NCBI GenBank assembly: GCA_016929495.1
Contig: JAFGIS010000449.1
Location: 1-64,000, forward strand
Direction: 5' to 3'
From: Polyangiaceae bacterium
GTDB lineage: Bacteria > Myxococcota_A > Polyangia > Polyangiales > Polyangiaceae
DNA: 64,000 nucleotides
In this document: piece by piece, positions 1-64,000 of the stretch
Layout of the letters: each line of letters opens with the position of its first letter
Numbering within the stretch: position 1 is the stretch's first letter
Translations under genes and position numbers: made by a program
The notes under the pieces: model-generated
What the model saw: only the letters and a program-made list of their open reading frames with translations
Database searches by the model: none
What the model was told of the DNA's origin: nothing

Positions 1-698
1 AACGAGCCAGACGGATGGCGAGGCCCTGGACGCCTCGAGTCAGAGACGGAGTGCTCGATGACTCGACGACTAGATGGAAATGCGTCGTCTGCACCGAGTA
101 CTCGACGAGCCGGAAGTCGGGGCGCTCGTTGCCGCTCGAGAGAGCCCGGTGGATAGCGCGAAACATCTTGCAGCCGCGCAGGGAGCGCAGGCCGGGGAGG
201 ATGCGGAGGGTGACGTGTAGGGCGGTCCAGCGGTCGAAGGACGGCCGCGGGGTGTGAGGGGCGCCAGCGCCGGGTTTGGGCGGTCGGCCGCGACGAGGAG
301 GCGAAGCTACGAGCACGACGAGCGACCTATTTATGGCATATATTGCTTACCGGGTCAAGGAGTCCGCGCGGCCGCTTCGTCGCACGGGGACAGAGCAACC
401 GTCGCGCGTGCAACGGAGCCGCGAGGACGCTGGGCGACGGAGCCGTTACGACTCTGGGCGACGGAGCTGGTTCTCGCCGGTTGCCCCAGCGCTGACGGTC
501 GGTTTCTTTGCTGGACACGCCGCCAAACGGCCGAATGTGGAAGAGCGCGCCAGGTCGCAAGCGTCCAAGACCGACCGCAAACCACGACGAGACCAGTGCT
601 CAGGCCCGGGCGAGGGCGGCGAAGAACCCGCAGCGTCGCACCGGTCTGACCCTCGGCAGCCCTGGCTTCTGGGCATCGTGGCGATCATCGCCGATGCA

Positions 699-1784
699 CT
701 ATGGGTCAGCGGGGTACACGAGGTCGCTCGCGCGGACCCAGGCGCGCATGCTGCAGGTATCGAGGCGGATCCCAACGACCGACCTGACGGGGATCCAGCC
801 GTCGGATTCCAGCAGGCGCCTCGTCTCCACGACGTTCTCCGTGGCGAATCGGCCCCACACTGGCCCGTCGGGGCTCAGCGCGACGGCAGCGCCCCGCCGC
901 ACCCTGGCGAGTTCAGTGGTTGCTCCCCCACAGCCCGCTCCCCCGTGCTGTCCGTCGGTGTAGAACTTGATTGGCTCGTACTCGGAGCGCACGCGGGCTG
1001 CCGGAACCCAGCCGTCGAGACGCGAGTCTGCCTCCCAGCTTGCGCGGACTCGGAGCCGCCCCTCCTGTTCTTCGAGCATTTCCACGGGGCCCGCGTACTC
1101 GACCCAGAGCGCGGGTTCGGCAGTCGGCGTAGCCGCGACGGGGACCAGACCCGGCCCCAAACCCACGGACCGAGCCCCTTCTGGGCACTGGCGCCAGGCC
1201 CTCGAATGCCTCGCCTCCCCGAGAAACGCCAGGGTGAGATCGGCGCAGGAAACAACCGGTGGCGGCTCGGCGCGAAGCGCGAGATTCCCGTCGAAGGCCA
1301 CCTCGACCCGATCGCCCGATACACGCCGAAACTGGAGACGAACCCCGGACCCCAACGTCAGCAGGCCCCCGTATAGCTCGACCACTCGGGCGACCCTCAG
1401 GGGCAGTTCGGCAATTGGGTGGAATGTGGAGAACTGCACCGGACCCAGCACGTCGACTCGAGCGTCGCCAGCTTCCTGGCGCAGCCACACGTCCACCGGG
1501 GCATCCTCCAAGTCGAGCGAGAATTGCTCCTCGCCAACATGAACCACGAGGCCGGGGAGCGCCGCGTGCTCGGCGGCAACCCTGCAGGTCCACGACCTGG
1601 CGGGCTTGGCGCTCTCGGCCTCTGACGTCCCTTCCTGCGCCGGTGGGGGCGGCCGCACCCGACGGTTGGGGGTGGGCTGCCGAGAAACCGCGGGAGGAGC
1701 CTTCGCGCAGGCACATAGCCCAATGGCGACGTACGACGCGCGGACGACGGCCCCGAACCGACCTCGGGCGTGTGTACGAGCCAT
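699..1784 (-). CDS. hypothetical envelope protein (N-terminal hydrophobic/Cys segment, SH3-like repeats possible)
   Basis: 361 aa ORF; signal-like N-terminus 'VVRASYVAIGLCACAK', Pro-rich linker, then ordered protein-like composition. Confidence 0.6.
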   Translation of the reverse strand: MARTHARGRFGAVVRASYVAIGLCACAKAPPAVSRQPTPNRRVRPPPPAQEGTSEAESAKPARSWTCRVAAEHAALPGLVVHVGEEQFSLDLEDAPVDVWLRQEAGDARVDVLGPVQFSTFHPIAELPLRVARVVELYGGLLTLGSGVRLQFRRVSGDRVEVAFDGNLALRAEPPPVVSCADLTLAFLGEARHSRAWRQCPEGARSVGLGPGLVPVAATPTAEPALWVEYAGPVEMLEEQEGRLRVRASWEADSRLDGWVPAARVRSEYEPIKFYTDGQHGGAGCGGATTELARVRRGAAVALSPDGPVWGRFATENVVETRRLLESDGWIPVRSVVGIRLDTCSMRAWVRASDLVYPADP

Positions 1785-1945
1785 GTGGAGAATTGTCGTT
1801 GGATCCCTCCGTCGCCAGAGTATTGTACCTCATGGTGAAGGGTCCAGAGGGTAGGCACTCGGGAGGGGGAAGCGGACAGGCGGGTTCCCGCGTGGAGCGC
1901 GACTGGACAGGGTGGGATAGCCACCTGGCCCATCCGGACGCGCCG

Positions 1946-2632
1946 ATGGGGGCAGGCGGACCTGGCAGCTTTTCCCGCTTTCCTCTCGGCGAGGAATCGA
2001 AGCACCTGCCCAATCCCTGGAGCCCTCGTGGGCGTGGCAGCGTCGCGTTGGACCAGTCCGACACGCCCCCCCCCAATCTTCCGCCGGCAACGCAACCGCG
2101 AGTGGTTGGCACCTTCAAGCGTGCCTCGAACGCCGTCTACGACGTCGAAGTGAAGGCCGAAGTCATCGCTGACGCTCGTGCCTTGCGGTCGCACACCGAC
2201 TTCACCCAAGTGGACTTCTACGCCCCTGGTACGGAGACGAACCCGAACGGCCGCATCGTGAGCTTCGATGGGAAGTTCGTCTGGAAGGGAACCATCACGA
2301 TCCAGACTGTCTTCGGCGACGACCCCAAGACGCTCGCCTGCTATGGGCGTGGAACGACCGCCGCGGACATCCGCAATGGCGACGTCACACTGGGGTTTCA
2401 CGAGCACTGCCACCAGGACGCCTTCATTCGCTATCTGAACAAGCATCGGTTGCCGAACCCTCCCCAGATGCGCGTCGGCATGAAGCTCGTCACGTACGAG
2501 GCCAACTACAATGCCTTCGAGGCCGCAATCAAACAGTACTGGAACAACATGCGGACCATCTCGAACTCCGAGGTCGACGACGTGGGCTACACGCTCGCGG
2601 AGTACAGAAAGTACGGTTGCTACCGACGCTAG
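1946..2632 (+). CDS. hypothetical protein with HEHCHQD motif, possibly DUF922-like/metalloprotease-like
   Basis: C-terminal ~170 aa of ORF 1259-2632 have normal protein composition; 'VTLGFHEHCHQDAFIRYL'; start uncertain (ATG 1946 chosen). Confidence 0.5.
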   Translation: MGAGGPGSFSRFPLGEESKHLPNPWSPRGRGSVALDQSDTPPPNLPPATQPRVVGTFKRASNAVYDVEVKAEVIADARALRSHTDFTQVDFYAPGTETNPNGRIVSFDGKFVWKGTITIQTVFGDDPKTLACYGRGTTAADIRNGDVTLGFHEHCHQDAFIRYLNKHRLPNPPQMRVGMKLVTYEANYNAFEAAIKQYWNNMRTISNSEVDDVGYTLAEYRKYGCYRR

Positions 2633-2674
2633 TCCCCTGCGCGAAGCCCCGAGCTGAGCCCGGACGTGAGCCCG

Positions 2675-3244
2675 TCAGAGCTCGAGATAGCCTCCGGGCA
2701 CGACGAACGTGTCATCGGCTCCGGCCACGGTGAATACGCCCCAGCACGGGAGCTTGAGCTTGGCCGCGAAGGTCAAGTCGTCCTCGAGCGAGCCGACCGG
2801 ACCGAGCACAGCGAGGTTCGCCCGATGCACACCCCACGAGCCGGGCCCGTGCTCGAGGATGCCCTCATGCAGCTCGCGGCCCGCTTTCTCCATGCTGTCG
2901 AGGATAGCCACACGCAGGCGGACCGGACTCTGCGTTCCCACGCCGCTCAGGTTCAGGTAGACGAGGTCGGCGCGCGCGCGCTCGACCCGCACGTCAATGC
3001 CCTGCTTTTCGATGAAGCCGATGATATGGCGCTCGGTGAGCAGGCCGCGCTGCGGCGTCATATCCTCGCCCTCGCACAGGCCGGGACGGAACCTGATGGC
3101 CGTGATGTCCGTCGAGGGGGTTCCGCCGCGCTGGCCAACCACGTAAGCCCTCCAATCGGAGCCGTCGGTGACCCGAAGGGGCGTCGGGCCGCAGCCAACC
3201 CAGAAGACCGATGTCGCCACGAGGGCCCGAACCACGCGTCGCAT
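2675..3244 (-). CDS. hypothetical lipoprotein
   Basis: 189 aa; lipobox-like 'LVATSVFWVGCG'. Confidence 0.6.
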   Translation of the reverse strand: MRRVVRALVATSVFWVGCGPTPLRVTDGSDWRAYVVGQRGGTPSTDITAIRFRPGLCEGEDMTPQRGLLTERHIIGFIEKQGIDVRVERARADLVYLNLSGVGTQSPVRLRVAILDSMEKAGRELHEGILEHGPGSWGVHRANLAVLGPVGSLEDDLTFAAKLKLPCWGVFTVAGADDTFVVPGGYLEL

Positions 3245-3394
3245 GATGAGGCTTCACTTCTACCAAAGTTTCGAGGCGGAAAGGGAGAAACGTATGTGAC
3301 CACTCCGACCGGCTTGGCGCCTCCACCCGCCCAGCGGCGCGTTGGCTGCTCGCCCTGGCCTTTTCCGACTCGTGCCGCGTGTCGATCGAGTTGA

Positions 3395-3443
3395 GGGGCC
3401 GAAAGCGCCGCCCCTATGGGGTGTGGCCGGCGCTTTCGGCCCC
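3395..3443. repeat. perfect 16-bp inverted repeat (GGGGCCGAAAGCGCCG / CGGCGCTTTCGGCCCC) with 17-nt spacer
   Basis: read directly from sequence. Confidence 0.8.
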
Positions 3444-3481
3444 AAACCCACTCGCCTGACCCACGCCACCCTTTCAAGGTC

Positions 3482-3509
3482 GGGCATCGTTTCCAATGAA
3501 ACGATGCCC
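3482..3509. repeat. perfect 12-bp inverted repeat (GGGCATCGTTTC / GAAACGATGCCC) with CAAT loop
   Basis: read directly from sequence. Confidence 0.8.
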
Positions 3510-3656
3510 TGGGTCGAAGCACCGCCTGTGCGCGGGTGGGCATTCGGCCAGCGAGTAGGATGCTCGGCACCCGCCGAAAGCCACCGCGGACCTTGCCGCG
3601 ACGTCGCCCCGCGCTGCTCGTTGCGACGCCGAGCGGGCATTGGTATCGTGGCCGGC

Positions 3657-4286
3657 GTGAGGCACGGTATCTGGTTCGGGATGCTCGGCGCGGTCCTCGC
3701 CCTAGCCTGCAGCTCTGCGCCGGAGCAAGCGCAGAAGAACCGCACGTTCTACGATTGGGCCACCGCTCAGGGCACTGGAGGCGACTTCGAAGAGCCGTAT
3801 CCGCCCCTCGATCTGGCGGCCACACCGCCCGCGGTTCGCTATCGCGGAGTGACGGTCGTACGCCGCGGAGTCCATCTGTCGCGGCCGGTCAATTGGATGA
3901 TGCGCGACGGTGACAATACGCCGGGGCAGGCCTTCGTGCAGTACATCTCGCCGAACGCCTACACCTTCTCCATCTACGAACGGCCGGAATCGCCGAGCGA
4001 GCTGTGGCGGGACGTGATGCGGCGTTTCGAGGACGACACGAAGTCGCTGGGCGCGCAGATCACGGGAAGCCGTATTCCGATGGCTGTCTCCATCGGGCAA
4101 GGCCGCGCCTATACCATCCAGAGGCAAGTGGAGGCGGCCAAATCCCCGGTCAACAGTCTCAGCCGCGAGTACCTGGTCCGGGGTGCGACCCGGATCGTTC
4201 TGGTTCAGATCGTTCACGAAGGTGAAGACCTCTATGCGATCGATCGAGAGCTGATGCGCGTCATCGGAACGCTCGAAGTGCTGTGA
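3657..4286 (+). CDS. hypothetical lipoprotein
   Basis: GTG start, 'MLGAVLALACSSAPEQ' lipobox; in-frame part of ORF 3342-4286. Confidence 0.65.
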   Translation: MRHGIWFGMLGAVLALACSSAPEQAQKNRTFYDWATAQGTGGDFEEPYPPLDLAATPPAVRYRGVTVVRRGVHLSRPVNWMMRDGDNTPGQAFVQYISPNAYTFSIYERPESPSELWRDVMRRFEDDTKSLGAQITGSRIPMAVSIGQGRAYTIQRQVEAAKSPVNSLSREYLVRGATRIVLVQIVHEGEDLYAIDRELMRVIGTLEVL

Positions 4287-4308
4287 GGCAAGATTGAAGG
4301 CCCAGTCG

Positions 4309-5292
4309 ATGTCGCTCTGCCATTCGCTCGTTCAAAGCTTCGCGCTTTCCGCCATCGTCGTGCTCGGTGCAGCCGGTTGTGCAGGTGCCGTCGAGTCGTC
4401 CAGACTCGAAGACCGAGCGCGACGCACGATTCCGGTCCCCATCTGCCTCAAGGCGCTCGAGCGTCATGGCGGAGCCGGGGTGGTCTCCGTGCTCAAGCCC
4501 CAGGACTACTGGGCGCTGATACTGCCGACCTACGATGCGGGCTCGAACACGGTGGATCGCAGTTCTCCCGATTGCAGTGGCCGCCCGGTGTTCTCGAATC
4601 CCGAGCTCGCACACGCCGAGGGGCTGCGCTCGGGCTCGCTCGTCGTCAAGCCGGACGACGCGGTCGTGCAACCCGGACCGGACGATATGCGCATCGTATG
4701 GCTGCGCACGCACAAATTCGCGGACGGCACCGCAGCGGGTCCTCTGGCTCTCGCACGACCGCGCGAGGGCTACGCCGAGGTCTATGCAACGGGGTTCTAC
4801 CGCGGGCGCGCGAAGGATTCGCGTTTCTCGTTGGAACGGATGGGAGCGCGTTTCGCGGTGACCGTCGGCGACGAAGGCTGCAGCGGCGGCAAGCCCAATC
4901 GGCCATGCGAGAGCTCGTTCCAGGTCTTCGTCATGGCCGCAGGAAAGCTCGTGGGCTCGGCGCGCTTCACGCTCGACCGCGTCGACTATCGGTCGGTGTC
5001 AGGCGTTCCCGGCCCGGTCCAGTTCCGCTTGACGGCCATGCCGACCTTCCAGTCCGGCAAGCTCATGGTCACCGAGCAGCTCGTCTTGCGTGATGAGAAC
5101 CAGGCCGTCATCCGCAAATCGGATATGGTCCGCGTCTTCAGGCTCGAGCCCAACGGTCGCCTGGTGACCAAACAGGAGTCTCTCTGGAAGCAGGTCGCCA
5201 ACGCGCCGCCCCCGCCCCCGCCACCCGAACCAGACCCCGAGCCGCCGGTGGATCCGAAGGGGAAGGGAAAGCGCAGGGGCCCATCGCGGTAG
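4309..5292 (+). CDS. hypothetical lipoprotein
   Basis: 'SAIVVLGAAGCAG' lipobox; Pro-rich C-terminus; TTG 4294 is an alternative start. Confidence 0.6.
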   Translation: MSLCHSLVQSFALSAIVVLGAAGCAGAVESSRLEDRARRTIPVPICLKALERHGGAGVVSVLKPQDYWALILPTYDAGSNTVDRSSPDCSGRPVFSNPELAHAEGLRSGSLVVKPDDAVVQPGPDDMRIVWLRTHKFADGTAAGPLALARPREGYAEVYATGFYRGRAKDSRFSLERMGARFAVTVGDEGCSGGKPNRPCESSFQVFVMAAGKLVGSARFTLDRVDYRSVSGVPGPVQFRLTAMPTFQSGKLMVTEQLVLRDENQAVIRKSDMVRVFRLEPNGRLVTKQESLWKQVANAPPPPPPPEPDPEPPVDPKGKGKRRGPSR

Positions 5293-5557
5293 GGCTCTCG
5301 CGCCAGCGCGACAACCAAACGCCGCTTCGCCATAGTGATAGACGACGCGACAGCGCTGGTCGGCTGACCGAAGCCGAGTAATCGACAAGCACTCTGCGCC
5401 CGATGCGCTTGGAGCCGTGATAGCCGGCCGGTCGTGGCGCTCCTGAGCGGCGGCGTCCGGACAATTGAGTACAATCTCCTGATTCGCGTCTAACAAGGGC
5501 GTAAGACGCTCGTCGTTCATGACGGCAGCCAACAGAGGTGTTCTCACAGGAAGCAGA

Positions 5558-7915
5558 ATGATGATGAAACGACATATGCTGCTGTGTGCAGTTGCCTTGG
5601 CCTTTGCCGCCGGATGTGGCTCGTCGGAGGGAGGCGAGAAAAGCGACTCCATTGCGGAGGGACAGGGCCGAATCAGCGGTGTTGTGACCGACCAGGCGAG
5701 CATTCCGCTGAAAGGGGTCACCCTGGCCGTCGCCGATACGAAGGCCACCACGGACGAGATGGGCCGTTTTCGGCTGGACGCCGCCGCCGGATCGGAAGTC
5801 ATCCGGTTCTCGAAGAAGGGCTTCGCCGCATCGAGCCTCGCGGTCACGGTCACCGCAGGCGCAGAGACATCCGTTCAGGAAGGTCTGGTCAAACGGAGCG
5901 ATCCCATCGATCTGGACATGGACGAGGGTGGAACGATAGGCGAGACGGCGCGGGTGACCCTGTCCCCGGGGGCGCTGGTAGCGGCTGACGGCACAGCGGC
6001 CGAAGGCGAGATTGCGGCGTATATCACCCCCCTCGATATCGTGGGCGACCTCACGGCGGCGCCCGGCGACTTCTCCGCGGTCCGCGACGGGGGCGGCGAC
6101 ACACGCCTGGAGACCCTCGGCATGGCCGAGTACTACTTCGAGGATGGGGAGGGGAATCCTCTGAATGTCGCCAAAGGGAAGACGGTGGAGGTAGAGCTGG
6201 CGATCCCGGAGGATATCGACGCAGCCGCGGGGGATGTCATTCCCGCCTGGTATTTCGACGTCGACACCGGTCGTTGGGTCGAGGACGGCGAGGGCAAGGT
6301 GGTGGACGACGACAACGGAGGGCTCGTCTGGCGCGTCCGGGTATCCCACTTCTCTTGGTGGAACGCCGACGTGCCCATCGACGAACGCGATTGCGTGACG
6401 GGCACCATCACGGACTGCCATGGCGATCCGGTATCGGGCGCGTCGGTCAGCGCGCGAGGGCTCGACTATCGGGGCGAGTCGTCGGCATATCCCGATGCGG
6501 ACGGCAGCTATTGCGTCGACATCAAGCGGGGCAGCGAGGTCGATCTGCTGGTCGTCGGTACGGTGGATGGGAATCGCGTGGGCAAGCGCGTTCAGGTCAC
6601 GGGAGGCGACAGCGGTGCGTCGTGTGAAGAGGGCAGCGATGGATGCCAGGAGCGAAACATAAAACTGCCGTGCGACGAAGAGGACTCGGATCTCGACTGC
6701 GGAGAGTCGCCCCTGCTTCCGTGCAAAGCCTGCGTCTCCGGCCGCATCGTCACAGAGGAAGGCGATCCGCCACAAGACGCTGTCATCTCCCTCGGGGACA
6801 CGTACGGCGGCTTCGGGGCAAAGGCCATCGTCGACGACGACGGGACCTTCTGCCTTCCGGCACCTCTGGATGTTCCCGTCATGCTGACCGCGAACGCCGC
6901 GGGATACCCACCCTCGACCCAAGCCGTCACGGCCACGGAGGAAGGCGAATGCCCTCACTGTCAGGACCTGGGCGACATCGTGCTCGAAGAGAAAGAGAGC
7001 GGCGGCAGCGTATTCGAGCAATGCAACCAGGGCGAGGTGACGATCGAGGCGGTCGATCTGGATGGCGCCGACGAGTCACTGGCTGAGCTGCCGCACATCG
7101 GCATGATGATCGTCGACGACGAATCCAGCGAAACCATGCCGGGCTACCTGTGGCTGAGCGATGCAGACGATCCCGAAGATTCCGAAGGTTCGAGCTCGAT
7201 CCTACTCGTCTTCGAGATTCCGCGGAGTGCTCGGGCAGACGAGAGCGCCGATCTTACGGGATTCGGCAACTTCAACAGCGGCGGTGTCGTCGGGGTCAAT
7301 AGCGAGATGTACACCATCGACACGGGCTCCCTTACCTGGAACGAGGCGATCCGAGGCGCCGGACAGACCTTGACCGGCGCCCTGGCATTCCAGATGGCGA
7401 CCAGTTGCGGCATGGCTGTTCGGACGATCCGTTTCGAGGGGTCCTTCACCACGGAAGTCCTCGACATCATGACATACGGCTCGTCGCTGCAATGCGTGGG
7501 CATCACCACCGCCGTTGCCGCCCTCGGACAGACATCCACCGGCATCGCAACGCTCAAGGTCGATGGAAAGCCCGTGAGCTCGACCGCGAGCTCCAGCGCG
7601 AGCTACGCACCGGACGACGACCAGCTGTCCCTGGTCGTCACGGAGGAGGAAGGTATCATGTTCGGGCTCGTCGTGGACGAGGCCGCCTTCGATACCCAGG
7701 AGATCAGCCATGTTTGGGTTTCGGATGCGGCCAGTGGCTGCTTCTATGAGGCATCCGGTGTTCCGGAATTGGCCATAGAACAGAACGATGCCTCCAATCT
7801 CGGGAGGGGTCCCCTGGAAGGCAGTTTCGAGGCCGAGCTCTCTTCTTCCAGCAGTGATTGCACCGAGCCCCTCTCCGTGAGCGGCACCTTCATGGCCGCC
7901 ATCTGCGCACCGTAG
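5558..7915 (+). CDS. large lipoprotein with carboxypeptidase-regulatory-like (CarboxypepD_reg) repeats
   Basis: 'LLCAVALAFAAGCGSSEGG' lipobox; repeats such as 'GRISGVVTDQASIPLKGVTLAVADTKATTDEMGRFRLDAAAG' and 'ASGRIVTEEGDPPQDAVISLG'. Confidence 0.75.
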   Translation: MMMKRHMLLCAVALAFAAGCGSSEGGEKSDSIAEGQGRISGVVTDQASIPLKGVTLAVADTKATTDEMGRFRLDAAAGSEVIRFSKKGFAASSLAVTVTAGAETSVQEGLVKRSDPIDLDMDEGGTIGETARVTLSPGALVAADGTAAEGEIAAYITPLDIVGDLTAAPGDFSAVRDGGGDTRLETLGMAEYYFEDGEGNPLNVAKGKTVEVELAIPEDIDAAAGDVIPAWYFDVDTGRWVEDGEGKVVDDDNGGLVWRVRVSHFSWWNADVPIDERDCVTGTITDCHGDPVSGASVSARGLDYRGESSAYPDADGSYCVDIKRGSEVDLLVVGTVDGNRVGKRVQVTGGDSGASCEEGSDGCQERNIKLPCDEEDSDLDCGESPLLPCKACVSGRIVTEEGDPPQDAVISLGDTYGGFGAKAIVDDDGTFCLPAPLDVPVMLTANAAGYPPSTQAVTATEEGECPHCQDLGDIVLEEKESGGSVFEQCNQGEVTIEAVDLDGADESLAELPHIGMMIVDDESSETMPGYLWLSDADDPEDSEGSSSILLVFEIPRSARADESADLTGFGNFNSGGVVGVNSEMYTIDTGSLTWNEAIRGAGQTLTGALAFQMATSCGMAVRTIRFEGSFTTEVLDIMTYGSSLQCVGITTAVAALGQTSTGIATLKVDGKPVSSTASSSASYAPDDDQLSLVVTEEEGIMFGLVVDEAAFDTQEISHVWVSDAASGCFYEASGVPELAIEQNDASNLGRGPLEGSFEAELSSSSSDCTEPLSVSGTFMAAICAP

Positions 7916-8158
7916 CCGGCAGGCTCTCTGTGCCTGACGCAGACTGCGTTCCCTGCCACCCCGAGGCTCTCGGCGTGACGAGTCCTTCACCGGTGGACCT
8001 TCCCTTCCGGATCGTTTGGCCGCCTTGTGCTACACCGGGTCGACACCCGGGTCCCGACGCTCGATGCCGCGTTGGCCGATGTGCCCATCCCGGGCGATGG
8101 CAGTCGGCTCTTCCTTCACACGCCAGCCGCTTCCGGACGAGGCGCCCGGCCGCCCGCG

Positions 8159-8824
8159 CTACCAGCAGACCAAGCTGCCGCTGTAGCCGCACTCGGGACG
8201 CTGCGCAGACCCGTAGAGCGCGCCCATCCCGAGCCCGACGACCAGCCCAATCCCGGCACTGCCCCACGCCTGCCCACCTGTCTCCCATTCCCCGGCGGTG
8301 CGTCCGATGGTGGTGATGACGGCCAGCACACCAGGCACGGCCGTATTCATCGCGAACGCGCCGGCGTTGAAACGACCGTTGCTCCACTTGAACGTGTCCA
8401 GAAGGAAGATGCCGAGCCCCTGCCCGAACGCGGAAGAGGCCGCAAACGCGTGCGTCGAGAGCATCGCGTAGTCGGTGCAGCCCGGCTCGCCCTGGTTTTC
8501 TTCCGTGCAGCCGGGCCGAAGCCCACCGAACTGCTCCTTGAGCCACTGCTCGTTGAGCATAGCCAGAGCCGCCAGCGTCATGCTGGGCGCCAAGACGGAA
8601 GCGTGCCAACGTGCCTTCCAACCCACCGTGACTTCCGGATCGGCATAGAAGACGCGAGGCATCAGCAGTTCGATGCCCATGGCGGAGAGCGTCAGGACCG
8701 TCGTTGCGTCCTTCCAGCCTTGGCTACGCTCCGGCGGCTCCTCCTGCGCGCCAGCCGGCGCTGGGAGCAGCGCAACAGAGATCCCCAACAATGATGCAAG
8801 AGCGCCAGATGCAATCCATTTCAT
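8159..8824 (-). CDS. multi-pass membrane protein (PAP2-like possible)
   Basis: signal peptide 'LLGISVALLPAPAGAQEE' and several hydrophobic segments. Confidence 0.55.
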   Translation of the reverse strand: MKWIASGALASLLGISVALLPAPAGAQEEPPERSQGWKDATTVLTLSAMGIELLMPRVFYADPEVTVGWKARWHASVLAPSMTLAALAMLNEQWLKEQFGGLRPGCTEENQGEPGCTDYAMLSTHAFAASSAFGQGLGIFLLDTFKWSNGRFNAGAFAMNTAVPGVLAVITTIGRTAGEWETGGQAWGSAGIGLVVGLGMGALYGSAQRPECGYSGSLVCW

Positions 8825-8860
8825 TGAACTTTCCTCGGCACAACCGCGCGGGTGTGGCTA

Positions 8861-10177
8861 TTATCGCCAAGGCGGATCGGTTCGCAACCCCTGACCTTCG
8901 GCCTTCTTGCGACGCTGGTACTGTCGGTACGTTTCGGCGAAATCCTGGCCGAATATCACGGAGAACGCCTGGCGCTCGTCGGAAAGCCGCTCGAACCGCT
9001 GGCGGAATTCGGTCCACCGCGCACGGTACTTGGAGTCGAACACCCCTTTTGCCCCGCGCTCGGCGAGTGCCGCTTCGATGTTGTCGGGCGACAGCTCGTC
9101 CAGAAGCGCACGGACACCCTGCATCACCGCGTCGAGCAGTGCGACGTGGTGCAGCATCAGGTCAGCCAGGATCCCCTCGACGGCTTGGGGAGCATCGTAC
9201 GAGAGATCTCTCGGGTCGAGCAAAGCCATCGCGACGGATTCCGGATTGGTGGCCGCCTCGAGCGCAAAGGCCGAGGCCGAGCGATTCACGCTTCGCTGGG
9301 CGGCCAGGTCCAACGACGAGACGAACTGCACGTAGCCCTGCCGCAACGGAATGAAGCAGCGACAGAAGACGTCGACCGTGTCGTGGAGCTTGGTGATGAA
9401 CCGAGCCACTTCGCCGGTCGTCTCGAGCGGCCGGCCCGGCACAAGCGAGGCGGCGAGCTCTCGAAGCCCCTGGAGCGCCAGAAACTCGGGCGATACCTTC
9501 AGGAACTGCGTCCGCAGCTCGTCGACAGCGCGCTGCCCTCCTGCGAAGGGGCCGGCGCCGGGCGAGCCGCCTCCAACCGGCGCAGCGCCAGGCGGCAGAG
9601 GACCGGGTGGCGGTGCGCCTGATGGGGAGACACCACCTGGCAGCGGTTGAGGTGCGACCGGGGCATTTGAGGCGGCTGACGGGTACACACCCGAACCAGG
9701 TGCCCTCGGAGCGGCCGGGCTCTGCGATGCGGCGTTTGGGCCCTGCGGCGCTCGCGGATCCGGAGTCGCGCCGGGCTGGTTGGCGATATAGGCGAGGTTT
9801 CCGAGAACAACCCCACTCTTCATGGACTGGCGGATGGGAGCTTGCTCCTGGACGAACTCCATCTGCACCCAGATGCACCCGCTCAGAGCGAAGCGAAATC
9901 CCACGCTGGCCAGATCGACGCTCGAGTTGGCGTCGATGCGCGTCAGCTGGTTCGTGCCCGGCGCCGCGATGAAGACCCCGTTTCGGCTGCCGAGGTCCCT
10001 GATGCAGGGCTTGCCGTCCCGCTCCTCGATCCGGGCATGGAAGGAGGAGATCAACGGGTTCTGTGGCGAGAAGTCGTTCAGAGGGTTGCGGCCGATGCGG
10101 ATCGGAAAACAGGAGAATCGGTTCCTCTCCGACAGCACGGGCGTTTGGTCTGCCAGAAAGGCCCGAAGGGCGTACAT
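8861..10177 (-). CDS. tagH: T6SS FHA-domain protein TagH/Fha
   Basis: N-terminal FHA motif 'FPIRIGRNPLNDFSPQNPLISSFHARIEERDGKPCIRDLGSRNGVFI'; C-terminal TagH-type region; in the T6SS cluster; ATG at 10177. Confidence 0.85.
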   Translation of the reverse strand: MYALRAFLADQTPVLSERNRFSCFPIRIGRNPLNDFSPQNPLISSFHARIEERDGKPCIRDLGSRNGVFIAAPGTNQLTRIDANSSVDLASVGFRFALSGCIWVQMEFVQEQAPIRQSMKSGVVLGNLAYIANQPGATPDPRAPQGPNAASQSPAAPRAPGSGVYPSAASNAPVAPQPLPGGVSPSGAPPPGPLPPGAAPVGGGSPGAGPFAGGQRAVDELRTQFLKVSPEFLALQGLRELAASLVPGRPLETTGEVARFITKLHDTVDVFCRCFIPLRQGYVQFVSSLDLAAQRSVNRSASAFALEAATNPESVAMALLDPRDLSYDAPQAVEGILADLMLHHVALLDAVMQGVRALLDELSPDNIEAALAERGAKGVFDSKYRARWTEFRQRFERLSDERQAFSVIFGQDFAETYRQYQRRKKAEGQGLRTDPPWR

Positions 10178-10256
10178 GGTAGCCGATCCTACCGTGGCCC
10201 TGATTCCGTGGCCAGCAGAACCCCTGGCAGTCCTGGCAGTCGAGATTGCACTGGCA

Positions 10257-11228
10257 CTAGAAATCCCACGTATGTGCGGAGTGGAGCAGCTCGGCCACCG
10301 TGCTTCCGGAGATCTGTTGAGCACTGAGCCAACGCACAGCACCCTCTTCGGGCAGCTGCAGACGGTGGGGAGCGGTCGCGATGTCACAAATCTCGTCGCG
10401 ACTGCCCGTCGGCAGCCACAGCTCGGCCAGCGTGGCGTGTGGAAGCTTGCCCAGGGCCAGTATCATCGTGCCCTGGGTACCGTCATGCGACCAGAAGAAG
10501 GTCGGCACATTCGCTTTCCAGCCGGCGATGCAGCCCGCCCAGTCCAGCCAGAAGCACACCGCGGCGCCTCCCGCCAGACCGAGCGGCAGCCGCAGCGACA
10601 GGGGCGTCGAAGCCTCGTCGAGGCCACGACACGAGCGCACGGTCTCGCTCACCAGCGCGACCAGCTGCGCCGGGTTGATGCGATGGTCTTCTCCGAAGAT
10701 CATGCTCCAGAGCTCGTCGACGGGCAGGGTGCGTGTCCACTGCGCGTAGGAACCGAGGGCGTCGTCGAGATCGATCTCCGGCAACGGGGTCTGCGCAAGT
10801 TGGTAGGCGATGTTGGCGTTCGGGTCGGCCACCAACGACAGCACGAGCTGGCTGCAGACCTTCCAGCAAGGCTCGAGAACCAGAGGCATCACCTCGGGCG
10901 CAGCGAGCAGCTCAGCGGGAGCCATCAGCGGCATCGCCACGGTCAGCGGGAAACGACGGCCCGCACGATCCGAGCTCGGACCGAACGCTCCGACCAGCGC
11001 TGGCGTCTTCTTGCCCGGGGCGGCACGGTAGACAAAAGCCTGGACGCCGCCGGCGGTGTAGGCGTCGGCCCAACCCGAGCCGGCCCTGGCCTCGGCCCAT
11101 TCCACGTTGTGAGTGAGGAACGCATCGAAGCTGGTGAATTCCTGGCTGCGATTGCCGATGTTGATGAAGTCGCCGCGCGAGGGGTGCTTGCCAAGCACGC
11201 CCGGTGCACCCAACGAGATGCCGGTCAC
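10257..11228 (-). CDS. tagF: T6SS-associated protein TagF
   Basis: 'GAPGVLGKHPSRGDFIN...' typical TagF N-terminus; GTG start overlaps the tssM stop. Confidence 0.85.
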   Translation of the reverse strand: MTGISLGAPGVLGKHPSRGDFINIGNRSQEFTSFDAFLTHNVEWAEARAGSGWADAYTAGGVQAFVYRAAPGKKTPALVGAFGPSSDRAGRRFPLTVAMPLMAPAELLAAPEVMPLVLEPCWKVCSQLVLSLVADPNANIAYQLAQTPLPEIDLDDALGSYAQWTRTLPVDELWSMIFGEDHRINPAQLVALVSETVRSCRGLDEASTPLSLRLPLGLAGGAAVCFWLDWAGCIAGWKANVPTFFWSHDGTQGTMILALGKLPHATLAELWLPTGSRDEICDIATAPHRLQLPEEGAVRWLSAQQISGSTVAELLHSAHTWDF

Positions 11229-14200
11229 GGCTGCCTCGCCGCGGCGGCCGCTCCAACCGTGACTTCGGACGGGCAGTTGAAGCGTCTGAAGAAGTTCGCC
11301 GCGAAGGGGTGAACGGTCTTCGCCGGCTTGAAGTCGATGCTCACCGGCGGTTCGTTGCCGCGCGAAAGCGCCCACTTGGCAAGAAGGACGGGAACGCCAC
11401 CCGCCATGGTCCCCGTCGGCGCGACCCCGCCGTCCGCCAGCAACCGGAACAGACCGAAGTCTCCCATGCGAGGGATCTCGTCCTGGAAGCCTGCCCCCTT
11501 GACCTGGAGCGTCCCGCCCCGGGGGTCGCCCTTGCCCGGCCACGTGGTCGTAATCCAGCGCTCCGGTTCGTTGCGGTACCGGATAGCCTGTCCGTCCACG
11601 ATCAGCGTGGTCTCGGAGATACGAGCGCTCACCGAGTGCACCCTCACGGCGAACTTGACGCTCGGCTCCTGCCCATTGCCGAACACCGCATCCGTGATCT
11701 GTTGAGCCACGTTGAGACACGTCAAGAAATCCGCGCGGAACGGCATCGAATCGGCGGACGGCTTGGGCACGTAGCTTGAGCCCGATCGTTCGAGGCGGGC
11801 CTCGAAGGCCTTCTTGAAGAAGGTCCAGAACAGACCCGTTTGCGGCCGGAAGAAATCCGCGAACTCCGGGAGTGTCACCTCGGCCGGGACATCGCTGAAC
11901 GGATAGCGGGGCTTGATCTTGGTGCGGTAGACTTCCCAGACCTCGCTCTTCCAGTCGCCCGTGAGCTGTGCCAGGTCGGCGCGGACCACGCCGGCGCGGC
12001 TGCCACGGATCGGATTCATGAGCAGCGGCTCCACGACCATGCGCATTCTGCGGTCCATGCCGTTGAGCTGATGCTGCACGGCCACCGCCGTCCGCGACAG
12101 CTCCGCGCCGAACTCGTTGCCGGAGGCCTGCTGCGATTCGGCCAGTTGCGTGAGCGCGCCCTCGAGCGTGCTCAGATGCGTCAAGTATTGGCTCAAACCC
12201 GTGGGCGCCGCATCGGCTTTCTTTCCCACGCCACCGATGAACCGCAGCAGCGGATCGAAGTGCCGCTCGACGCTCGACACGGCGCGTTCGGGTGGTGCGC
12301 CGGCGTCCCCAGCATCGGCCCCGAGCCCCACCCTCTTCAACTTGTCCTGGAGCTTCTTCTGTCCCTTGGCCATTCCTTTCGCCAGAAGCTTCTCGAGGTC
12401 CGACACGGTCCCGATATCGAGCCGGACGTTCTCGGCGACCGTCCGGAACAGCCGAACGTACGGGCCGTCGCTTTCCGTCAGCACACGGAGCTCCTCGATG
12501 GCGCCTTCCATGTTCTCGGGGGGCGTGACCTCGAGACCACCGAGGAAGTCCGACCAGCGTGCCGTGTAGCGCTTGAAGTAGAGCTCGCGGAGCCGTTGGG
12601 CCGCGACATCCCTGGAGTCCTGTCTCTCCGAAGCCGCCTTGCCGAGCACCCAGGGCTCGAGCTCGAAACGGATGTCCGGCTCGTCGAGCAGCTTCCTGAT
12701 CTTCTCCCAGCCGAGGGCCGTGTACATGCCTGGCACCTCGACGTCGCCGCGTGTCGTCCAGTAGGGAGCCGCCGCCCCGACAAAGATGTTCTCTGGGCGT
12801 ATCGGGGGAGCCCCCTCGGCCGCTTCGACGAGCGTTGCGTACAGAAGCTCGTCGTAATCCAACGCCGCCAGACTGCCCTGAGCATTCGACAGAGCTGCCG
12901 CATCGACTTTCCACGCCCAGGACGACTTGTCGGCTACGAACGAATCGATGTAGCGCTTCGCGTGCGCAGCGAGCCTCTGCTGATCGGCCTCCGACTGCGA
13001 ATTGAACGCGCGCGCCCAGACCTCGGTGAGCCTCGGTATGGCATACTCGGGCTGCAGGTGAACGGGCTGGGTGAGCATGACGTAGAGCTTCACGTCCTGG
13101 TAGGCCGTCTGGAAGTTGCGCGGGTTGTTGCGCACCGTGTCGGCGATACCGCGCACGTCCGCAACGAGCTGCGTCTGTACCGGACCCTCCACCATTGCGC
13201 GCAGACGCTGCAGGTACAGCCCTCGCAGGCTGTCATGCAGCCGCGGCGCGGAGTACGGGCCGATCAAAGCACGGACCGAGAACTCGTTTCGCGCCTCTTC
13301 GAGTCGGACGTTCCGCTCCAGCAACAGGTCCAGCGCGTTGGCTGCGGCGACGGCTTGCCCGCTTCGCTCGAGCCCGCGTGCCTCGCGCACGTCGCGCTCC
13401 GTGGCTTGGACGAGCTTCGTGTTGGTGACGTAGCTCAATGCCGCCGGAGTGATCAGCACGAGTGCTGCGAGCACGGCGGCCCCGCCCCACAGAAACTGGT
13501 TGCGAGTACTGCGTCTCACCCGGCTCAGTGACCGCACCGCCAGGTGCCGGTCTGGAAACACTACTTTCGAAAACAGCTCCGTGACGAAGAAGCTCTGGGG
13601 TTCCGGACGCCGCCCCTCGGGCACGGCCAACATCCCGAGATTGAAGCCGCGCGCCATGTTTCCGATCACCCGATCCATCGAGCGCCCCGTCTGGGTCCCG
13701 CTCGAGAAGTAGAAGCCTCGGACGAACGGGGTCTCGGAGTACGGATTGGACCGGCACAGCTCCTCGATGAAGCGCGTGACAGGCTCCCGGAGCGGGGTGA
13801 ACTCGAGGGGGAATTGCAGCACCCTGGCGCGGACTTCCGGCTGCGGCTCGCGCGCCAGACGCTCGATCATTCGGGCATGCAGCACGCGAACCAAGGTATC
13901 GAATTCGGCCTCGACGAGCTGAGCCGGCTCCTGCAGCCGCTCGTCGTCGAGGCTGAAGCTCGCGCCCCAAGCCTGCGCGCGCTGCTGCTTCGTCAGGTCG
14001 CCGAAGAACTCCACGAAGCCCCCGAGCAGGTCCACCTTGGTGAAGAGCACGTAGATGGGCAACACCATTTCGAGACGGCTCATCAACTCGTCGGTGCGCG
14101 CGCGCAGCTGCCCCACCAGCTCGTGGAGTTGTTCCTCGCTCTGGGTCAGCAGGTCTTCCACGCTCACCGCGACCACGAGCCCGTCGAGCGGACGGTTCGA

Positions 14201-14779
14201 CCGGAATCGCCTCACCGTGGCGAGAAAGGTCATCCACTCTTCGCGATCGTCGTCCTCGGTAGCAAGCCGGCCGGCGGTGTCGAGCAGAATCGCGTTCTGC
14301 GAAAACCACCAATCGCAGTTGCGCGTCCCGGCCGTGCCACGCACCTTCGCATCCGATGCGCCTTGGGGCGTGATGAAGCCGAGGCCCGACTTGCTGAGCG
14401 CCGTGGTCTTGCCGGCGGCCGGTGGTCCGATGACCACGTACCACGGCAGTGCGTACAGCGCCGCCTTGCCGCCGCCACCGAGCTTGCTGCGCTTGAGGAT
14501 GTCCAGGGCGGCCTTCATCTGCGCCAGCAGCGCGAGTATCTCCGGACGGCGGTCGGGCCGCACCTGGTTGGCCTGTCTCTCGGCCTGGCGCAGAAGCTCA
14601 CGCTCGAGCGCCGCGGCGCGCAGACGCGCCCTCACGAATCGCACGATGAGTACAGTCGCCACGATCAGGACGATCGCAGCCGTGATCACCCCGGCAATCC
14701 AGAATGGAGCTTTGAGCAGCGCGAACACGGGCCACGTCACGGCGATCAGCAGAGCCCCAACGATGATCATCCACAGCAT
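11225..14779 (-). CDS. tssM: T6SS membrane subunit TssM/IcmF
   Basis: 1184 aa; N-terminal TM helices, Walker A 'GPPAAGKTTAL', 'CDWWFSQNAILLDTAGR', IcmF C-terminal region. Confidence 0.95.
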   Translation of the reverse strand: MLWMIIVGALLIAVTWPVFALLKAPFWIAGVITAAIVLIVATVLIVRFVRARLRAAALERELLRQAERQANQVRPDRRPEILALLAQMKAALDILKRSKLGGGGKAALYALPWYVVIGPPAAGKTTALSKSGLGFITPQGASDAKVRGTAGTRNCDWWFSQNAILLDTAGRLATEDDDREEWMTFLATVRRFRSNRPLDGLVVAVSVEDLLTQSEEQLHELVGQLRARTDELMSRLEMVLPIYVLFTKVDLLGGFVEFFGDLTKQQRAQAWGASFSLDDERLQEPAQLVEAEFDTLVRVLHARMIERLAREPQPEVRARVLQFPLEFTPLREPVTRFIEELCRSNPYSETPFVRGFYFSSGTQTGRSMDRVIGNMARGFNLGMLAVPEGRRPEPQSFFVTELFSKVVFPDRHLAVRSLSRVRRSTRNQFLWGGAAVLAALVLITPAALSYVTNTKLVQATERDVREARGLERSGQAVAAANALDLLLERNVRLEEARNEFSVRALIGPYSAPRLHDSLRGLYLQRLRAMVEGPVQTQLVADVRGIADTVRNNPRNFQTAYQDVKLYVMLTQPVHLQPEYAIPRLTEVWARAFNSQSEADQQRLAAHAKRYIDSFVADKSSWAWKVDAAALSNAQGSLAALDYDELLYATLVEAAEGAPPIRPENIFVGAAAPYWTTRGDVEVPGMYTALGWEKIRKLLDEPDIRFELEPWVLGKAASERQDSRDVAAQRLRELYFKRYTARWSDFLGGLEVTPPENMEGAIEELRVLTESDGPYVRLFRTVAENVRLDIGTVSDLEKLLAKGMAKGQKKLQDKLKRVGLGADAGDAGAPPERAVSSVERHFDPLLRFIGGVGKKADAAPTGLSQYLTHLSTLEGALTQLAESQQASGNEFGAELSRTAVAVQHQLNGMDRRMRMVVEPLLMNPIRGSRAGVVRADLAQLTGDWKSEVWEVYRTKIKPRYPFSDVPAEVTLPEFADFFRPQTGLFWTFFKKAFEARLERSGSSYVPKPSADSMPFRADFLTCLNVAQQITDAVFGNGQEPSVKFAVRVHSVSARISETTLIVDGQAIRYRNEPERWITTTWPGKGDPRGGTLQVKGAGFQDEIPRMGDFGLFRLLADGGVAPTGTMAGGVPVLLAKWALSRGNEPPVSIDFKPAKTVHPFAANFFRRFNCPSEVTVGAAAAARQP

Positions 14780-14788
14780 CGAAAACCC

Positions 14789-15481
14789 TCAATCGAGCGA
14801 TCGGCCCTCGATGTGCTTCGCCCCCATCGCATCGAGGGACTGGTCGACGTTCGCGTTCACCAAGCGCTCGAGTCCCAACACGACCAGGATGGCCAGCACG
14901 AGTGAGCCAGCGACCACTGCGATCAGTGGCCAGTTTTTCGCCCGGCGGGCGGGCAGGCGGTCCGGTGGCTCGGCGCGCGGCCCCAGCTTCGGCCCCGCCG
15001 GAAAAGCCTTCGCGACGTGTTGTCGAGCTGCCTCGGTGAAGCCCGCCAGGGAGCGATGGTCTCCGCTGACGCCGTATGCACCGCGAAAACCAAGCACCAA
15101 GCAGAGATAGTAGATCTCGAGCGCCAGTGAGGCGCCTCCCTGCTGCATGAGGATCCTCATGCGATTGAAGAAGTTCTCGCCCGCGGTGTACTCGCGGTAC
15201 AGCTCCAGCTGCAGCGGGTGCCCCATCCACTCTCCGCGTCCCGGCCAGTTCGATTTGAGCACCTGCTCGTCGACGAACGCCACCAGCGCGTAGCGAGCCT
15301 CGGCCAAGTCGGCGTCAGGCAGCCCCGCCGCTCGTCCGCGACCGACCACGGCATCGAGCGCCGTGAAGATGCGCTGTCGCAGCTCGGCGGGTGACGGCAG
15401 ATTGGCCGTCTGCGGCAACTTGGCAGCCAACACCAACAGTTCGGCACAGCACCAGTAGAGCGATTGGGCCATGGCGCTCAT
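14789..15481 (-). CDS. tssL: T6SS membrane subunit TssL (DotU family), short form with one C-terminal TM
   Basis: 'ARYALVAFVDEQVLKSNWPGRGEWMGHPLQLELYREYTAGENFF'; ATG overlaps the tssK stop. Confidence 0.93.
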   Translation of the reverse strand: MSAMAQSLYWCCAELLVLAAKLPQTANLPSPAELRQRIFTALDAVVGRGRAAGLPDADLAEARYALVAFVDEQVLKSNWPGRGEWMGHPLQLELYREYTAGENFFNRMRILMQQGGASLALEIYYLCLVLGFRGAYGVSGDHRSLAGFTEAARQHVAKAFPAGPKLGPRAEPPDRLPARRAKNWPLIAVVAGSLVLAILVVLGLERLVNANVDQSLDAMGAKHIEGRSLD

Positions 15482-16827
15482 CGCACATGGGTGGACGACA
15501 CCGCGTACAGGTTCAGCGTCGAGCCAGCCCACTCACCCTCCTTGGGCAGATACAACGCCACCGTCGAGGAGCGAGCGACGTCCTCCCAGTAGGGGCCTTC
15601 CTTGTGCACTCGGAAGAAGCAGACGCCCGGCTTGACGGGCAGCGCGGCGGTCGGATGCCATTCGATCGAGAGCCTAATGCCGTGGCGCGCCTGCTTGACC
15701 ACATCGTACACCTGGTTCCAGCTCGCCATCTTGAGCAGCGCCGGAACGCGCTCGCGCACCAGGGCCTCGCTCATGTTCGAGGTCACGGCTATGAAGAGCT
15801 CCTGCCCCAGCAGACTCTTGTCCGTGAGCTTGCCGATGAACATGCCGTCGGGACGGTGCTCGAGCCCGATCTCGACATACGAGCGTTCGATGCCGCCAGG
15901 CAGCAGTCGGAGCACGGTGGCAAACAACGTTTCGAAGAGCTCGCCGAGCTCCAGGAAACTGAACTTCGGCACCGAGGAGGGATCGGCGTCCGGTGCGAAG
16001 CTGCAGAGCTTGCCGATGAGACCGGCGAGAACGACGTACGCTTCCTCGGGGTGCGTGTTCGGCGTGTCCAGAAGATGGCTGAGCTGAGGGATGACACCGT
16101 TGAGCGTATGCAACAGCCAGAACTTGCGCACCTCGGTGGCGTGGAAGTCGACCGCGTCCGACTGGCGCTGGCGACGTTCGCTCGCCAGCTGTGCTTGCCG
16201 CGCGACCACGCTCGCCAGCACGCGTCGCAGCCCATTCTCCAGAAAGGGCGCTGCCCGGAGGTCCAGAACCGGAGGCACGTACGTGTCCTGGATACGGAAC
16301 GTCCCGTTCTCCTGACGCAGGATGATGGCCACGCAAGTGGTGGCAAAACCGTCCCTGCGTTCGTCCCCGAAGAAGATCCGCAGATTCGGTTGTGCCCACT
16401 CGAGGTCCTGCGGTGAGCTGCCCGTGTTCACGTCGACCACCTGGCGGGTCATGCGAGTGTACCTGCGCACCGCCGGTTCTCCCTCGGAGCCGACCGCCGC
16501 AGAACCCTCGAGCTCGAAGGCAAGCCCGAGATAGACCTCGGTGCGGAGCGCGTCTGGAGGCAGCTTGCGCGGAGGCGGCACGGGAACGTCCGTGCCCTCG
16601 CCGCAGGAGACGCTCGTGCCGTCCGGCCAGATCGCGGCGAAGCGCTGAAGCTTGAACTCCCCGGCCGCGAACCCCCGCTCGTCGATCTTCAGCTCGGATA
16701 TCCCCCAGCCGAAGTGCGTGATGGCTCGTATGCGCGCACGCAGCAGCTCTTCGTGGTAGCGATCTTGCTGCTGCATGTGGTGTTGGCTCAGCAGCAGCCC
16801 TTCCATCCAGACCGGCTTCTTGGCCAC
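15478..16827 (-). CDS. tssK: T6SS baseplate subunit TssK
   Basis: 449 aa; 'PVWMEGLLLSQHHMQQQDRYHEELLRARIRA' canonical TssK N-terminus. Confidence 0.95.
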   Translation of the reverse strand: MAKKPVWMEGLLLSQHHMQQQDRYHEELLRARIRAITHFGWGISELKIDERGFAAGEFKLQRFAAIWPDGTSVSCGEGTDVPVPPPRKLPPDALRTEVYLGLAFELEGSAAVGSEGEPAVRRYTRMTRQVVDVNTGSSPQDLEWAQPNLRIFFGDERRDGFATTCVAIILRQENGTFRIQDTYVPPVLDLRAAPFLENGLRRVLASVVARQAQLASERRQRQSDAVDFHATEVRKFWLLHTLNGVIPQLSHLLDTPNTHPEEAYVVLAGLIGKLCSFAPDADPSSVPKFSFLELGELFETLFATVLRLLPGGIERSYVEIGLEHRPDGMFIGKLTDKSLLGQELFIAVTSNMSEALVRERVPALLKMASWNQVYDVVKQARHGIRLSIEWHPTAALPVKPGVCFFRVHKEGPYWEDVARSSTVALYLPKEGEWAGSTLNLYAVSSTHVR

Positions 16828-16830
16828 GCG

Positions 16831-17415
16831 CTAGTCCCCTTCGTCCGCGTTCGTCTGGTTTTCCGTCGGCGCCGATTCGTCCGGCTTCGGCTCCGCAACC
16901 TGCTCCTCGACAGCGCGGCCTTCCCCGTCCTGGATCTGCATCCGGTCCAGGATGACCGGAATCGGCTTCGCGGAGGCACACGGCGGCGTGGTAGGAGGCG
17001 TCGGCAGCTCGTAGGTGACGAACCAGTCGTTGCCCTGCGGTTCTCGAAACAGAGCCACCAGCGCCACGACGTGAGCGTCGCGACTGCGCTTGATCGAGAC
17101 CGTCTCGGTCTTGCCGGGGAAGATCGTGTGTTCGGAGACGCCCTTCAGGTCCGTGGCCAGGATCTCCTTGTCCTTCTGCCACATCTCCTCGAAGGTCGCG
17201 TTTCGAAGTCGGGCGTCGCTCACCAGCTGGTAGACACGCACGATCACAGGACGGCCTTCGCCCTCGGTGCTCGGGTTGACGCGCGCCGTGGCGCTGATGG
17301 AGAGCTCGGTCTGGGGCGGTGGGCAACGCTTGGGGGGCGACTTGGCCGGCGGAGGCGACGCGGACGAGCACGCCGCCAGCGCCCCGACCAGCGCGGTCAG
17401 CAACACAGTTCTCAT
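16831..17415 (-). CDS. tssJ: T6SS outer-membrane lipoprotein TssJ
   Basis: lipobox 'LVGALAACSS'; 'LSISATARVNPSTEGEGRPVIVRVYQL'; next to tssK. Confidence 0.92.
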   Translation of the reverse strand: MRTVLLTALVGALAACSSASPPPAKSPPKRCPPPQTELSISATARVNPSTEGEGRPVIVRVYQLVSDARLRNATFEEMWQKDKEILATDLKGVSEHTIFPGKTETVSIKRSRDAHVVALVALFREPQGNDWFVTYELPTPPTTPPCASAKPIPVILDRMQIQDGEGRAVEEQVAEPKPDESAPTENQTNADEGD

Positions 17416-17775
17416 CGGTGCGGCGTTTTATACAACGACTGGGGCGGGGCTGGCCAGCGGGGCCAGGCCTCGCTCCTGGCAGCCTCCGAGGCTCCCGGCC
17501 GCTTGGGATCAAGGACGATCTGGTCGGGACAGTTGTCCGGCCGGTTAGCGGCGGGCGCGATGAACACCAAGGAAGTGTCCTTGGCTCGAACAGGCCGTCG
17601 GCTCCGTTGGCGTTCGGAGGGACCCGGACTTGACCCGACCCGCGGCAGCGGGTAGGGATTGACTGTGTGGTGTCGATGGTGGGACGTTCTCTATGGAGGC
17701 GATTTGGCGGATGAGCAGTCTGACCCGCACTGCGCCCCGGTCCTGCACTAACAATGACGCCGAAGGAGTAGACCA

Positions 17776-18261
17776 ATGGCAGTAAATATGTCGCTGAAGA
17801 TCAAGGGCATCGACGGTGAGTCGCCCATCAAGGGGCACGAGAAAGAGATCGAGGTGTTGTCGTTCAGCATCGGGGCGACACAGTCGGCCACCGCCCATCA
17901 CGGGACCGGCAGCACGGCGGGCAAGGCCAACATCCAGGATCTGAGCATCACGAAGAGGGTCGACAAGTCGTCGCCGTTGCTCTTCGGCGCGCTGTGCAAG
18001 GGCTCCCACCTAGAAGAGGCCGTGCTGACGTGTGAGAAGTCCAGCGGCGACAAGAGCATTCCGTACCTCAAGATCACCCTCAGCAACGCGCTAGTGAGCT
18101 CCACCTCCACCGGCGCGAGTTCGTCCGATGACGTCGTCCTGGAGACGGTCACGCTCAACTTCGCCAAGATCAAGAAAGAGTACACGCCGCAGGGTGCGAA
18201 GGGCACGCCGGAGGGTGCGGTGACGCAAACCTGGGACGTGGCCAAGAACGCCGAGAGCTGA
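17776..18261 (+). CDS. hcp: T6SS tube protein Hcp (TssD)
   Basis: 161 aa; 'MAVNMSLKIKGIDGESPIKGHEKEIEVLSFSIG'. Confidence 0.93.
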   Translation: MAVNMSLKIKGIDGESPIKGHEKEIEVLSFSIGATQSATAHHGTGSTAGKANIQDLSITKRVDKSSPLLFGALCKGSHLEEAVLTCEKSSGDKSIPYLKITLSNALVSSTSTGASSSDDVVLETVTLNFAKIKKEYTPQGAKGTPEGAVTQTWDVAKNAES

Positions 18262-18287
18262 CCGAAACAGAACGGCCCGGGAGCAAT

Positions 18288-18314
18288 CGAGCCAGCCCGG
18301 GGAGGGCTGGCTCG
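18288..18314 (+). terminator. 11-bp perfect stem hairpin downstream of hcp (CGAGCCAGCCC-GGGGA-GGGCTGGCTCG)
   Basis: read directly; between convergent genes; no obvious T tract. Confidence 0.6.
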
Positions 18315-18424
18315 GCACCCGCCGGTTGGCCATCGTTCTTGGGGGCAACGCGGCACCGTCTGACCAATCCTGCGGCTGCCCGAATGTCAGGGTTGCCGTT
18401 CCGCCGAGATGGCGCTGGCTGCGC

Positions 18425-21400
18425 CTACGGGTTTGCCGTGGCACCCAGTCTACGGCGGCATGCGGCGGCCATCTCTTTGCTGAAGTGCTGGCGGCCCCAA
18501 TCGAAGGTGGGCGGTACGCACTTGTCCGATTCGTCGCGGGTCGCGATCAGTTCCTTGAGTGTATCGCGCGCCTGCCACACGACGTCCTTCGGCACCTGAA
18601 CCGCGAAGCGCGAAACGTCGGGCGTCTCGTCGCCGCTGATGTCGAGATTCAGCGTTCGCAGCTGAACGACGCTGGTCGCTGCCGCACGAGCCACGAGGCT
18701 CAAACGGGTGCCGGGGGCCACGTCGAGATCGGAGGTCAGCTGGGGCGAACGGATCTGGACACCCGTGAACTTGAGTCTCGTCAGGTTGTTCAGTATCAGC
18801 GCGATGGCCTGGATGGTCGGGACGTACTGAGCGGTTTCGTCCGGTATCCACTGGGCGTCGACCAGATCCCAGAATCCGACGTCGTTGCCGGCCCGCTCCA
18901 GGCGAGCCACCGTGGCGAACGGACCCATGTTGTACGAGGCGAACATGAGGTCCCAAACGCCGTCACGGTTGTAGTTGATGAGCTTGTCGCGCAGATCGCG
19001 CAGATACCCGACCGCCGCCTCGGTCGACTTGGGCGGGCTGCGTCGCTCGTCGACGACACCCTCCTTGACGCGCAGATGATAGGCGCGTGCCGTGGCCGGC
19101 ATCAACTGCCACAATCCAGCAGCACCCACCGGCGACTTGGCCGTGGGCTCACATCCGCTTTCCGCGAACACCAGCGCCAACAGGTCCGATGGCAGCCCGT
19201 GCCGAATCAGAGTGGCTTCGATCTGATCTCGGTACGCTCCGCAGCGAAAGAGCATCGCTTGCAGTAGTTCACGGCCGACCGCGCCTTCGGTGTAGTACTC
19301 GAACCAGCGCCGAACGCTCGGGTCGTTCTGGATCGGTATCGCCGGCATCTTGAGGCCAACCATCCAGCTCGCCCGCATCTGTTCCCCGGAGGGCCGCCGC
19401 CTCGTGATTCGTACCCCGTCGGCGGGACCCAGCGCGTTCTCACGAGCTTGTGCCAGCTGCCGACAGGTCGCGGACGACCCCTCGCACCGACCCTGCGACG
19501 CACGCGCGGCCAGCGCTGCTTCTTCGTCCACCAGAGCGCGCAGCTCCGCGGACTCCTTGCCACGGCCATGAACCTGCGCGAGCACGGCCTTGAAGGTCTC
19601 GTCCTCGGTGAGCAAACGTGACCGCGGAAGCTCCCCCGAGGTCGAAGGCGCCGTGCCCGCTGCGGTCGGGGCCGTAATCGCCGCGACGGGTTTCCGCTCC
19701 GATTCGTCGGCGCGCCGCGTCAAAACGATGATCAGCGTGGCCAAGCCGCCGAGCACCACGACGAGTACGGCACCGGCGATGACGCCGATCCGCCACGCCG
19801 GAGTCTCCTGCTGTCGATTCTGCAGCAAGGCCGGCCGTCTTGGGTCTGCGCGCTGCCCACGTCGACCTCGGCCCAACCCACCCAGCAGCTCTTGCATCCG
19901 GCGCACTCCTGTTGCGCCAAGGCTTGCAGCTGGCAACGACGGAGCTCGTGGGCGAGGCGGCTCCGGGGTCGGTGGCAGAGGCGGAAGGCCCGAGGGAGAG
20001 CGATCGAGAAGAGGAGGCGGCTTCGACCCAGACGCGTCCGGCGAGCTGAACGACGCGGAACGACGCTTGAGGCCGAGCAGCGAGTTCCGAGGATCCCGCG
20101 CATCAGCCGCGGGCGGCGCGGATGCTGCCGCAGGAGCCGCTCCGCGTTGGCCCTTCCGGCCTCGCAACCCGAGCATCGTGCGCACCTGCAGGTTGAGCGC
20201 ATTGAACGGCGAAGAGCGCGGCCCGGCACCAGCTGCGTCTGCCCCTGGACCGTTTGAGCCGATGGGCTGTTGCGCTGGTAGACCCTGGCCAGGCACCGGC
20301 TGCCAGCCGCCAGAGACAAGAGGAGGCGCGGAAGGATGATCTGGAACGCCGAAACCCGGCGGGGCCGGGACCGACGCCTGTCCCGGTGGTGCCGAGACAA
20401 GCAGTGGATCCGCGCCCAACGCACCGGAATGCAGGCCTGCCGGCTGAGCCGGAGACTGTCGTGGCAGACCCGCGCCCGGCGCCTGAAACTCCGGCAGCTT
20501 CGGCGGGCCGTCGTCCGGGCCCCGAATGACGGAAGCATCCAGCAGTTGTGGTGGCTTCGCTGACTCGGGACTTGGCTCGATCCTTCTGCCGATGCCTGTG
20601 ACCATCGGCGGTGGCGCGGGAGCCGCACCAGCGGCTGGTGGAGCGGGATTGGCCGAGACGATGGCCGGACCACGCGGGGCCGTTGGAACGTAGAGCGGAA
20701 GCGGGGCTGCGTTGGCAGCCGGGATGACCGGGCTACGCCGTGCGGCTGCAGGGCTCATCAGTGGGGGCGCAGTGCTCTGCTGCTGGGCTGGCGCAGCGCC
20801 GACGGGTCCCGGCGCAGGACGCTGCTGGGCTGGCGCGGAGCCTACCGGTGGTGCGGGCGAAAGACTGCGCAGGGGCGCAGGGGTGACGGCGGCTGGGCTC
20901 TGGTCGGCGCGCCCTCCTGGGATGACGGGCGCGGGCGCAAGGCTACGTTGCGCTGGTGCCGGGCCGACGGGTGCGGGCGCAGGGCTCTGCTGGGCTGGTG
21001 CAGCGCTGACCCGAATGGGCACAGGGCCAACCGAGGCGGCCACCGGGCCAAGCAGTGCACCCGCAATTGGAGGAGCAGAGGAGCTGTGAAGGGTCGGCTG
21101 CAGATCCGAGGCCACGGCCTTCGCAGGTTCCGAGGAAGCCTTGGACGCGGAGCCCATCCCTGCAACCATCATCTGCTCCTGAGGCGTCAGCGTGCATCTG
21201 GCCTGGTCCGAGAGCTGAAACAACGTCTCCAGAGCCGAGCGCAGGTCAGCCGCCGCTGCGCCGCCGGCGTCGACCCGACGCAGTAGATGGTCCAGGTGCA
21301 CGGCGATGCCGCCAAACCCAGCTGAGGAAAGCCGCGGCTGAAGCTGCGTGCAGCGGACCCGAAGCGCGGAGGTGTTCGGTTGGGCCGGCCGCGTCCCCTG

Positions 21401-21499
21401 CGCGAACAGCTGACGCCAGCCCGCGAGACAGGCTCGGAGCTCCACCAGCACCTGGACCCTGTCCGGCCCAGGAGTTCTCCCAGCTTCAGGCACACTCAT
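18425..21499 (-). CDS. membrane-anchored lytic transglycosylase (SLT domain) with long Ala/Pro-rich cytoplasmic N-terminus, T6SS-associated
   Basis: TM 'IGVIAGAVLVVVLGGLATLIIVL'; SLT motifs 'LRHGLPSDLLALVFAESGCEPTAKSPVGAAGLWQLMPATARAYHL' and 'FASYNMGP'; 1024 aa. Confidence 0.88.
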   Translation of the reverse strand: MSVPEAGRTPGPDRVQVLVELRACLAGWRQLFAQGTRPAQPNTSALRVRCTQLQPRLSSAGFGGIAVHLDHLLRRVDAGGAAAADLRSALETLFQLSDQARCTLTPQEQMMVAGMGSASKASSEPAKAVASDLQPTLHSSSAPPIAGALLGPVAASVGPVPIRVSAAPAQQSPAPAPVGPAPAQRSLAPAPVIPGGRADQSPAAVTPAPLRSLSPAPPVGSAPAQQRPAPGPVGAAPAQQQSTAPPLMSPAAARRSPVIPAANAAPLPLYVPTAPRGPAIVSANPAPPAAGAAPAPPPMVTGIGRRIEPSPESAKPPQLLDASVIRGPDDGPPKLPEFQAPGAGLPRQSPAQPAGLHSGALGADPLLVSAPPGQASVPAPPGFGVPDHPSAPPLVSGGWQPVPGQGLPAQQPIGSNGPGADAAGAGPRSSPFNALNLQVRTMLGLRGRKGQRGAAPAAASAPPAADARDPRNSLLGLKRRSASFSSPDASGSKPPPLLDRSPSGLPPLPPTPEPPRPRAPSLPAASLGATGVRRMQELLGGLGRGRRGQRADPRRPALLQNRQQETPAWRIGVIAGAVLVVVLGGLATLIIVLTRRADESERKPVAAITAPTAAGTAPSTSGELPRSRLLTEDETFKAVLAQVHGRGKESAELRALVDEEAALAARASQGRCEGSSATCRQLAQARENALGPADGVRITRRRPSGEQMRASWMVGLKMPAIPIQNDPSVRRWFEYYTEGAVGRELLQAMLFRCGAYRDQIEATLIRHGLPSDLLALVFAESGCEPTAKSPVGAAGLWQLMPATARAYHLRVKEGVVDERRSPPKSTEAAVGYLRDLRDKLINYNRDGVWDLMFASYNMGPFATVARLERAGNDVGFWDLVDAQWIPDETAQYVPTIQAIALILNNLTRLKFTGVQIRSPQLTSDLDVAPGTRLSLVARAAATSVVQLRTLNLDISGDETPDVSRFAVQVPKDVVWQARDTLKELIATRDESDKCVPPTFDWGRQHFSKEMAAACRRRLGATANP

Positions 21500-21810
21500 C
21501 GCGGATGATCGCCACGAGCCAGACTACCACACACCAGGCACCACGCCGCAGTTGGCCGGGGACTTCCCAGCGGAGCCTTCCGGCCCCGTGCGGTCGATGA
21601 CACGCGGTGCTCGGCGGCACTTTGTTCGGCTCGACGCTTGTGGCACGACCCGGCGCGACCCGCACGCCTGGGGGGAGCGGTCGACGGCGCCCCATGAGAG
21701 GTTGACAAGTGGGCCGACCTGGCCGCAAATCGCCGGGCGGCCCTGCCAGAAATTGTTTGGCTGGGCGCGCGGTGCTGGAGTAAGGCAGTCCGAGGTTTGG
21801 GTTCGGGACC

Positions 21811-22848
21811 ATGGGTCTGGTCAACAGGGAGCAGCTTCTCTCGCCCATTTCCGAGGGTGAGCCGTCAGGTGCGGATCTCGGGTATGACCCGGCATTCGCA
21901 GAGCTCGAGTCAGCGGTTCAGGGCAAGCCCGAGCAACGCATGGGTGACTCCGTCGTCGCGGGAAAGCCCCCGGACTGGTCCGTTGCGTTCGATCTCTCGG
22001 TCGGGCTCCTTCAGAGGACGCACGATTTGCGCGTGGCCGCTTACCTCGCGACCACCCTTCTGCACCGCAACGGCTTTGCTGGGTTTGGCGAGGGGCTGGC
22101 GCTGGTCAAGGACATGCTGGCCGAATTCTGGCCGACCGTGCACCCCGAGCTCGACCACGAGGAGGGCGACGACCCCATCGAGCGCATCAATGCATTGGCC
22201 TCGCTCTGCACGCCGGCTCTTTTCACTTCGCTGCGTTCGACGCCCCTCGCTCGCACGCGTGCGCTCGGTGCCGTCACGCTGCAGGACACGCAAGCGCCTG
22301 CGCCTGCCTCCGAGGAGTCGGCCGAGGGCGGCGTCCAAGGGGTGAGCGCGGCGACGATCGACGCCATCTTTCGAGAGGTCGAGCTCGCAGAACTGGAAGC
22401 GACCACGCTGGCCGTACAGCAAGCGATGAGCTCCTTGGCTGGCATCGATGCCGTCTTCGAGGAGCATACCGGAAGTCGCGGCCCCGACTTGGCCCAGCTC
22501 GTGCAAGTATTGCGTGAGGTTTCACGCGTCCTGACTCCCCGCCTGGCGGCGCGCCAGGCAGACGCGAGCGGCACAGAGGCCGAGGTCCCGGGCCCCGATG
22601 GTGATGGGCAGGCCGCCGCGGCGCGTGGAGGCGCACTCAGCGGGGAGATCCGGTCCCGCGAGGACGTGGTCCGCGCGATAGACAAGGTCTGCGCGTACTA
22701 TGCGCGCTACGAACCCACGAGCCCCTTGCCGCTCTTGCTCGAACGGTGCAAGCGGCTCGTCACCTCCAGTTTCCTCGACATCATTCGGGATCTCGTCCCA
22801 GACAGCTTGACCGAGGTCGAGCGGCTCGGGGGCATCAAGCCAGAGTGA
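21811..22848 (+). CDS. tssA: T6SS cap/baseplate-associated protein TssA (ImpA N-terminal domain)
   Basis: 'LLSPISEGEPSGADLGYDPAFAELE...' and 'PDWSVAFDLSVGLLQRTHDLRVAAYLATTLL'. Confidence 0.9.
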   Translation: MGLVNREQLLSPISEGEPSGADLGYDPAFAELESAVQGKPEQRMGDSVVAGKPPDWSVAFDLSVGLLQRTHDLRVAAYLATTLLHRNGFAGFGEGLALVKDMLAEFWPTVHPELDHEEGDDPIERINALASLCTPALFTSLRSTPLARTRALGAVTLQDTQAPAPASEESAEGGVQGVSAATIDAIFREVELAELEATTLAVQQAMSSLAGIDAVFEEHTGSRGPDLAQLVQVLREVSRVLTPRLAARQADASGTEAEVPGPDGDGQAAAARGGALSGEIRSREDVVRAIDKVCAYYARYEPTSPLPLLLERCKRLVTSSFLDIIRDLVPDSLTEVERLGGIKPE

Positions 22849-22952
22849 TGCCGGTGAGAAGCGCGAAGATGACCCAGCAACAACGGCCCCGACCTCCAAG
22901 CAGGGGCGGGCATGCGGCACCCTCGTAGGGTTGCCATTCAGGAGGACCCTTC

Positions 22953-23480
22953 ATGAGCAGCCAGAAGTTCATCGCGCGTAACCGCGCCCCTCGCGTTCAG
23001 ATCGAGTACGACGTCGAGCTCTACGGCGCGGAGAAGAAGGTGCAGCTCCCCTTCGTCATGGGGGTCCTGTCCGATCTCTCCGGCAACGCCGGCAAGGCGC
23101 AGCCGCCCATGGCAGAGCGGAAGTTCCTGGAGGTCTCCGCGGAGAACCTCGACGACCGACTGAAGGCCATGGAACCCGCCGTGAAAATGACGGTTCCGAA
23201 CAAGCTCACCGGGGAAGGCGACATGAAGGTCGACCTCTCGTTCGAGAAGATGGACGACTTCAATCCTGCCGCGATCGCTCGCCAAGTTCCGGCGCTCCGC
23301 AAGCTCATGGAGGCGCGCATGCAGCTCGCGAACTTGATCACGTACATGGATGGCAAGACCGGCGCCGAGGATCTGGTTTCGAAGATCCTGAACGACAAGA
23401 ACCTCCTGCAGTCGCTCGCCGCCACCGCCAAACCCGCAGAAGAAGAAGCCGCTCCCGCTCCCGAGGAAGACAAAGGGTAA
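22953..23480 (+). CDS. tssB: T6SS contractile sheath small subunit TssB
   Basis: 'LPFVMGVLSDLSGNAG...', 'FEKMDDFNPAAIARQVPALRKLMEAR'. Confidence 0.95.
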   Translation: MSSQKFIARNRAPRVQIEYDVELYGAEKKVQLPFVMGVLSDLSGNAGKAQPPMAERKFLEVSAENLDDRLKAMEPAVKMTVPNKLTGEGDMKVDLSFEKMDDFNPAAIARQVPALRKLMEARMQLANLITYMDGKTGAEDLVSKILNDKNLLQSLAATAKPAEEEAAPAPEEDKG

Positions 23481-23486
23481 TCGACG

Positions 23487-24983
23487 ATGTCCGACGCTAC
23501 ACAACAAGCCACACCCGAGGCGCAGGCGCTCGTCATCGAGGGCGATGATTTCGCCAGTCTGCTTCGCAAGGAATTCAAGCCGCAGACCGACCGGGCCCGG
23601 GAGGACGTCGAGTCCGCGGTGCTCACGCTCGCGCGCGAGGCGCTCGCCAGCTCGGTGACCGTCTCCACGGACGCGGCCGCGACGATCCAGAGCATCATCG
23701 CCGAGATCGACCGCCGCCTGAGCGCCCAGATCAACGAAATCATACACAACCCGGACTTCCAGAGTCTGGAAGGCTCGTGGCGGGGTCTTCACTACCTGGT
23801 CAACAACAGCGAGACCGACACGATGTTGAAGATCAGGGTGATGAACGTCTCCAAGAAGGATCTCCACAAGACGCTGAAGCGCTTCAAGGGTGCCCTGTGG
23901 GACCAGAGTCCCCTGTTCAAGAAGATCTACGAGGAGGAATACGGTCAGCTCGGAGGAGAACCGTATGCAACGCTCGTTGCCGACTACGCCTTCGATCACA
24001 GCCCCACGGACGTGGAAACCCTGGGGGAGCTGGCCAAGACCGCCGCCGCCGCGCACTGCCCGGTGATCACCTCGGCTGCGTCTACGCTGTTCCAGATGGA
24101 ATCCTGGCAGGAGCTGGCGAACCCGCGTGACCTCGCAAAGATCTTCTCGACCCCGGAGTACGCGGCCTGGCGTTCGCTCCGCGAGTCGGATGAATCCCGC
24201 TATATCGGAATGGCGCTGCCGCGCTTCCTCGCTCGACGCCCGTACGGCGCAAAATCGGAGCCGGTCGAGGAGTTCGACTTCGAGGAAGACGCGGCTGGAC
24301 CGGACGAGAAGAAGTACACATGGGCCAATGCGGCCTATGCCATGGCCGTGAACATCAACCGATCGTACAAGCTCTACGGTTGGTGCTCCCGCATCCGCGG
24401 GATCGAGTCGGGAGGCGCTGTGGAAGGTCTTCCAACGTACACCTTCCCCACGGACGACGGCGGCGTAGACATGACCTGCCCGACCGAGATCGGCATCAGT
24501 GATCGGCGCGAGGCCGAGCTGGCCAAATGCGGGTTCATGCCGCTGATTCACAAGAAGAACACGGACCTGGCGGCGTTCATTGGTGCTCAGTCACTGCACA
24601 AGCCAGCCGCCTACGACGATCCGGACGCGAGCGCGAACGCTCAGCTGGCGGCCCGCCTGCCGTATCTATTCGCCACCTGCCGCTTTGCCCACTACCTCAA
24701 GTGCATCGTACGCGACAAAGTGGGCTCCTTCAAGGATGCGGGCGACATGCAGCGCTGGCTGCAAGGTTGGATCATGCAGTACGTCGACGGCGCGCCGGAC
24801 CACTCGAGCGAGGAGACGAAGTCCAAGCGACCTCTGGCCGCAGCCGAGGTGGTCGTGAAGGAGGATCCTTCCAACCCGGGCTACTACTCGTCCAACTTCT
24901 ACCTCAAACCCCACTACCAGCTCGAGGGACTGACCGTTTCGTTGCGTTTGGTCTCGAAACTCCCATCCGCCAAGGGCGCATGA
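23487..24983 (+). CDS. tssC: T6SS contractile sheath large subunit TssC
   Basis: 'IIHNPDFQSLEGSWRGLHYLVNNSETD', 'IGMALPRFLARRPYGAKSEPVEEFDFEE'. Confidence 0.96.
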   Translation: MSDATQQATPEAQALVIEGDDFASLLRKEFKPQTDRAREDVESAVLTLAREALASSVTVSTDAAATIQSIIAEIDRRLSAQINEIIHNPDFQSLEGSWRGLHYLVNNSETDTMLKIRVMNVSKKDLHKTLKRFKGALWDQSPLFKKIYEEEYGQLGGEPYATLVADYAFDHSPTDVETLGELAKTAAAAHCPVITSAASTLFQMESWQELANPRDLAKIFSTPEYAAWRSLRESDESRYIGMALPRFLARRPYGAKSEPVEEFDFEEDAAGPDEKKYTWANAAYAMAVNINRSYKLYGWCSRIRGIESGGAVEGLPTYTFPTDDGGVDMTCPTEIGISDRREAELAKCGFMPLIHKKNTDLAAFIGAQSLHKPAAYDDPDASANAQLAARLPYLFATCRFAHYLKCIVRDKVGSFKDAGDMQRWLQGWIMQYVDGAPDHSSEETKSKRPLAAAEVVVKEDPSNPGYYSSNFYLKPHYQLEGLTVSLRLVSKLPSAKGA

Positions 24984-25083
24984 TCGGGCAGGTCGGCTCG
25001 GCAAGCGCGTTCCGCTTCGCGACCCCTCGCCGCACGCTCGTCGCGCGCGAGGGGCCGCCCATGCGGGCTGACGAGGCGTGTGC

Positions 25084-25593
25084 ATGGCCGAACTGACGCC
25101 CAAAGAGCGCCTGCAACCCTCCTTGCTGGACCGCCTCAGCGACGACGAGCCCGACAACACCAGAGAATCGAGAAACCGGCGCGTGCTCTCCCCTCAGCGG
25201 CTCCGCGAGAGCGTGCGTCGAGATTTGAGCTGGCTGCTGAACAACACTCGCTTCGGCGCCATCGAGGATCTCGCCGCGTATCCCGAGGTCGAACGCTCGA
25301 CCCTGAACTACGGGGTGCCCGACCTGGCTGGCAAGACGAGTTCGACGGTCAACGTCCCGGAGCTCGAGAAAGCCATCCGAGCCGTCATCCTCGAGTTCGA
25401 ACCGCGCCTCTTGCGCCAAACGGTCCAGATCAAGGTCGTGATGGACAAGGAGCAGATGAGCCACAATGCGCTGTCCTTCGTGATCGAGGCGGAGCTCTGG
25501 GCGCAGCCGCTGCCGCTCAGGGTCTTTCTCAAGACGGACGTCGACCTCGAGACCGGCAGCGTTACCGTTTCGGAGGCCACGCGTACGGATTGA
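25084..25593 (+). CDS. tssE: T6SS baseplate subunit TssE (gp25-like)
   Basis: 'LRESVRRDLSWLLNNTRF...YPEVERSTLNYGVPDLAG'; ATG 25078 is an alternative start. Confidence 0.93.
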   Translation: MAELTPKERLQPSLLDRLSDDEPDNTRESRNRRVLSPQRLRESVRRDLSWLLNNTRFGAIEDLAAYPEVERSTLNYGVPDLAGKTSSTVNVPELEKAIRAVILEFEPRLLRQTVQIKVVMDKEQMSHNALSFVIEAELWAQPLPLRVFLKTDVDLETGSVTVSEATRTD

Positions 25594-25653
25594 GGCTCCG
25601 GCGGGGCCCCTGCCGTCCGCCGACGACACGACCACACAGGCTGACGCGGATCC

Positions 25654-27522
25654 ATGGACCACCGGCTGCTTTCCTACTACAACCAGGAGCTGCAGTATCT
25701 TCGGCAGCTGGGCGGGGAGTTCGCTCGTCGGTTTCCCAAAATCGCGGGCAGGTTGGGACTCGAAGCCTTCACGTGCGCCGATCCCTACGTCGAACGCCTG
25801 CTGGAGAGCTTCGCCTTCCTCGCTGCGCGCATTCAGCTCAAGATCGATTCCGAGTTCCCGCGCTTCACGGAGCATCTGCTCTCGATCGCGTATCCGCACT
25901 ACCTCGCGCCAACCCCTTCGGTAGCCGTCGTGAAGCTTGCGCCAAACTACAAGCAGGGGGTGCTGAACGACGGGTTCCACGTCCCTCGCGGCAGCGTGCT
26001 GCGCGGCAACCTCGGCAAGGACGAACAGACGGCATGTGAGTATCGCACCGCTCACGGCGTTTCGCTCTGGCCCATCGAGCTAGCGAGTGTGACGCATACG
26101 TCCTACGTGGGAGATCTCGGTGAGCTCTCGTTGCGCGGCAAGGCCCCATTGCGCGGCGCACTGCGCTTGCGCTTCCGCACGGCCAACGGGGTGCCGTTCT
26201 GCAAGCTGTCGATGAACGACATCGCCCTGTTCCTTTCGGGACCCGAGCAGATGTCGATGCGCATGTACGAGCTCATTTTCGGAGGAGCGCAAGCGCTCCT
26301 CGTGAGATCTCCCACGGGCGACGACGAACCCACGATCGTCGTGGATCAGCCCGTCCGCCCGCTGGGCTTCGAAGACGAGCAGGCGCTATTGCCGTATGGT
26401 CCGAGGTCGTTCCAGGGCTATCGGCTGCTGCACGAGTACTTCGCGATGCCGAGCCGGTTCCTGTTCGCCGAGCTGTCGGGGCTGTTGCCCGGGGTCGCTC
26501 GGTGCAAGGGCACGGAGCTCGAGGTGATCGTACTGCTCGATCGCCATGACTCGTCGATCGAAGCAGCCGTCACGCCGGCGCATTTCGAGCCTTTCTGTAC
26601 TCCGGCCATCAACCTGTTCCCGAAGCGCGTCGACCGCATCCATCTGTCGAATCGCGCACACCAGTACCACGTCGTCCCCGACCGGACGCGACCGCGGGAT
26701 TTCGAGGTGCATTCCTTGACCGAAGTCATCGGTCTCGGCACGCGCAACGAGATCCGGCGGGCTTTCCAGCCTTTCTACGCGTGCCGAGAGCGTTCCACCC
26801 AAGGCCAGTCCTTCTATACGGTCCATCGCGAAGCACGAGTCGCCAGCATGCGGGAAAAGCGTGTCGGCGCGCGCTCAAGCTATTCCGGCAGCGAGGTCTT
26901 CGTCGCCCTCGTCGACGGCAATCAAGGACCTTTCTATTCCGACCTGAGACAGCTGGCCGTCGATACGCTCTGCACCAACCGCGATCTTCCCCTGATGATG
27001 CCCGTCGGCGCCGGCGCAACGGATTTCTTCCTCGAGTCGGGCGCCCCGGTCGAGTCGATTCGCTGCATCGCGGGACCGTCGGAGCCTCGACCCTCCAGCG
27101 CCTGGGGCTCCACCAGCTGGCGTCTCGTGAGCCACCTCTTGCCCAACTATCTCTCCATCACGGATTCGAGCGATAGTCAGGGCGCTGCGGGTCTGCGGGA
27201 GATCCTGCATCTGTACGGCGACTTCGGCGCGTCGGAGATGCGACGTCAGGTGGACGGAGTGCGTTCGGTCACCAGCTCCGGAATCGTGAGGCGACTGCCT
27301 ATCGTCGAGCGACTCGCGTTCGGACGGGGCATCGAGATCACGGTCGAATGCGACGAGACCGCCTTCGAGGGAGGCAGCGCGTTCTTGTTCGCGTCGGTCC
27401 TCGAGCGCTTCTTCGCCAAGTACGCATCCATCAATTCGTTCACGGCAACCGTGCTGCGCAGCATTCAGCGGGGCGAGCTCATGCGTTGGCCAGCCAGAAT
27501 CGGCACGAGGACGGCTCGATGA
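25654..27522 (+). CDS. tssF: T6SS baseplate subunit TssF
   Basis: 'LLSYYNQELQYLRQLGGEFARRFPKIAGRLGL'. Confidence 0.95.
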   Translation: MDHRLLSYYNQELQYLRQLGGEFARRFPKIAGRLGLEAFTCADPYVERLLESFAFLAARIQLKIDSEFPRFTEHLLSIAYPHYLAPTPSVAVVKLAPNYKQGVLNDGFHVPRGSVLRGNLGKDEQTACEYRTAHGVSLWPIELASVTHTSYVGDLGELSLRGKAPLRGALRLRFRTANGVPFCKLSMNDIALFLSGPEQMSMRMYELIFGGAQALLVRSPTGDDEPTIVVDQPVRPLGFEDEQALLPYGPRSFQGYRLLHEYFAMPSRFLFAELSGLLPGVARCKGTELEVIVLLDRHDSSIEAAVTPAHFEPFCTPAINLFPKRVDRIHLSNRAHQYHVVPDRTRPRDFEVHSLTEVIGLGTRNEIRRAFQPFYACRERSTQGQSFYTVHREARVASMREKRVGARSSYSGSEVFVALVDGNQGPFYSDLRQLAVDTLCTNRDLPLMMPVGAGATDFFLESGAPVESIRCIAGPSEPRPSSAWGSTSWRLVSHLLPNYLSITDSSDSQGAAGLREILHLYGDFGASEMRRQVDGVRSVTSSGIVRRLPIVERLAFGRGIEITVECDETAFEGGSAFLFASVLERFFAKYASINSFTATVLRSIQRGELMRWPARIGTRTAR

Positions 27523-28523
27523 GCTTCTTGGACGAGCTGGAGCGGACCCCGTGGGAATTCGACTTCCACGCGGCGATGCGTCAGCTGGAAGCCATCTACC
27601 GCAAGCTCCCCCGCTTTGGCGAGGCCGTGCGTCCGGAAGACGAGGGCATTCGGATCGGGCAGGAGCCGACGACCGCGTTTGGCCCGGCGGCTCTCTCTGG
27701 TTTCCAGAAGGCCACCGAGGGGAACCCCGCACAACTCACGGTCGCGTTCTTCGGGCTGTTCGGACCGAACGGCCCGCTTCCGCTGCACATCACCGAATAT
27801 GCCCGTGAGCGCATCCGATATCTGGGCGATAGGACCTTCGCCGCTTTCGCGAACATCTTCAACCACCGCATGCTGGTTCTCTTCTACCGCGCGTGGGCGA
27901 AGGCGGAGGCCACAACCAGTCTCGATCGCCCCGAGAGCAGTCGCTTCGATGTCTATGTCGGCTCACTGCTCGGCATCGGCCTGTCGTCCTTGCGGGATCG
28001 CGGCCCCGTCCCGGACCGGGCCAAGCTGCAGTACGCTGGTTGGTACTCCAACCCGGTGCGCAGCGCAGAAGGACTTCGGGCCATACTCTCCGACTACTTC
28101 GAAGTCGACACGAACATCGAAGAGTTCCAGGGCGAGTGGCTCGAGGTGCCGGACGGTAGCCGGCTTGAGCTCGGTGGCGCTCCGGAGGTCAGCGCTCTCG
28201 GGCGAACGACCCTACTCGGAGCTCGTGCCTATTCGGCTCAACACAAGTTTCGTGTCACGCTCGGGCCCCTGACGCGTGAGGACTTCTCCCGGTTTCTGCC
28301 GGGCGAGGTGTCACTTACCCGCCTCGAGGACATGGTTCGCTCCTACGTGGGGGACGAGCTCGCGTGGGAGCTGCGCTTGCGCCTGCGCGCGGACGCCAGC
28401 ACGCAGGTCAGGCTCGGGGGCGCAGAGCGCCTTTCGTACAACGCACGTGTCGGCAGCGGAGTCGCGCTGGCCGACCTTGTCATCGACCCCTCGACCCACC
28501 ACACCCGGCGGATGGTGGCGTAG
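27519..28523 (+). CDS. tssG: T6SS baseplate subunit TssG
   Basis: ATGA overlap with tssF; 'FDFHAAMRQLEAI...IRIGQEP...FFGLFGPNGPLPLHITEYARER'. Confidence 0.94.
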   Translation: MSFLDELERTPWEFDFHAAMRQLEAIYRKLPRFGEAVRPEDEGIRIGQEPTTAFGPAALSGFQKATEGNPAQLTVAFFGLFGPNGPLPLHITEYARERIRYLGDRTFAAFANIFNHRMLVLFYRAWAKAEATTSLDRPESSRFDVYVGSLLGIGLSSLRDRGPVPDRAKLQYAGWYSNPVRSAEGLRAILSDYFEVDTNIEEFQGEWLEVPDGSRLELGGAPEVSALGRTTLLGARAYSAQHKFRVTLGPLTREDFSRFLPGEVSLTRLEDMVRSYVGDELAWELRLRLRADASTQVRLGGAERLSYNARVGSGVALADLVIDPSTHHTRRMVA

Positions 28524-28564
28524 GATGATGGAGAAAGCGGCCGGGGGACACCAGGGAGCCTCGT

Positions 28565-31291
28565 ATGTCAGAAATCAGTCGCGCAGCGCTGTTCGGGAAA
28601 TTAAACCAAATTGGCTACAAGTCTATCGAGAGCGCCACCCTTTTCTGCAAGATGCGTGGCAACCCGTATGTGGAGCTTTCCCATTGGGTCTACCAGTTGC
28701 TCCAGCTAACCGACTCCGACCTGCTCCGCGTCCTGCGGCATGCCCAGGTCGATTCGGCGCGCCTGGCACGTGACGTGACCGAGTCTCTCGACCGATTGCC
28801 GCGCGGCGCCTCCTCGATCTCCGACCTCTCGGTGCACGTGGAAGAGTCGGTAGAACGGGGCTGGGTGTACGGCTCGCTGCTGTTCGGTGAGCAGCAGGTT
28901 CGCACTGGCCATCTCGTCATAGGATGGCTCAAGACGACCGCGCTCAAGAACGCGTTGTTCGCAATCTCTCGCGAGTTTCAGAAGATCAAGATCGATGACA
29001 CGATCGAGAAGTTCCAGGCCCTGACGCGCGGCTCGCCGGAGGAGGGTCAGGCCCCCTCGACCGGTGCTGCGGCTTCCGGTGATGGGACCGCTGCGCCCGC
29101 CGCTCTCGGGAAACAGGAAGCGCTGGCGCGCTACACGGTCGACCTCACCGAACGGGCGCGCACGGGCGAGATGGATCCGATCGTGGGCCGGGACGAGGAG
29201 ATCCGCCAGATCGTGCAGATACTGCTGCGCAGGCGGCAGAACAACCCGATCCTGACCGGTGAAGCCGGCGTTGGAAAGACAGCCGTGGCAGAAGGTTTCG
29301 CGCAACGCATCGTCAAAGGTGATGTGCCGCCTGCCCTGAAGGATGTCAGCCTGCGCACGCTCGACATCGGCCTGTTGCAGGCGGGGGCCAGCATGAAAGG
29401 CGAGTTCGAAGGGCGTTTGCGTCAGGTGATCGACGAGGTCCATGCGTCACCCAAGCCGATCATCCTGTTCGTCGATGAAGCGCACACGCTCATCGGGGCG
29501 GGCGGGTCGCAGGGTACGGGTGACGCCGCCAACCTGCTGAAGCCCGCGCTGGCGCGCGGCACGCTCCGAACCATCGCGGCGACCACGTGGTCCGAGTACA
29601 AGAAGTACATCGAGAGCGACCCCGCTCTCACCCGGCGTTTCCAGACGGTACAGGTGGCCGAGCCCACCGAGGCGCGCGCGATACTCATGATGCGGAGCAT
29701 CGCTACGATGCTCGAGGGACATCACAAAGTCCAGGTGCTCGACGAGGCGCTCGAAGCAGCCGTCAAGCTCTCCAAGCGCTACATCCCCGATCGACAGTTG
29801 CCCGACAAATCGGTGAGCCTGCTCGACACGGCGTGCGCCCGCGTCGCCGTGAGCCAGCACGCGGTGCCGCCCGAGGTCGAGGACAGTCGGCGGCGCATCG
29901 AATCGCTCCAGGTCGAGCGCGACATCATCGCTCGCGAGCGCAGCATCGGCGTCGATGTCGACGAGCGGTCGGCCGAGGTAGAGAGCGCCCTAGGGTCGGA
30001 AACGGCGCGGCTGGCAGAGCTCGAGAAGCGATGGGAAACGGAGAAGGCCGCGGTCGACAAGATCCTGGCGGCGCGAGCGCGCCTGCGAAAGGCTAGTCTC
30101 GCGGCGGAGCCGGTGGACCCCGCAGGCGAGCCGACGAAGGGCGAGGCCCGGACACCAGAGCAGCCGAACACGGCGGAGCAGCAAGCGCCGTCGGAAACCG
30201 TCGATGTCGAGGCCGAGATCGCCTCCTTGAAGGCGCTCGAAGCGACGCTTGCCGAGTTGCAGGGCGACGAACCGTTGATCCACTCGACGGTCGACGCGAC
30301 GGCCATCGCGAAAGTGGTGGCAGACTGGACGGGGATCCCGACGGGAAGGATGGTCAAGGACGAGATCGAGGGCGTTCTGAGACTTGCGGATCAGCTTGGA
30401 CGCCGTGTGCTCGGGCAGGATCACGCGCTCGAGGCCATTGCCCGACGCATTCAGACGGCCAGAGCGGGGCTCGAGAATCCAAACAAGCCGATCGGCGTCT
30501 TCATGCTCACCGGTCCTTCGGGCACCGGCAAAACGGAGACGGCGTTGGCGCTCGGCGAGGCGCTCTACGGTGGCGAGAACAGCGTCATCACGATCAACAT
30601 GAGCGAGTTTCAGGAGTCCCACACCGTTTCGACGCTCAAGGGAGCCCCGCCGGGGTACGTCGGCTACGGCGAGGGCGGAGTGCTCACCGAGGCCGTGCGG
30701 CGTCGGCCGTACAGCGTGGTTCTGCTCGACGAGGTCGAGAAGGCCCATCCGGATGTGCACGAAATCTTCTTCCAGGTGTTCGACAAGGGCTGGATGGAGG
30801 ATGGCGAGGGCACGCGCATCGACTTCCGAAACACCGTCATTTTGCTCACGTCCAACGTCGGCACCGAAGTCATCATGCGGGCATGCTCCGGACCCGAACG
30901 ACCGGACCCCTCGAGCGTTTCGGAAGCAATGCGCAAACCGCTGCTCGAGGCCTTCCCGGCAGCCCTGCTCGGCCGTGTCGTCACGATCCCGTTCTACCCG
31001 TTGAGCGACGAAATGATCGGCAACATCGTACGTTTGCAGCTCGGCCGCATCGAGCAGCGCGTCACCGAGCGCTACTCGGTCCCGTTCACCTATGCTCCGT
31101 CGGTGGTCGAACTCGTCACGAGTCGCTGCAACGAGGTGGAAAGCGGGGGCCGCATGATCGACGCGGTCCTCACCAACACATTGCTGCCCGAAGTCAGCCG
31201 TGAGCTCTTGCTGCGCACGCTCGAGAACAAGCCAGTCCAGCGCATCTCCGTCGATGTCGCGGACTCCCAGTTCACGTACGCTTTCGACTGA
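28565..31291 (+). CDS. clpV: T6SS sheath-disassembly AAA+ ATPase TssH/ClpV
   Basis: 908 aa; two AAA+ modules 'GEAGVGKTAVAEG' and 'GPSGTGKTETALA'; ClpV N-terminal 'LSHWVYQLLQ'. Confidence 0.96.
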   Translation: MSEISRAALFGKLNQIGYKSIESATLFCKMRGNPYVELSHWVYQLLQLTDSDLLRVLRHAQVDSARLARDVTESLDRLPRGASSISDLSVHVEESVERGWVYGSLLFGEQQVRTGHLVIGWLKTTALKNALFAISREFQKIKIDDTIEKFQALTRGSPEEGQAPSTGAAASGDGTAAPAALGKQEALARYTVDLTERARTGEMDPIVGRDEEIRQIVQILLRRRQNNPILTGEAGVGKTAVAEGFAQRIVKGDVPPALKDVSLRTLDIGLLQAGASMKGEFEGRLRQVIDEVHASPKPIILFVDEAHTLIGAGGSQGTGDAANLLKPALARGTLRTIAATTWSEYKKYIESDPALTRRFQTVQVAEPTEARAILMMRSIATMLEGHHKVQVLDEALEAAVKLSKRYIPDRQLPDKSVSLLDTACARVAVSQHAVPPEVEDSRRRIESLQVERDIIARERSIGVDVDERSAEVESALGSETARLAELEKRWETEKAAVDKILAARARLRKASLAAEPVDPAGEPTKGEARTPEQPNTAEQQAPSETVDVEAEIASLKALEATLAELQGDEPLIHSTVDATAIAKVVADWTGIPTGRMVKDEIEGVLRLADQLGRRVLGQDHALEAIARRIQTARAGLENPNKPIGVFMLTGPSGTGKTETALALGEALYGGENSVITINMSEFQESHTVSTLKGAPPGYVGYGEGGVLTEAVRRRPYSVVLLDEVEKAHPDVHEIFFQVFDKGWMEDGEGTRIDFRNTVILLTSNVGTEVIMRACSGPERPDPSSVSEAMRKPLLEAFPAALLGRVVTIPFYPLSDEMIGNIVRLQLGRIEQRVTERYSVPFTYAPSVVELVTSRCNEVESGGRMIDAVLTNTLLPEVSRELLLRTLENKPVQRISVDVADSQFTYAFD

Positions 31292-31384
31292 GACCGGCGC
31301 TCGCGTCCTGTCTCCGTTGTTCGCTGGAGAATTCGACGACCGGCCCTCGGTCCGCGTGGGCCGAGGGCGCACCCCCGTCGGCGG

Positions 31385-32878
31385 TCAATCGGAAGCCAAC
31401 CACGGACCTGATAGGGTCGTCGGCGGATCGTGGATCGACTGGAATCGCAGCAGTCGGACCCTGTCCTGGCCGCGTACGGCCTGCAAGACCATCAGGCCTC
31501 GCGTCGAGAGCTGCTCGGCGTTGGCAGACGACAACCATGCTTCGGCGCAGGGAGCCTGCACGGTCTCCCCGTCCTCGTTTCGATACACGTGGACGGGCAG
31601 GCCAGCGATATCGAGCTCATCCCCAGGTGAGAGGTTCCATCCCGATCGAATGAACGACATACCCAGCAGCGCCGCGCAAGCCAACGCCGAGTTGCCCCAA
31701 AGGCACTGTGAATAGTCGGACGGGACTGCCAGCTCCTCGAACTCGAACGGCTCGATGGGATCGGTCTTCGGCCCGTACGGCAGCCGCAGCAGGAATCCAG
31801 GGACCGCGACGCCCAGGTGCGATGCCTCCGGACGTGATCGGAGCTCGGCCCAGGCGCGCGATGCCCCGTCCCCACTTGCGTTCGCAACAGCAGACCATCG
31901 TGCGCCGGTGACGAACGCCGCCCCGGCGCGCTCGCTCGCACTCGCCAAGCGGCCGAGAAGCTCGACGTCCTCATCCGACATCTCGAACTCGTAGTCGCCC
32001 ACGATGATCCCCCACGGAGCATCCCCGAGTTGCGGAACGGCGGCGCCGGTGAGCAGCGCCTCCAGAGCAGCACCGTCCGAGCTGCCGGTCCATTGTGCAG
32101 CGAGCTCGGACTTCGACAGGTCCAGTATGAAAAGCTGGATGTCCTCCGTCTCGCACAGCTGGTTGCACGTCCAGACCAGGCCACGCCAGGTTGCCTCCAA
32201 CGCCGTGAAGTGCGCGTCGTGCAATACCGCCCGCATCAGCGCGGAAATGGCCTCATCGACGGCACGCTGTGCTTGTGCGAGCTCGGCCGACGGGGGCGCG
32301 GCGACCTGCGCCGGCACCAACGGTCCTACGAACGCATCGACCATGCGCGCTGCGTTGCTCTGTGGCTTCGCCGGCTCGGTCGACGGCCGCCCGAGCAGCC
32401 GCGTCAACGCGTCGCGCTCGGACTCGTCCGGCTCGCGAGCTGGCGCCTCGACCGGCGCTGCGGCGGTAGCATCCGCGGCAGCGCGACCGCGGATCCTCGA
32501 CAATGCTTCCGCAGCTCGCGCTGGATCCTTCAGCTCTCGCCGCAAGCTGCGGAAGGAAGCGAACAGATCCAGCCGCTCGTAGAGCTCGTTCGGATGGAAG
32601 TCCTCCATCTGCTCGAAGCGCATGCTCAGGGTTCGGCCCTGCCCCAACTCGAGCTCCAGTTGCGGAGCGACTGCCCGGAGCGCGGCATCGATATCCGCCG
32701 GGTCGACGCGCCGAGGTCGAACGCGGACGATTGTGTCACCCGTCCGACCGGTGCGCCCGGCGAAGTCGCCGAGTATCAGCACTCGCAGCGGCTGGTCGGG
32801 GTCTTTCCGGGCGGCGTGGCTCCGCTTGGCAAACGTGAAGTTCATCTCGATGCCGGTGCGCGACGGTTTCGTGGGCAT
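31385..32878 (-). CDS. TssB-TssC-like fusion: sheath paralogue with N-terminal TssB-like and C-terminal TssC-like regions
   Basis: N-term 'PLRVLILGDFAGRTGR...MRFEQMEDFHPNELYERLDLFASFRSLRREL' aligns to TssB; C-term 'LHDAHFTALEATWRGLVWTCNQLCETEDIQLFILDLSK...LGVAVPGFLLRLPYGPKTDPIEPFEFEE' aligns to TssC of this locus. Confidence 0.85.
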   Translation of the reverse strand: MPTKPSRTGIEMNFTFAKRSHAARKDPDQPLRVLILGDFAGRTGRTGDTIVRVRPRRVDPADIDAALRAVAPQLELELGQGRTLSMRFEQMEDFHPNELYERLDLFASFRSLRRELKDPARAAEALSRIRGRAAADATAAAPVEAPAREPDESERDALTRLLGRPSTEPAKPQSNAARMVDAFVGPLVPAQVAAPPSAELAQAQRAVDEAISALMRAVLHDAHFTALEATWRGLVWTCNQLCETEDIQLFILDLSKSELAAQWTGSSDGAALEALLTGAAVPQLGDAPWGIIVGDYEFEMSDEDVELLGRLASASERAGAAFVTGARWSAVANASGDGASRAWAELRSRPEASHLGVAVPGFLLRLPYGPKTDPIEPFEFEELAVPSDYSQCLWGNSALACAALLGMSFIRSGWNLSPGDELDIAGLPVHVYRNEDGETVQAPCAEAWLSSANAEQLSTRGLMVLQAVRGQDRVRLLRFQSIHDPPTTLSGPWLASD

Positions 32879-33076
32879 GGTTCCTGTCCTGCAGATCCCT
32901 TCGCCATCCGAGTACCACCGGGCTCGTCGCGGCACAAGGCAGAGCCCGGAGCGCATGGCGGCCCCACCCGGTTGGATTCCGAAGTCGCCTGCCCTGGTGC
33001 GTCGCCGGTCGAGTTCTTGCAGGGGAAGCGGACTGCTGGGACAATACGTACCCCTGTCTGCATGGCACCCTCCGGC

Positions 33077-34762
33077 ATGACCCAAGGTGGTGCGCGCACC
33101 CGGCTCAGCCCCGCCGATTCGCGGGTGCTCCGCTCACATGTGCCAAGAGCCCAGGTTCGACCTCTCTATTGGTGCTGTGCCGAAGCCCTGAACCTGGCTG
33201 TCAGCCTGCCGCAGCTATCCAACCTGCCAGCCCCTGCCGAGCTGCGTCAGCGCGTCGTGACCGTGCTCGACAACATGGTCGGCAGGGGCAGAGCGGCCGG
33301 CATCTCCGACGCCGATCTGGCCGAGGCGCGGTACGCGCTGGTGGCTTTCATCGACGAACAAGTGCTCAAGTCCAACTGGCCAGGACGCGCCGAGTGGATG
33401 GGTCAACCGCTGCAACTGGACCTCTACCGTGAGTACACGGCAGGAGAGAACTTCTTCAATCGAATGAGGAACCTTCTCCAACAGGGAGGCTGTACGGCGG
33501 CTCTCGAAGTGTACTACCTCTGCTTGGTGCTCGGGTTCCGAGGCGCATACGGAGTCAGTGGAGACAACCGCGCGCTTGCCAGCTTCCGCGATGCAGCCCG
33601 GCAGCGTGTCGTCGAGGCGTGGCCCGCGGGAACGAAGCTCGGACCACGCGCCGAACCTCCCGACCGCTTGGGGAAGACCCGGAGCAGTCATGCTCCACTG
33701 ATAGCCGTGGTCGTGGGCACCGTGCTCGTCGTTCTGTTCGTCGTGATCGGACTCGAGCGTCTGCTGAAGGCGAACATCGACGAGTCGCTCGACATCATGG
33801 CCGACAAGGCCGTGGCGCCCGCTTCGGCTTCCTCGGGTTCGGCGTCGAGTTTGCCGATGGCCTCGGCTCGGTCGCTGGGGTCGGTCCGTACCGCAACGGC
33901 TCCTGCTGCAGGGGCCGTCATCCGCGCGAGCGGCCCCCCCTCGGAGGTCCCGGCGCCCGGGAAGTCGACTCGTCCGCCGGCCGACGTGGGGCCCTCCTCC
34001 CAGCGTGCGGCGCTCGTAGGATCGGCACCGCCAGGCTCGCTCAAGAGCTACCCGCAGAATGTCGCGAACAGACCGGTACCCAGGATCGGCAATGAGCCGT
34101 GGTTGATTTCCGAACCCTGGCGCGCACAGCACGAGCGCCAACTGGCGGCCCCGAATCGCAGCCGAGCCAAGCTCGTGTTCCTGGGCGACTCGATCACGGC
34201 GGGCTGGGTTTCGGTGTCTGCGTACCGTGACCATTTCCGCAAGTACTCCCCGCTGAACCTCGGAATAGCCGGCGACCACACGCAGAATCTGTTGTGGCGC
34301 ATCGAACAAGGGACTCTCGATTCCCTCCATCCCGAGCTCGTCGTCATTCTCATCGGCGTCAACAACCTCGGGGGCGGTTTCACACCCGAGCAGACTGCGG
34401 GAGGTGTCGGTGCCGTCGTGCGCGCGGTCCGGAAGCGTCTTGCCGACACGCCCGTGCTTCTGCTGGCGATCTTGCCCGCCGGGCACAGCCCAACGGATCG
34501 GCTTCGCCAGAAGGTGGTCGACACGAATCGCCTCATCAAGAGCCTGGCGGAACCAGGACGCGTGACCTTCGCGGACATAGGCTCCGTTCTGCTCGAGCCC
34601 GACAGAACCATCACCAAGGCGACGTTGCGGGACTATCTGCACCCGACCGCCGACGGCTACGAACGCCTGAGCACAGCGCTCGAGCCGATTGTGCAGCGAC
34701 TCATGGGCGGCGGCGCTGGGTCGTCCGCGCCAGCGGAGCCGACGGTGAGCCCGACGCGGTAG
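33077..34762 (+). CDS. TssL paralogue (DotU domain + TM) fused to C-terminal periplasmic SGNH/GDSL (PAF-acetylhydrolase-like) hydrolase
   Basis: N-term nearly superimposable on TssL of this locus ('ARYALVAFIDEQVLKSNWPGRAEWMGQPLQLDLYREYTAGENFFNRMR'); TM 'LIAVVVGTVLVVLFVVIGLERLL'; SGNH blocks 'VFLGDSITAGW', 'NLGIAGDHTQNLLWR', 'ILIGVNNLGGG', 'DYLHPTADGYERL'. Confidence 0.9.
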   Translation: MTQGGARTRLSPADSRVLRSHVPRAQVRPLYWCCAEALNLAVSLPQLSNLPAPAELRQRVVTVLDNMVGRGRAAGISDADLAEARYALVAFIDEQVLKSNWPGRAEWMGQPLQLDLYREYTAGENFFNRMRNLLQQGGCTAALEVYYLCLVLGFRGAYGVSGDNRALASFRDAARQRVVEAWPAGTKLGPRAEPPDRLGKTRSSHAPLIAVVVGTVLVVLFVVIGLERLLKANIDESLDIMADKAVAPASASSGSASSLPMASARSLGSVRTATAPAAGAVIRASGPPSEVPAPGKSTRPPADVGPSSQRAALVGSAPPGSLKSYPQNVANRPVPRIGNEPWLISEPWRAQHERQLAAPNRSRAKLVFLGDSITAGWVSVSAYRDHFRKYSPLNLGIAGDHTQNLLWRIEQGTLDSLHPELVVILIGVNNLGGGFTPEQTAGGVGAVVRAVRKRLADTPVLLLAILPAGHSPTDRLRQKVVDTNRLIKSLAEPGRVTFADIGSVLLEPDRTITKATLRDYLHPTADGYERLSTALEPIVQRLMGGGAGSSAPAEPTVSPTR

Positions 34763-34913
34763 CGTCGGAGACCAGAAGGGCTCGGGGTCGCAGGCTCTCG
34801 CGGTCCGACGAGGGTCGGGGCCGCCGGCCAATTGGCCCGCGCATCTGGACTTGTGTTCAGGTGCGGGTTCTGCTACGCGCAGTCATGCACACAGCGCTGC
34901 GGAGGCATCGCTA

Positions 34914-37040
34914 GTGGCCAAGGCTCCATTCTTTGCCGATCTTCTGGATGCCGAGCTCGGCTGGGACCGCAGCCGGCCCAATCGTGCGATGCGGCGAGCA
35001 TGGGGACTGCGCCGCGAGCCGGCCCGGACCTTCGAGGTCAGGCCCGCCAACAAGGGCGCCAGCAAGGGTCGGCAGCCCACGACCGCGCGATCGGGCTCGA
35101 AGCCACCCAAGGCAGCGAACCACAGAACGTCCGCGCATCCGGAGCGTGTCAAGGGGCCATCCCCCGCAAAGGAGGAGCCGGGCCAGTCGCGCATCCCGTC
35201 AGCCAAGCCCGATCTCACGCCGCAAGGGGCGTCTCTCGTGGCGAGCCTGCCGCCTGCTCCAGCTCTGTGCACGCCGGAGCCTGTTTTCGAGTGGTCCGCG
35301 TCACCGCTCGACGTCGGCGTCCTCGACGCGCAAGGGTCTGTTCGCGGTGCCGCACTCGCCCTGAGCGCAGCCGAGCTCCGATCGATGACGCGATTCGACG
35401 AGCTGTTGTGCCTGCCGACCGTCAGCGGTGTGGTGCCCTACGACTACCAGATCGATACCGTACGGCGGGTGCTGCGCTCTCTGGGGGGTCGCGCGCTCTT
35501 GGCTGACGAGGTCGGGCTCGGCAAGACCGTCGAGGCACTGCTGGTCTTGGCTGAGTATCGTCTTCGCCGCCAGGTGCGAAAGACCCTGATTCTGGTGCCG
35601 CCCGCGCTCATCGAGCACTGGCAGAGCGAACTCTCTTCCAAGGCCGGCATCGTCGCCCGCACCTCCTCGGGGCCCGAACTCGCGCGGGATGCCGATGCGT
35701 TCTGGGGTGACGACGGAGTGGTGATCGCGTCGCTCGCCCTGGCGAGAGGGTCCGCCCATCTGCCCAGGGTGACCGCCACCGAGTGGGATCTGGTGATCGT
35801 GGACGAGGCACATCACCTGAAGAATCGTGCCACCGCCGGCTATCGGCTGGTCAATGGTCTGAGCACGCGCTTTCTGCTCCTGCTCACGGCGACGCCCATC
35901 GAAACCGAGCTCGAAGAGATCTATAGCCTGGTCACGTTGCTTCGCCCCGGGCAGTTCGCGACGCCAGGCGCATTCCGCAAGCAGTTCGTCAACGGCGCTG
36001 ACCCGACTTCGCCTCGGAACCGACAGCAGCTCAAGAGTCTGCTGTCCGAGGTCATGGTCCGCAACACGCGCGCAGGCTCCGGGCTTTCGCTGCCGCCTCG
36101 GTTCGTGACCACCGTCACGCTCGATCCCACACCCGGAGAGGCCGCTTTCTACCAGGCCGTGGTGGCGCTGCTTCGTGACTTCGCCAGCCAACAGGGCTCG
36201 CGGCTGGTCGCGTCCACGCTGTTGCTGCAGGCCGGGTCCAGTTTGCAGGCCGCGCTCGGCACGCTCGACACCGTGCTCAGCGGCGAGAAGCACAGCCCGG
36301 AGTTCCGTGCGGCCTGCGCCCGTGTGGCAGAGTTCGGGGCTGGCGAGTGCCAGCGGCTGCGCTCGCCGCCTCGTCCGGGCTCCTCCCCGGTCGCCGGAGG
36401 GCTCGGCAAGGTCAGCGCGCTGCTCGAGATCTTGAAAGCGCACCAGCAGCAAGCCCTGGTGTTCACCCGCTACCGGAGGAGCCTACAGTGGCTGGGCAAC
36501 AAGCTCAGCGCGGCCGGAGTTCATCACGTGATGTTCCACGGTGGGCTCGGCGCCACTGCGAAACAGTCGGCGCTCGAGCAATTCCGCGCTGGCGCGCCCG
36601 TGCTGCTGGCCACCGAAGTGGGGGGCGAAGGGCAGAACCTCCAGTTCTGTTCGTTGCTCGTGAACTTCGACCTGCCGTGGAATCCGATGCTGATCGAGCA
36701 GAGGATTGGCCGCTTGCACCGCATGGGGCAGGAGCACGAGGTTCGCGTGTATAACCTCGCAGCTCGCGGTACGGCCGAGGAGCGCGTGCTCGACGTGCTC
36801 GACCGGCGGTTGCACCTGTTCGAGCTCGTGGTGGGGGAGATGGACATGGTGCTGGGCAACCTGGCCGACGAACGCGACCTCGAGGACCGCATCCTCGACC
36901 TGTATGCTCGGAGCGCCAGCGACTGCGAGCTCGATTCTGGGTTCGACCGTATCGCGGAGGAGCTCGCCCGCGCGAGGCAACTCTACGACCGCACGCGAGC
37001 GTTCGATGCCGCCCTGTTCCGGGAGGACTATGCCTCTTGA
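34914..37040 (+). CDS. SNF2/RapA-like superfamily 2 helicase
   Basis: 'VPYDYQIDTVRRVLRSLGGRALLADEVGLGKTVEALLVLAEYRLRRQVRKTLILVPPALIEHW', 'DEAHHLKNR', 'IEQRIGRLHRMGQEHEVRVYNL'; GTG start. Confidence 0.92.
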   Translation: MAKAPFFADLLDAELGWDRSRPNRAMRRAWGLRREPARTFEVRPANKGASKGRQPTTARSGSKPPKAANHRTSAHPERVKGPSPAKEEPGQSRIPSAKPDLTPQGASLVASLPPAPALCTPEPVFEWSASPLDVGVLDAQGSVRGAALALSAAELRSMTRFDELLCLPTVSGVVPYDYQIDTVRRVLRSLGGRALLADEVGLGKTVEALLVLAEYRLRRQVRKTLILVPPALIEHWQSELSSKAGIVARTSSGPELARDADAFWGDDGVVIASLALARGSAHLPRVTATEWDLVIVDEAHHLKNRATAGYRLVNGLSTRFLLLLTATPIETELEEIYSLVTLLRPGQFATPGAFRKQFVNGADPTSPRNRQQLKSLLSEVMVRNTRAGSGLSLPPRFVTTVTLDPTPGEAAFYQAVVALLRDFASQQGSRLVASTLLLQAGSSLQAALGTLDTVLSGEKHSPEFRAACARVAEFGAGECQRLRSPPRPGSSPVAGGLGKVSALLEILKAHQQQALVFTRYRRSLQWLGNKLSAAGVHHVMFHGGLGATAKQSALEQFRAGAPVLLATEVGGEGQNLQFCSLLVNFDLPWNPMLIEQRIGRLHRMGQEHEVRVYNLAARGTAEERVLDVLDRRLHLFELVVGEMDMVLGNLADERDLEDRILDLYARSASDCELDSGFDRIAEELARARQLYDRTRAFDAALFREDYAS

Positions 37041-38148
37041 GCTGGGGGCCGCCTCAGGTACCCGGGAGCTGCCGGTGCATCCGACCAGCGATCCGCTCGG
37101 GTTCACGCTCGCCATGCTGACCGCGCGCGGCGCGCTGGTCGAGCCGGGCACCCCTACCGCCATGGCGGTGCTTCCACCCGAGCTCGCTTCCGACCTCGGG
37201 TTGCCGGAAGACTGCACGCTGGGCCTCGATGGGTCCGAGACCGTCGTACCCTGCGGGCTGGGTTCGTCGCTGCTCGAACGGCTCGTGGAGCAGGCGTGCG
37301 CGGGGCTGGCCGTGGCTCACACGGCCCTCGAACTCGAGCCCCCTCGTCCAGGGCGCGCGCTCTCGCTCGGAGAGGCGTTCGTGGTCCGCAATGGCGTGAC
37401 CGACCTCGTCGAGTGTCTGCCCGGCAGCGCGGACTACCTCCTGTTGGCGGCGAGCTGGGTCGCCGAGGCCGATGATCAATTCGAGGGGCTGGCTTTCGGG
37501 GCCGTCTGCGCAGTGGACGGCGGTCAGCCCGACCCCGAGCTCGAAGGGGCTCTGGTATCCGCGCTGCGGACAGCCGGCGGGCCCGGGCGCGCCGCAGCCG
37601 TGGCGGCGGGCGCCTCCACGGGCGAAGCCGTCAGTGCTCGCACCTTCGAGCGCCTGTGCGGTCTGGTCGCCGGGCGCGCCCGGGGGTCTGTGGAGCCGCT
37701 CGGCACCGGTGTGGCGCGACGCCACGCACGCGAGCACGCGCGGATCGCCGAGTACTTCGAGGCCATGATCGCCGAGCTCGCGGGACGCAGGCGCAGGCTC
37801 GACCCCGAGACCCTCGCATCGCGCATGATGGCCGTCGTTGCCGATCGCGACGGCAAGCTCCGCGATCTGCGCCAACGCTTTGCGCTCAAGGTTCGTTTGA
37901 GCCCGGTGGCTCTTGCGAAGATCAGGGTGCCCTGTATCACCGCCAAGGTGCGCGTGCGTCGCCGACAGCTCGAACGCGTGGTCGTGCTCCGCCTTCCCGC
38001 GCTCGCGCACCATTTCGACCGGCTCGCCTGCGACGCGTGCGAGGGTTTCACCGAGCGCCCGGCGGTCTGCGACCAGCGCGTGCACCTGCTCTGTGAGCGA
38101 TGTGCTCCTGAAGCGCGGGGGCGGCTGTGTTGCCCTGCTTGCGGATAG
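37030..38148 (+). CDS. helicase-linked protein with C-terminal zinc-ribbon (CxxC...CxxC...CxxC)
   Basis: start overlaps the helicase stop by 11 nt; C-terminus 'CDACEGFTERPAVCDQRVHLLCERCAPEARGRLCCPACG'. Confidence 0.8.
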   Translation: MPLELGAASGTRELPVHPTSDPLGFTLAMLTARGALVEPGTPTAMAVLPPELASDLGLPEDCTLGLDGSETVVPCGLGSSLLERLVEQACAGLAVAHTALELEPPRPGRALSLGEAFVVRNGVTDLVECLPGSADYLLLAASWVAEADDQFEGLAFGAVCAVDGGQPDPELEGALVSALRTAGGPGRAAAVAAGASTGEAVSARTFERLCGLVAGRARGSVEPLGTGVARRHAREHARIAEYFEAMIAELAGRRRRLDPETLASRMMAVVADRDGKLRDLRQRFALKVRLSPVALAKIRVPCITAKVRVRRRQLERVVVLRLPALAHHFDRLACDACEGFTERPAVCDQRVHLLCERCAPEARGRLCCPACG

Positions 38149-39015
38149 CTCGATTCGAAGAGGGTGCGCCAGGAGCACGCTCCAGACCCAGAATCGGCGC
38201 ACCAGCCGCGATTTTGTCGGGTGAAGCCGCAGCCGCAGCCGCGCGCAACGCTCCTGGACCGCAGCCCACGCGTCGACGAGCCGCGAGCGATCGTGTGAAA
38301 AAACGAGCAGATCGTCCGAATAGCGCACGAAGCTGCCCAGACCCAGGTGACTGGCGAGCAGATGATCCACAGGCGTCAGCATCGCGTTGGCCCACACCTG
38401 CGAGGTCAGATTCCCGATCGGAAGGCCATGCGGCCTCGTCAGCGGCTCGAACAGAGTATCGCCCGGAAAATGAAAGGCCACGCGCTCCACTCGCGTCTCG
38501 GCAGCGAGAACGCGCCGCACCAGCCACGCGAGCTCACCGGGACAGCGCGGCAACAACAGCTCTAGCAACCGTTCGTGGTCGATGCTCGGGAAGAACTTCC
38601 TGATATCGAGCCTGAGCAGCCATTCGTGCCTGAGAAAGAGCTCTACGGCCCGTCTGAGCGCTCGGTGGCTGCCCTTGCCCACGCGGCACGCGTAGGACTG
38701 CGGAACGAACCAGCGCTCGAGCGCCGGCAGCATCGCCTCGATCAAGGCATGCTGCACCACCCGGTCTCGAAAAGGCAGCGCGGTGATCGGCCTCGGCTTG
38801 GGCTCGTGGATCTGAAAGCAGCGCGCTCGGCCCGGCCAGTAGCTGCGGCGCGCCAGCGCCTCGCTCAGCGCTGCCAACGGTACGGCCGGATCGAGCATGA
38901 AACGCGCCACCTCGGGCCGTCGGCGCTTGCCCCGCGCCGCGCGCTCGGCCATGCCGAAGAGGCTCGGGAGCCCTGCGGGGAGCAAGTCGAGAGCCGGCGC
39001 GCGCGAGAGGCTCAA
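38149..39015 (-). CDS. reverse transcriptase (RNA-directed DNA polymerase), DGR-type motifs; 3' end apparently truncated (frame stays open to 37054)
   Basis: 'GKRRRPEVARFML...EPKPRPITALPFRDRVVQHALIEAMLPALERWFVPQSYACRVGKGSHRAL...LLRLDIRKFFPSIDHERL...GLPIGNLTSQVWANAML...FVRYSDDLLVFSHD...LRLHPTKSRLV'; start uncertain (TTG 39015 or ATG 38952). Confidence 0.85.
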
Positions 39016-39065
39016 GGCGGGTCGCGTCTTGTCCAGATGCCCAACGTTCCGGGCACTAGATCGGC

Positions 39066-40040
39066 TCACGCCGCCCGCAACAGCGAACTGCGGTTGAACA
39101 AGACCCGAAGAGGATCCTTTTCGCGAGATGCCACCACCCACGCGCCCAGCCCGGCGCGGAACAAGATGTCCATACGTGGCTTCTTCCCTGCAAGAAGCTC
39201 GCGGATCACTAGCCGGAAGGCGTGGAACCAGGCGCGGTCCGAAGGATACAGAGGTGGGAAGCTCATGCCCAGGGTGGCCGCATCCAAGGCCCGCTCCAGC
39301 CAGACCCGCTCGCCGCGTTCGAGGCCCCACCGGGTCGCTCCTGCCGCGAAACCAAAGCAGAGGTCCGCATTGCCGTCTGCGAGGATATCTCTGTAGGCAA
39401 CCTCGAGCACAGCGCTCGCCTGCTCGGGGTCTGCCTGCGTGACCAAGTCGAGCTCTGCCTGCCGGATGGCAGTATCCTCGGGGTCGAGCCTTCTTGCTCG
39501 TTGGATCGCGTCCCAGCACGCTCTGACATTCCCGTTGGTACGCTGGACCGATGCCAGGCTACTCCAGAATCTAGGATCTCCAGGAAATGCGCTGAGCAGA
39601 ATACCGAGCTCTCGAGCTTGCTCTGGAGCCTTGCCCCGCTCCATTGCCGACGCCGTCTTGGGTGTGTGTTTCAGGACTCGTTGATACGACCGGAGAAAGG
39701 AGCCGAACTTGCCGTCCAGGCGAGCACGGATCGCGCGAGCCTCTGTTTCGGGCAATGGCTCGCTGGCTTCGAGCACGCGACCCCATGCCCACTCGAGCAC
39801 CGCCGACGGATCCAAGGCGTCGATCAGGCACCCACAGACTTCGACCGCGGAACGAAGACGGTCCTCGGGCGTTGGGGCCTCCGTCGCCTCCAGCGCTCGG
39901 CGTTCCGCACGAGCGGCCGCGTGGAAGAGCACGCTGGCCTCGAACAGGGCTTCGGTTCCTCCTTCGGCAAGGCGCGCCGCCGCCGCCACCTTGAAGTGCC
40001 CGCTTTCGACCAGGATGAGGCGGCGGGTATCCGGGATCAT
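39066..40040 (-). CDS. TPR-like/alpha-solenoid hypothetical protein
   Basis: 324 aa; 'DPRFWSSLASVQRTNGNVRACWDAIQRARRLDPEDTAIRQAEL' TPR-like helix pairs. Confidence 0.7.
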   Translation of the reverse strand: MIPDTRRLILVESGHFKVAAAARLAEGGTEALFEASVLFHAAARAERRALEATEAPTPEDRLRSAVEVCGCLIDALDPSAVLEWAWGRVLEASEPLPETEARAIRARLDGKFGSFLRSYQRVLKHTPKTASAMERGKAPEQARELGILLSAFPGDPRFWSSLASVQRTNGNVRACWDAIQRARRLDPEDTAIRQAELDLVTQADPEQASAVLEVAYRDILADGNADLCFGFAAGATRWGLERGERVWLERALDAATLGMSFPPLYPSDRAWFHAFRLVIRELLAGKKPRMDILFRAGLGAWVVASREKDPLRVLFNRSSLLRAA

Positions 40041-40423
40041 GGTTCGACCTGTGCCCACAGCGAAACGGCGGGCGTCGCGCACCAGAGCGACACGTAAGCC
40101 TCCACCAGGTCCGGTCGTGCCGCAAGGTCTTGCCTCTTGCCCGTAGCCCCCGGACGACCTTCCAGGATCAGCCTCAGGGCGTGAAGGCCACCTTTGGAGC
40201 GCCCGGCGACCTCCACCCCTCTGACCGCCCCGGGCGTGTCGTCCAGAAGGATGTCCGGTGCGACCCAGCGGCTCCAGCCGACCGCGCGGCGGCCGGGCAA
40301 CAGCACGCTCGTCGCGCACAGCGCCAGAGCCGCACCCTGACGCCGGTGGTCAGCCCGGCGGTTTGTCCGGAACTGCGCCGCCGTAGCCAGCAAGAGCAAG
40401 CATCTGGGACTTGCGCCATTCAT
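40037..40423 (-). CDS. small hypothetical protein (start uncertain, possibly partial)
   Basis: stop overlaps the start of the TPR gene; 'PDILLDDTPGAVRGVEVAGRSKGGLHALRLILEG' looks coding. Confidence 0.45.
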   Translation of the reverse strand: MNGASPRCLLLLATAAQFRTNRRADHRRQGAALALCATSVLLPGRRAVGWSRWVAPDILLDDTPGAVRGVEVAGRSKGGLHALRLILEGRPGATGKRQDLAARPDLVEAYVSLWCATPAVSLWAQVEP

Positions 40424-40958
40424 CGCGAACCTCGAGGCGGTCGACCCATTGCTCGACATACGCCACATCCAGATGCTCGCCCTGGATTCGGACGATGCTC
40501 GCCGCGTCTTCGAGCTGCCTTTCAGAACGGCCTTGCTTGGCCCACTCCAGCTTGGCGAGCACGACGTCCTCGGCCGAGGCAAGGTAGATGCCCACTCCGC
40601 CGACATCCCGGCGGGTCCTCCGTTCGAACTCCGTGACACTGAAGGCTCGCGCTTTGCGGCAGATGAGATCAATCTTCCACCCTGACGCAAAGTCCACGAC
40701 ATTGAAGAGCGACTCTCGACCGTACGCGTCGAGCGCTGCCTCTCGGCTGACGTAGTACTTGTCGTCGGGCAGAAGACGCAACAACCGGTTCAGCGTGCCG
40801 AGCGTCGGCGAGATCACGATGTCGATAGCCTGCGTCGCCCGAGGCGCGCCGTGGAAACCACTGGCGAACGAGCCCGTCAGCATGTACGGGACGCCCGCCG
40901 CTTCGAGCAGCGAGGCAAACCTATGGACGACGCCCTCGGGGGACTCTGCGGAAGCCAT
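40350..40958 (-). CDS. nucleotidyltransferase-fold protein (AbiEii/DUF6036-like)
   Basis: 'LLEAAGVPYMLTGSFASGFHGAPRATQAIDIVI' (GSF...D-I-D-like NTase core), 'AEDVVLAKLEWAKQGRSERQLEDAASIVRIQ'. Confidence 0.8.
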   Translation of the reverse strand: MASAESPEGVVHRFASLLEAAGVPYMLTGSFASGFHGAPRATQAIDIVISPTLGTLNRLLRLLPDDKYYVSREAALDAYGRESLFNVVDFASGWKIDLICRKARAFSVTEFERRTRRDVGGVGIYLASAEDVVLAKLEWAKQGRSERQLEDAASIVRIQGEHLDVAYVEQWVDRLEVRDEWRKSQMLALAGYGGAVPDKPPG

Positions 40959-41151
40959 AGAGCTCCATCAGCAGTTGGTCCAGCACACCGCGTTCGTCGA
41001 GCTCAGGGTGCGCTCTGCGGATCCTGGTGAGCGCGAGCTCTCTCAGACTCTGACTCATCAGGCATGCCGTTCGGAATCGCTCTTCACCACCCAACCGGCG
41101 TTGAGCCTCGGTCTGAGCCCGCATGGCCTCTGGAGACGTATCGAGCGGCAC
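40921..41151 (-). CDS. small protein, partner of the nucleotidyltransferase
   Basis: 'EERFRTACLMSQSLRELALTRIRRAHPELDERGVLDQLLMELYG'; overlaps NTase start. Confidence 0.7.
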   Translation of the reverse strand: MPLDTSPEAMRAQTEAQRRLGGEERFRTACLMSQSLRELALTRIRRAHPELDERGVLDQLLMELYGFRRVPRGRRP

Positions 41152-41561
41152 CCGTAGATGCTAGCAGAATGCCCGCGACAATCGAACGACTCGGACGAAG
41201 CTCTTTGTCCGCGGCGCTGCTGCGGGCGACAACCGCCGATTGCGTGGCTGTTTGGTGAGGCTCGTCCCTGCACCCGATTCGGACGACCGCTCGTAGCCAA
41301 GACCGGAAGGTCCCACCCAGGTCTCGTTCGTATCGAGCCTCGCGACGCGGCCCGCCGCGCAACAGGTTGCGGCGACGGGTCATCGAGCAGCCCTCCCGTT
41401 CGAGATGATCCTCGACAGCATCCGCACTCCCCAAGGCCCTCCGGCCGACGCGCAACACAAGGCAAAACGTCCCATCCAGCTACATCTGCCACGCGTCTCA
41501 TGCACTGGACGGCAGGTCTGCCGGGGGGCACTCCGTTTGGGTCTGGTGTATACACGACCTG

Positions 41562-43739
41562 GTGATCGGCGAACGTCGCTCGGGCGCCGACGACCGGGTG
41601 GCTCGACTGGCCGCGGTGGTCGGCTGCTTGCTCGCTGCCGTGGCAGTGGGAGGCGGCGCGGTGCGCGATGGGCTGTTCTTGACGATACTTCGTGCCGAAC
41701 ATCTGCCCGAGGTCATGCTGGCGAGCTCTGCGCTGTGCCTGGCGAGCGCTGGACTGGCGCTGCGCCTCGTGGCTCGCCACGGCCTCGGCAACGTGCTGTC
41801 GCTGGTCGCTGCCCTGGGCGGCGGGGCCTTTGCGGTCGAGTGCCTCCTGGTCGGGGCCTATCCGCGCGCCGTGGCGTGGGCGGTCTACCTGCACGTCGTT
41901 CTGCTCGGCTCGATCCCCTTTGTGGGATGTTCCGCGGTCTTGAACGGACTCGGCCGGGAAAACGGCCGCCGAGGCCTTTGGCTCGCCACGGCCGGCGTGG
42001 TACTCGGCAGCGCGGCTGGCGCCCTGCTCGTCGAGAGAGCCACGGCCTGGCTCGGCGCCAGGGTGGCCCTTTTGGTCTTGGCCCTCCTGTGTGCGGCGCT
42101 AGCGGCGATCACTCGACGGTTTCCGCAGCTCGGCGCTTCGGACGCGTCCGACGGATGGGGCATCTCGGAGCTACGGCGGTCGCGCTGTCTGCGCATTCTG
42201 GCGGTGCTCGGCGCGCTCGTCGGCGTCGCCTCACTCTGCGCGGACTACGTGCTCAAGCTCGAGGCTTCGCGCACGTTCGGGTCGCTCCACTCGTTGGTCG
42301 CGTTCTTCGCGCTGTTCTATGTGACAACCGTGGTCGTGGGATTCTCGATGAACGCCTGGCTGCCGCGGCCGGCCCTGGAGCGGTTCGGCATCGGTGCCAC
42401 CCTGGCCACCCTGCCCGCCGTGCTGTTGCTGGCCGGGGTTTTCGCGCTCGGCTTGACGCGCCTATGGACGTGCGCGTTGCTCAAGGGCACGCAGATCGTG
42501 CTCGATACCTCGCTTTTCCGGGCTGCACGCGAACAGCTCGTCGCCCACTTCGGACCGGAAGCGGACCGGCATGGCGGTTGGGCCGCGGGTGGCAGCCCTG
42601 TGCACGCCGGGGAGGTAGCGGCGGGGGCTCTGCTGCTCGGGTTCGTCGCGCTCGCTGCTCGCCTGCCCACCACGGTGCTCGTCGGCGTGGTCACGTTCTG
42701 TGCGGCTGTCGGCCTCTGGGCGAGCTATCGTGTGAGCCAGCGCTACGTGGCCGAGCTCCGAGCCAACTTGCGCGCGGGCAGCGTACGCATCGAGCCGCAC
42801 GAGGTCGCTGACGCAACGACTCGTGGACTGCTCGCTGAGGCGATGAGCTCGTCGGAGAGGGAACAAATGCTCGCCGAGCTCAGGCGCTTGCGCCGGTCCC
42901 GGGTGGGCGTGATGGAGCCTCCGCCCACGCCTTCGCAGCCCCCTGAGAGCCGCCACCCGGGCGACTCGGCGCTACTCGATACGCTCGGTGAGCTCACCGC
43001 GGCCGAGCCGTCCAGAGTGCTCGCCGCACTGCAGAACGGTTCCCTCGACACGCGCGCGCTGCCCCAGGTCATTGCGCTGCTCGCGAATGATCGCATGTGG
43101 GACGCGGCGGCCGGGGCGCTGCGCCGATGCGCGTCGACCGCCGCCGGCCAGCTCAGCGACGCGCTGCTCGATCCGCGTCAGCCCTTTGCCGTGCGGCGCC
43201 GCATTCCGCGGCTGCTCGGCGAGGTGAAGAGCAGCCGGGTCGTGGCTGCGCTAGTCGAAGCGCTCAACGACGAGGAGCTGGAAGTACGTCGACGCAGTGG
43301 CAGGGCACTGCACCAGATCGCGGTAGTACGTCCTGAGCTGCGTCCCGAGCCCTGGGTGGTCCACGAGGCGGCCATGCGTGAGATCGAGCTCCTGCCGCAG
43401 CCCGAGGCGCAGACGGCGGCGGATCCCTCGGCCCAACGACGAGCGCGCGCACAGCTCAGACACGTTTTGACGCTGGCCGGCCTCGGTGGGGAGCCCGAAG
43501 CGTTCGAGCTCGTAGCCCACGCGCTCGAATCCGAAGATGAGAATGCTCACGCGACGGCCGTGCAATACCTCGACAGCGTCTTGCCGGCACACCTGCGCAA
43601 GCTGATGTCGCACCTGGGCCAGACTGCGGTCGATGGCGGAGCGAGCCGCTCGCGCCAGGAGCTGCTCGAGGAGCTCTCTCGACTCGGGACCGCCTCGACC
43701 GACGTGGAGGAGAGCCTTCCGCCTCCTGCCGCCGAGTAG
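41562..43739 (+). CDS. MFS/ATP-ADP-translocase-like membrane protein with C-terminal HEAT-like repeats
   Basis: about 10-12 hydrophobic segments, then 'RIPRLLGEVKSSRVVAALVEALNDEELEVRRRSGRALHQI'. Confidence 0.75.
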   Translation: MIGERRSGADDRVARLAAVVGCLLAAVAVGGGAVRDGLFLTILRAEHLPEVMLASSALCLASAGLALRLVARHGLGNVLSLVAALGGGAFAVECLLVGAYPRAVAWAVYLHVVLLGSIPFVGCSAVLNGLGRENGRRGLWLATAGVVLGSAAGALLVERATAWLGARVALLVLALLCAALAAITRRFPQLGASDASDGWGISELRRSRCLRILAVLGALVGVASLCADYVLKLEASRTFGSLHSLVAFFALFYVTTVVVGFSMNAWLPRPALERFGIGATLATLPAVLLLAGVFALGLTRLWTCALLKGTQIVLDTSLFRAAREQLVAHFGPEADRHGGWAAGGSPVHAGEVAAGALLLGFVALAARLPTTVLVGVVTFCAAVGLWASYRVSQRYVAELRANLRAGSVRIEPHEVADATTRGLLAEAMSSSEREQMLAELRRLRRSRVGVMEPPPTPSQPPESRHPGDSALLDTLGELTAAEPSRVLAALQNGSLDTRALPQVIALLANDRMWDAAAGALRRCASTAAGQLSDALLDPRQPFAVRRRIPRLLGEVKSSRVVAALVEALNDEELEVRRRSGRALHQIAVVRPELRPEPWVVHEAAMREIELLPQPEAQTAADPSAQRRARAQLRHVLTLAGLGGEPEAFELVAHALESEDENAHATAVQYLDSVLPAHLRKLMSHLGQTAVDGGASRSRQELLEELSRLGTASTDVEESLPPPAAE

Positions 43740-43762
43740 CGCCCCGAGCCCGAGAAAGAGGT

Positions 43763-43782
43763 GGGGGGGGCGAGACCCCCCC
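43763..43782. terminator. G8-CGAGA-C7 hairpin
   Basis: read directly, 24 nt after the HEAT-MFS stop codon. Confidence 0.45.
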
Positions 43783-43864
43783 GGCCTCGAAAAGGGGCCA
43801 CCCATGGTACTTGGCAGCGCTTCGGTGTACAAGCGGGCAGACAATGGGCTCGCTTGGAGGAACC

Positions 43865-44395
43865 ATGGAACCTCGACTCGGAAGGACTCTGGCTGTGTTC
43901 GTCTCTTCGCTCGCGGTCGCCGGTTGCGCCGCGAGTGTGGGGTTCTTGCGCGACTCTGTGACACAAGTCCAGGTCAAGCACGCCAACTTCAGAATCGTCA
44001 AGACGGGGGTGACGGCTACGGCAGACACGGGCAAGGCTCTGTGTCTGTTTCCGACGGATGACGCTCAGGTGTACCGGCGTCTGATGGAGAACCTGCACGC
44101 GTCCGCCAAGCTCGGCCCCAACCAGATGCTGGTGAACCTCCGTGAAGACATCAAGATGACGTTCTACTTCGTCTTCTACTGCTCCGAGCAGCACACGCTC
44201 AGCGCGGACGTCGTCGAGTTCGTCCCGGAGGGAACCGCCACGGCGCTGCCACCGGCTCCCCCGCCGCCGACGGCGATGCCGAGCGCACCACCCCCCGCAC
44301 CGGCCGCTCCTACCGGAGTAGCCGGGCAGCTACCAGATCCGGCAAACGCGCCACCGCAGAATCCCGCAGTCGCTCCGGCTGCCGAGAAGCGTTGA
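43865..44395 (+). CDS. hypothetical lipoprotein with Pro/Ala-rich C-terminus
   Basis: 'VSSLAVAGCAAS' lipobox; 'KTGVTATADTGKALCLFPTDDAQVYRRLMENL'. Confidence 0.7.
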   Translation: MEPRLGRTLAVFVSSLAVAGCAASVGFLRDSVTQVQVKHANFRIVKTGVTATADTGKALCLFPTDDAQVYRRLMENLHASAKLGPNQMLVNLREDIKMTFYFVFYCSEQHTLSADVVEFVPEGTATALPPAPPPPTAMPSAPPPAPAAPTGVAGQLPDPANAPPQNPAVAPAAEKR

Positions 44396-44415
44396 CGCGG
44401 GGCCCGTTGGTGGCG

Positions 44416-44439
44416 GAAGCGAGATCGAGTTCTCGCTTC
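44416..44439. terminator. 9-bp stem hairpin GAAGCGAGA-TCGAGT-TCTCGCTTC between convergent genes
   Basis: read directly. Confidence 0.55.
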
Positions 44440-44444
44440 GGGCA

Positions 44445-46049
44445 CTACTCCTCCGGCACGACCGCGCTCTCGGTCTCTTCAGCCGCAGCAGTGGACTCGG
44501 GGCCCGGCGTGTGGCGCTTGAGCGCCAGGTTGTCGAGCAGCTGACTCGCGTGTTCGGCAACGACCGCGAGCGGAGCCCCAGGAGGGAGACCGGCACTGGA
44601 CTGACCGTTGTCGGCATAGACGACAGCAACCACCTGCTGGTTGACGACAAGAGGAACCAGGTAGGCCTCGGCCCGCACCGGCGTTTCGATCATCGCGAAC
44701 AGCTGGGTGAGCGAGCTGTCCTCATCGGCCAGGGTGCACCGGAGCAACCGCTTCTCCTTGAGGACCTGGCGTAGAACCGTCTCTGTTCCGAGCAGTAGCT
44801 GATTGCGCGACGCCTGGGTCCCCGCACGCTCGCGCCCGACCACGCCGAACATGCCCTGGATCCAGGCGACGTCCGTGTCGGGATCCATGACGAGCAGTAC
44901 GGCGCGCTCGAGCTCGTCCGCGGCGAAACGCAGCACTTCGAGGGATACTGCGGAGGTGTGGTCCGACCCGCGCAACGTCAGAATGCTATCGTAGACGCGT
45001 CGCCACCGTTCGCTGTCCTGCATCTGCTGCTGTGCCGGGCTATCCGGCGGCAGGGACCTCGGCATGTGCTCGATCAGTCGCGCCAGCGTCTCGACGAACT
45101 CGGTCGCCGTCTCGAGCTGACTCTCGGCGTCAGCGCCCGGGCGCGGCAGATGGAAGACCACGTTCACCTGCTGAACGAGTGGGTAGAAAGCTTGCGGCAC
45201 CTGGCATCCGAAGCTCAGAAGCCTCACGTTGGGCCACTGTCGGCAGACACGGCGCACCACCACGAGTGTCTCGTCCGGCCCATCGAGGCTTCGCGAAAGC
45301 GCGTCGAGATCGATGATGAGCGTGGGCTGGGAGTCTTCGCTCTCGAGCAGAATACGGTCGAGTTCGTCGACACCGGTGGCCACGGCCAGAACGAACGGGT
45401 CCAGATGGAGACTGACCTCCAATCCGTAGCGTACCAGGACGTCGTCCGTCAGCAGCACCACGAGCCGTCCCGGTGTCGGGCTGATGGCGGCTTCCAGCAG
45501 GCGGCTCAGATCGCTCATGATGGGCACGGGCGGCAAGGCTTCGATGTCCTCCGGCGCGTTGCGCGCTTGTTCCGCGAGCGAATGAAGCTCGCCGGCATCG
45601 AGGCACACGGTAACCGGTACCGCGCCGCCGGGAGGCGTTCCCGCCAGTCTGAGGTTCGTGTCGAAGTTGAACTCGCCCGTTTCCCAGCCGAGCAGACGCG
45701 TCAAGACGGCACGCACGTGGCGCCCGAGCCCCTCGGCCAGCTGCTCGACGCTGAGCGCGCCGAGCTCCATCAGGATCTGCCCGATGAGCAGCCGGCAGCC
45801 ATCGTGCGCTTGCCGATGCAAGGCCGCGTGGAGTGTGGCGAAGTCTATCCAACCGCGCCGCAGGAAGTAGCCCGCCAAATGGTCGCGCTGCGGCTCGAGC
45901 TGCGCCGTCATGATGGCACCGTCGAGGAACGCCAGCTCGGTGCGTTGTCCCGGACGCGTCACCGTCAGCACGCCGCTCTGGGCGGTGATGGCCAAAACCT
46001 CCAGGACGTCGAGGATCCGAACGTCTTCCAGCGTACCAGTGAAGCCCAT
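44445..46049 (-). CDS. DUF4388 (PATAN)-domain protein with C-terminal GAF-like region
   Basis: 'MGFTGTLEDVRILDVLEVLAITAQSGVLTVTRPGQRTELAFLDGAIMTAQ'. Confidence 0.8.
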   Translation of the reverse strand: MGFTGTLEDVRILDVLEVLAITAQSGVLTVTRPGQRTELAFLDGAIMTAQLEPQRDHLAGYFLRRGWIDFATLHAALHRQAHDGCRLLIGQILMELGALSVEQLAEGLGRHVRAVLTRLLGWETGEFNFDTNLRLAGTPPGGAVPVTVCLDAGELHSLAEQARNAPEDIEALPPVPIMSDLSRLLEAAISPTPGRLVVLLTDDVLVRYGLEVSLHLDPFVLAVATGVDELDRILLESEDSQPTLIIDLDALSRSLDGPDETLVVVRRVCRQWPNVRLLSFGCQVPQAFYPLVQQVNVVFHLPRPGADAESQLETATEFVETLARLIEHMPRSLPPDSPAQQQMQDSERWRRVYDSILTLRGSDHTSAVSLEVLRFAADELERAVLLVMDPDTDVAWIQGMFGVVGRERAGTQASRNQLLLGTETVLRQVLKEKRLLRCTLADEDSSLTQLFAMIETPVRAEAYLVPLVVNQQVVAVVYADNGQSSAGLPPGAPLAVVAEHASQLLDNLALKRHTPGPESTAAAEETESAVVPEE

Positions 46050-46054
46050 CGGCC

Positions 46055-46906
46055 TCAGCCCTCGGTCGAGTCGGGAGTCCCTTGCCGACCCTTGAACAGA
46101 TCCAGCAGGCCTTGTAGCGTGTTCGCGCGACGCTCGAGGCGTCGATACCGCAGGCTCGACAGGAGCGCCGTTGCGGCGTGGGCCGTGAGCAACCCGAACA
46201 GCTCGTTGTCGAATTCGTCGAAACCATCTTTCTGGACGAGCAGTCGGAACAGGACGACCACGCCAACCTGTTCGCTGCCGACGGCCAACGGCAGCACGGC
46301 CAGCGGCACGTGCCCGCTCGGCAGACTTTCGACGGTAGGCCCGAGAACGGGCGAACCTGAACGCAGCACGCGCGACAGGAGATTGTCGCCGTACGGGATG
46401 ACCTCGTCTGCAGGATCCGTCTGTCCTTCACCTCCCGCGCGCCGAAACTCGTGGGACGATTCGTTGTACAGGTACGTCGAAAAGACGTCGGCGCCGATCA
46501 GATTGATGATGACTTCCTGAATCGAGCGCAGCACCTCTTCGAACACCAGCGTCGCGTGGATCTGTGAGGAGGCCACGTACAGACTCAGCAGGTTCGAGTT
46601 CTGTCGCTCGAGATCGGAATACTCGCTGGTCAGCCGCTCGAGCTCGAACTCGAGCGTGGCGACCCGGTCGTCGAGGCCTTCTGCCCTCATGGTACGGGAA
46701 GCCGCGGCTTCCCGTACATCCCCATCGGCGTCGGGCTGCCGGCCTGGCGCGGATCCGGAGTAACGGCCGAGCTGCGCCTCAAGTTCAGCCACGCGCTGAC
46801 GTAGTTGCTTGTTGTGAGCCGAGACCCGTTCAAGAGCGCGCTTCCCAGCATCCAGCACCGCGTTCAGAGAGGCAAGTCCGTCTTCGTCATCTGGAGGTGT
46901 TGCCAT
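46055..46906 (-). CDS. coiled-coil + GAF-domain protein
   Basis: N-terminal coiled coil, 'IHATLVFEEVLRSIQEVIINLIGADVFSTYLYNE...' GAF-like. Confidence 0.75.
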   Translation of the reverse strand: MATPPDDEDGLASLNAVLDAGKRALERVSAHNKQLRQRVAELEAQLGRYSGSAPGRQPDADGDVREAAASRTMRAEGLDDRVATLEFELERLTSEYSDLERQNSNLLSLYVASSQIHATLVFEEVLRSIQEVIINLIGADVFSTYLYNESSHEFRRAGGEGQTDPADEVIPYGDNLLSRVLRSGSPVLGPTVESLPSGHVPLAVLPLAVGSEQVGVVVLFRLLVQKDGFDEFDNELFGLLTAHAATALLSSLRYRRLERRANTLQGLLDLFKGRQGTPDSTEG

Positions 46907-47224
46907 CGTCCCCGAAGCTCATAGCCCAAGCACGTGGGCACCGAGTGGGCCTGCCGCGCCCGGCAGGTGGGTAGTGGGAGAGCGACCGATACCGGTGTAC
47001 AGCGTCCGCGTCGAGTATACCAGCCGGCCGTGGCTCCATCGTAGCAATGCTGCTGGTCCGACGCGTTCGAGCGCTTCGAATCGCGAATTCGTCGGGCCGG
47101 GCGCGGCCGCTCGGATCGTTCGGCTCGGTGGAGGAACCTGGAGCACTCGGAGGACAGACGGAGTAGTCTCCCTGGAGTCCGGCCCGCGAGCGCAGACAGT
47201 CCGCGCCACGCACTCCTCGCAACC

Positions 47225-49315
47225 ATGAGCCAGCCCACGCACAAGGGAGGCCACCGTGGCACCTCGCCGGGGCAGCCCGTCACGGAGCGACGGCGTCTCG
47301 GCGCCGTCCGCCATCGGGCGCTCATGCTCGCGATGCAGGGTGATCACCGTCAGGCCGCCCGGCTGCTGCTCGACCACCTGCAGGTTCGTCCCGAGGACTT
47401 TCGCACACTCGATGCCGAGTCGCGCCGGTTGCTCAGCGTCGCTGCGACGTACCTTCACAAGGCAGGGGAGGCGCAAGAGGCTGCCGTCCTGTTCGAGTCC
47501 CTCGGCGAAACGGCACGAGCCGCGGCATTGGACCAGGGTGGGCCTGTATCGATGACCTTCGCCGCAGAGGAGTCTCCGTCGCTGCAGACGTACACGAAGC
47601 TCGATGCACAGGGGGCCAGCGCGGCAGTCCCGGTCGAAGAGGACACGGACGAAGCCCCTGTCTCGGTCCTCTCGAAAGACCTGAGTGCGGCGATCGGCTC
47701 GGCGAGTCTGCCAGACCGAGAGCTGATCGCGTGGGCCGAGACGCAGATTCGAGAGGGGCGCCCCGTCGAGGCTGCGCGCAAGCTGGCCGACACCGGATAC
47801 CCGTACGAGGCCGGCGTCTGCTATCTGAAAGCCGGAGAGGTCGCACCCGCGCTCGCCCAGTTGACACGCGTTGCGCCTCAGGATCCGAACTACCGCGCCG
47901 CAGCACGCACCATCGTCCGAGTGCTTGGACGCCTGGAGCGCTGCGATGCCAGATCGGCGAAGTTCTTCGTCCCGTTCGTGGCCCGGGGCCCTGTCGATGA
48001 AAGAGAGATCGGTCTGTTCTTGCGGCTCGCCTCGCTCTTGGAGGCCAACAACTTCGTCGGCGATGCGCTTGCCGCCCTCGAGTCGATTCGCCGCGGCTAC
48101 CCAACGCATGCCGAAACGCTCGCTCGGCTGAGGCGATTGCGAATGGCTGCCGTGTCGCCCACGTGCTTCGCCAGCGACGGGGCCATCGCGGAGATCGCTG
48201 CCGCGGTCGCCGCAAATCAGGACGCAGCCGTCGCGCGGGGCCCGGCGGACCGAGCGACCGAGCCCGCGGCGAGCGCTGCCGTCCGACCGAACGACACGCA
48301 CAACGAGCCGGATTCCGTTCTGCGCATGGTGCGCGGTGCAACGCCAGACCGTGTATCGATAGCGAACACGGAACACGAAGTGAGTCCTACCCTCCAAACC
48401 ATGCCCTCGGCCCCCGACACCTCCGAACGGCCGAGCACGGTTCGGGTGTCGCTGGTGCCGGCGACCGGCGAGTCGCTCGAAGTGCGTCTCGAACCGGGCG
48501 CCATCATCGCCGAGCGGTTCCGACTGAACGCGCTCATCGGCCAGGGTGGCATGGCGATGGTCTTCGCCGCTACGGATCTCGAACTCGAGGAAGAGGTCGC
48601 GCTCAAGGTCTTCTCGGGCCAGCTCATCACCAAGGAATGGCTCGAAGAGGCGGTGCAGCGTTTCCGGCAGGAGCTCAAGCTCTGTCGCAAGCTCCGACAT
48701 CCCAACATCATCCAGGTCTATGACATCGGCATCCATGGCGGACACCGCTACTTCACCATGGAGCTCTTGGCAGGAGTGAGCCTGGACAAGATGCTCGGTG
48801 AGCCCCTCGAGGTCGAGCGCGGAGTCGACTACCTGCGCCAGGCTTGCGCAGGCCTGTACGCGGCTCACCAGTGCGGTGTGGTGCACCGTGACGTGAAGCC
48901 GGAGAACATCTTCATCACGAAACACGGTCTGGTCAAAATCATGGATTTTGGCATCGCCAAAAGCTCGGTCCAGACGGGCACGACGACGCTGGGCACGATC
49001 GCAGGTACCCCGGAATATATGGCGCCCGAGCAGATCGATGATTTCAGTGCAGCAGGACCGGCCGCGGACCAGTACTCGCTCGGCGTGGTCGCGTACTACA
49101 TGTTTACCGGGTGCGTTCCGTTCAAGCACGATCAGATGATCAGTCTGCTCATGATGCACCTTCGGCAGACTCCTACTCCTCCCCGAGAGCTCAACCCCTC
49201 GCTCCCGGAGAAGCTCGAGCAGGTCATCCTGCGCATGCTCGCCAAGCGACCCGAGGATCGATTCGAGAGCTGCCGAACGGCGGCGCACCACTTGTCCGAG
49301 GCGATTGCGGGGTAG
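47225..49315 (+). CDS. serine/threonine protein kinase with N-terminal TPR-like region
   Basis: 'LIGQGGMAMVFAATDLELEEEVALKVF', 'GVVHRDVKPENIFITKHGLVKIMDFGIAKS', 'GTPEYMAPEQ'. Confidence 0.92.
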   Translation: MSQPTHKGGHRGTSPGQPVTERRRLGAVRHRALMLAMQGDHRQAARLLLDHLQVRPEDFRTLDAESRRLLSVAATYLHKAGEAQEAAVLFESLGETARAAALDQGGPVSMTFAAEESPSLQTYTKLDAQGASAAVPVEEDTDEAPVSVLSKDLSAAIGSASLPDRELIAWAETQIREGRPVEAARKLADTGYPYEAGVCYLKAGEVAPALAQLTRVAPQDPNYRAAARTIVRVLGRLERCDARSAKFFVPFVARGPVDEREIGLFLRLASLLEANNFVGDALAALESIRRGYPTHAETLARLRRLRMAAVSPTCFASDGAIAEIAAAVAANQDAAVARGPADRATEPAASAAVRPNDTHNEPDSVLRMVRGATPDRVSIANTEHEVSPTLQTMPSAPDTSERPSTVRVSLVPATGESLEVRLEPGAIIAERFRLNALIGQGGMAMVFAATDLELEEEVALKVFSGQLITKEWLEEAVQRFRQELKLCRKLRHPNIIQVYDIGIHGGHRYFTMELLAGVSLDKMLGEPLEVERGVDYLRQACAGLYAAHQCGVVHRDVKPENIFITKHGLVKIMDFGIAKSSVQTGTTTLGTIAGTPEYMAPEQIDDFSAAGPAADQYSLGVVAYYMFTGCVPFKHDQMISLLMMHLRQTPTPPRELNPSLPEKLEQVILRMLAKRPEDRFESCRTAAHHLSEAIAG

Positions 49316-49369
49316 CGGTCTATTCGCTCGCGGCCTTGCACGTCAGACAAGACGAGTTGGCCATGCTAC

Positions 49370-49545
49370 GCAAACCAAACGATCCAGTACGCGTGCCAGC
49401 CCATGAAGTACGCGTCGCGGAGCACCGTGTGGCGAGGGCAGCCGCCGGCCATGGCGTAGATCTCGCCATCGAGAAACCGTGCTTGGTCGAGCTCTCCAGC
49501 TCGAGCGCAACGTAGTCGGCGTACGTGTAGCGGTGCAGACTCCGC
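49370..49545 (-). pseudogene. frameshifted remnant of a Uma2-family (DUF820) nuclease
   Basis: reverse strand reads 'RYTYADYVALELESSTKH' then, after a 1-nt frameshift, 'FLDGEIYAMAGGCPRHT'. Confidence 0.65.
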
Positions 49546-49780
49546 GCAGAAAGCAGCGTCAGCAGCGTACGCTAGCACGGTAGCGGCATCCCGCGCCTGA
49601 GAGCGCTCCACGCAGGGAGGTGCTCGGCCAAACCGAAGAGCGGCCCGACGGCCGCTTATCCGAAGACACCCCGATCTTGACGGCCCCCGGCCAAACGCAT
49701 TGCCCCCACGCAAGATTTGGTGCCCTGTTGGGCTGGGAGGGGCCGTCGTGACCAGACGTTGGTCGCTGCGCGCTGTGAGT

Positions 49781-50539
49781 CTACTCGCAGCTCGGCTCCG
49801 CAAGCGTACAGCCCGCAAGCCATCCATCAACCAGATCGGCCGCCAAACACGTCCATGCTGGATCGTCGTCCGCGATCGTGGTGCCAACGTCCTGCACGGC
49901 CGTCAGGCAGCCGTCGAAGTAGCCCGCAGGCGACAACGTGCAGATCTCGGCTTGGGTGTAGGTGGTGCCGGCGGTCCCCGTGCGCTCGTAGTACTCTTTG
50001 CTCTTTTCGGTCTTGCTGACGTGGAGGGCTGTCTGGTCGTTCTTGACCAGTATCAGGTGCACCTCGTTGTAGAGCCCGCGCTGGTCGTCGGAGGCGAAGC
50101 TGTGCATGTACAGTCCCGGGGTCCGATCGCGCAGACCCTGCATCGTGCAGCTGCTCTCTTCGCTGGAGATGTCGCGCTCGCCTCCGTTGAGCTGCGCATA
50201 GCTCGAACCACACGCCGTGGCAGAGCAGGTCATGAGGGCGTTGTAGTCGACGCCATCCGGATCGAGAGTCCCGGCTTCGGCATCGGTGTCCGTGCTCGCG
50301 TCCTGCGTACCCGCCCCTGCGCCGGATTGGCCTGCGTCCAGCATCGGATCCACGCCGCCCGCGCCTGCCCCTGCGGCGCCTGCTCCGCCGCCGACGCCTT
50401 CATGGCCCGCGTAGCTGGCCGGCTGCTGTTGCTCGGCAGCGTCGGTTCGCCGGGTCGAGCAACCGAGCATGAGCGCGAGCCCCAAGGTGACCCCCCAGAG
50501 TCGGCTACTCCATCCTGCAGAAAGGCGTTGTACTGTCAT
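49781..50539 (-). CDS. hypothetical lipoprotein
   Basis: 'GLALMLGCSTRRTD' lipobox; Gly/Ala-rich linker then globular domain. Confidence 0.7.
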   Translation of the reverse strand: MTVQRLSAGWSSRLWGVTLGLALMLGCSTRRTDAAEQQQPASYAGHEGVGGGAGAAGAGAGGVDPMLDAGQSGAGAGTQDASTDTDAEAGTLDPDGVDYNALMTCSATACGSSYAQLNGGERDISSEESSCTMQGLRDRTPGLYMHSFASDDQRGLYNEVHLILVKNDQTALHVSKTEKSKEYYERTGTAGTTYTQAEICTLSPAGYFDGCLTAVQDVGTTIADDDPAWTCLAADLVDGWLAGCTLAEPSCE

Positions 50540-50697
50540 CGTCAGCCCAGTCGATCATCGGCGCGGACTCGGCCGAGCCAAGCCGCACACCCGAAGCACA
50601 GCCGCTCGAGCCTAGCACTGCCAGCACCCGACGCGCTGGACCGCTTCGGGATCGACTACTGTACGCTCACTGCACTATTCTGGCGTGAGTGCGGCCC

Positions 50698-52554
50698 TCA
50701 GCGCAACGTGATGGGCTCCCTCAGCGTGAAGGGCGATCCGGAAAACCTGGGGATGATAATCGCGCGCGCGTACGTGAGAATGCATCCCGCCACCGGAGCG
50801 GATGCGATCGGTTCGCCTTCAATGTGAGCCTCGCTCACGTGCCCCTTGCCATCGAAGGTCAGAACGACGGTCGCCGTACCGGTCGCGCGCCCACCCTGAT
50901 GACATCGTTCGGCTGTCGCCAGCACGGAGCGGACGCGCTGAAGCACGATCGCTCGATCCAGTCCCTGGGGCATGTCGGAAGCGGCCCGGGGGACTGAAGC
51001 GGTCGGAGCAGGCTCGGTCTCGGAGGGAGCCTTCTGTTGCGATTCCGTAGGTGCCGAGGCAGGCCGTTCAGCGGAGGGGGACGGCGCGACCGCTGGCAGG
51101 CCAGGCGCAACGCTGGACCCTGGTGAAACGCTCGATGCTCGACGCGCCTTGGACGCTGCGTGTCCACTTTCGCGCGCAGTGCTCGCGGAAACGGACGCAC
51201 GGTGCGCCGACGACCGAATGAACAAGGCGGCGGATACGACCATGGCCGCGAGCACCGCCGCACCGATGACCCACCGCGCGCCGCGACGGCCGCGACGAGG
51301 ACGAGCCGGCTGATTCGGTGCTAGCAGCGGTCCGGCAGAGGCATCCGCCTCGGGTGTGTCGGGTCTGGTCGCGTTGTCGAGCGCCAACGGCGCAGCTGCG
51401 GGGCTGGCCACGAAAAGGCCGGGCGCCACGGCGTCGGGCGCCACAGCGTCGGGTGCGAAGGGATCCGGCGCAATGGACTCGGGCCCGAAGGGATCCGGCG
51501 CAATGGACTCGGGCCCGAAGGGATCCGGCGCAATGGACTCGGGCGGGTAGTCCAACGTGGCACTGTCGACGTGTTCGCCGGGTTGCGCGGGTCGGTGCGC
51601 GGAGCTCGGCGGCGCTTCGCCGACGGTCGCATCGTGCGCCGCCGGGGCAACGACTGCTTCGGCAAGCGCTGGTTCGGCTGGGCGAGGCGACGCCGCGGGT
51701 GGTGCAAGCGGCGCGTCATCAGCGCCCAGCGGACGCGTGGGCGCTTCGTCCGTGTCGAACCCCGGCACTGTGGAAACCTCGGTGTCGTCTGCCGCAGCGA
51801 TCGGCTTGGCGCCGAACGCAACCGGAGCCGTCTTCGCAGCGGCGGGCAGCGCGCCGGGCCAACGAGGGTTCCGCGTCGGTGCCGCCGGTCGCGCAGGCAG
51901 CCGAGTCGAGGAGCTCGGTTTGGAGTCCGGCGCGGGCGCCAACGCGTCGGGGGCTCGCGCGTCCGCGGCGCGGGCGTTCGACGGCCCTGGCCTGGGGGGC
52001 AGGGGCTTCCTTGCGCCGCGGGACAACGAGAGCGGTTTCGCTGCCGTCACCACGACGGCGTTGTCCGGCTCGCTCGAGTCGGTATCCGACTTCGCAGACG
52101 CTCGGGGCGATGACTTCAGCGGTTGCGGTGCAAGCACGGAGCGTGGAACGACGGGTGGCAGCTTGGCCTTCTGCCCCGAGAGCCGGGGCACCGCACCGTG
52201 CGCGGTCACCGCCCGTGGGCGTGTGACATGCTCGGGTGCCTTGGGCGCGGGGCGTTCGTCAGGACGGAGCGCGGCTGGTGGCTTGTCTGGCTGCTCAGAC
52301 AGCGCGTTGGCTGACGTCTCACTCCCTGACGGCGTGCTCACTGGTCCAGTGCTTGCCGGACCGCCCTGCGTTCCGGCCAATGGAGCGGCGAGCGTGGGTG
52401 GCACCGAGTCGGTCGCGTCCACGGTGATGTGCGCGCCGCAGTTGCGACACCGGACAATCACCTTGCGACCCGCAAGACGGCGCTTGAAAAGCTCGTCCGG
52501 AATCGAGAACTGCGCCTCACACGCCCTGCAGGTGATCGGATTGAGCGACGCCAC
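50698..52554 (-). CDS. MJ0042-type zinc-ribbon protein with Pro-rich linker, TM and AgmX/PglI-like C-terminal domain
   Basis: 'ITCRACEAQFSIPDELFKRRLAGRKVIVRCRNCGAHI'; TM 'GARWVIGAAVLAAMVVSAALFI'; C-term 'GTATVVLTFDGKGHVSEAHIEG'. Confidence 0.82.
   Translation of the reverse strand: MASLNPITCRACEAQFSIPDELFKRRLAGRKVIVRCRNCGAHITVDATDSVPPTLAAPLAGTQGGPASTGPVSTPSGSETSANALSEQPDKPPAALRPDERPAPKAPEHVTRPRAVTAHGAVPRLSGQKAKLPPVVPRSVLAPQPLKSSPRASAKSDTDSSEPDNAVVVTAAKPLSLSRGARKPLPPRPGPSNARAADARAPDALAPAPDSKPSSSTRLPARPAAPTRNPRWPGALPAAAKTAPVAFGAKPIAAADDTEVSTVPGFDTDEAPTRPLGADDAPLAPPAASPRPAEPALAEAVVAPAAHDATVGEAPPSSAHRPAQPGEHVDSATLDYPPESIAPDPFGPESIAPDPFGPESIAPDPFAPDAVAPDAVAPGLFVASPAAAPLALDNATRPDTPEADASAGPLLAPNQPARPRRGRRGARWVIGAAVLAAMVVSAALFIRSSAHRASVSASTARESGHAASKARRASSVSPGSSVAPGLPAVAPSPSAERPASAPTESQQKAPSETEPAPTASVPRAASDMPQGLDRAIVLQRVRSVLATAERCHQGGRATGTATVVLTFDGKGHVSEAHIEGEPIASAPVAGCILTYARAIIIPRFSGSPFTLREPITLR
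51457..51545. repeat. three tandem copies of a 30-bp coding repeat encoding (PDPFGPESIA)n
   Basis: 'gaagggatccggcgcaatggactcgggccc' repeated, identical across nearly all of 3 units. Confidence 0.9.
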
Positions 52555-53128
52555 TGGAGCCTTTCTACGGTCGCTGACAGGCGGTAATTACCCGGCGCTG
52601 TCTGTCTGACTGAAACGGGTGTTCACGTCACACGGCCCGCTTGATCCATTCGGGAATAGGCCGGCCGATCCGTCTTACGCTGAGCCTCAACCTCCGGCGC
52701 AGTGTACCGTGGCTGCGTTGAATGCACGACTCAACAGATCGGGATCCAAGCGCCCCGCCAGCGGGCCAATGCGGCCCGGCGGGCTGTTGAGGCAGTCCCT
52801 TGGGCCTGGCACCTTGCGTCGGGTGAGGCGAGGGGTATTCGGAAGCCCCCCGACTGGGCCAGCTTCGGGCTCGCGGTTTTTTGCCCCCAAGATGCCCCCT
52901 GTTGAGTGAGCCCGTACCAGCCTTCCCATCGCGCCAGCCGATCGAGGCGCCGCGATACCGCAATCTCGGGACTCTTGGCATTTGTTCTGGAACCGAGCGG
53001 CACGTGATCGCGCGCGACTCGATTGAGCGTGGACACGAGCCGCGCTAAAAGCGCCGTTCGAGCGCGCTCGGCTCTCTGCATCGGGCGTGCGTTGGCGCGG
53101 CGAACGCCGTTCACGAAAGAGGATCCTG

Positions 53129-55009
53129 GTGGCCCGCTTTATCGATCAGCTGAAGAGAACCCACGATTGTGGTGCGTTGCGCACGTCGGACATCGGAAGC
53201 GAAGTGGTGCTCTTTGGGTGGGTCGCCAACCGTCGCGACCACGGCTCGCTGGTTTTCGTCGACTTGCGTGATCGCGAGGGCATCACGCAGATCGTCTTCG
53301 ACCCGGATATCTCACCTGAGGCGCATCACATAGCGGAAGCACTGCGCAACGAGTGGGTCATCGGGATCCGGGGACGCGTCCGTTCGCGCGGTCAGCAGTT
53401 CAGCAAGAAGGAACAGAAGCTCGTCAGCGCAGCTAACCCCAATTTGTCCACCGGCGAGATCGAGGTTGAGGTCTGTGAGGCGACGGTCTTCAACCGAAGC
53501 GAGACGCCGCCCTTCGAGTTGACCGATCAGACGGACACGCGTGAGGAAATCCGCCTCATGTACCGCTATCTCGATCTGAGGCGAGGTCCACTTCAGCGAG
53601 CACTCAAGATGCGACATGCGATCAACCAGGTGGCGCGCAACACGCTGGCGGCGCACGGATGCCTCGAGCTCGAAACGCCATTTCTGGTGAAGTACACACC
53701 CGGCGGCGCACGCAACTTCCTCGTACCGTCGCGGATGCATGCCGGAAAGGTGTACGCACTGGCGGAGAGCCCGCAGCTGTTCAAACAGCTCTTCATGGTG
53801 GCCGGGTATGATAGGTACTTCCAGATCGTCCGGTGCTTCCGCGACGAGGACCTGAGGCTCGACCGGCAGCCCGAGTTCACCCAAATCGACATCGAGATGA
53901 GCTTCGTGAACGAGGACGACGTCTTCGGCCTGGTCGAGCAGCTCGTCGTGGCCGTCTGGAAAGCCGCGGCCGGCGTCGACCTCACGGAGACGTACCCTGG
54001 CGGGCATTTTCCGCGCATGCCTTTCGACGAGGCCATGCGCGACTACGGCAACGACAAACCCGACGTGCGCTTCGGCATGAAGCACACGGACTTGACCGAG
54101 CTGATCATCGAGCACGAGGGCGGCGGTGTACCGTTCTTCGCGGCCATCGCCGACAAGTACGCGCGCGGCGTGCTGCGCCGCGACTTGCCTGGGGAAATCG
54201 TCAAAGCACTGGTCGTGCCGGCCAGCGCGAACCTCTCGCGAGCAGACCAGGACAAGCTGGAACAGGTCGCCAAGAGCATGGGCGCCGCGGGTTTGGCGCG
54301 CGCACGCGTCGGCGCCGAAGGGGCGTGGACGCAATCGCCCCTCGCGAAGGTTATCACGCCCGAGCTACGCTTGGCGATCAACCAGGCCACCGCGGCAAAG
54401 CCAGGGGACCTCATCATCTTCCAGGTCGGGCGAACTGCTCTGGTCCACACGGTGCTCGCCAACCTGCGCGTCTACCTCGGCAAGAAGCTCGGGCATATCC
54501 CCGAAGTGGGCCATGGCGGACAATGGCAGTTCCTGTGGGTCGTCAACCCGCCCCTGTTCGAGTACGACGATGAACACAAGCGTTGGGTGGCGGCCCATCA
54601 TGCGTTCACCCGTCCCCACGACGACCACGTCGACCTGATCCAGACGGATCCCGGAAAGGTACTCTGCTACCGATACGACCTGGTTCTCAATGGCTTCGAG
54701 ATCGGTGGGGGCTCCATCCGTCTGCACGACCCGGTGGTGCAGCAGCGCGTTTTCGCTGCACTCGGCATCGACGAGGCGACGGCCCAAGACAAGTTCGGGT
54801 TCCTCCTCTCCGCGCTCCGCTACGGAGCGCCGCCACACGGAGGCATTGCTCTCGGTATGGACCGGATTGCGATGTTGCTGGCTGGAACGGACAGTATTCG
54901 GGACGTCATCGCCTATCCCAAGACGCAGAAAGGCACAGACGTCATGAGCGACGCCCCGAGCAGCGTCGGGCCCGAACAGCTCGCCGAACTGCACATCCGC
55001 CCGGTCTAG
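53129..55009 (+). CDS. aspS: aspartyl-tRNA synthetase (AspRS, bacterial type with GAD insert)
   Basis: 'LRTSDIGSEVVLFGWVANRRDHGSLVFVDLRDREGITQIVFDP', 'GGARNFLVPSRMHAGKVYALAESPQLFKQLFMVAGYDRYFQIVRCFRDEDLRLDRQPEFTQIDIEMSF'; GTG start. Confidence 0.96.
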   Translation: MARFIDQLKRTHDCGALRTSDIGSEVVLFGWVANRRDHGSLVFVDLRDREGITQIVFDPDISPEAHHIAEALRNEWVIGIRGRVRSRGQQFSKKEQKLVSAANPNLSTGEIEVEVCEATVFNRSETPPFELTDQTDTREEIRLMYRYLDLRRGPLQRALKMRHAINQVARNTLAAHGCLELETPFLVKYTPGGARNFLVPSRMHAGKVYALAESPQLFKQLFMVAGYDRYFQIVRCFRDEDLRLDRQPEFTQIDIEMSFVNEDDVFGLVEQLVVAVWKAAAGVDLTETYPGGHFPRMPFDEAMRDYGNDKPDVRFGMKHTDLTELIIEHEGGGVPFFAAIADKYARGVLRRDLPGEIVKALVVPASANLSRADQDKLEQVAKSMGAAGLARARVGAEGAWTQSPLAKVITPELRLAINQATAAKPGDLIIFQVGRTALVHTVLANLRVYLGKKLGHIPEVGHGGQWQFLWVVNPPLFEYDDEHKRWVAAHHAFTRPHDDHVDLIQTDPGKVLCYRYDLVLNGFEIGGGSIRLHDPVVQQRVFAALGIDEATAQDKFGFLLSALRYGAPPHGGIALGMDRIAMLLAGTDSIRDVIAYPKTQKGTDVMSDAPSSVGPEQLAELHIRPV

Positions 55010-55103
55010 AGATGGAAGCCTGCTCGCGGTTCGCCCGGAAAGACCCGTTCGCCGGCGTGTTCTCGCGGCAGCCGCTTGACGTTGGTTTGCCTGTACCGGC
55101 ACG

Positions 55104-56513
55104 ATGAAACTGCCCATGGGCGCGCGCATCCTCGTCGTCGACGACAGTCCCACGATTCGCAAGGTCGTGTCGGCTATCCTGCAGGCTCGTTCCTACGAGG
55201 CGCTCGTGGCAAACGACGGGCAGCAGGCGCTGGAGATGCTCGCGACGAACTCGGTCGACTTGGTGCTCGTCGACTTCGTGATGCCCCGCATGAACGGTTA
55301 CCAATTCTGCCGCGCGCTCCGGTCCACCGACACGCTCAAGCAGACACCCGTCGTGCTGATGAGCGCGAAGGGCGATCACATTCGCGGGCAGTTCCTCCGG
55401 CGCACCGGCGCGCTCGATGCCATCACGAAGCCCTTCGACGCCCACGGCCTGCTGGCGGTGGTTGAAGGTGCGCTCAAAAAGCAGCGACAAGGTGTCACTC
55501 GAGCCGATCTCGACGCCGCTGGTCCGATGGCCGCCGAAGGCGAGGCGGCGGCAGACGTCGTCCGACCCAGCTTGCTTTCTGCGGAGCTGGATCCGAGTCG
55601 GCGCCGACTGCGAGCCGCCAAGGAGTTTGCGAGAGCGCTCGCCGACATCGTCGTGCCCGAGCTCGTTGCTTCGAACGGCGGCTCCGGTGTCACCAGCGAC
55701 ACGATCACGCAGGCCATCGTGCACGCCGTCACGCCGGAATCCATGGGTGCGCTCACTAGCCTGCTCCGCACGCTCGACTTTGGCGCGACCAAGCGCGAAG
55801 TGCTCGCGGGCGACGTCTCCGTGATCTCCATCTCGGAGGTCCTGCAGATGCTCGAGTTGGCACGTCAGACGGGTGCGCTCAGCGTCGCCACGCGGGGTTC
55901 GGAGGTGACGTTGTACCTGAGGCGCGGGGATCTGGATCTGGCGATGTCGCGCGGCATGCGCGACGAGTTCTTGATCAGCCGCTATCTCGTCGACAACGGG
56001 GTCGTGACACGTGAGCAGCTCGACGCACTTCTGGCTGAGCGGAGCGATCCTCCCAAGCTCCTCGGAAGAAGGCTGGTCGAACGCGGGCTGGTCACCGAGG
56101 AACAGATCCGCGAAGCGCTCAAGTGCCAGAGCTCGGAGCTCGTCTACGAGACGGTGCGCTGGAAGACAGGCTGGTTCAGCTTCATTCTCGGCGCTTCGCA
56201 CCTCGCCGCCGACGAGGCTCGGCTCGGCCTGTCCACGAGCGCACTCTCGGTCGAAGGGTTTCGGAGAGTCGACGAGTGGCGTCTCATCGAGGGATCGTTC
56301 GATTTCAACGACGTACTCTACAAGGACGAGGGTCTCGTCGAACGGATCGGCGACCACCCTCTCACGAAGCTCGAACGCTCGATCATCGACGCCATCGATG
56401 GGAAGCGAACCGTTCGAGAAGTCGTGGACGAAAGCCACGGCAGCTCTTTCGAGACCTGCAAAGCGGTCTTCCAGTTCCTCAATTCACGCGTGGTGCGGCG
56501 GAAGGACTCCTAA
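55104..56513 (+). CDS. response regulator receiver (REC) + DUF4388 domain protein
   Basis: 'ARILVVDDSPTIRKVVSAILQARSYEALVANDGQQALEML...VLVDFVMPRMNGYQFCRAL'; 'ISISEVLQMLELARQTGALSVATRG'. Confidence 0.88.
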   Translation: MKLPMGARILVVDDSPTIRKVVSAILQARSYEALVANDGQQALEMLATNSVDLVLVDFVMPRMNGYQFCRALRSTDTLKQTPVVLMSAKGDHIRGQFLRRTGALDAITKPFDAHGLLAVVEGALKKQRQGVTRADLDAAGPMAAEGEAAADVVRPSLLSAELDPSRRRLRAAKEFARALADIVVPELVASNGGSGVTSDTITQAIVHAVTPESMGALTSLLRTLDFGATKREVLAGDVSVISISEVLQMLELARQTGALSVATRGSEVTLYLRRGDLDLAMSRGMRDEFLISRYLVDNGVVTREQLDALLAERSDPPKLLGRRLVERGLVTEEQIREALKCQSSELVYETVRWKTGWFSFILGASHLAADEARLGLSTSALSVEGFRRVDEWRLIEGSFDFNDVLYKDEGLVERIGDHPLTKLERSIIDAIDGKRTVREVVDESHGSSFETCKAVFQFLNSRVVRRKDS

Positions 56514-56534
56514 GGGCGGAAAACGACGGCGCCG

Positions 56535-57878
56535 ATGGCCTCAGAGCCGGTCGATTCAACAGGCACGCTGGCCGGCTCGGGAGTCCCCACGCCAACCGCC
56601 CGACGCTTGGCCTGGCGCGAGGTGGGGCGGGCGCTCAGGCATCGCAACTACCGTCTGTTCTTCGCCGGGCAGCTCGTCTCCCTCATCGGCACCTGGATGC
56701 AGATTGTCGCCCAGGCGTGGCTCATGTATCGCCTGACGGGTTCGAGCGTGCAGCTCGGGCTCGTGAGCTTCTGCGGCCACTTTCCGATGCTGCTTCTCGC
56801 GCCGGTCGGCGGGGTTCTCGCCGACCGCTTCCGACGCCACCGCATCTTGCTCGCGACTCAATCAGCGTCGATGCTTCTGGCCTTCGGACTCGCGGGGTTG
56901 ACGCTGACCGACCTGGTGCAGCCCGTGCACTTGTTCCTGTTTGCTGGCTTGCTCGGCTGCGTCAACGCGCTCGACATGCCCACCCGACAGGCCTTCGTCG
57001 TCCAGATGGTCGGGCGAGATGACCTGATGAACGCGGTGGCGCTCAACTCCTCGATATTCAATGGCGCCCGCATCGTGGGTCCCGCGGTGGCCGGCGTGCT
57101 CGTGGCTGGCGTCGGAGAAGGCTGGTGCTTCTTTCTCAATGGCGCAAGCTTCGTGGCGGTCCTGGGCGGACTGCTCGCGATGCGTCATCTTCCTGCTCCA
57201 GGGGCAGCAACGGCCGGTTCACCCCTCAAGAGCCTCGGGGAAGGCTTCCGCTTCGTTGCCGCGGCCGCCCCCGTTCGCGCCATGCTGGTCCTGCTCGCAG
57301 TCGTCGGCCTGGCCGGAATGCCCTTCACCGTGCTGATGCCCATCTTCGCGGATCGCATTCTGCACTCGGGCGCACGGGGGCTCGGGATCCTGATGGGCGC
57401 CTTTGGCGTCGGGGCCCTTGCCGGCGCGCTCGGACTCGCAGCTAGGAGCGACGTGCGCGGGCTCGGACGGCTGATCGGGGCCTCCTCCATGGCACTCGGG
57501 TTGTTACTCGTCCTGTTCGCTGCTTCCCGGTGGTTCTGGCTCAGTGCGGCGTTGCTCGTTGCAGTCGGCCTGTCGATGACTTCTCAGATGGCGTCGTCGA
57601 ACACGCTCGTCCAGATGATGGTGCCCGACGCGTTGCGAGGACGGTTGATGGCGGTCTACTCCATGACGGTTCTGGGTACGGCGCCGTTCGGCGCGCTCCT
57701 GGCAGGTGCTCTCGCCCAAACGCTTGGACCGACGACGACCTTGGTTCTCGGCGGGAGCGTCTGCAGCGTGAGCGGGCTGGTCTTCGCCCTGAGGGTCCCG
57801 GGCCTGCGCGCGCAGGCCCGCGCGTTGATGCGCGAGTCGCCGGGCGACTCCACGGACCCGACAGGCCCGGGTCGGTGA
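56535..57878 (+). CDS. MFS transporter (EntS/DUF894-like)
   Basis: 'LRHRNYRLFFAGQLVSLIGTWMQIVAQAWLMYRLTGSSVQLGLVSFCGHFPMLLLAPVGGVLADRFRR'. Confidence 0.92.
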   Translation: MASEPVDSTGTLAGSGVPTPTARRLAWREVGRALRHRNYRLFFAGQLVSLIGTWMQIVAQAWLMYRLTGSSVQLGLVSFCGHFPMLLLAPVGGVLADRFRRHRILLATQSASMLLAFGLAGLTLTDLVQPVHLFLFAGLLGCVNALDMPTRQAFVVQMVGRDDLMNAVALNSSIFNGARIVGPAVAGVLVAGVGEGWCFFLNGASFVAVLGGLLAMRHLPAPGAATAGSPLKSLGEGFRFVAAAAPVRAMLVLLAVVGLAGMPFTVLMPIFADRILHSGARGLGILMGAFGVGALAGALGLAARSDVRGLGRLIGASSMALGLLLVLFAASRWFWLSAALLVAVGLSMTSQMASSNTLVQMMVPDALRGRLMAVYSMTVLGTAPFGALLAGALAQTLGPTTTLVLGGSVCSVSGLVFALRVPGLRAQARALMRESPGDSTDPTGPGR

Positions 57879-57953
57879 CCTCTCCAGGCTTGCAGCGACG
57901 GTCGGTGGCCTTGGGTTGTCAGCAAAGTAGGTTCCATTCACACGCGTTCGCTG

Positions 57954-58345
57954 TTGAACCTGAACGCCCTTGCAGTCGTCCTTGCCGCAAGCTTGGCTCG
58001 GGCCCAGGACGTGCCGCTCACCTACGAGGCCTACAGGGATCGGACGAGCCACCGGCACGACGGATTCTACTTGAACTACGCCATCGGCGGAGACTCCACG
58101 ACCGGCGCCGTCACAGCGGATCCGGAGCCCGAGGGCACGCCCGATTCCCGCGTGACGGGCGGAGGGATAGCGAGCCAGATTCTCGTGGGGGGAACACCCG
58201 CGCCCGGTCTGGTGGTCGGCGGCGGATCGTACAGCGTGGTGCTCCCTCGCGCCGTTCTGAAGACCGATGGCACGCGAGTCTCGCACGATGTGGTCACGCT
58301 GAGCTCGTTGGGGCCGTTCGTGGCGTACTACGTCGATCCACGCCG
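57954..58345 (+). pseudogene. 5' fragment of an exported/outer-membrane protein gene, truncated
   Basis: signal-like N-terminus, 'YEAYRDRTSHRHDGFYLNYAIGGDS...GPFVAYYVDPRRG' then runs into antisense of the kinase fragment. Confidence 0.55.
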
Positions 58346-59149
58346 CGGCTCCCCATCCAGTAGTTCCATGGCGTAGTAGAGAACCCCCTCCGGGGTCTTT
58401 CCGTAGTCGTAGATCGCGATGGTGTTCGGGTGGGTCAGCTGACTCGTGATCCGCACCTCGCGCTCGAAGCGTGCCATGGCATGGGGGTTGCTCTCGGTGC
58501 CGGCCCTGAGCAGCTTCACCGCGGTCTGTCTTCGCAGCATCAGGTGGTCGCCGACATAGACCTCACCCATGCCTCCTTCGCCGAGTTTCTCGCGGAGTGT
58601 GTACTGACCGAGCCGCTCGACGCGTTCCTCCGCCTTGCGCGTTCGCTTGTGCAGGAGCGACGCCAGATGTCCAACACCCACGAGGCCGGCCACCACGAGC
58701 GCCAGCAGCACGAACAGAACGCCGAACGCCCATCGCAGCTGGTCGCGCAAGGCAAACGCTTCGACCGCTTCCTTCTCGGTGACGACGCCCATGTTGAGCT
58801 TGGGGAGCCAAGTCCAGGCGCCAATGACCCGCGCGCCTCGGTAGTCGCTGTAGCCGTCCACGTCGTGACCGCTCCGCCGGCGCTGCAGGGCGCTGCGTAC
58901 GGCTCGCGTCAGCGGGGCCTTCGAGATATCACCGGACAGCTCGCCGCCACGTGTCAGATCGACGCCCGGATCACGCAGCACGAGGCTGAGCATTGCGCTT
59001 TCGGCCTCTTCATCCAGCAGCCCCTTGGACCGGCCGGAGTGCAGGAGGTCAGGACGGGCTTCCGCCGACTGCTTTGACGGCCTATACCGGACCCAGCCTG
59101 TCCCCGACGGCCGGCAAACCGAGCACCATGGACTCCCGACCCGCACCAT
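58340..59149 (-). pseudogene. internal fragment of a transmembrane sensor Ser/Thr kinase (sensor end, TM, N-lobe only)
   Basis: 'RLGQYTLREKLGEGGMGEVYVGDHLMLRRQTAVKLLRAG...VLYYAMELLDGE' stops before the HRD and DFG motifs. Confidence 0.75.
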
Positions 59150-59160
59150 CGCGCGCCTGA

Positions 59161-60513
59161 ATGAAGTCGATCCATCGAGAGGCGGGGTCGCCGACCCTGC
59201 GCCAGCATCCCCTCGAAGCGTTGCTCCGTCCCTTCGCGGAAGTTCGCCCGGGCGAGGGTGCTGTCGCGCTCGTCATGACCCTGAACGTCTTCCTGCTGCT
59301 CACGTCGTACTATCTCCTGAAGGTCGCCCGCGAGCCGTTGATCCTGACCGGCGGGGGCGCCGAAGTGAAGAGCTACGCAGCGGCGGGCCAGGCGGTGCTC
59401 TTGATCGCGGTCACCACGGCGTACGGCGCGCTGGCGAGACGTTGCGACCGCATGCGTCTGACTACCTGGGTCACCTTGTTCTTCGTGAGCAATCTGGTCG
59501 CGTTCGCCGCGCTCACGCGCACAGCGCTTCCGCTGGGTGTTCCCTTCTACCTGTGGGTCGGCATCTTCAACGTGACGATCATCGCCCAGTTCTGGGCGTT
59601 TGCCGCGGACATCTACACGGAGGAACGCGGCAAGCGCCTGTTCCCGATCCTCGGCGTAGGCAGCTCGGTCGGTGCCGTGTTTGGCGCCGCGATAGCGAAG
59701 GCCTTGATCCAGCTCGGCCCGGCGGGGCTCATGCTGTCGGCCGCCGCGACGCTGCTCCTCTGTCTTGGCCTCGTCGCGTGGGTGGACCGCCGGACGTCGG
59801 AGCGAAACGCGCGCGCGCCGAGCGACGGACACGTAGCCCCCGGGCAGACGTTGGCCGGGGATGGCGGCTTCACGCTGCTCGCACGGGACCGCTACCTACT
59901 GTGGGTCGCTGCCCTGGCGTTCGTGCTCAACTGGGTCAACACGACCGGCGAATACGTGCTCGATCGGACGCTGCTCACGGTCGCTCCGGGGCACGCGCTC
60001 ACCGCGGGCATGAGCGTCGTTCAGTTCATCGGACGTGTCAAGGCCGAGTACTTCGAGTGGGTCAACATCATCGGCATGGGGTTGCAGTTGTTCGCGGTCT
60101 CGCGGATCATCCGCTACCTCGGCGTGCGCAAAGCCCTCTTCATCATGCCCTTCGTCTCGCTCACCGGCTACTCGTTCGTGGCCTTCACCCCGGTGCTCTC
60201 CCTGATCTTCGTGGCCAAGATCGCGGAGAACAGCCTCGACTACTCGCTCTCCAATACCGCACGCCAGGCTTTGTGGCTCGTGACGTCCCGTGACGCCAAG
60301 TACAAGGCCAAGCAGGTGATCGATACGTTCGTGGTGCGCGCCGGGGACGTGATGGCTGCCGCGTCGGTATGGGTGGGAGTCCGCCTGCGCTTCGATACTC
60401 GTGGGTTCCTGGGGTTCAACATGGGACTCGTGCTGCTGTGGATCGGCGTGCTCGCGCTGCTCGCACGTGAGCACGCCCGACGGGCCGCCTCGGAACCAGG
60501 AGGTCGAGCGTGA
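59161..60513 (+). CDS. NTP/NDP exchange transporter-like (ATP/ADP translocase family) membrane protein
   Basis: 'LNVFLLLTSYYLLKVAREPLILTGGGAEVKSYAAAGQAVLLI...WAFAADIYTEERGKRLFPILGVGSSVGAVFGA'. Confidence 0.85.
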   Translation: MKSIHREAGSPTLRQHPLEALLRPFAEVRPGEGAVALVMTLNVFLLLTSYYLLKVAREPLILTGGGAEVKSYAAAGQAVLLIAVTTAYGALARRCDRMRLTTWVTLFFVSNLVAFAALTRTALPLGVPFYLWVGIFNVTIIAQFWAFAADIYTEERGKRLFPILGVGSSVGAVFGAAIAKALIQLGPAGLMLSAAATLLLCLGLVAWVDRRTSERNARAPSDGHVAPGQTLAGDGGFTLLARDRYLLWVAALAFVLNWVNTTGEYVLDRTLLTVAPGHALTAGMSVVQFIGRVKAEYFEWVNIIGMGLQLFAVSRIIRYLGVRKALFIMPFVSLTGYSFVAFTPVLSLIFVAKIAENSLDYSLSNTARQALWLVTSRDAKYKAKQVIDTFVVRAGDVMAAASVWVGVRLRFDTRGFLGFNMGLVLLWIGVLALLAREHARRAASEPGGRA

Positions 60514-61844
60514 CCCTGCGCCCAAGCCTGCGGTGGGTCGCCTGCCTCGCCGTCCTGGGCCACCTGTCCGCGGCCGTCGCGGCACAAACCCCGCGGAAGC
60601 GTCCGGTTCCGGACTACGACGGTCGGGACCAGCCAACGACTCCGGGAGAAGTCGCCCTGTGGGTGCCGCGCGTCATCCTTTATCCAGCCTACCTGGTGAG
60701 CGAATACGTCGTCCGGCGCCCCATCGGCGCGCTCGTGACGGCGGCCGAACGCTCGCAGCTGCCGCTGGCCCTGTACGACTTCTTCATGCTCACGGAGGAC
60801 AAGAGCGTTGGATGGGCGCCCGTCGCCTTCTACGACTTCGGATTCCAGCCGAGTCTCGGTCTCTACTTCTTCTGGAACGATGCGTTTGCGCGCGGCAACG
60901 ACCTGCGCGCGCACGCCTCCACGTGGGGTGTCCACTGGCTCGCGGCCAGCGTTAAGGACCGGATCCACCTCGGATCGTCGGACACCCTGACGCTTGAGGC
61001 ATCGGGAATTCGGCGGCCGGACTACGAGTTCTACGGACAGGGCCCTTCTTCTCTCGACCGGGACCTGAGCCGCTATGGCTCGGATCGGCTCGAGGCCAGC
61101 GCCGTGTTCGACGGCGAGCTCGGGGGCGCCAGCCGTATCGAAACGGGCGTCGGCGTGCGCCGGGTGAAGTTCCACGAGCCAGACCCGGAATACACCGGCA
61201 TACGCGAGCGTGCAGCGCGCGGTGTGTACGCGCTGCCACCCTCGTACGACACGGGCTACGCGGCGGGGTTCAGTCGCCTGGCGCTCCGGCTCGACTCGCG
61301 AAAGACGCGTGTGCGAACAGGATCGGGGGTTCGCCTGGACCTCGACGCCGAGCACGGTAGCGCTCCCGGGCGTTCTGCGCTCGGGTGGGTGCGCTACGGC
61401 GGGATCGCCGGCGCATTTGTCGACCTGAACGAGGGGGGAAGGACGCTGAGCCTGTCGCTGGCAGCACACTTCTCCGACCCACTGACGGATCGGCCCCCAC
61501 CGTTCACCGAGCTCGTCCAGCTCGGCGGGCAGGAGGCCATGCGAGGATTCCTGCCGGGGCGGCTCCTGGGGCGCAGCGCCGTCGCCGCGACCCTGTCCTA
61601 CCACTGGCCCGTGTGGGTCTGGCTCGACGGCACGATGCAGGCCGCGGTCGGCAACGTGTTCAGCGCGCACCTGCGCGACTTCGAACCGTCGCTGCTTCGA
61701 TTGTCCGGGGCCATTGGCGTGGCGACATCCGGCTTCTCGGACAATCCCGTAGAGCTGCTGGTCGGGACCGGCACCGAAACCTTCGAACACGGCGCGCAGC
61801 TCACATCGCTGCGATTCGTGGCGGGGACGAGCCATGCGTTCTGA
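60510..61844 (+). CDS. Omp85/BamA-like surface-antigen outer-membrane protein
   Basis: signal peptide; beta-strand-rich; 'LGGQEAMRGFLPGRLLGRSAVAATLSYHWPVWVWLDGTMQAAVGNVF'; ATGA-type overlap with upstream gene. Confidence 0.75.
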   Translation: MTLRPSLRWVACLAVLGHLSAAVAAQTPRKRPVPDYDGRDQPTTPGEVALWVPRVILYPAYLVSEYVVRRPIGALVTAAERSQLPLALYDFFMLTEDKSVGWAPVAFYDFGFQPSLGLYFFWNDAFARGNDLRAHASTWGVHWLAASVKDRIHLGSSDTLTLEASGIRRPDYEFYGQGPSSLDRDLSRYGSDRLEASAVFDGELGGASRIETGVGVRRVKFHEPDPEYTGIRERAARGVYALPPSYDTGYAAGFSRLALRLDSRKTRVRTGSGVRLDLDAEHGSAPGRSALGWVRYGGIAGAFVDLNEGGRTLSLSLAAHFSDPLTDRPPPFTELVQLGGQEAMRGFLPGRLLGRSAVAATLSYHWPVWVWLDGTMQAAVGNVFSAHLRDFEPSLLRLSGAIGVATSGFSDNPVELLVGTGTETFEHGAQLTSLRFVAGTSHAF

Positions 61845-63630
61845 TGATCTTGCTCGAACCATGTCGCCCAGGTCCGGCCGCACTCCCGATGGACCGCTAG
61901 CCCTCGTGGCGCGCGCCCGTCCAAATGGCTTGCGCTCCACGCTCGCCGGATCCGCGGTCGGGTTGTTGTTTCTCGCTGGCAGCTGCACGACGACTACGCG
62001 GTTTCCGCTCCGAGCACCTCTGTTGAAGGACAGCGACGACCGCCCCTTCACGCCGGCACCCGAGGAATACGAATCGCCGTTTGCCTGGGATGCCGCCAAC
62101 CAGACCGTGTTTCGGCCCATCGCGCGCCTGTTCGCCGTCGACCCGGCGGGTCCCGCCTTGAACGTGAACGCCTTCGACGAAGTTCCCGACTCGAGTTGGT
62201 TTACCCATCGGCTCGGCCGTGTTGCCATGACACCCGAACAGGTCGCCCAGGGCCCGTGCGATGCGCGCGTGCTCGACCCGAACATGCCGGACGGCTCCTG
62301 GGTCATCGACAAGGGCAAGGACAACGGCGCCAACCCCGGCTTCCGCGTCAACATCGAGGGCCTCGGCAAATTCATGCTCAAGCCCGACCTGGCGGAGGAA
62401 CCCGAGCGCGCCACCGGAGCAACGGCCATCGCGTCGCGCATCTATCACGCGGTCGGCTATTTCGCGCCGTGCGATTCGGTCGTCTACTTCCGCCCTTCGA
62501 TCCTGAGGCTCAAGCCCGGGCTCACCGTGACGAACAACCAGCGCGTCACGACGCCTTTCGACGCTCAGGCACTGGCCCGCATCCTCCGAGGCGCCTCGCA
62601 TCGCGGTGGCCTCGTGCGCATGGTGGCTTCGCAGTGGCTTCCCGGCGAGCCGCTCGGCCCCTACCGCTACGACGGTCTGAGAGACGACGACCCCAACGAC
62701 GTCATCCCCCACGAGGACCGCCGGGAGCTCAGGGGCGCACGGCTCGTGGCGGCCTGGGTGAATCACTTCGATGCACGCGAGCAGAACACGATGGACGTGT
62801 TCCTGCCTGCCGATCCGTCTCGCCGCGACGGTCCCGGTCACGTGCGCCACTACATCATGGATCTGGGAGACTGCTTCGGCAGCGTGTGGTCGATCGACGC
62901 GTTCTCGCGCCAGTTCGGGCACGCATATCTGTTCGACGTGCCGTACGTCACCGAAGACTTCGTCACGCTGGGTACCATCGAGCGCCCTTGGGAGCGTGCC
63001 CGGCGAGTCGGTGGTACGTTCAACTACTTCAGCGCGCGCGACTTCGATCCCGATCTATGGCGCGGAGAGTACCCCAATCCCGCCTTCGGGCGCATGACCG
63101 AAGCCGATGGCGCCTGGATGGCCCGCATTCTGGCACACTTCGACGATGACCTGGTGGCAGCCGCGGTCCGAGTGGGACAGTACGACGCGCCGAGCACGCA
63201 GTACCTGACGCAGACCCTCATCCAGCGGCGTGATGCCATTCTGAAGCGCTATCTGTCTCGCCTCTCGCCCATGGGCGGCGTCCACGTCGTGCAGGAGCAG
63301 CTCTGCGGCACCGACCTCGCCCGAAGGTCACGCACTGTTCCGCAAGAAACCGTATCGTTCAGTGCGAGGCGCTTCGTGGGAGCCGCCTACGAGCCCGAGG
63401 GCTCGCTGCGCGTCGTGGCAACTTCCTCCGGTCGAGTCTGCGTGCCCCTGCTTCACCACGCTCGACACGGTGGCGCCCCCGATGCCGATCCATCGCGCTA
63501 CCTCGTGGTCGATGTGTCCAATGGCTATTCGCGCGGGCCGCTGCGCGCTCACCTGTACGACCTCGGGCCGAAGCGGGGTTTCCAGCTCGTGGGCATCGAG
63601 CGACCCGAGGACGACCATCCGCCGGATTGA
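61834..63630 (+). CDS. hypothetical lipoprotein, third gene of the cassette
   Basis: 'SAVGLLFLAGSCTTTTRFPL' lipobox; start overlaps the Omp85-like stop. Confidence 0.75.
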   Translation: MRSDDLARTMSPRSGRTPDGPLALVARARPNGLRSTLAGSAVGLLFLAGSCTTTTRFPLRAPLLKDSDDRPFTPAPEEYESPFAWDAANQTVFRPIARLFAVDPAGPALNVNAFDEVPDSSWFTHRLGRVAMTPEQVAQGPCDARVLDPNMPDGSWVIDKGKDNGANPGFRVNIEGLGKFMLKPDLAEEPERATGATAIASRIYHAVGYFAPCDSVVYFRPSILRLKPGLTVTNNQRVTTPFDAQALARILRGASHRGGLVRMVASQWLPGEPLGPYRYDGLRDDDPNDVIPHEDRRELRGARLVAAWVNHFDAREQNTMDVFLPADPSRRDGPGHVRHYIMDLGDCFGSVWSIDAFSRQFGHAYLFDVPYVTEDFVTLGTIERPWERARRVGGTFNYFSARDFDPDLWRGEYPNPAFGRMTEADGAWMARILAHFDDDLVAAAVRVGQYDAPSTQYLTQTLIQRRDAILKRYLSRLSPMGGVHVVQEQLCGTDLARRSRTVPQETVSFSARRFVGAAYEPEGSLRVVATSSGRVCVPLLHHARHGGAPDADPSRYLVVDVSNGYSRGPLRAHLYDLGPKRGFQLVGIERPEDDHPPD

Positions 63631-63719
63631 GGCGCGGCCGGCAGCGGCCGGCAGCCATGCAGACCAACCGGTGTTCACACTCCGCGAATGTGCGCACGCG
63701 AATCCAGGTTTCTTCGATC

Positions 63720-64000
63720 TCAGCCGAGCAGGTCGGCCAAATCGTCGACCTGTTCGAGGATGAGATCCGGCTGCGCGGAGAGACGGTCGAGCTCATCCCG
63801 GCGGGTCTTGCCGGTCAGAACGAGCCCGGCAACAAGCCCCGCTTCCTGAGCCCCGCGCACATCGGCGGCGACGTCGTCGCCGATCATCAGGGTGCTTGCA
63901 GCCGCCACGCCGAACGGTCGCCGCGCCTCGTCGTAGAAGGCCGCCACGGGTTTGCCGAAGATTTCGGCCTGCGCCTGGGTGGCGTACTCGAGTGCGGCAA
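63720..64000 (-). CDS. HAD-superfamily (IIA) hydrolase, C-terminal part; continues beyond window
   Basis: reverse strand '...ALEYATQAQAEIFGKPVAAFYDEARRPFGVAAASTLMIGDDVAADVRGAQEAGLVAGLVLTGKT'; ORF open to window edge. Confidence 0.88.
   Translation of the reverse strand, partial: AALEYATQAQAEIFGKPVAAFYDEARRPFGVAAASTLMIGDDVAADVRGAQEAGLVAGLVLTGKTRRDELDRLSAQPDLILEQVDDLADLLG

Follow-up and report, generated by a model that had tools for sequence, protein, structure and literature searches.

The window, by which we mean the whole 64,000-nucleotide stretch that was analyzed, contains one T6SS cluster. A cluster scan places a T6SS FHA protein on the minus strand from position 8861, and the same strand carries TssM (11225-14779), the canonical TssL that we call TssL1 (14789-15532, identified by Pfam), TssK (15478-16827) and TssJ (16831-17415). 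Hcp starts at 17776 on the plus strand and is followed by a minus-strand gene (18425-21499) coding for a membrane-anchored SLT lytic transglycosylase (PF01464, E=2.4e-19), a candidate partner enzyme for the protein described below that relatives retain in their own T6SS clusters. This transglycosylase has 1024 aa, among them a TM segment and a long N-terminal part rich in Pro and Ala. Profile scans further identify TssA, TssB, TssC, TssE, TssF, TssG and TssH on the plus strand between 21811 and 31291. The entire genome has one TssM and two DotU genes, both of the latter within the window, and this TssM is presumably shared by the two TssLs. The count rules out a second T6SS that has a TssM to itself.

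The second DotU gene, TssL2-SGNH, occupies 33077-34762 on the plus strand and is divergent from a TssB-TssC-like fusion gene (31388-32845, minus strand). It is one open frame of 561 codons that runs from ATG to TAG with zero N, and in which Pfam finds both DotU and Lipase_GDSL_2. Residues 30-226 (33164-33754), a span that includes the TM helix, match DotU (PF09850) with E=8.9e-45 and 153 bits against a cut-off of 27, and the NCBIfam DotU/TssL profile TIGR03349 is matched with 141 bits against a cut-off of 89.95. Hydropathy analysis shows a single strong TM helix, C-terminal to the DotU domain, at residues 208-226 (33698-33754; hydropathy 3.2), which falls within a helix at 206-245 in the structural model. 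This is followed at residues 245-345 (33809-34111) by a S/A/P-rich linker that is predicted to be disordered, as 81% of residues 245-322 are S, A, P, G, T or V, and the full-length model has a pLDDT <50 over most of the linker and no secondary structure elements in it. Note that the full-length AlphaFold model is of low confidence (pLDDT 59, pTM 0.37) and was used for domain layout only. The remainder is a PAF-AH-Ib-like SGNH hydrolase domain at residues 346-545 (34112-34711), where residues 368-530 cover the whole Lipase_GDSL_2 profile (PF13472, E=3.1e-28). Two significant domains sharing one frame is far beyond what chance would give. The original prediction of a single ORF coding for DotU, a TM helix, a Ser/Ala/Pro-rich linker and an SGNH hydrolase thus holds for the frame, the Pfam and NCBIfam matches and the hydropathy profile. 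No OmpA/Pal-like peptidoglycan-binding domain is present among the Pfam matches of TssL2, where the extension is instead the SGNH domain.

Because the source genome is a draft (9.56 Mb in 675 contigs, with completeness estimated at ~91% and contamination at ~7%), and because the fusion is known from a single example with no second genome showing it, the join itself has to be weighed. An assembly or sequencing error that fused a second tssL to a neighboring SGNH gene, which the original prediction had named among the findings that would overturn it, was looked for in the sequence, where the frame is open with no N and third-position GC stays between 0.68 and 0.83 throughout the ORF and is unbroken at the join. 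Codon-position GC likewise gives coding character in the same frame across the whole ORF, which has no ambiguous bases. The linker is also typical of periplasmic tethers, and the stretch between the DotU and SGNH halves has neither a further signal sequence nor a lipobox, so that the SGNH half has no export signal of its own, whereas its homologues carry one. A frameshift or assembly join is therefore unlikely, and we regard an artefact as very improbable despite the fragmented state of the draft.

TssL1 and TssL2 share 72% identity over 218 codons, with a dN of 0.20, a dS of 0.97 and a dN/dS of ~0.2. In the tree they are sisters, with the TssLs of the nearest genera outside (support 99/98), which indicates a duplication that is specific to this lineage. 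The homology to TssL1 extends through the TM helix and the native C-terminal tail, and the linker begins where TssL1 ends. The best explanation for these observations is that a duplication of the cluster's own tssL, followed by joining to an SGNH module, produced TssL2-SGNH. The low dN/dS further indicates that both copies were kept functional since the duplication. This bears on the reading that TssL2-SGNH works outside of the T6SS, with its DotU-TM part serving as a mere membrane anchor or being a decaying duplicate. A canonical TssL1 in the usual operon would be compatible with that reading, as would the presence in relatives of other membrane anchors that bear the same enzyme. However, the DotU part is under purifying selection and the DotU Pfam score of TssL2 is intact and equal to that of TssL1, and we consider a role outside the T6SS improbable. 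By its domain, topology and context TssL2-SGNH is a TssL, with an orientation expected by analogy to other members of the family. The cluster in which it lies includes TssM and TssJ, and a second lineage-specific TssL beside a canonical one, with a single TssM, points to TssL2 being an added subunit.

TssL is a C-tail-anchored protein with an N-in/C-out topology, and its C-terminus was placed in the periplasm by experiment in E. coli (PMC3426401). By this topology the SGNH domain of TssL2 is predicted to be periplasmic, a location that is well supported by analogy and that agrees with the N-in/C-out periplasmic enzyme originally proposed, given that TssL2 has one TM helix. TssL2 shares with canonical short TssLs, such as TssL1 of the same cluster and TssL of E. 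coli Sci-1, a DotU domain and a single C-terminal TM helix, but TssL1 stops ~25 residues past the TM helix while TssL2 goes on for ~335 residues. In this respect it is built like the evolved or specialised TssLs, for example ImpK of Agrobacterium, which also have a DotU domain, a TM helix, an extra periplasmic C-terminal domain and a T6SS context (PMC3426401, PMC8253398), with many T6SSs having a peptidoglycan-binding domain fused to the TssL C-terminus (PMC8253398). In those proteins the extension is OmpA/Pal-like, whereas in TssL2 it is an SGNH hydrolase, with a canonical TssL also encoded in the cluster. Since the defining peptidoglycan-binding domain is absent, TssL2-SGNH falls outside of the described specialised TssLs despite the similar build.

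The architecture appears to be rare. A survey of 379 Myxococcota genomes gave 96 DotU matches, and an SGNH-size extension was found in 0 of the 95 others. Specifically, nine other DotU frames of >420 aa and two shorter ones that were inspected have tails of 4-48 aa after DotU, and all other frames lack the length for an SGNH domain. Co-occurrence of DotU with Lipase_GDSL_2, which had been suggested as a check, is thus confined to this one protein in the survey, and the possibility that it represents a widespread TssL type is rejected within Myxococcota. The survey covered this phylum, and a convergent case in Proteobacteria is possible. No further DotU fusion came out of SGNH searches in the genomes of the family (108) and of the order (184), and in a pattern scan over 85,462 species genomes, with a reach limited to close relatives, the two halves turned up only separately. 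The literature searched, subscription papers and preprints aside, has evolved TssLs with peptidoglycan-binding domains but gave no TssL with an enzyme extension. The earlier statement that no TssL like this has been described is borne out to that extent.

In regards to the enzyme, the catalytic blocks GDS (370), GIAGD (396), GVNN (427) and DYLH (519) are all present as originally predicted, and the catalytic residues S372, G396, N429, D519 and H522 are all kept when aligned to PAF-AH Ib. In this alignment the codon of the predicted nucleophile Ser372 in GDS is 34190-34192, and the codons for Asp519-Tyr-Leu-His522, which provide the catalytic D and H, are 34631-34642 and correspond to the DYLH of PAF-AH Ib (both on the plus strand). 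The mammalian PAF-acetylhydrolase Ib subunits are the closest solved relatives by sequence (1es9, E=6.5e-33). Foldseek with a model of the SGNH domain also has 1es9 on top (E=9e-15, TM 0.74-0.80), with sialate O-acetylesterases and acetylxylan esterases ranking next; this AlphaFold model (pTM 0.80, pLDDT 77) was built on a shallow four-sequence alignment. The SGNH part is thus PAF-AH-Ib-like by both sequence and fold and belongs to a clade of small-acyl esterases. Positions L48, T103 and L194 of PAF-AH Ib, which we take to shape its small-acyl pocket, align with I373, V428 and L521 of TssL2, and overall the majority of the positions in that pocket align. The aligned catalytic and pocket residues favor a small-acyl, probably acetyl, esterase rather than a long-chain lipase. 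The PAF-AH Ib catalytic subunits (1es9, 1wab) accordingly have the same fold and catalytic residues as TssL2 and share most of its pocket, but they are free cytosolic eukaryotic proteins, whereas in TssL2 a membrane protein carries the SGNH domain, which is predicted to be periplasmic. Finally, the SGNH domain has a dN/dS of ~0.3 against its relatives, which together with the kept catalytic residues suggests an enzyme under selection.

Close SGNH homologues, with 44-61% identity, occur among the 108 family genomes in G079 (two), G100, G102, G104, G105 and G121; the close relatives used are Polyangiaceae MAGs. Four of these proteins (L042, L060, L046 and L047) have a lipoprotein-like start as judged by eye, and three (L043, which is the same as L033, L044 and L045) consist of a ~110-aa N-terminal domain, a TM helix, a proline-rich linker and SGNH. 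The N-terminal domain of the latter is weakly FHA-like (YscD-cpl, E=0.02, with no significant Pfam FHA match), and its three best PDB profile matches are mycobacterial FhaA/TB39.8 (E=0.02-0.1). With these values (YscD-cpl E=0.02, FhaA E=0.02) a firm FHA domain label is weakly supported. These three proteins have an SGNH domain that is 56-61% identical to that of TssL2, and they share with TssL2 a conserved lead-in, PQNVANRxVPRxG, and a tether made of a TM helix plus linker, with one of them located beside tssH. They differ by having another cytoplasmic domain and no DotU, and their usual gene partner codes for a Ser/Thr kinase. Since every close SGNH homologue has an N-terminal TM helix or a lipoprotein-like start, all of them appear to have an architecture that puts the enzyme outside the cytoplasm. 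The SGNH tree does not discriminate between a lipoprotein-like and an FHA-like-TM homologue as the donor.

The linkage of these homologues to T6SS genes varies. A Ser/Thr kinase gene in G102 is followed after 19 bp, on the same strand, by the FHA-like-TM-SGNH gene (57049-58452), the end of which lies 34 bp from that of tssH (54342-57014). The locus L071 (G102:C13, contig positions 57049-59887) spans this SGNH/kinase tandem directly beside tssH, and convergent SGNH/kinase gene pairs occur in G100 and G105. The G100 homologue is on a T6SS contig, ~14.5 kb past the final conserved gene of the cluster. The contigs of the G105 homologue and of L042 in G079 gave no T6SS gene, which indicates that the SGNH module is not strictly T6SS-bound.

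Assembly of TssJLM is known to need local cell-wall degradation (PMC8253398). Taken together with the TssL topology and the SLT transglycosylase in the cluster, this is most simply read as TssL2 bringing an acetyl-esterase to the assembly site, close to that transglycosylase. We therefore favor, at a probability of roughly 0.4, that TssL2 joins TssJLM and that its tethered acetyl-esterase acts on the cell's own envelope, most likely on peptidoglycan, at the site of assembly. As in other TssLs, the DotU domain would lie in the cytoplasm with the TM helix across the inner membrane, and an intact PAF-AH-Ib-like esterase on a long flexible periplasmic tether would replace the peptidoglycan-binding tail. 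The captured SGNH module may already have been exported or membrane-tethered, as it appears to be in relatives, once beside tssH. TssL2 would presumably enter the TssJLM complex together with TssL1, and the esterase would strip acetyl or similarly small acyl groups from envelope glycans of the producing cell. O-acetylation of MurNAc blocks lytic transglycosylases, which would give a logic to the pairing of an esterase with a transglycosylase. Deacylation could thus assist the lytic transglycosylase of the cluster, or it could help the complex to pass through the cell wall and to be anchored. TagX and the housekeeping transglycosylase recruited by TssM, both referred to in PMC8253398, are likewise enzymes for T6SS passage through the cell wall, the role that we infer for TssL2; these cut peptidoglycan as separate proteins, whereas TssL2 is a predicted esterase that is part of TssL itself.

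The main alternative to peptidoglycan is another acetylated envelope glycan. The same architecture and placement could serve a different substrate, such as acetylated LPS/O-antigen, exopolysaccharide or a short-acyl phospholipid. The fold neighborhood of PAF-AH Ib, sialate esterases and acetylxylan esterases is not peptidoglycan-specific, Ape-type peptidoglycan esterases are not among the best sequence or fold matches, the best relatives being PAF-AH Ib, and there are lipoprotein-like homologues without a T6SS on the contig. Peptidoglycan would also have to be O-acetylated to serve as the substrate, and of the genes for such a pathway the genome gave one MBOAT acyltransferase gene, without a PatB-like neighbor. 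On the other hand, the TssL tether would bring the enzyme to the side of the cell wall that faces the inner membrane, and the cluster already encodes a peptidoglycan lyase, so we consider a different substrate somewhat unlikely. A further reading is that the SGNH domain binds or anchors to cell-wall glycan in place of OmpA/Pal, with catalysis being secondary. The domain does sit where specialised TssLs carry their peptidoglycan-binding domain (PMC8253398), and no OmpA/Pal-type anchor was seen among the cluster proteins scanned. However, all of the catalytic residues are kept under a dN/dS that is well below one against relatives, and such an anchoring role is rather improbable.

Lipases and esterases occur among T6SS effectors, and the original prediction had also offered a built-in effector, that is, an esterase released into target cells or one that protects the producer. 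This part of the prediction is unsupported, as the enzyme would be tethered via TssL in the producer's own inner membrane, has no link to Hcp, VgrG or PAAR, and has no paired immunity-like gene in view, making it extremely improbable. Envelope remodelling by a T6SS-tethered esterase is the best reading of the sequence.

Known C-terminal extensions of TssL bind peptidoglycan, and a catalytic extension, if true, would let the base of the T6SS edit the envelope, which bears on how the complex gets through the cell wall and remains anchored in it. The case also illustrates how a conserved core subunit can gain a function by duplication and domain fusion, with its original copy retaining the old role. 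More tentatively, and with some doubt, a T6SS membrane complex into which a periplasmic de-O-acetylase is covalently built may represent a catalytic class of evolved TssL. This could be part of a wider Polyangiaceae theme, where either TssL or a kinase-linked FHA-like membrane protein keeps this esterase tethered close to the T6SS and so couples envelope editing to assembly or to phospho-signalling.

Several other features of the window were also observed. The TssB-TssC-like fusion gene next to TssL2-SGNH codes for a 486-aa protein that has PF05591 and PF05943 in one chain and is without the VipB_2 C-terminal domain, with normal TssB and TssC encoded as well. Homologues that match most of this protein are found in four other family genomes (G081, G015, G079 and G104), and those of G081 and G015 sit on a T6SS contig. 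Four genes at 2675-3244 (minus), 3342-4286 (plus), 4294-5292 (plus) and 8159-8824 (minus) have no significant Pfam match and are kept beside the T6SS in G100, G102, G104 and G015, making them candidates for accessory T6SS proteins. Finally, at the edge of the cluster an 821-aa frame (37054-39519, minus) has a reverse transcriptase domain (PF00078, E=2.6e-19) and adjoins a SNF2-type helicase gene at 34851-37040.
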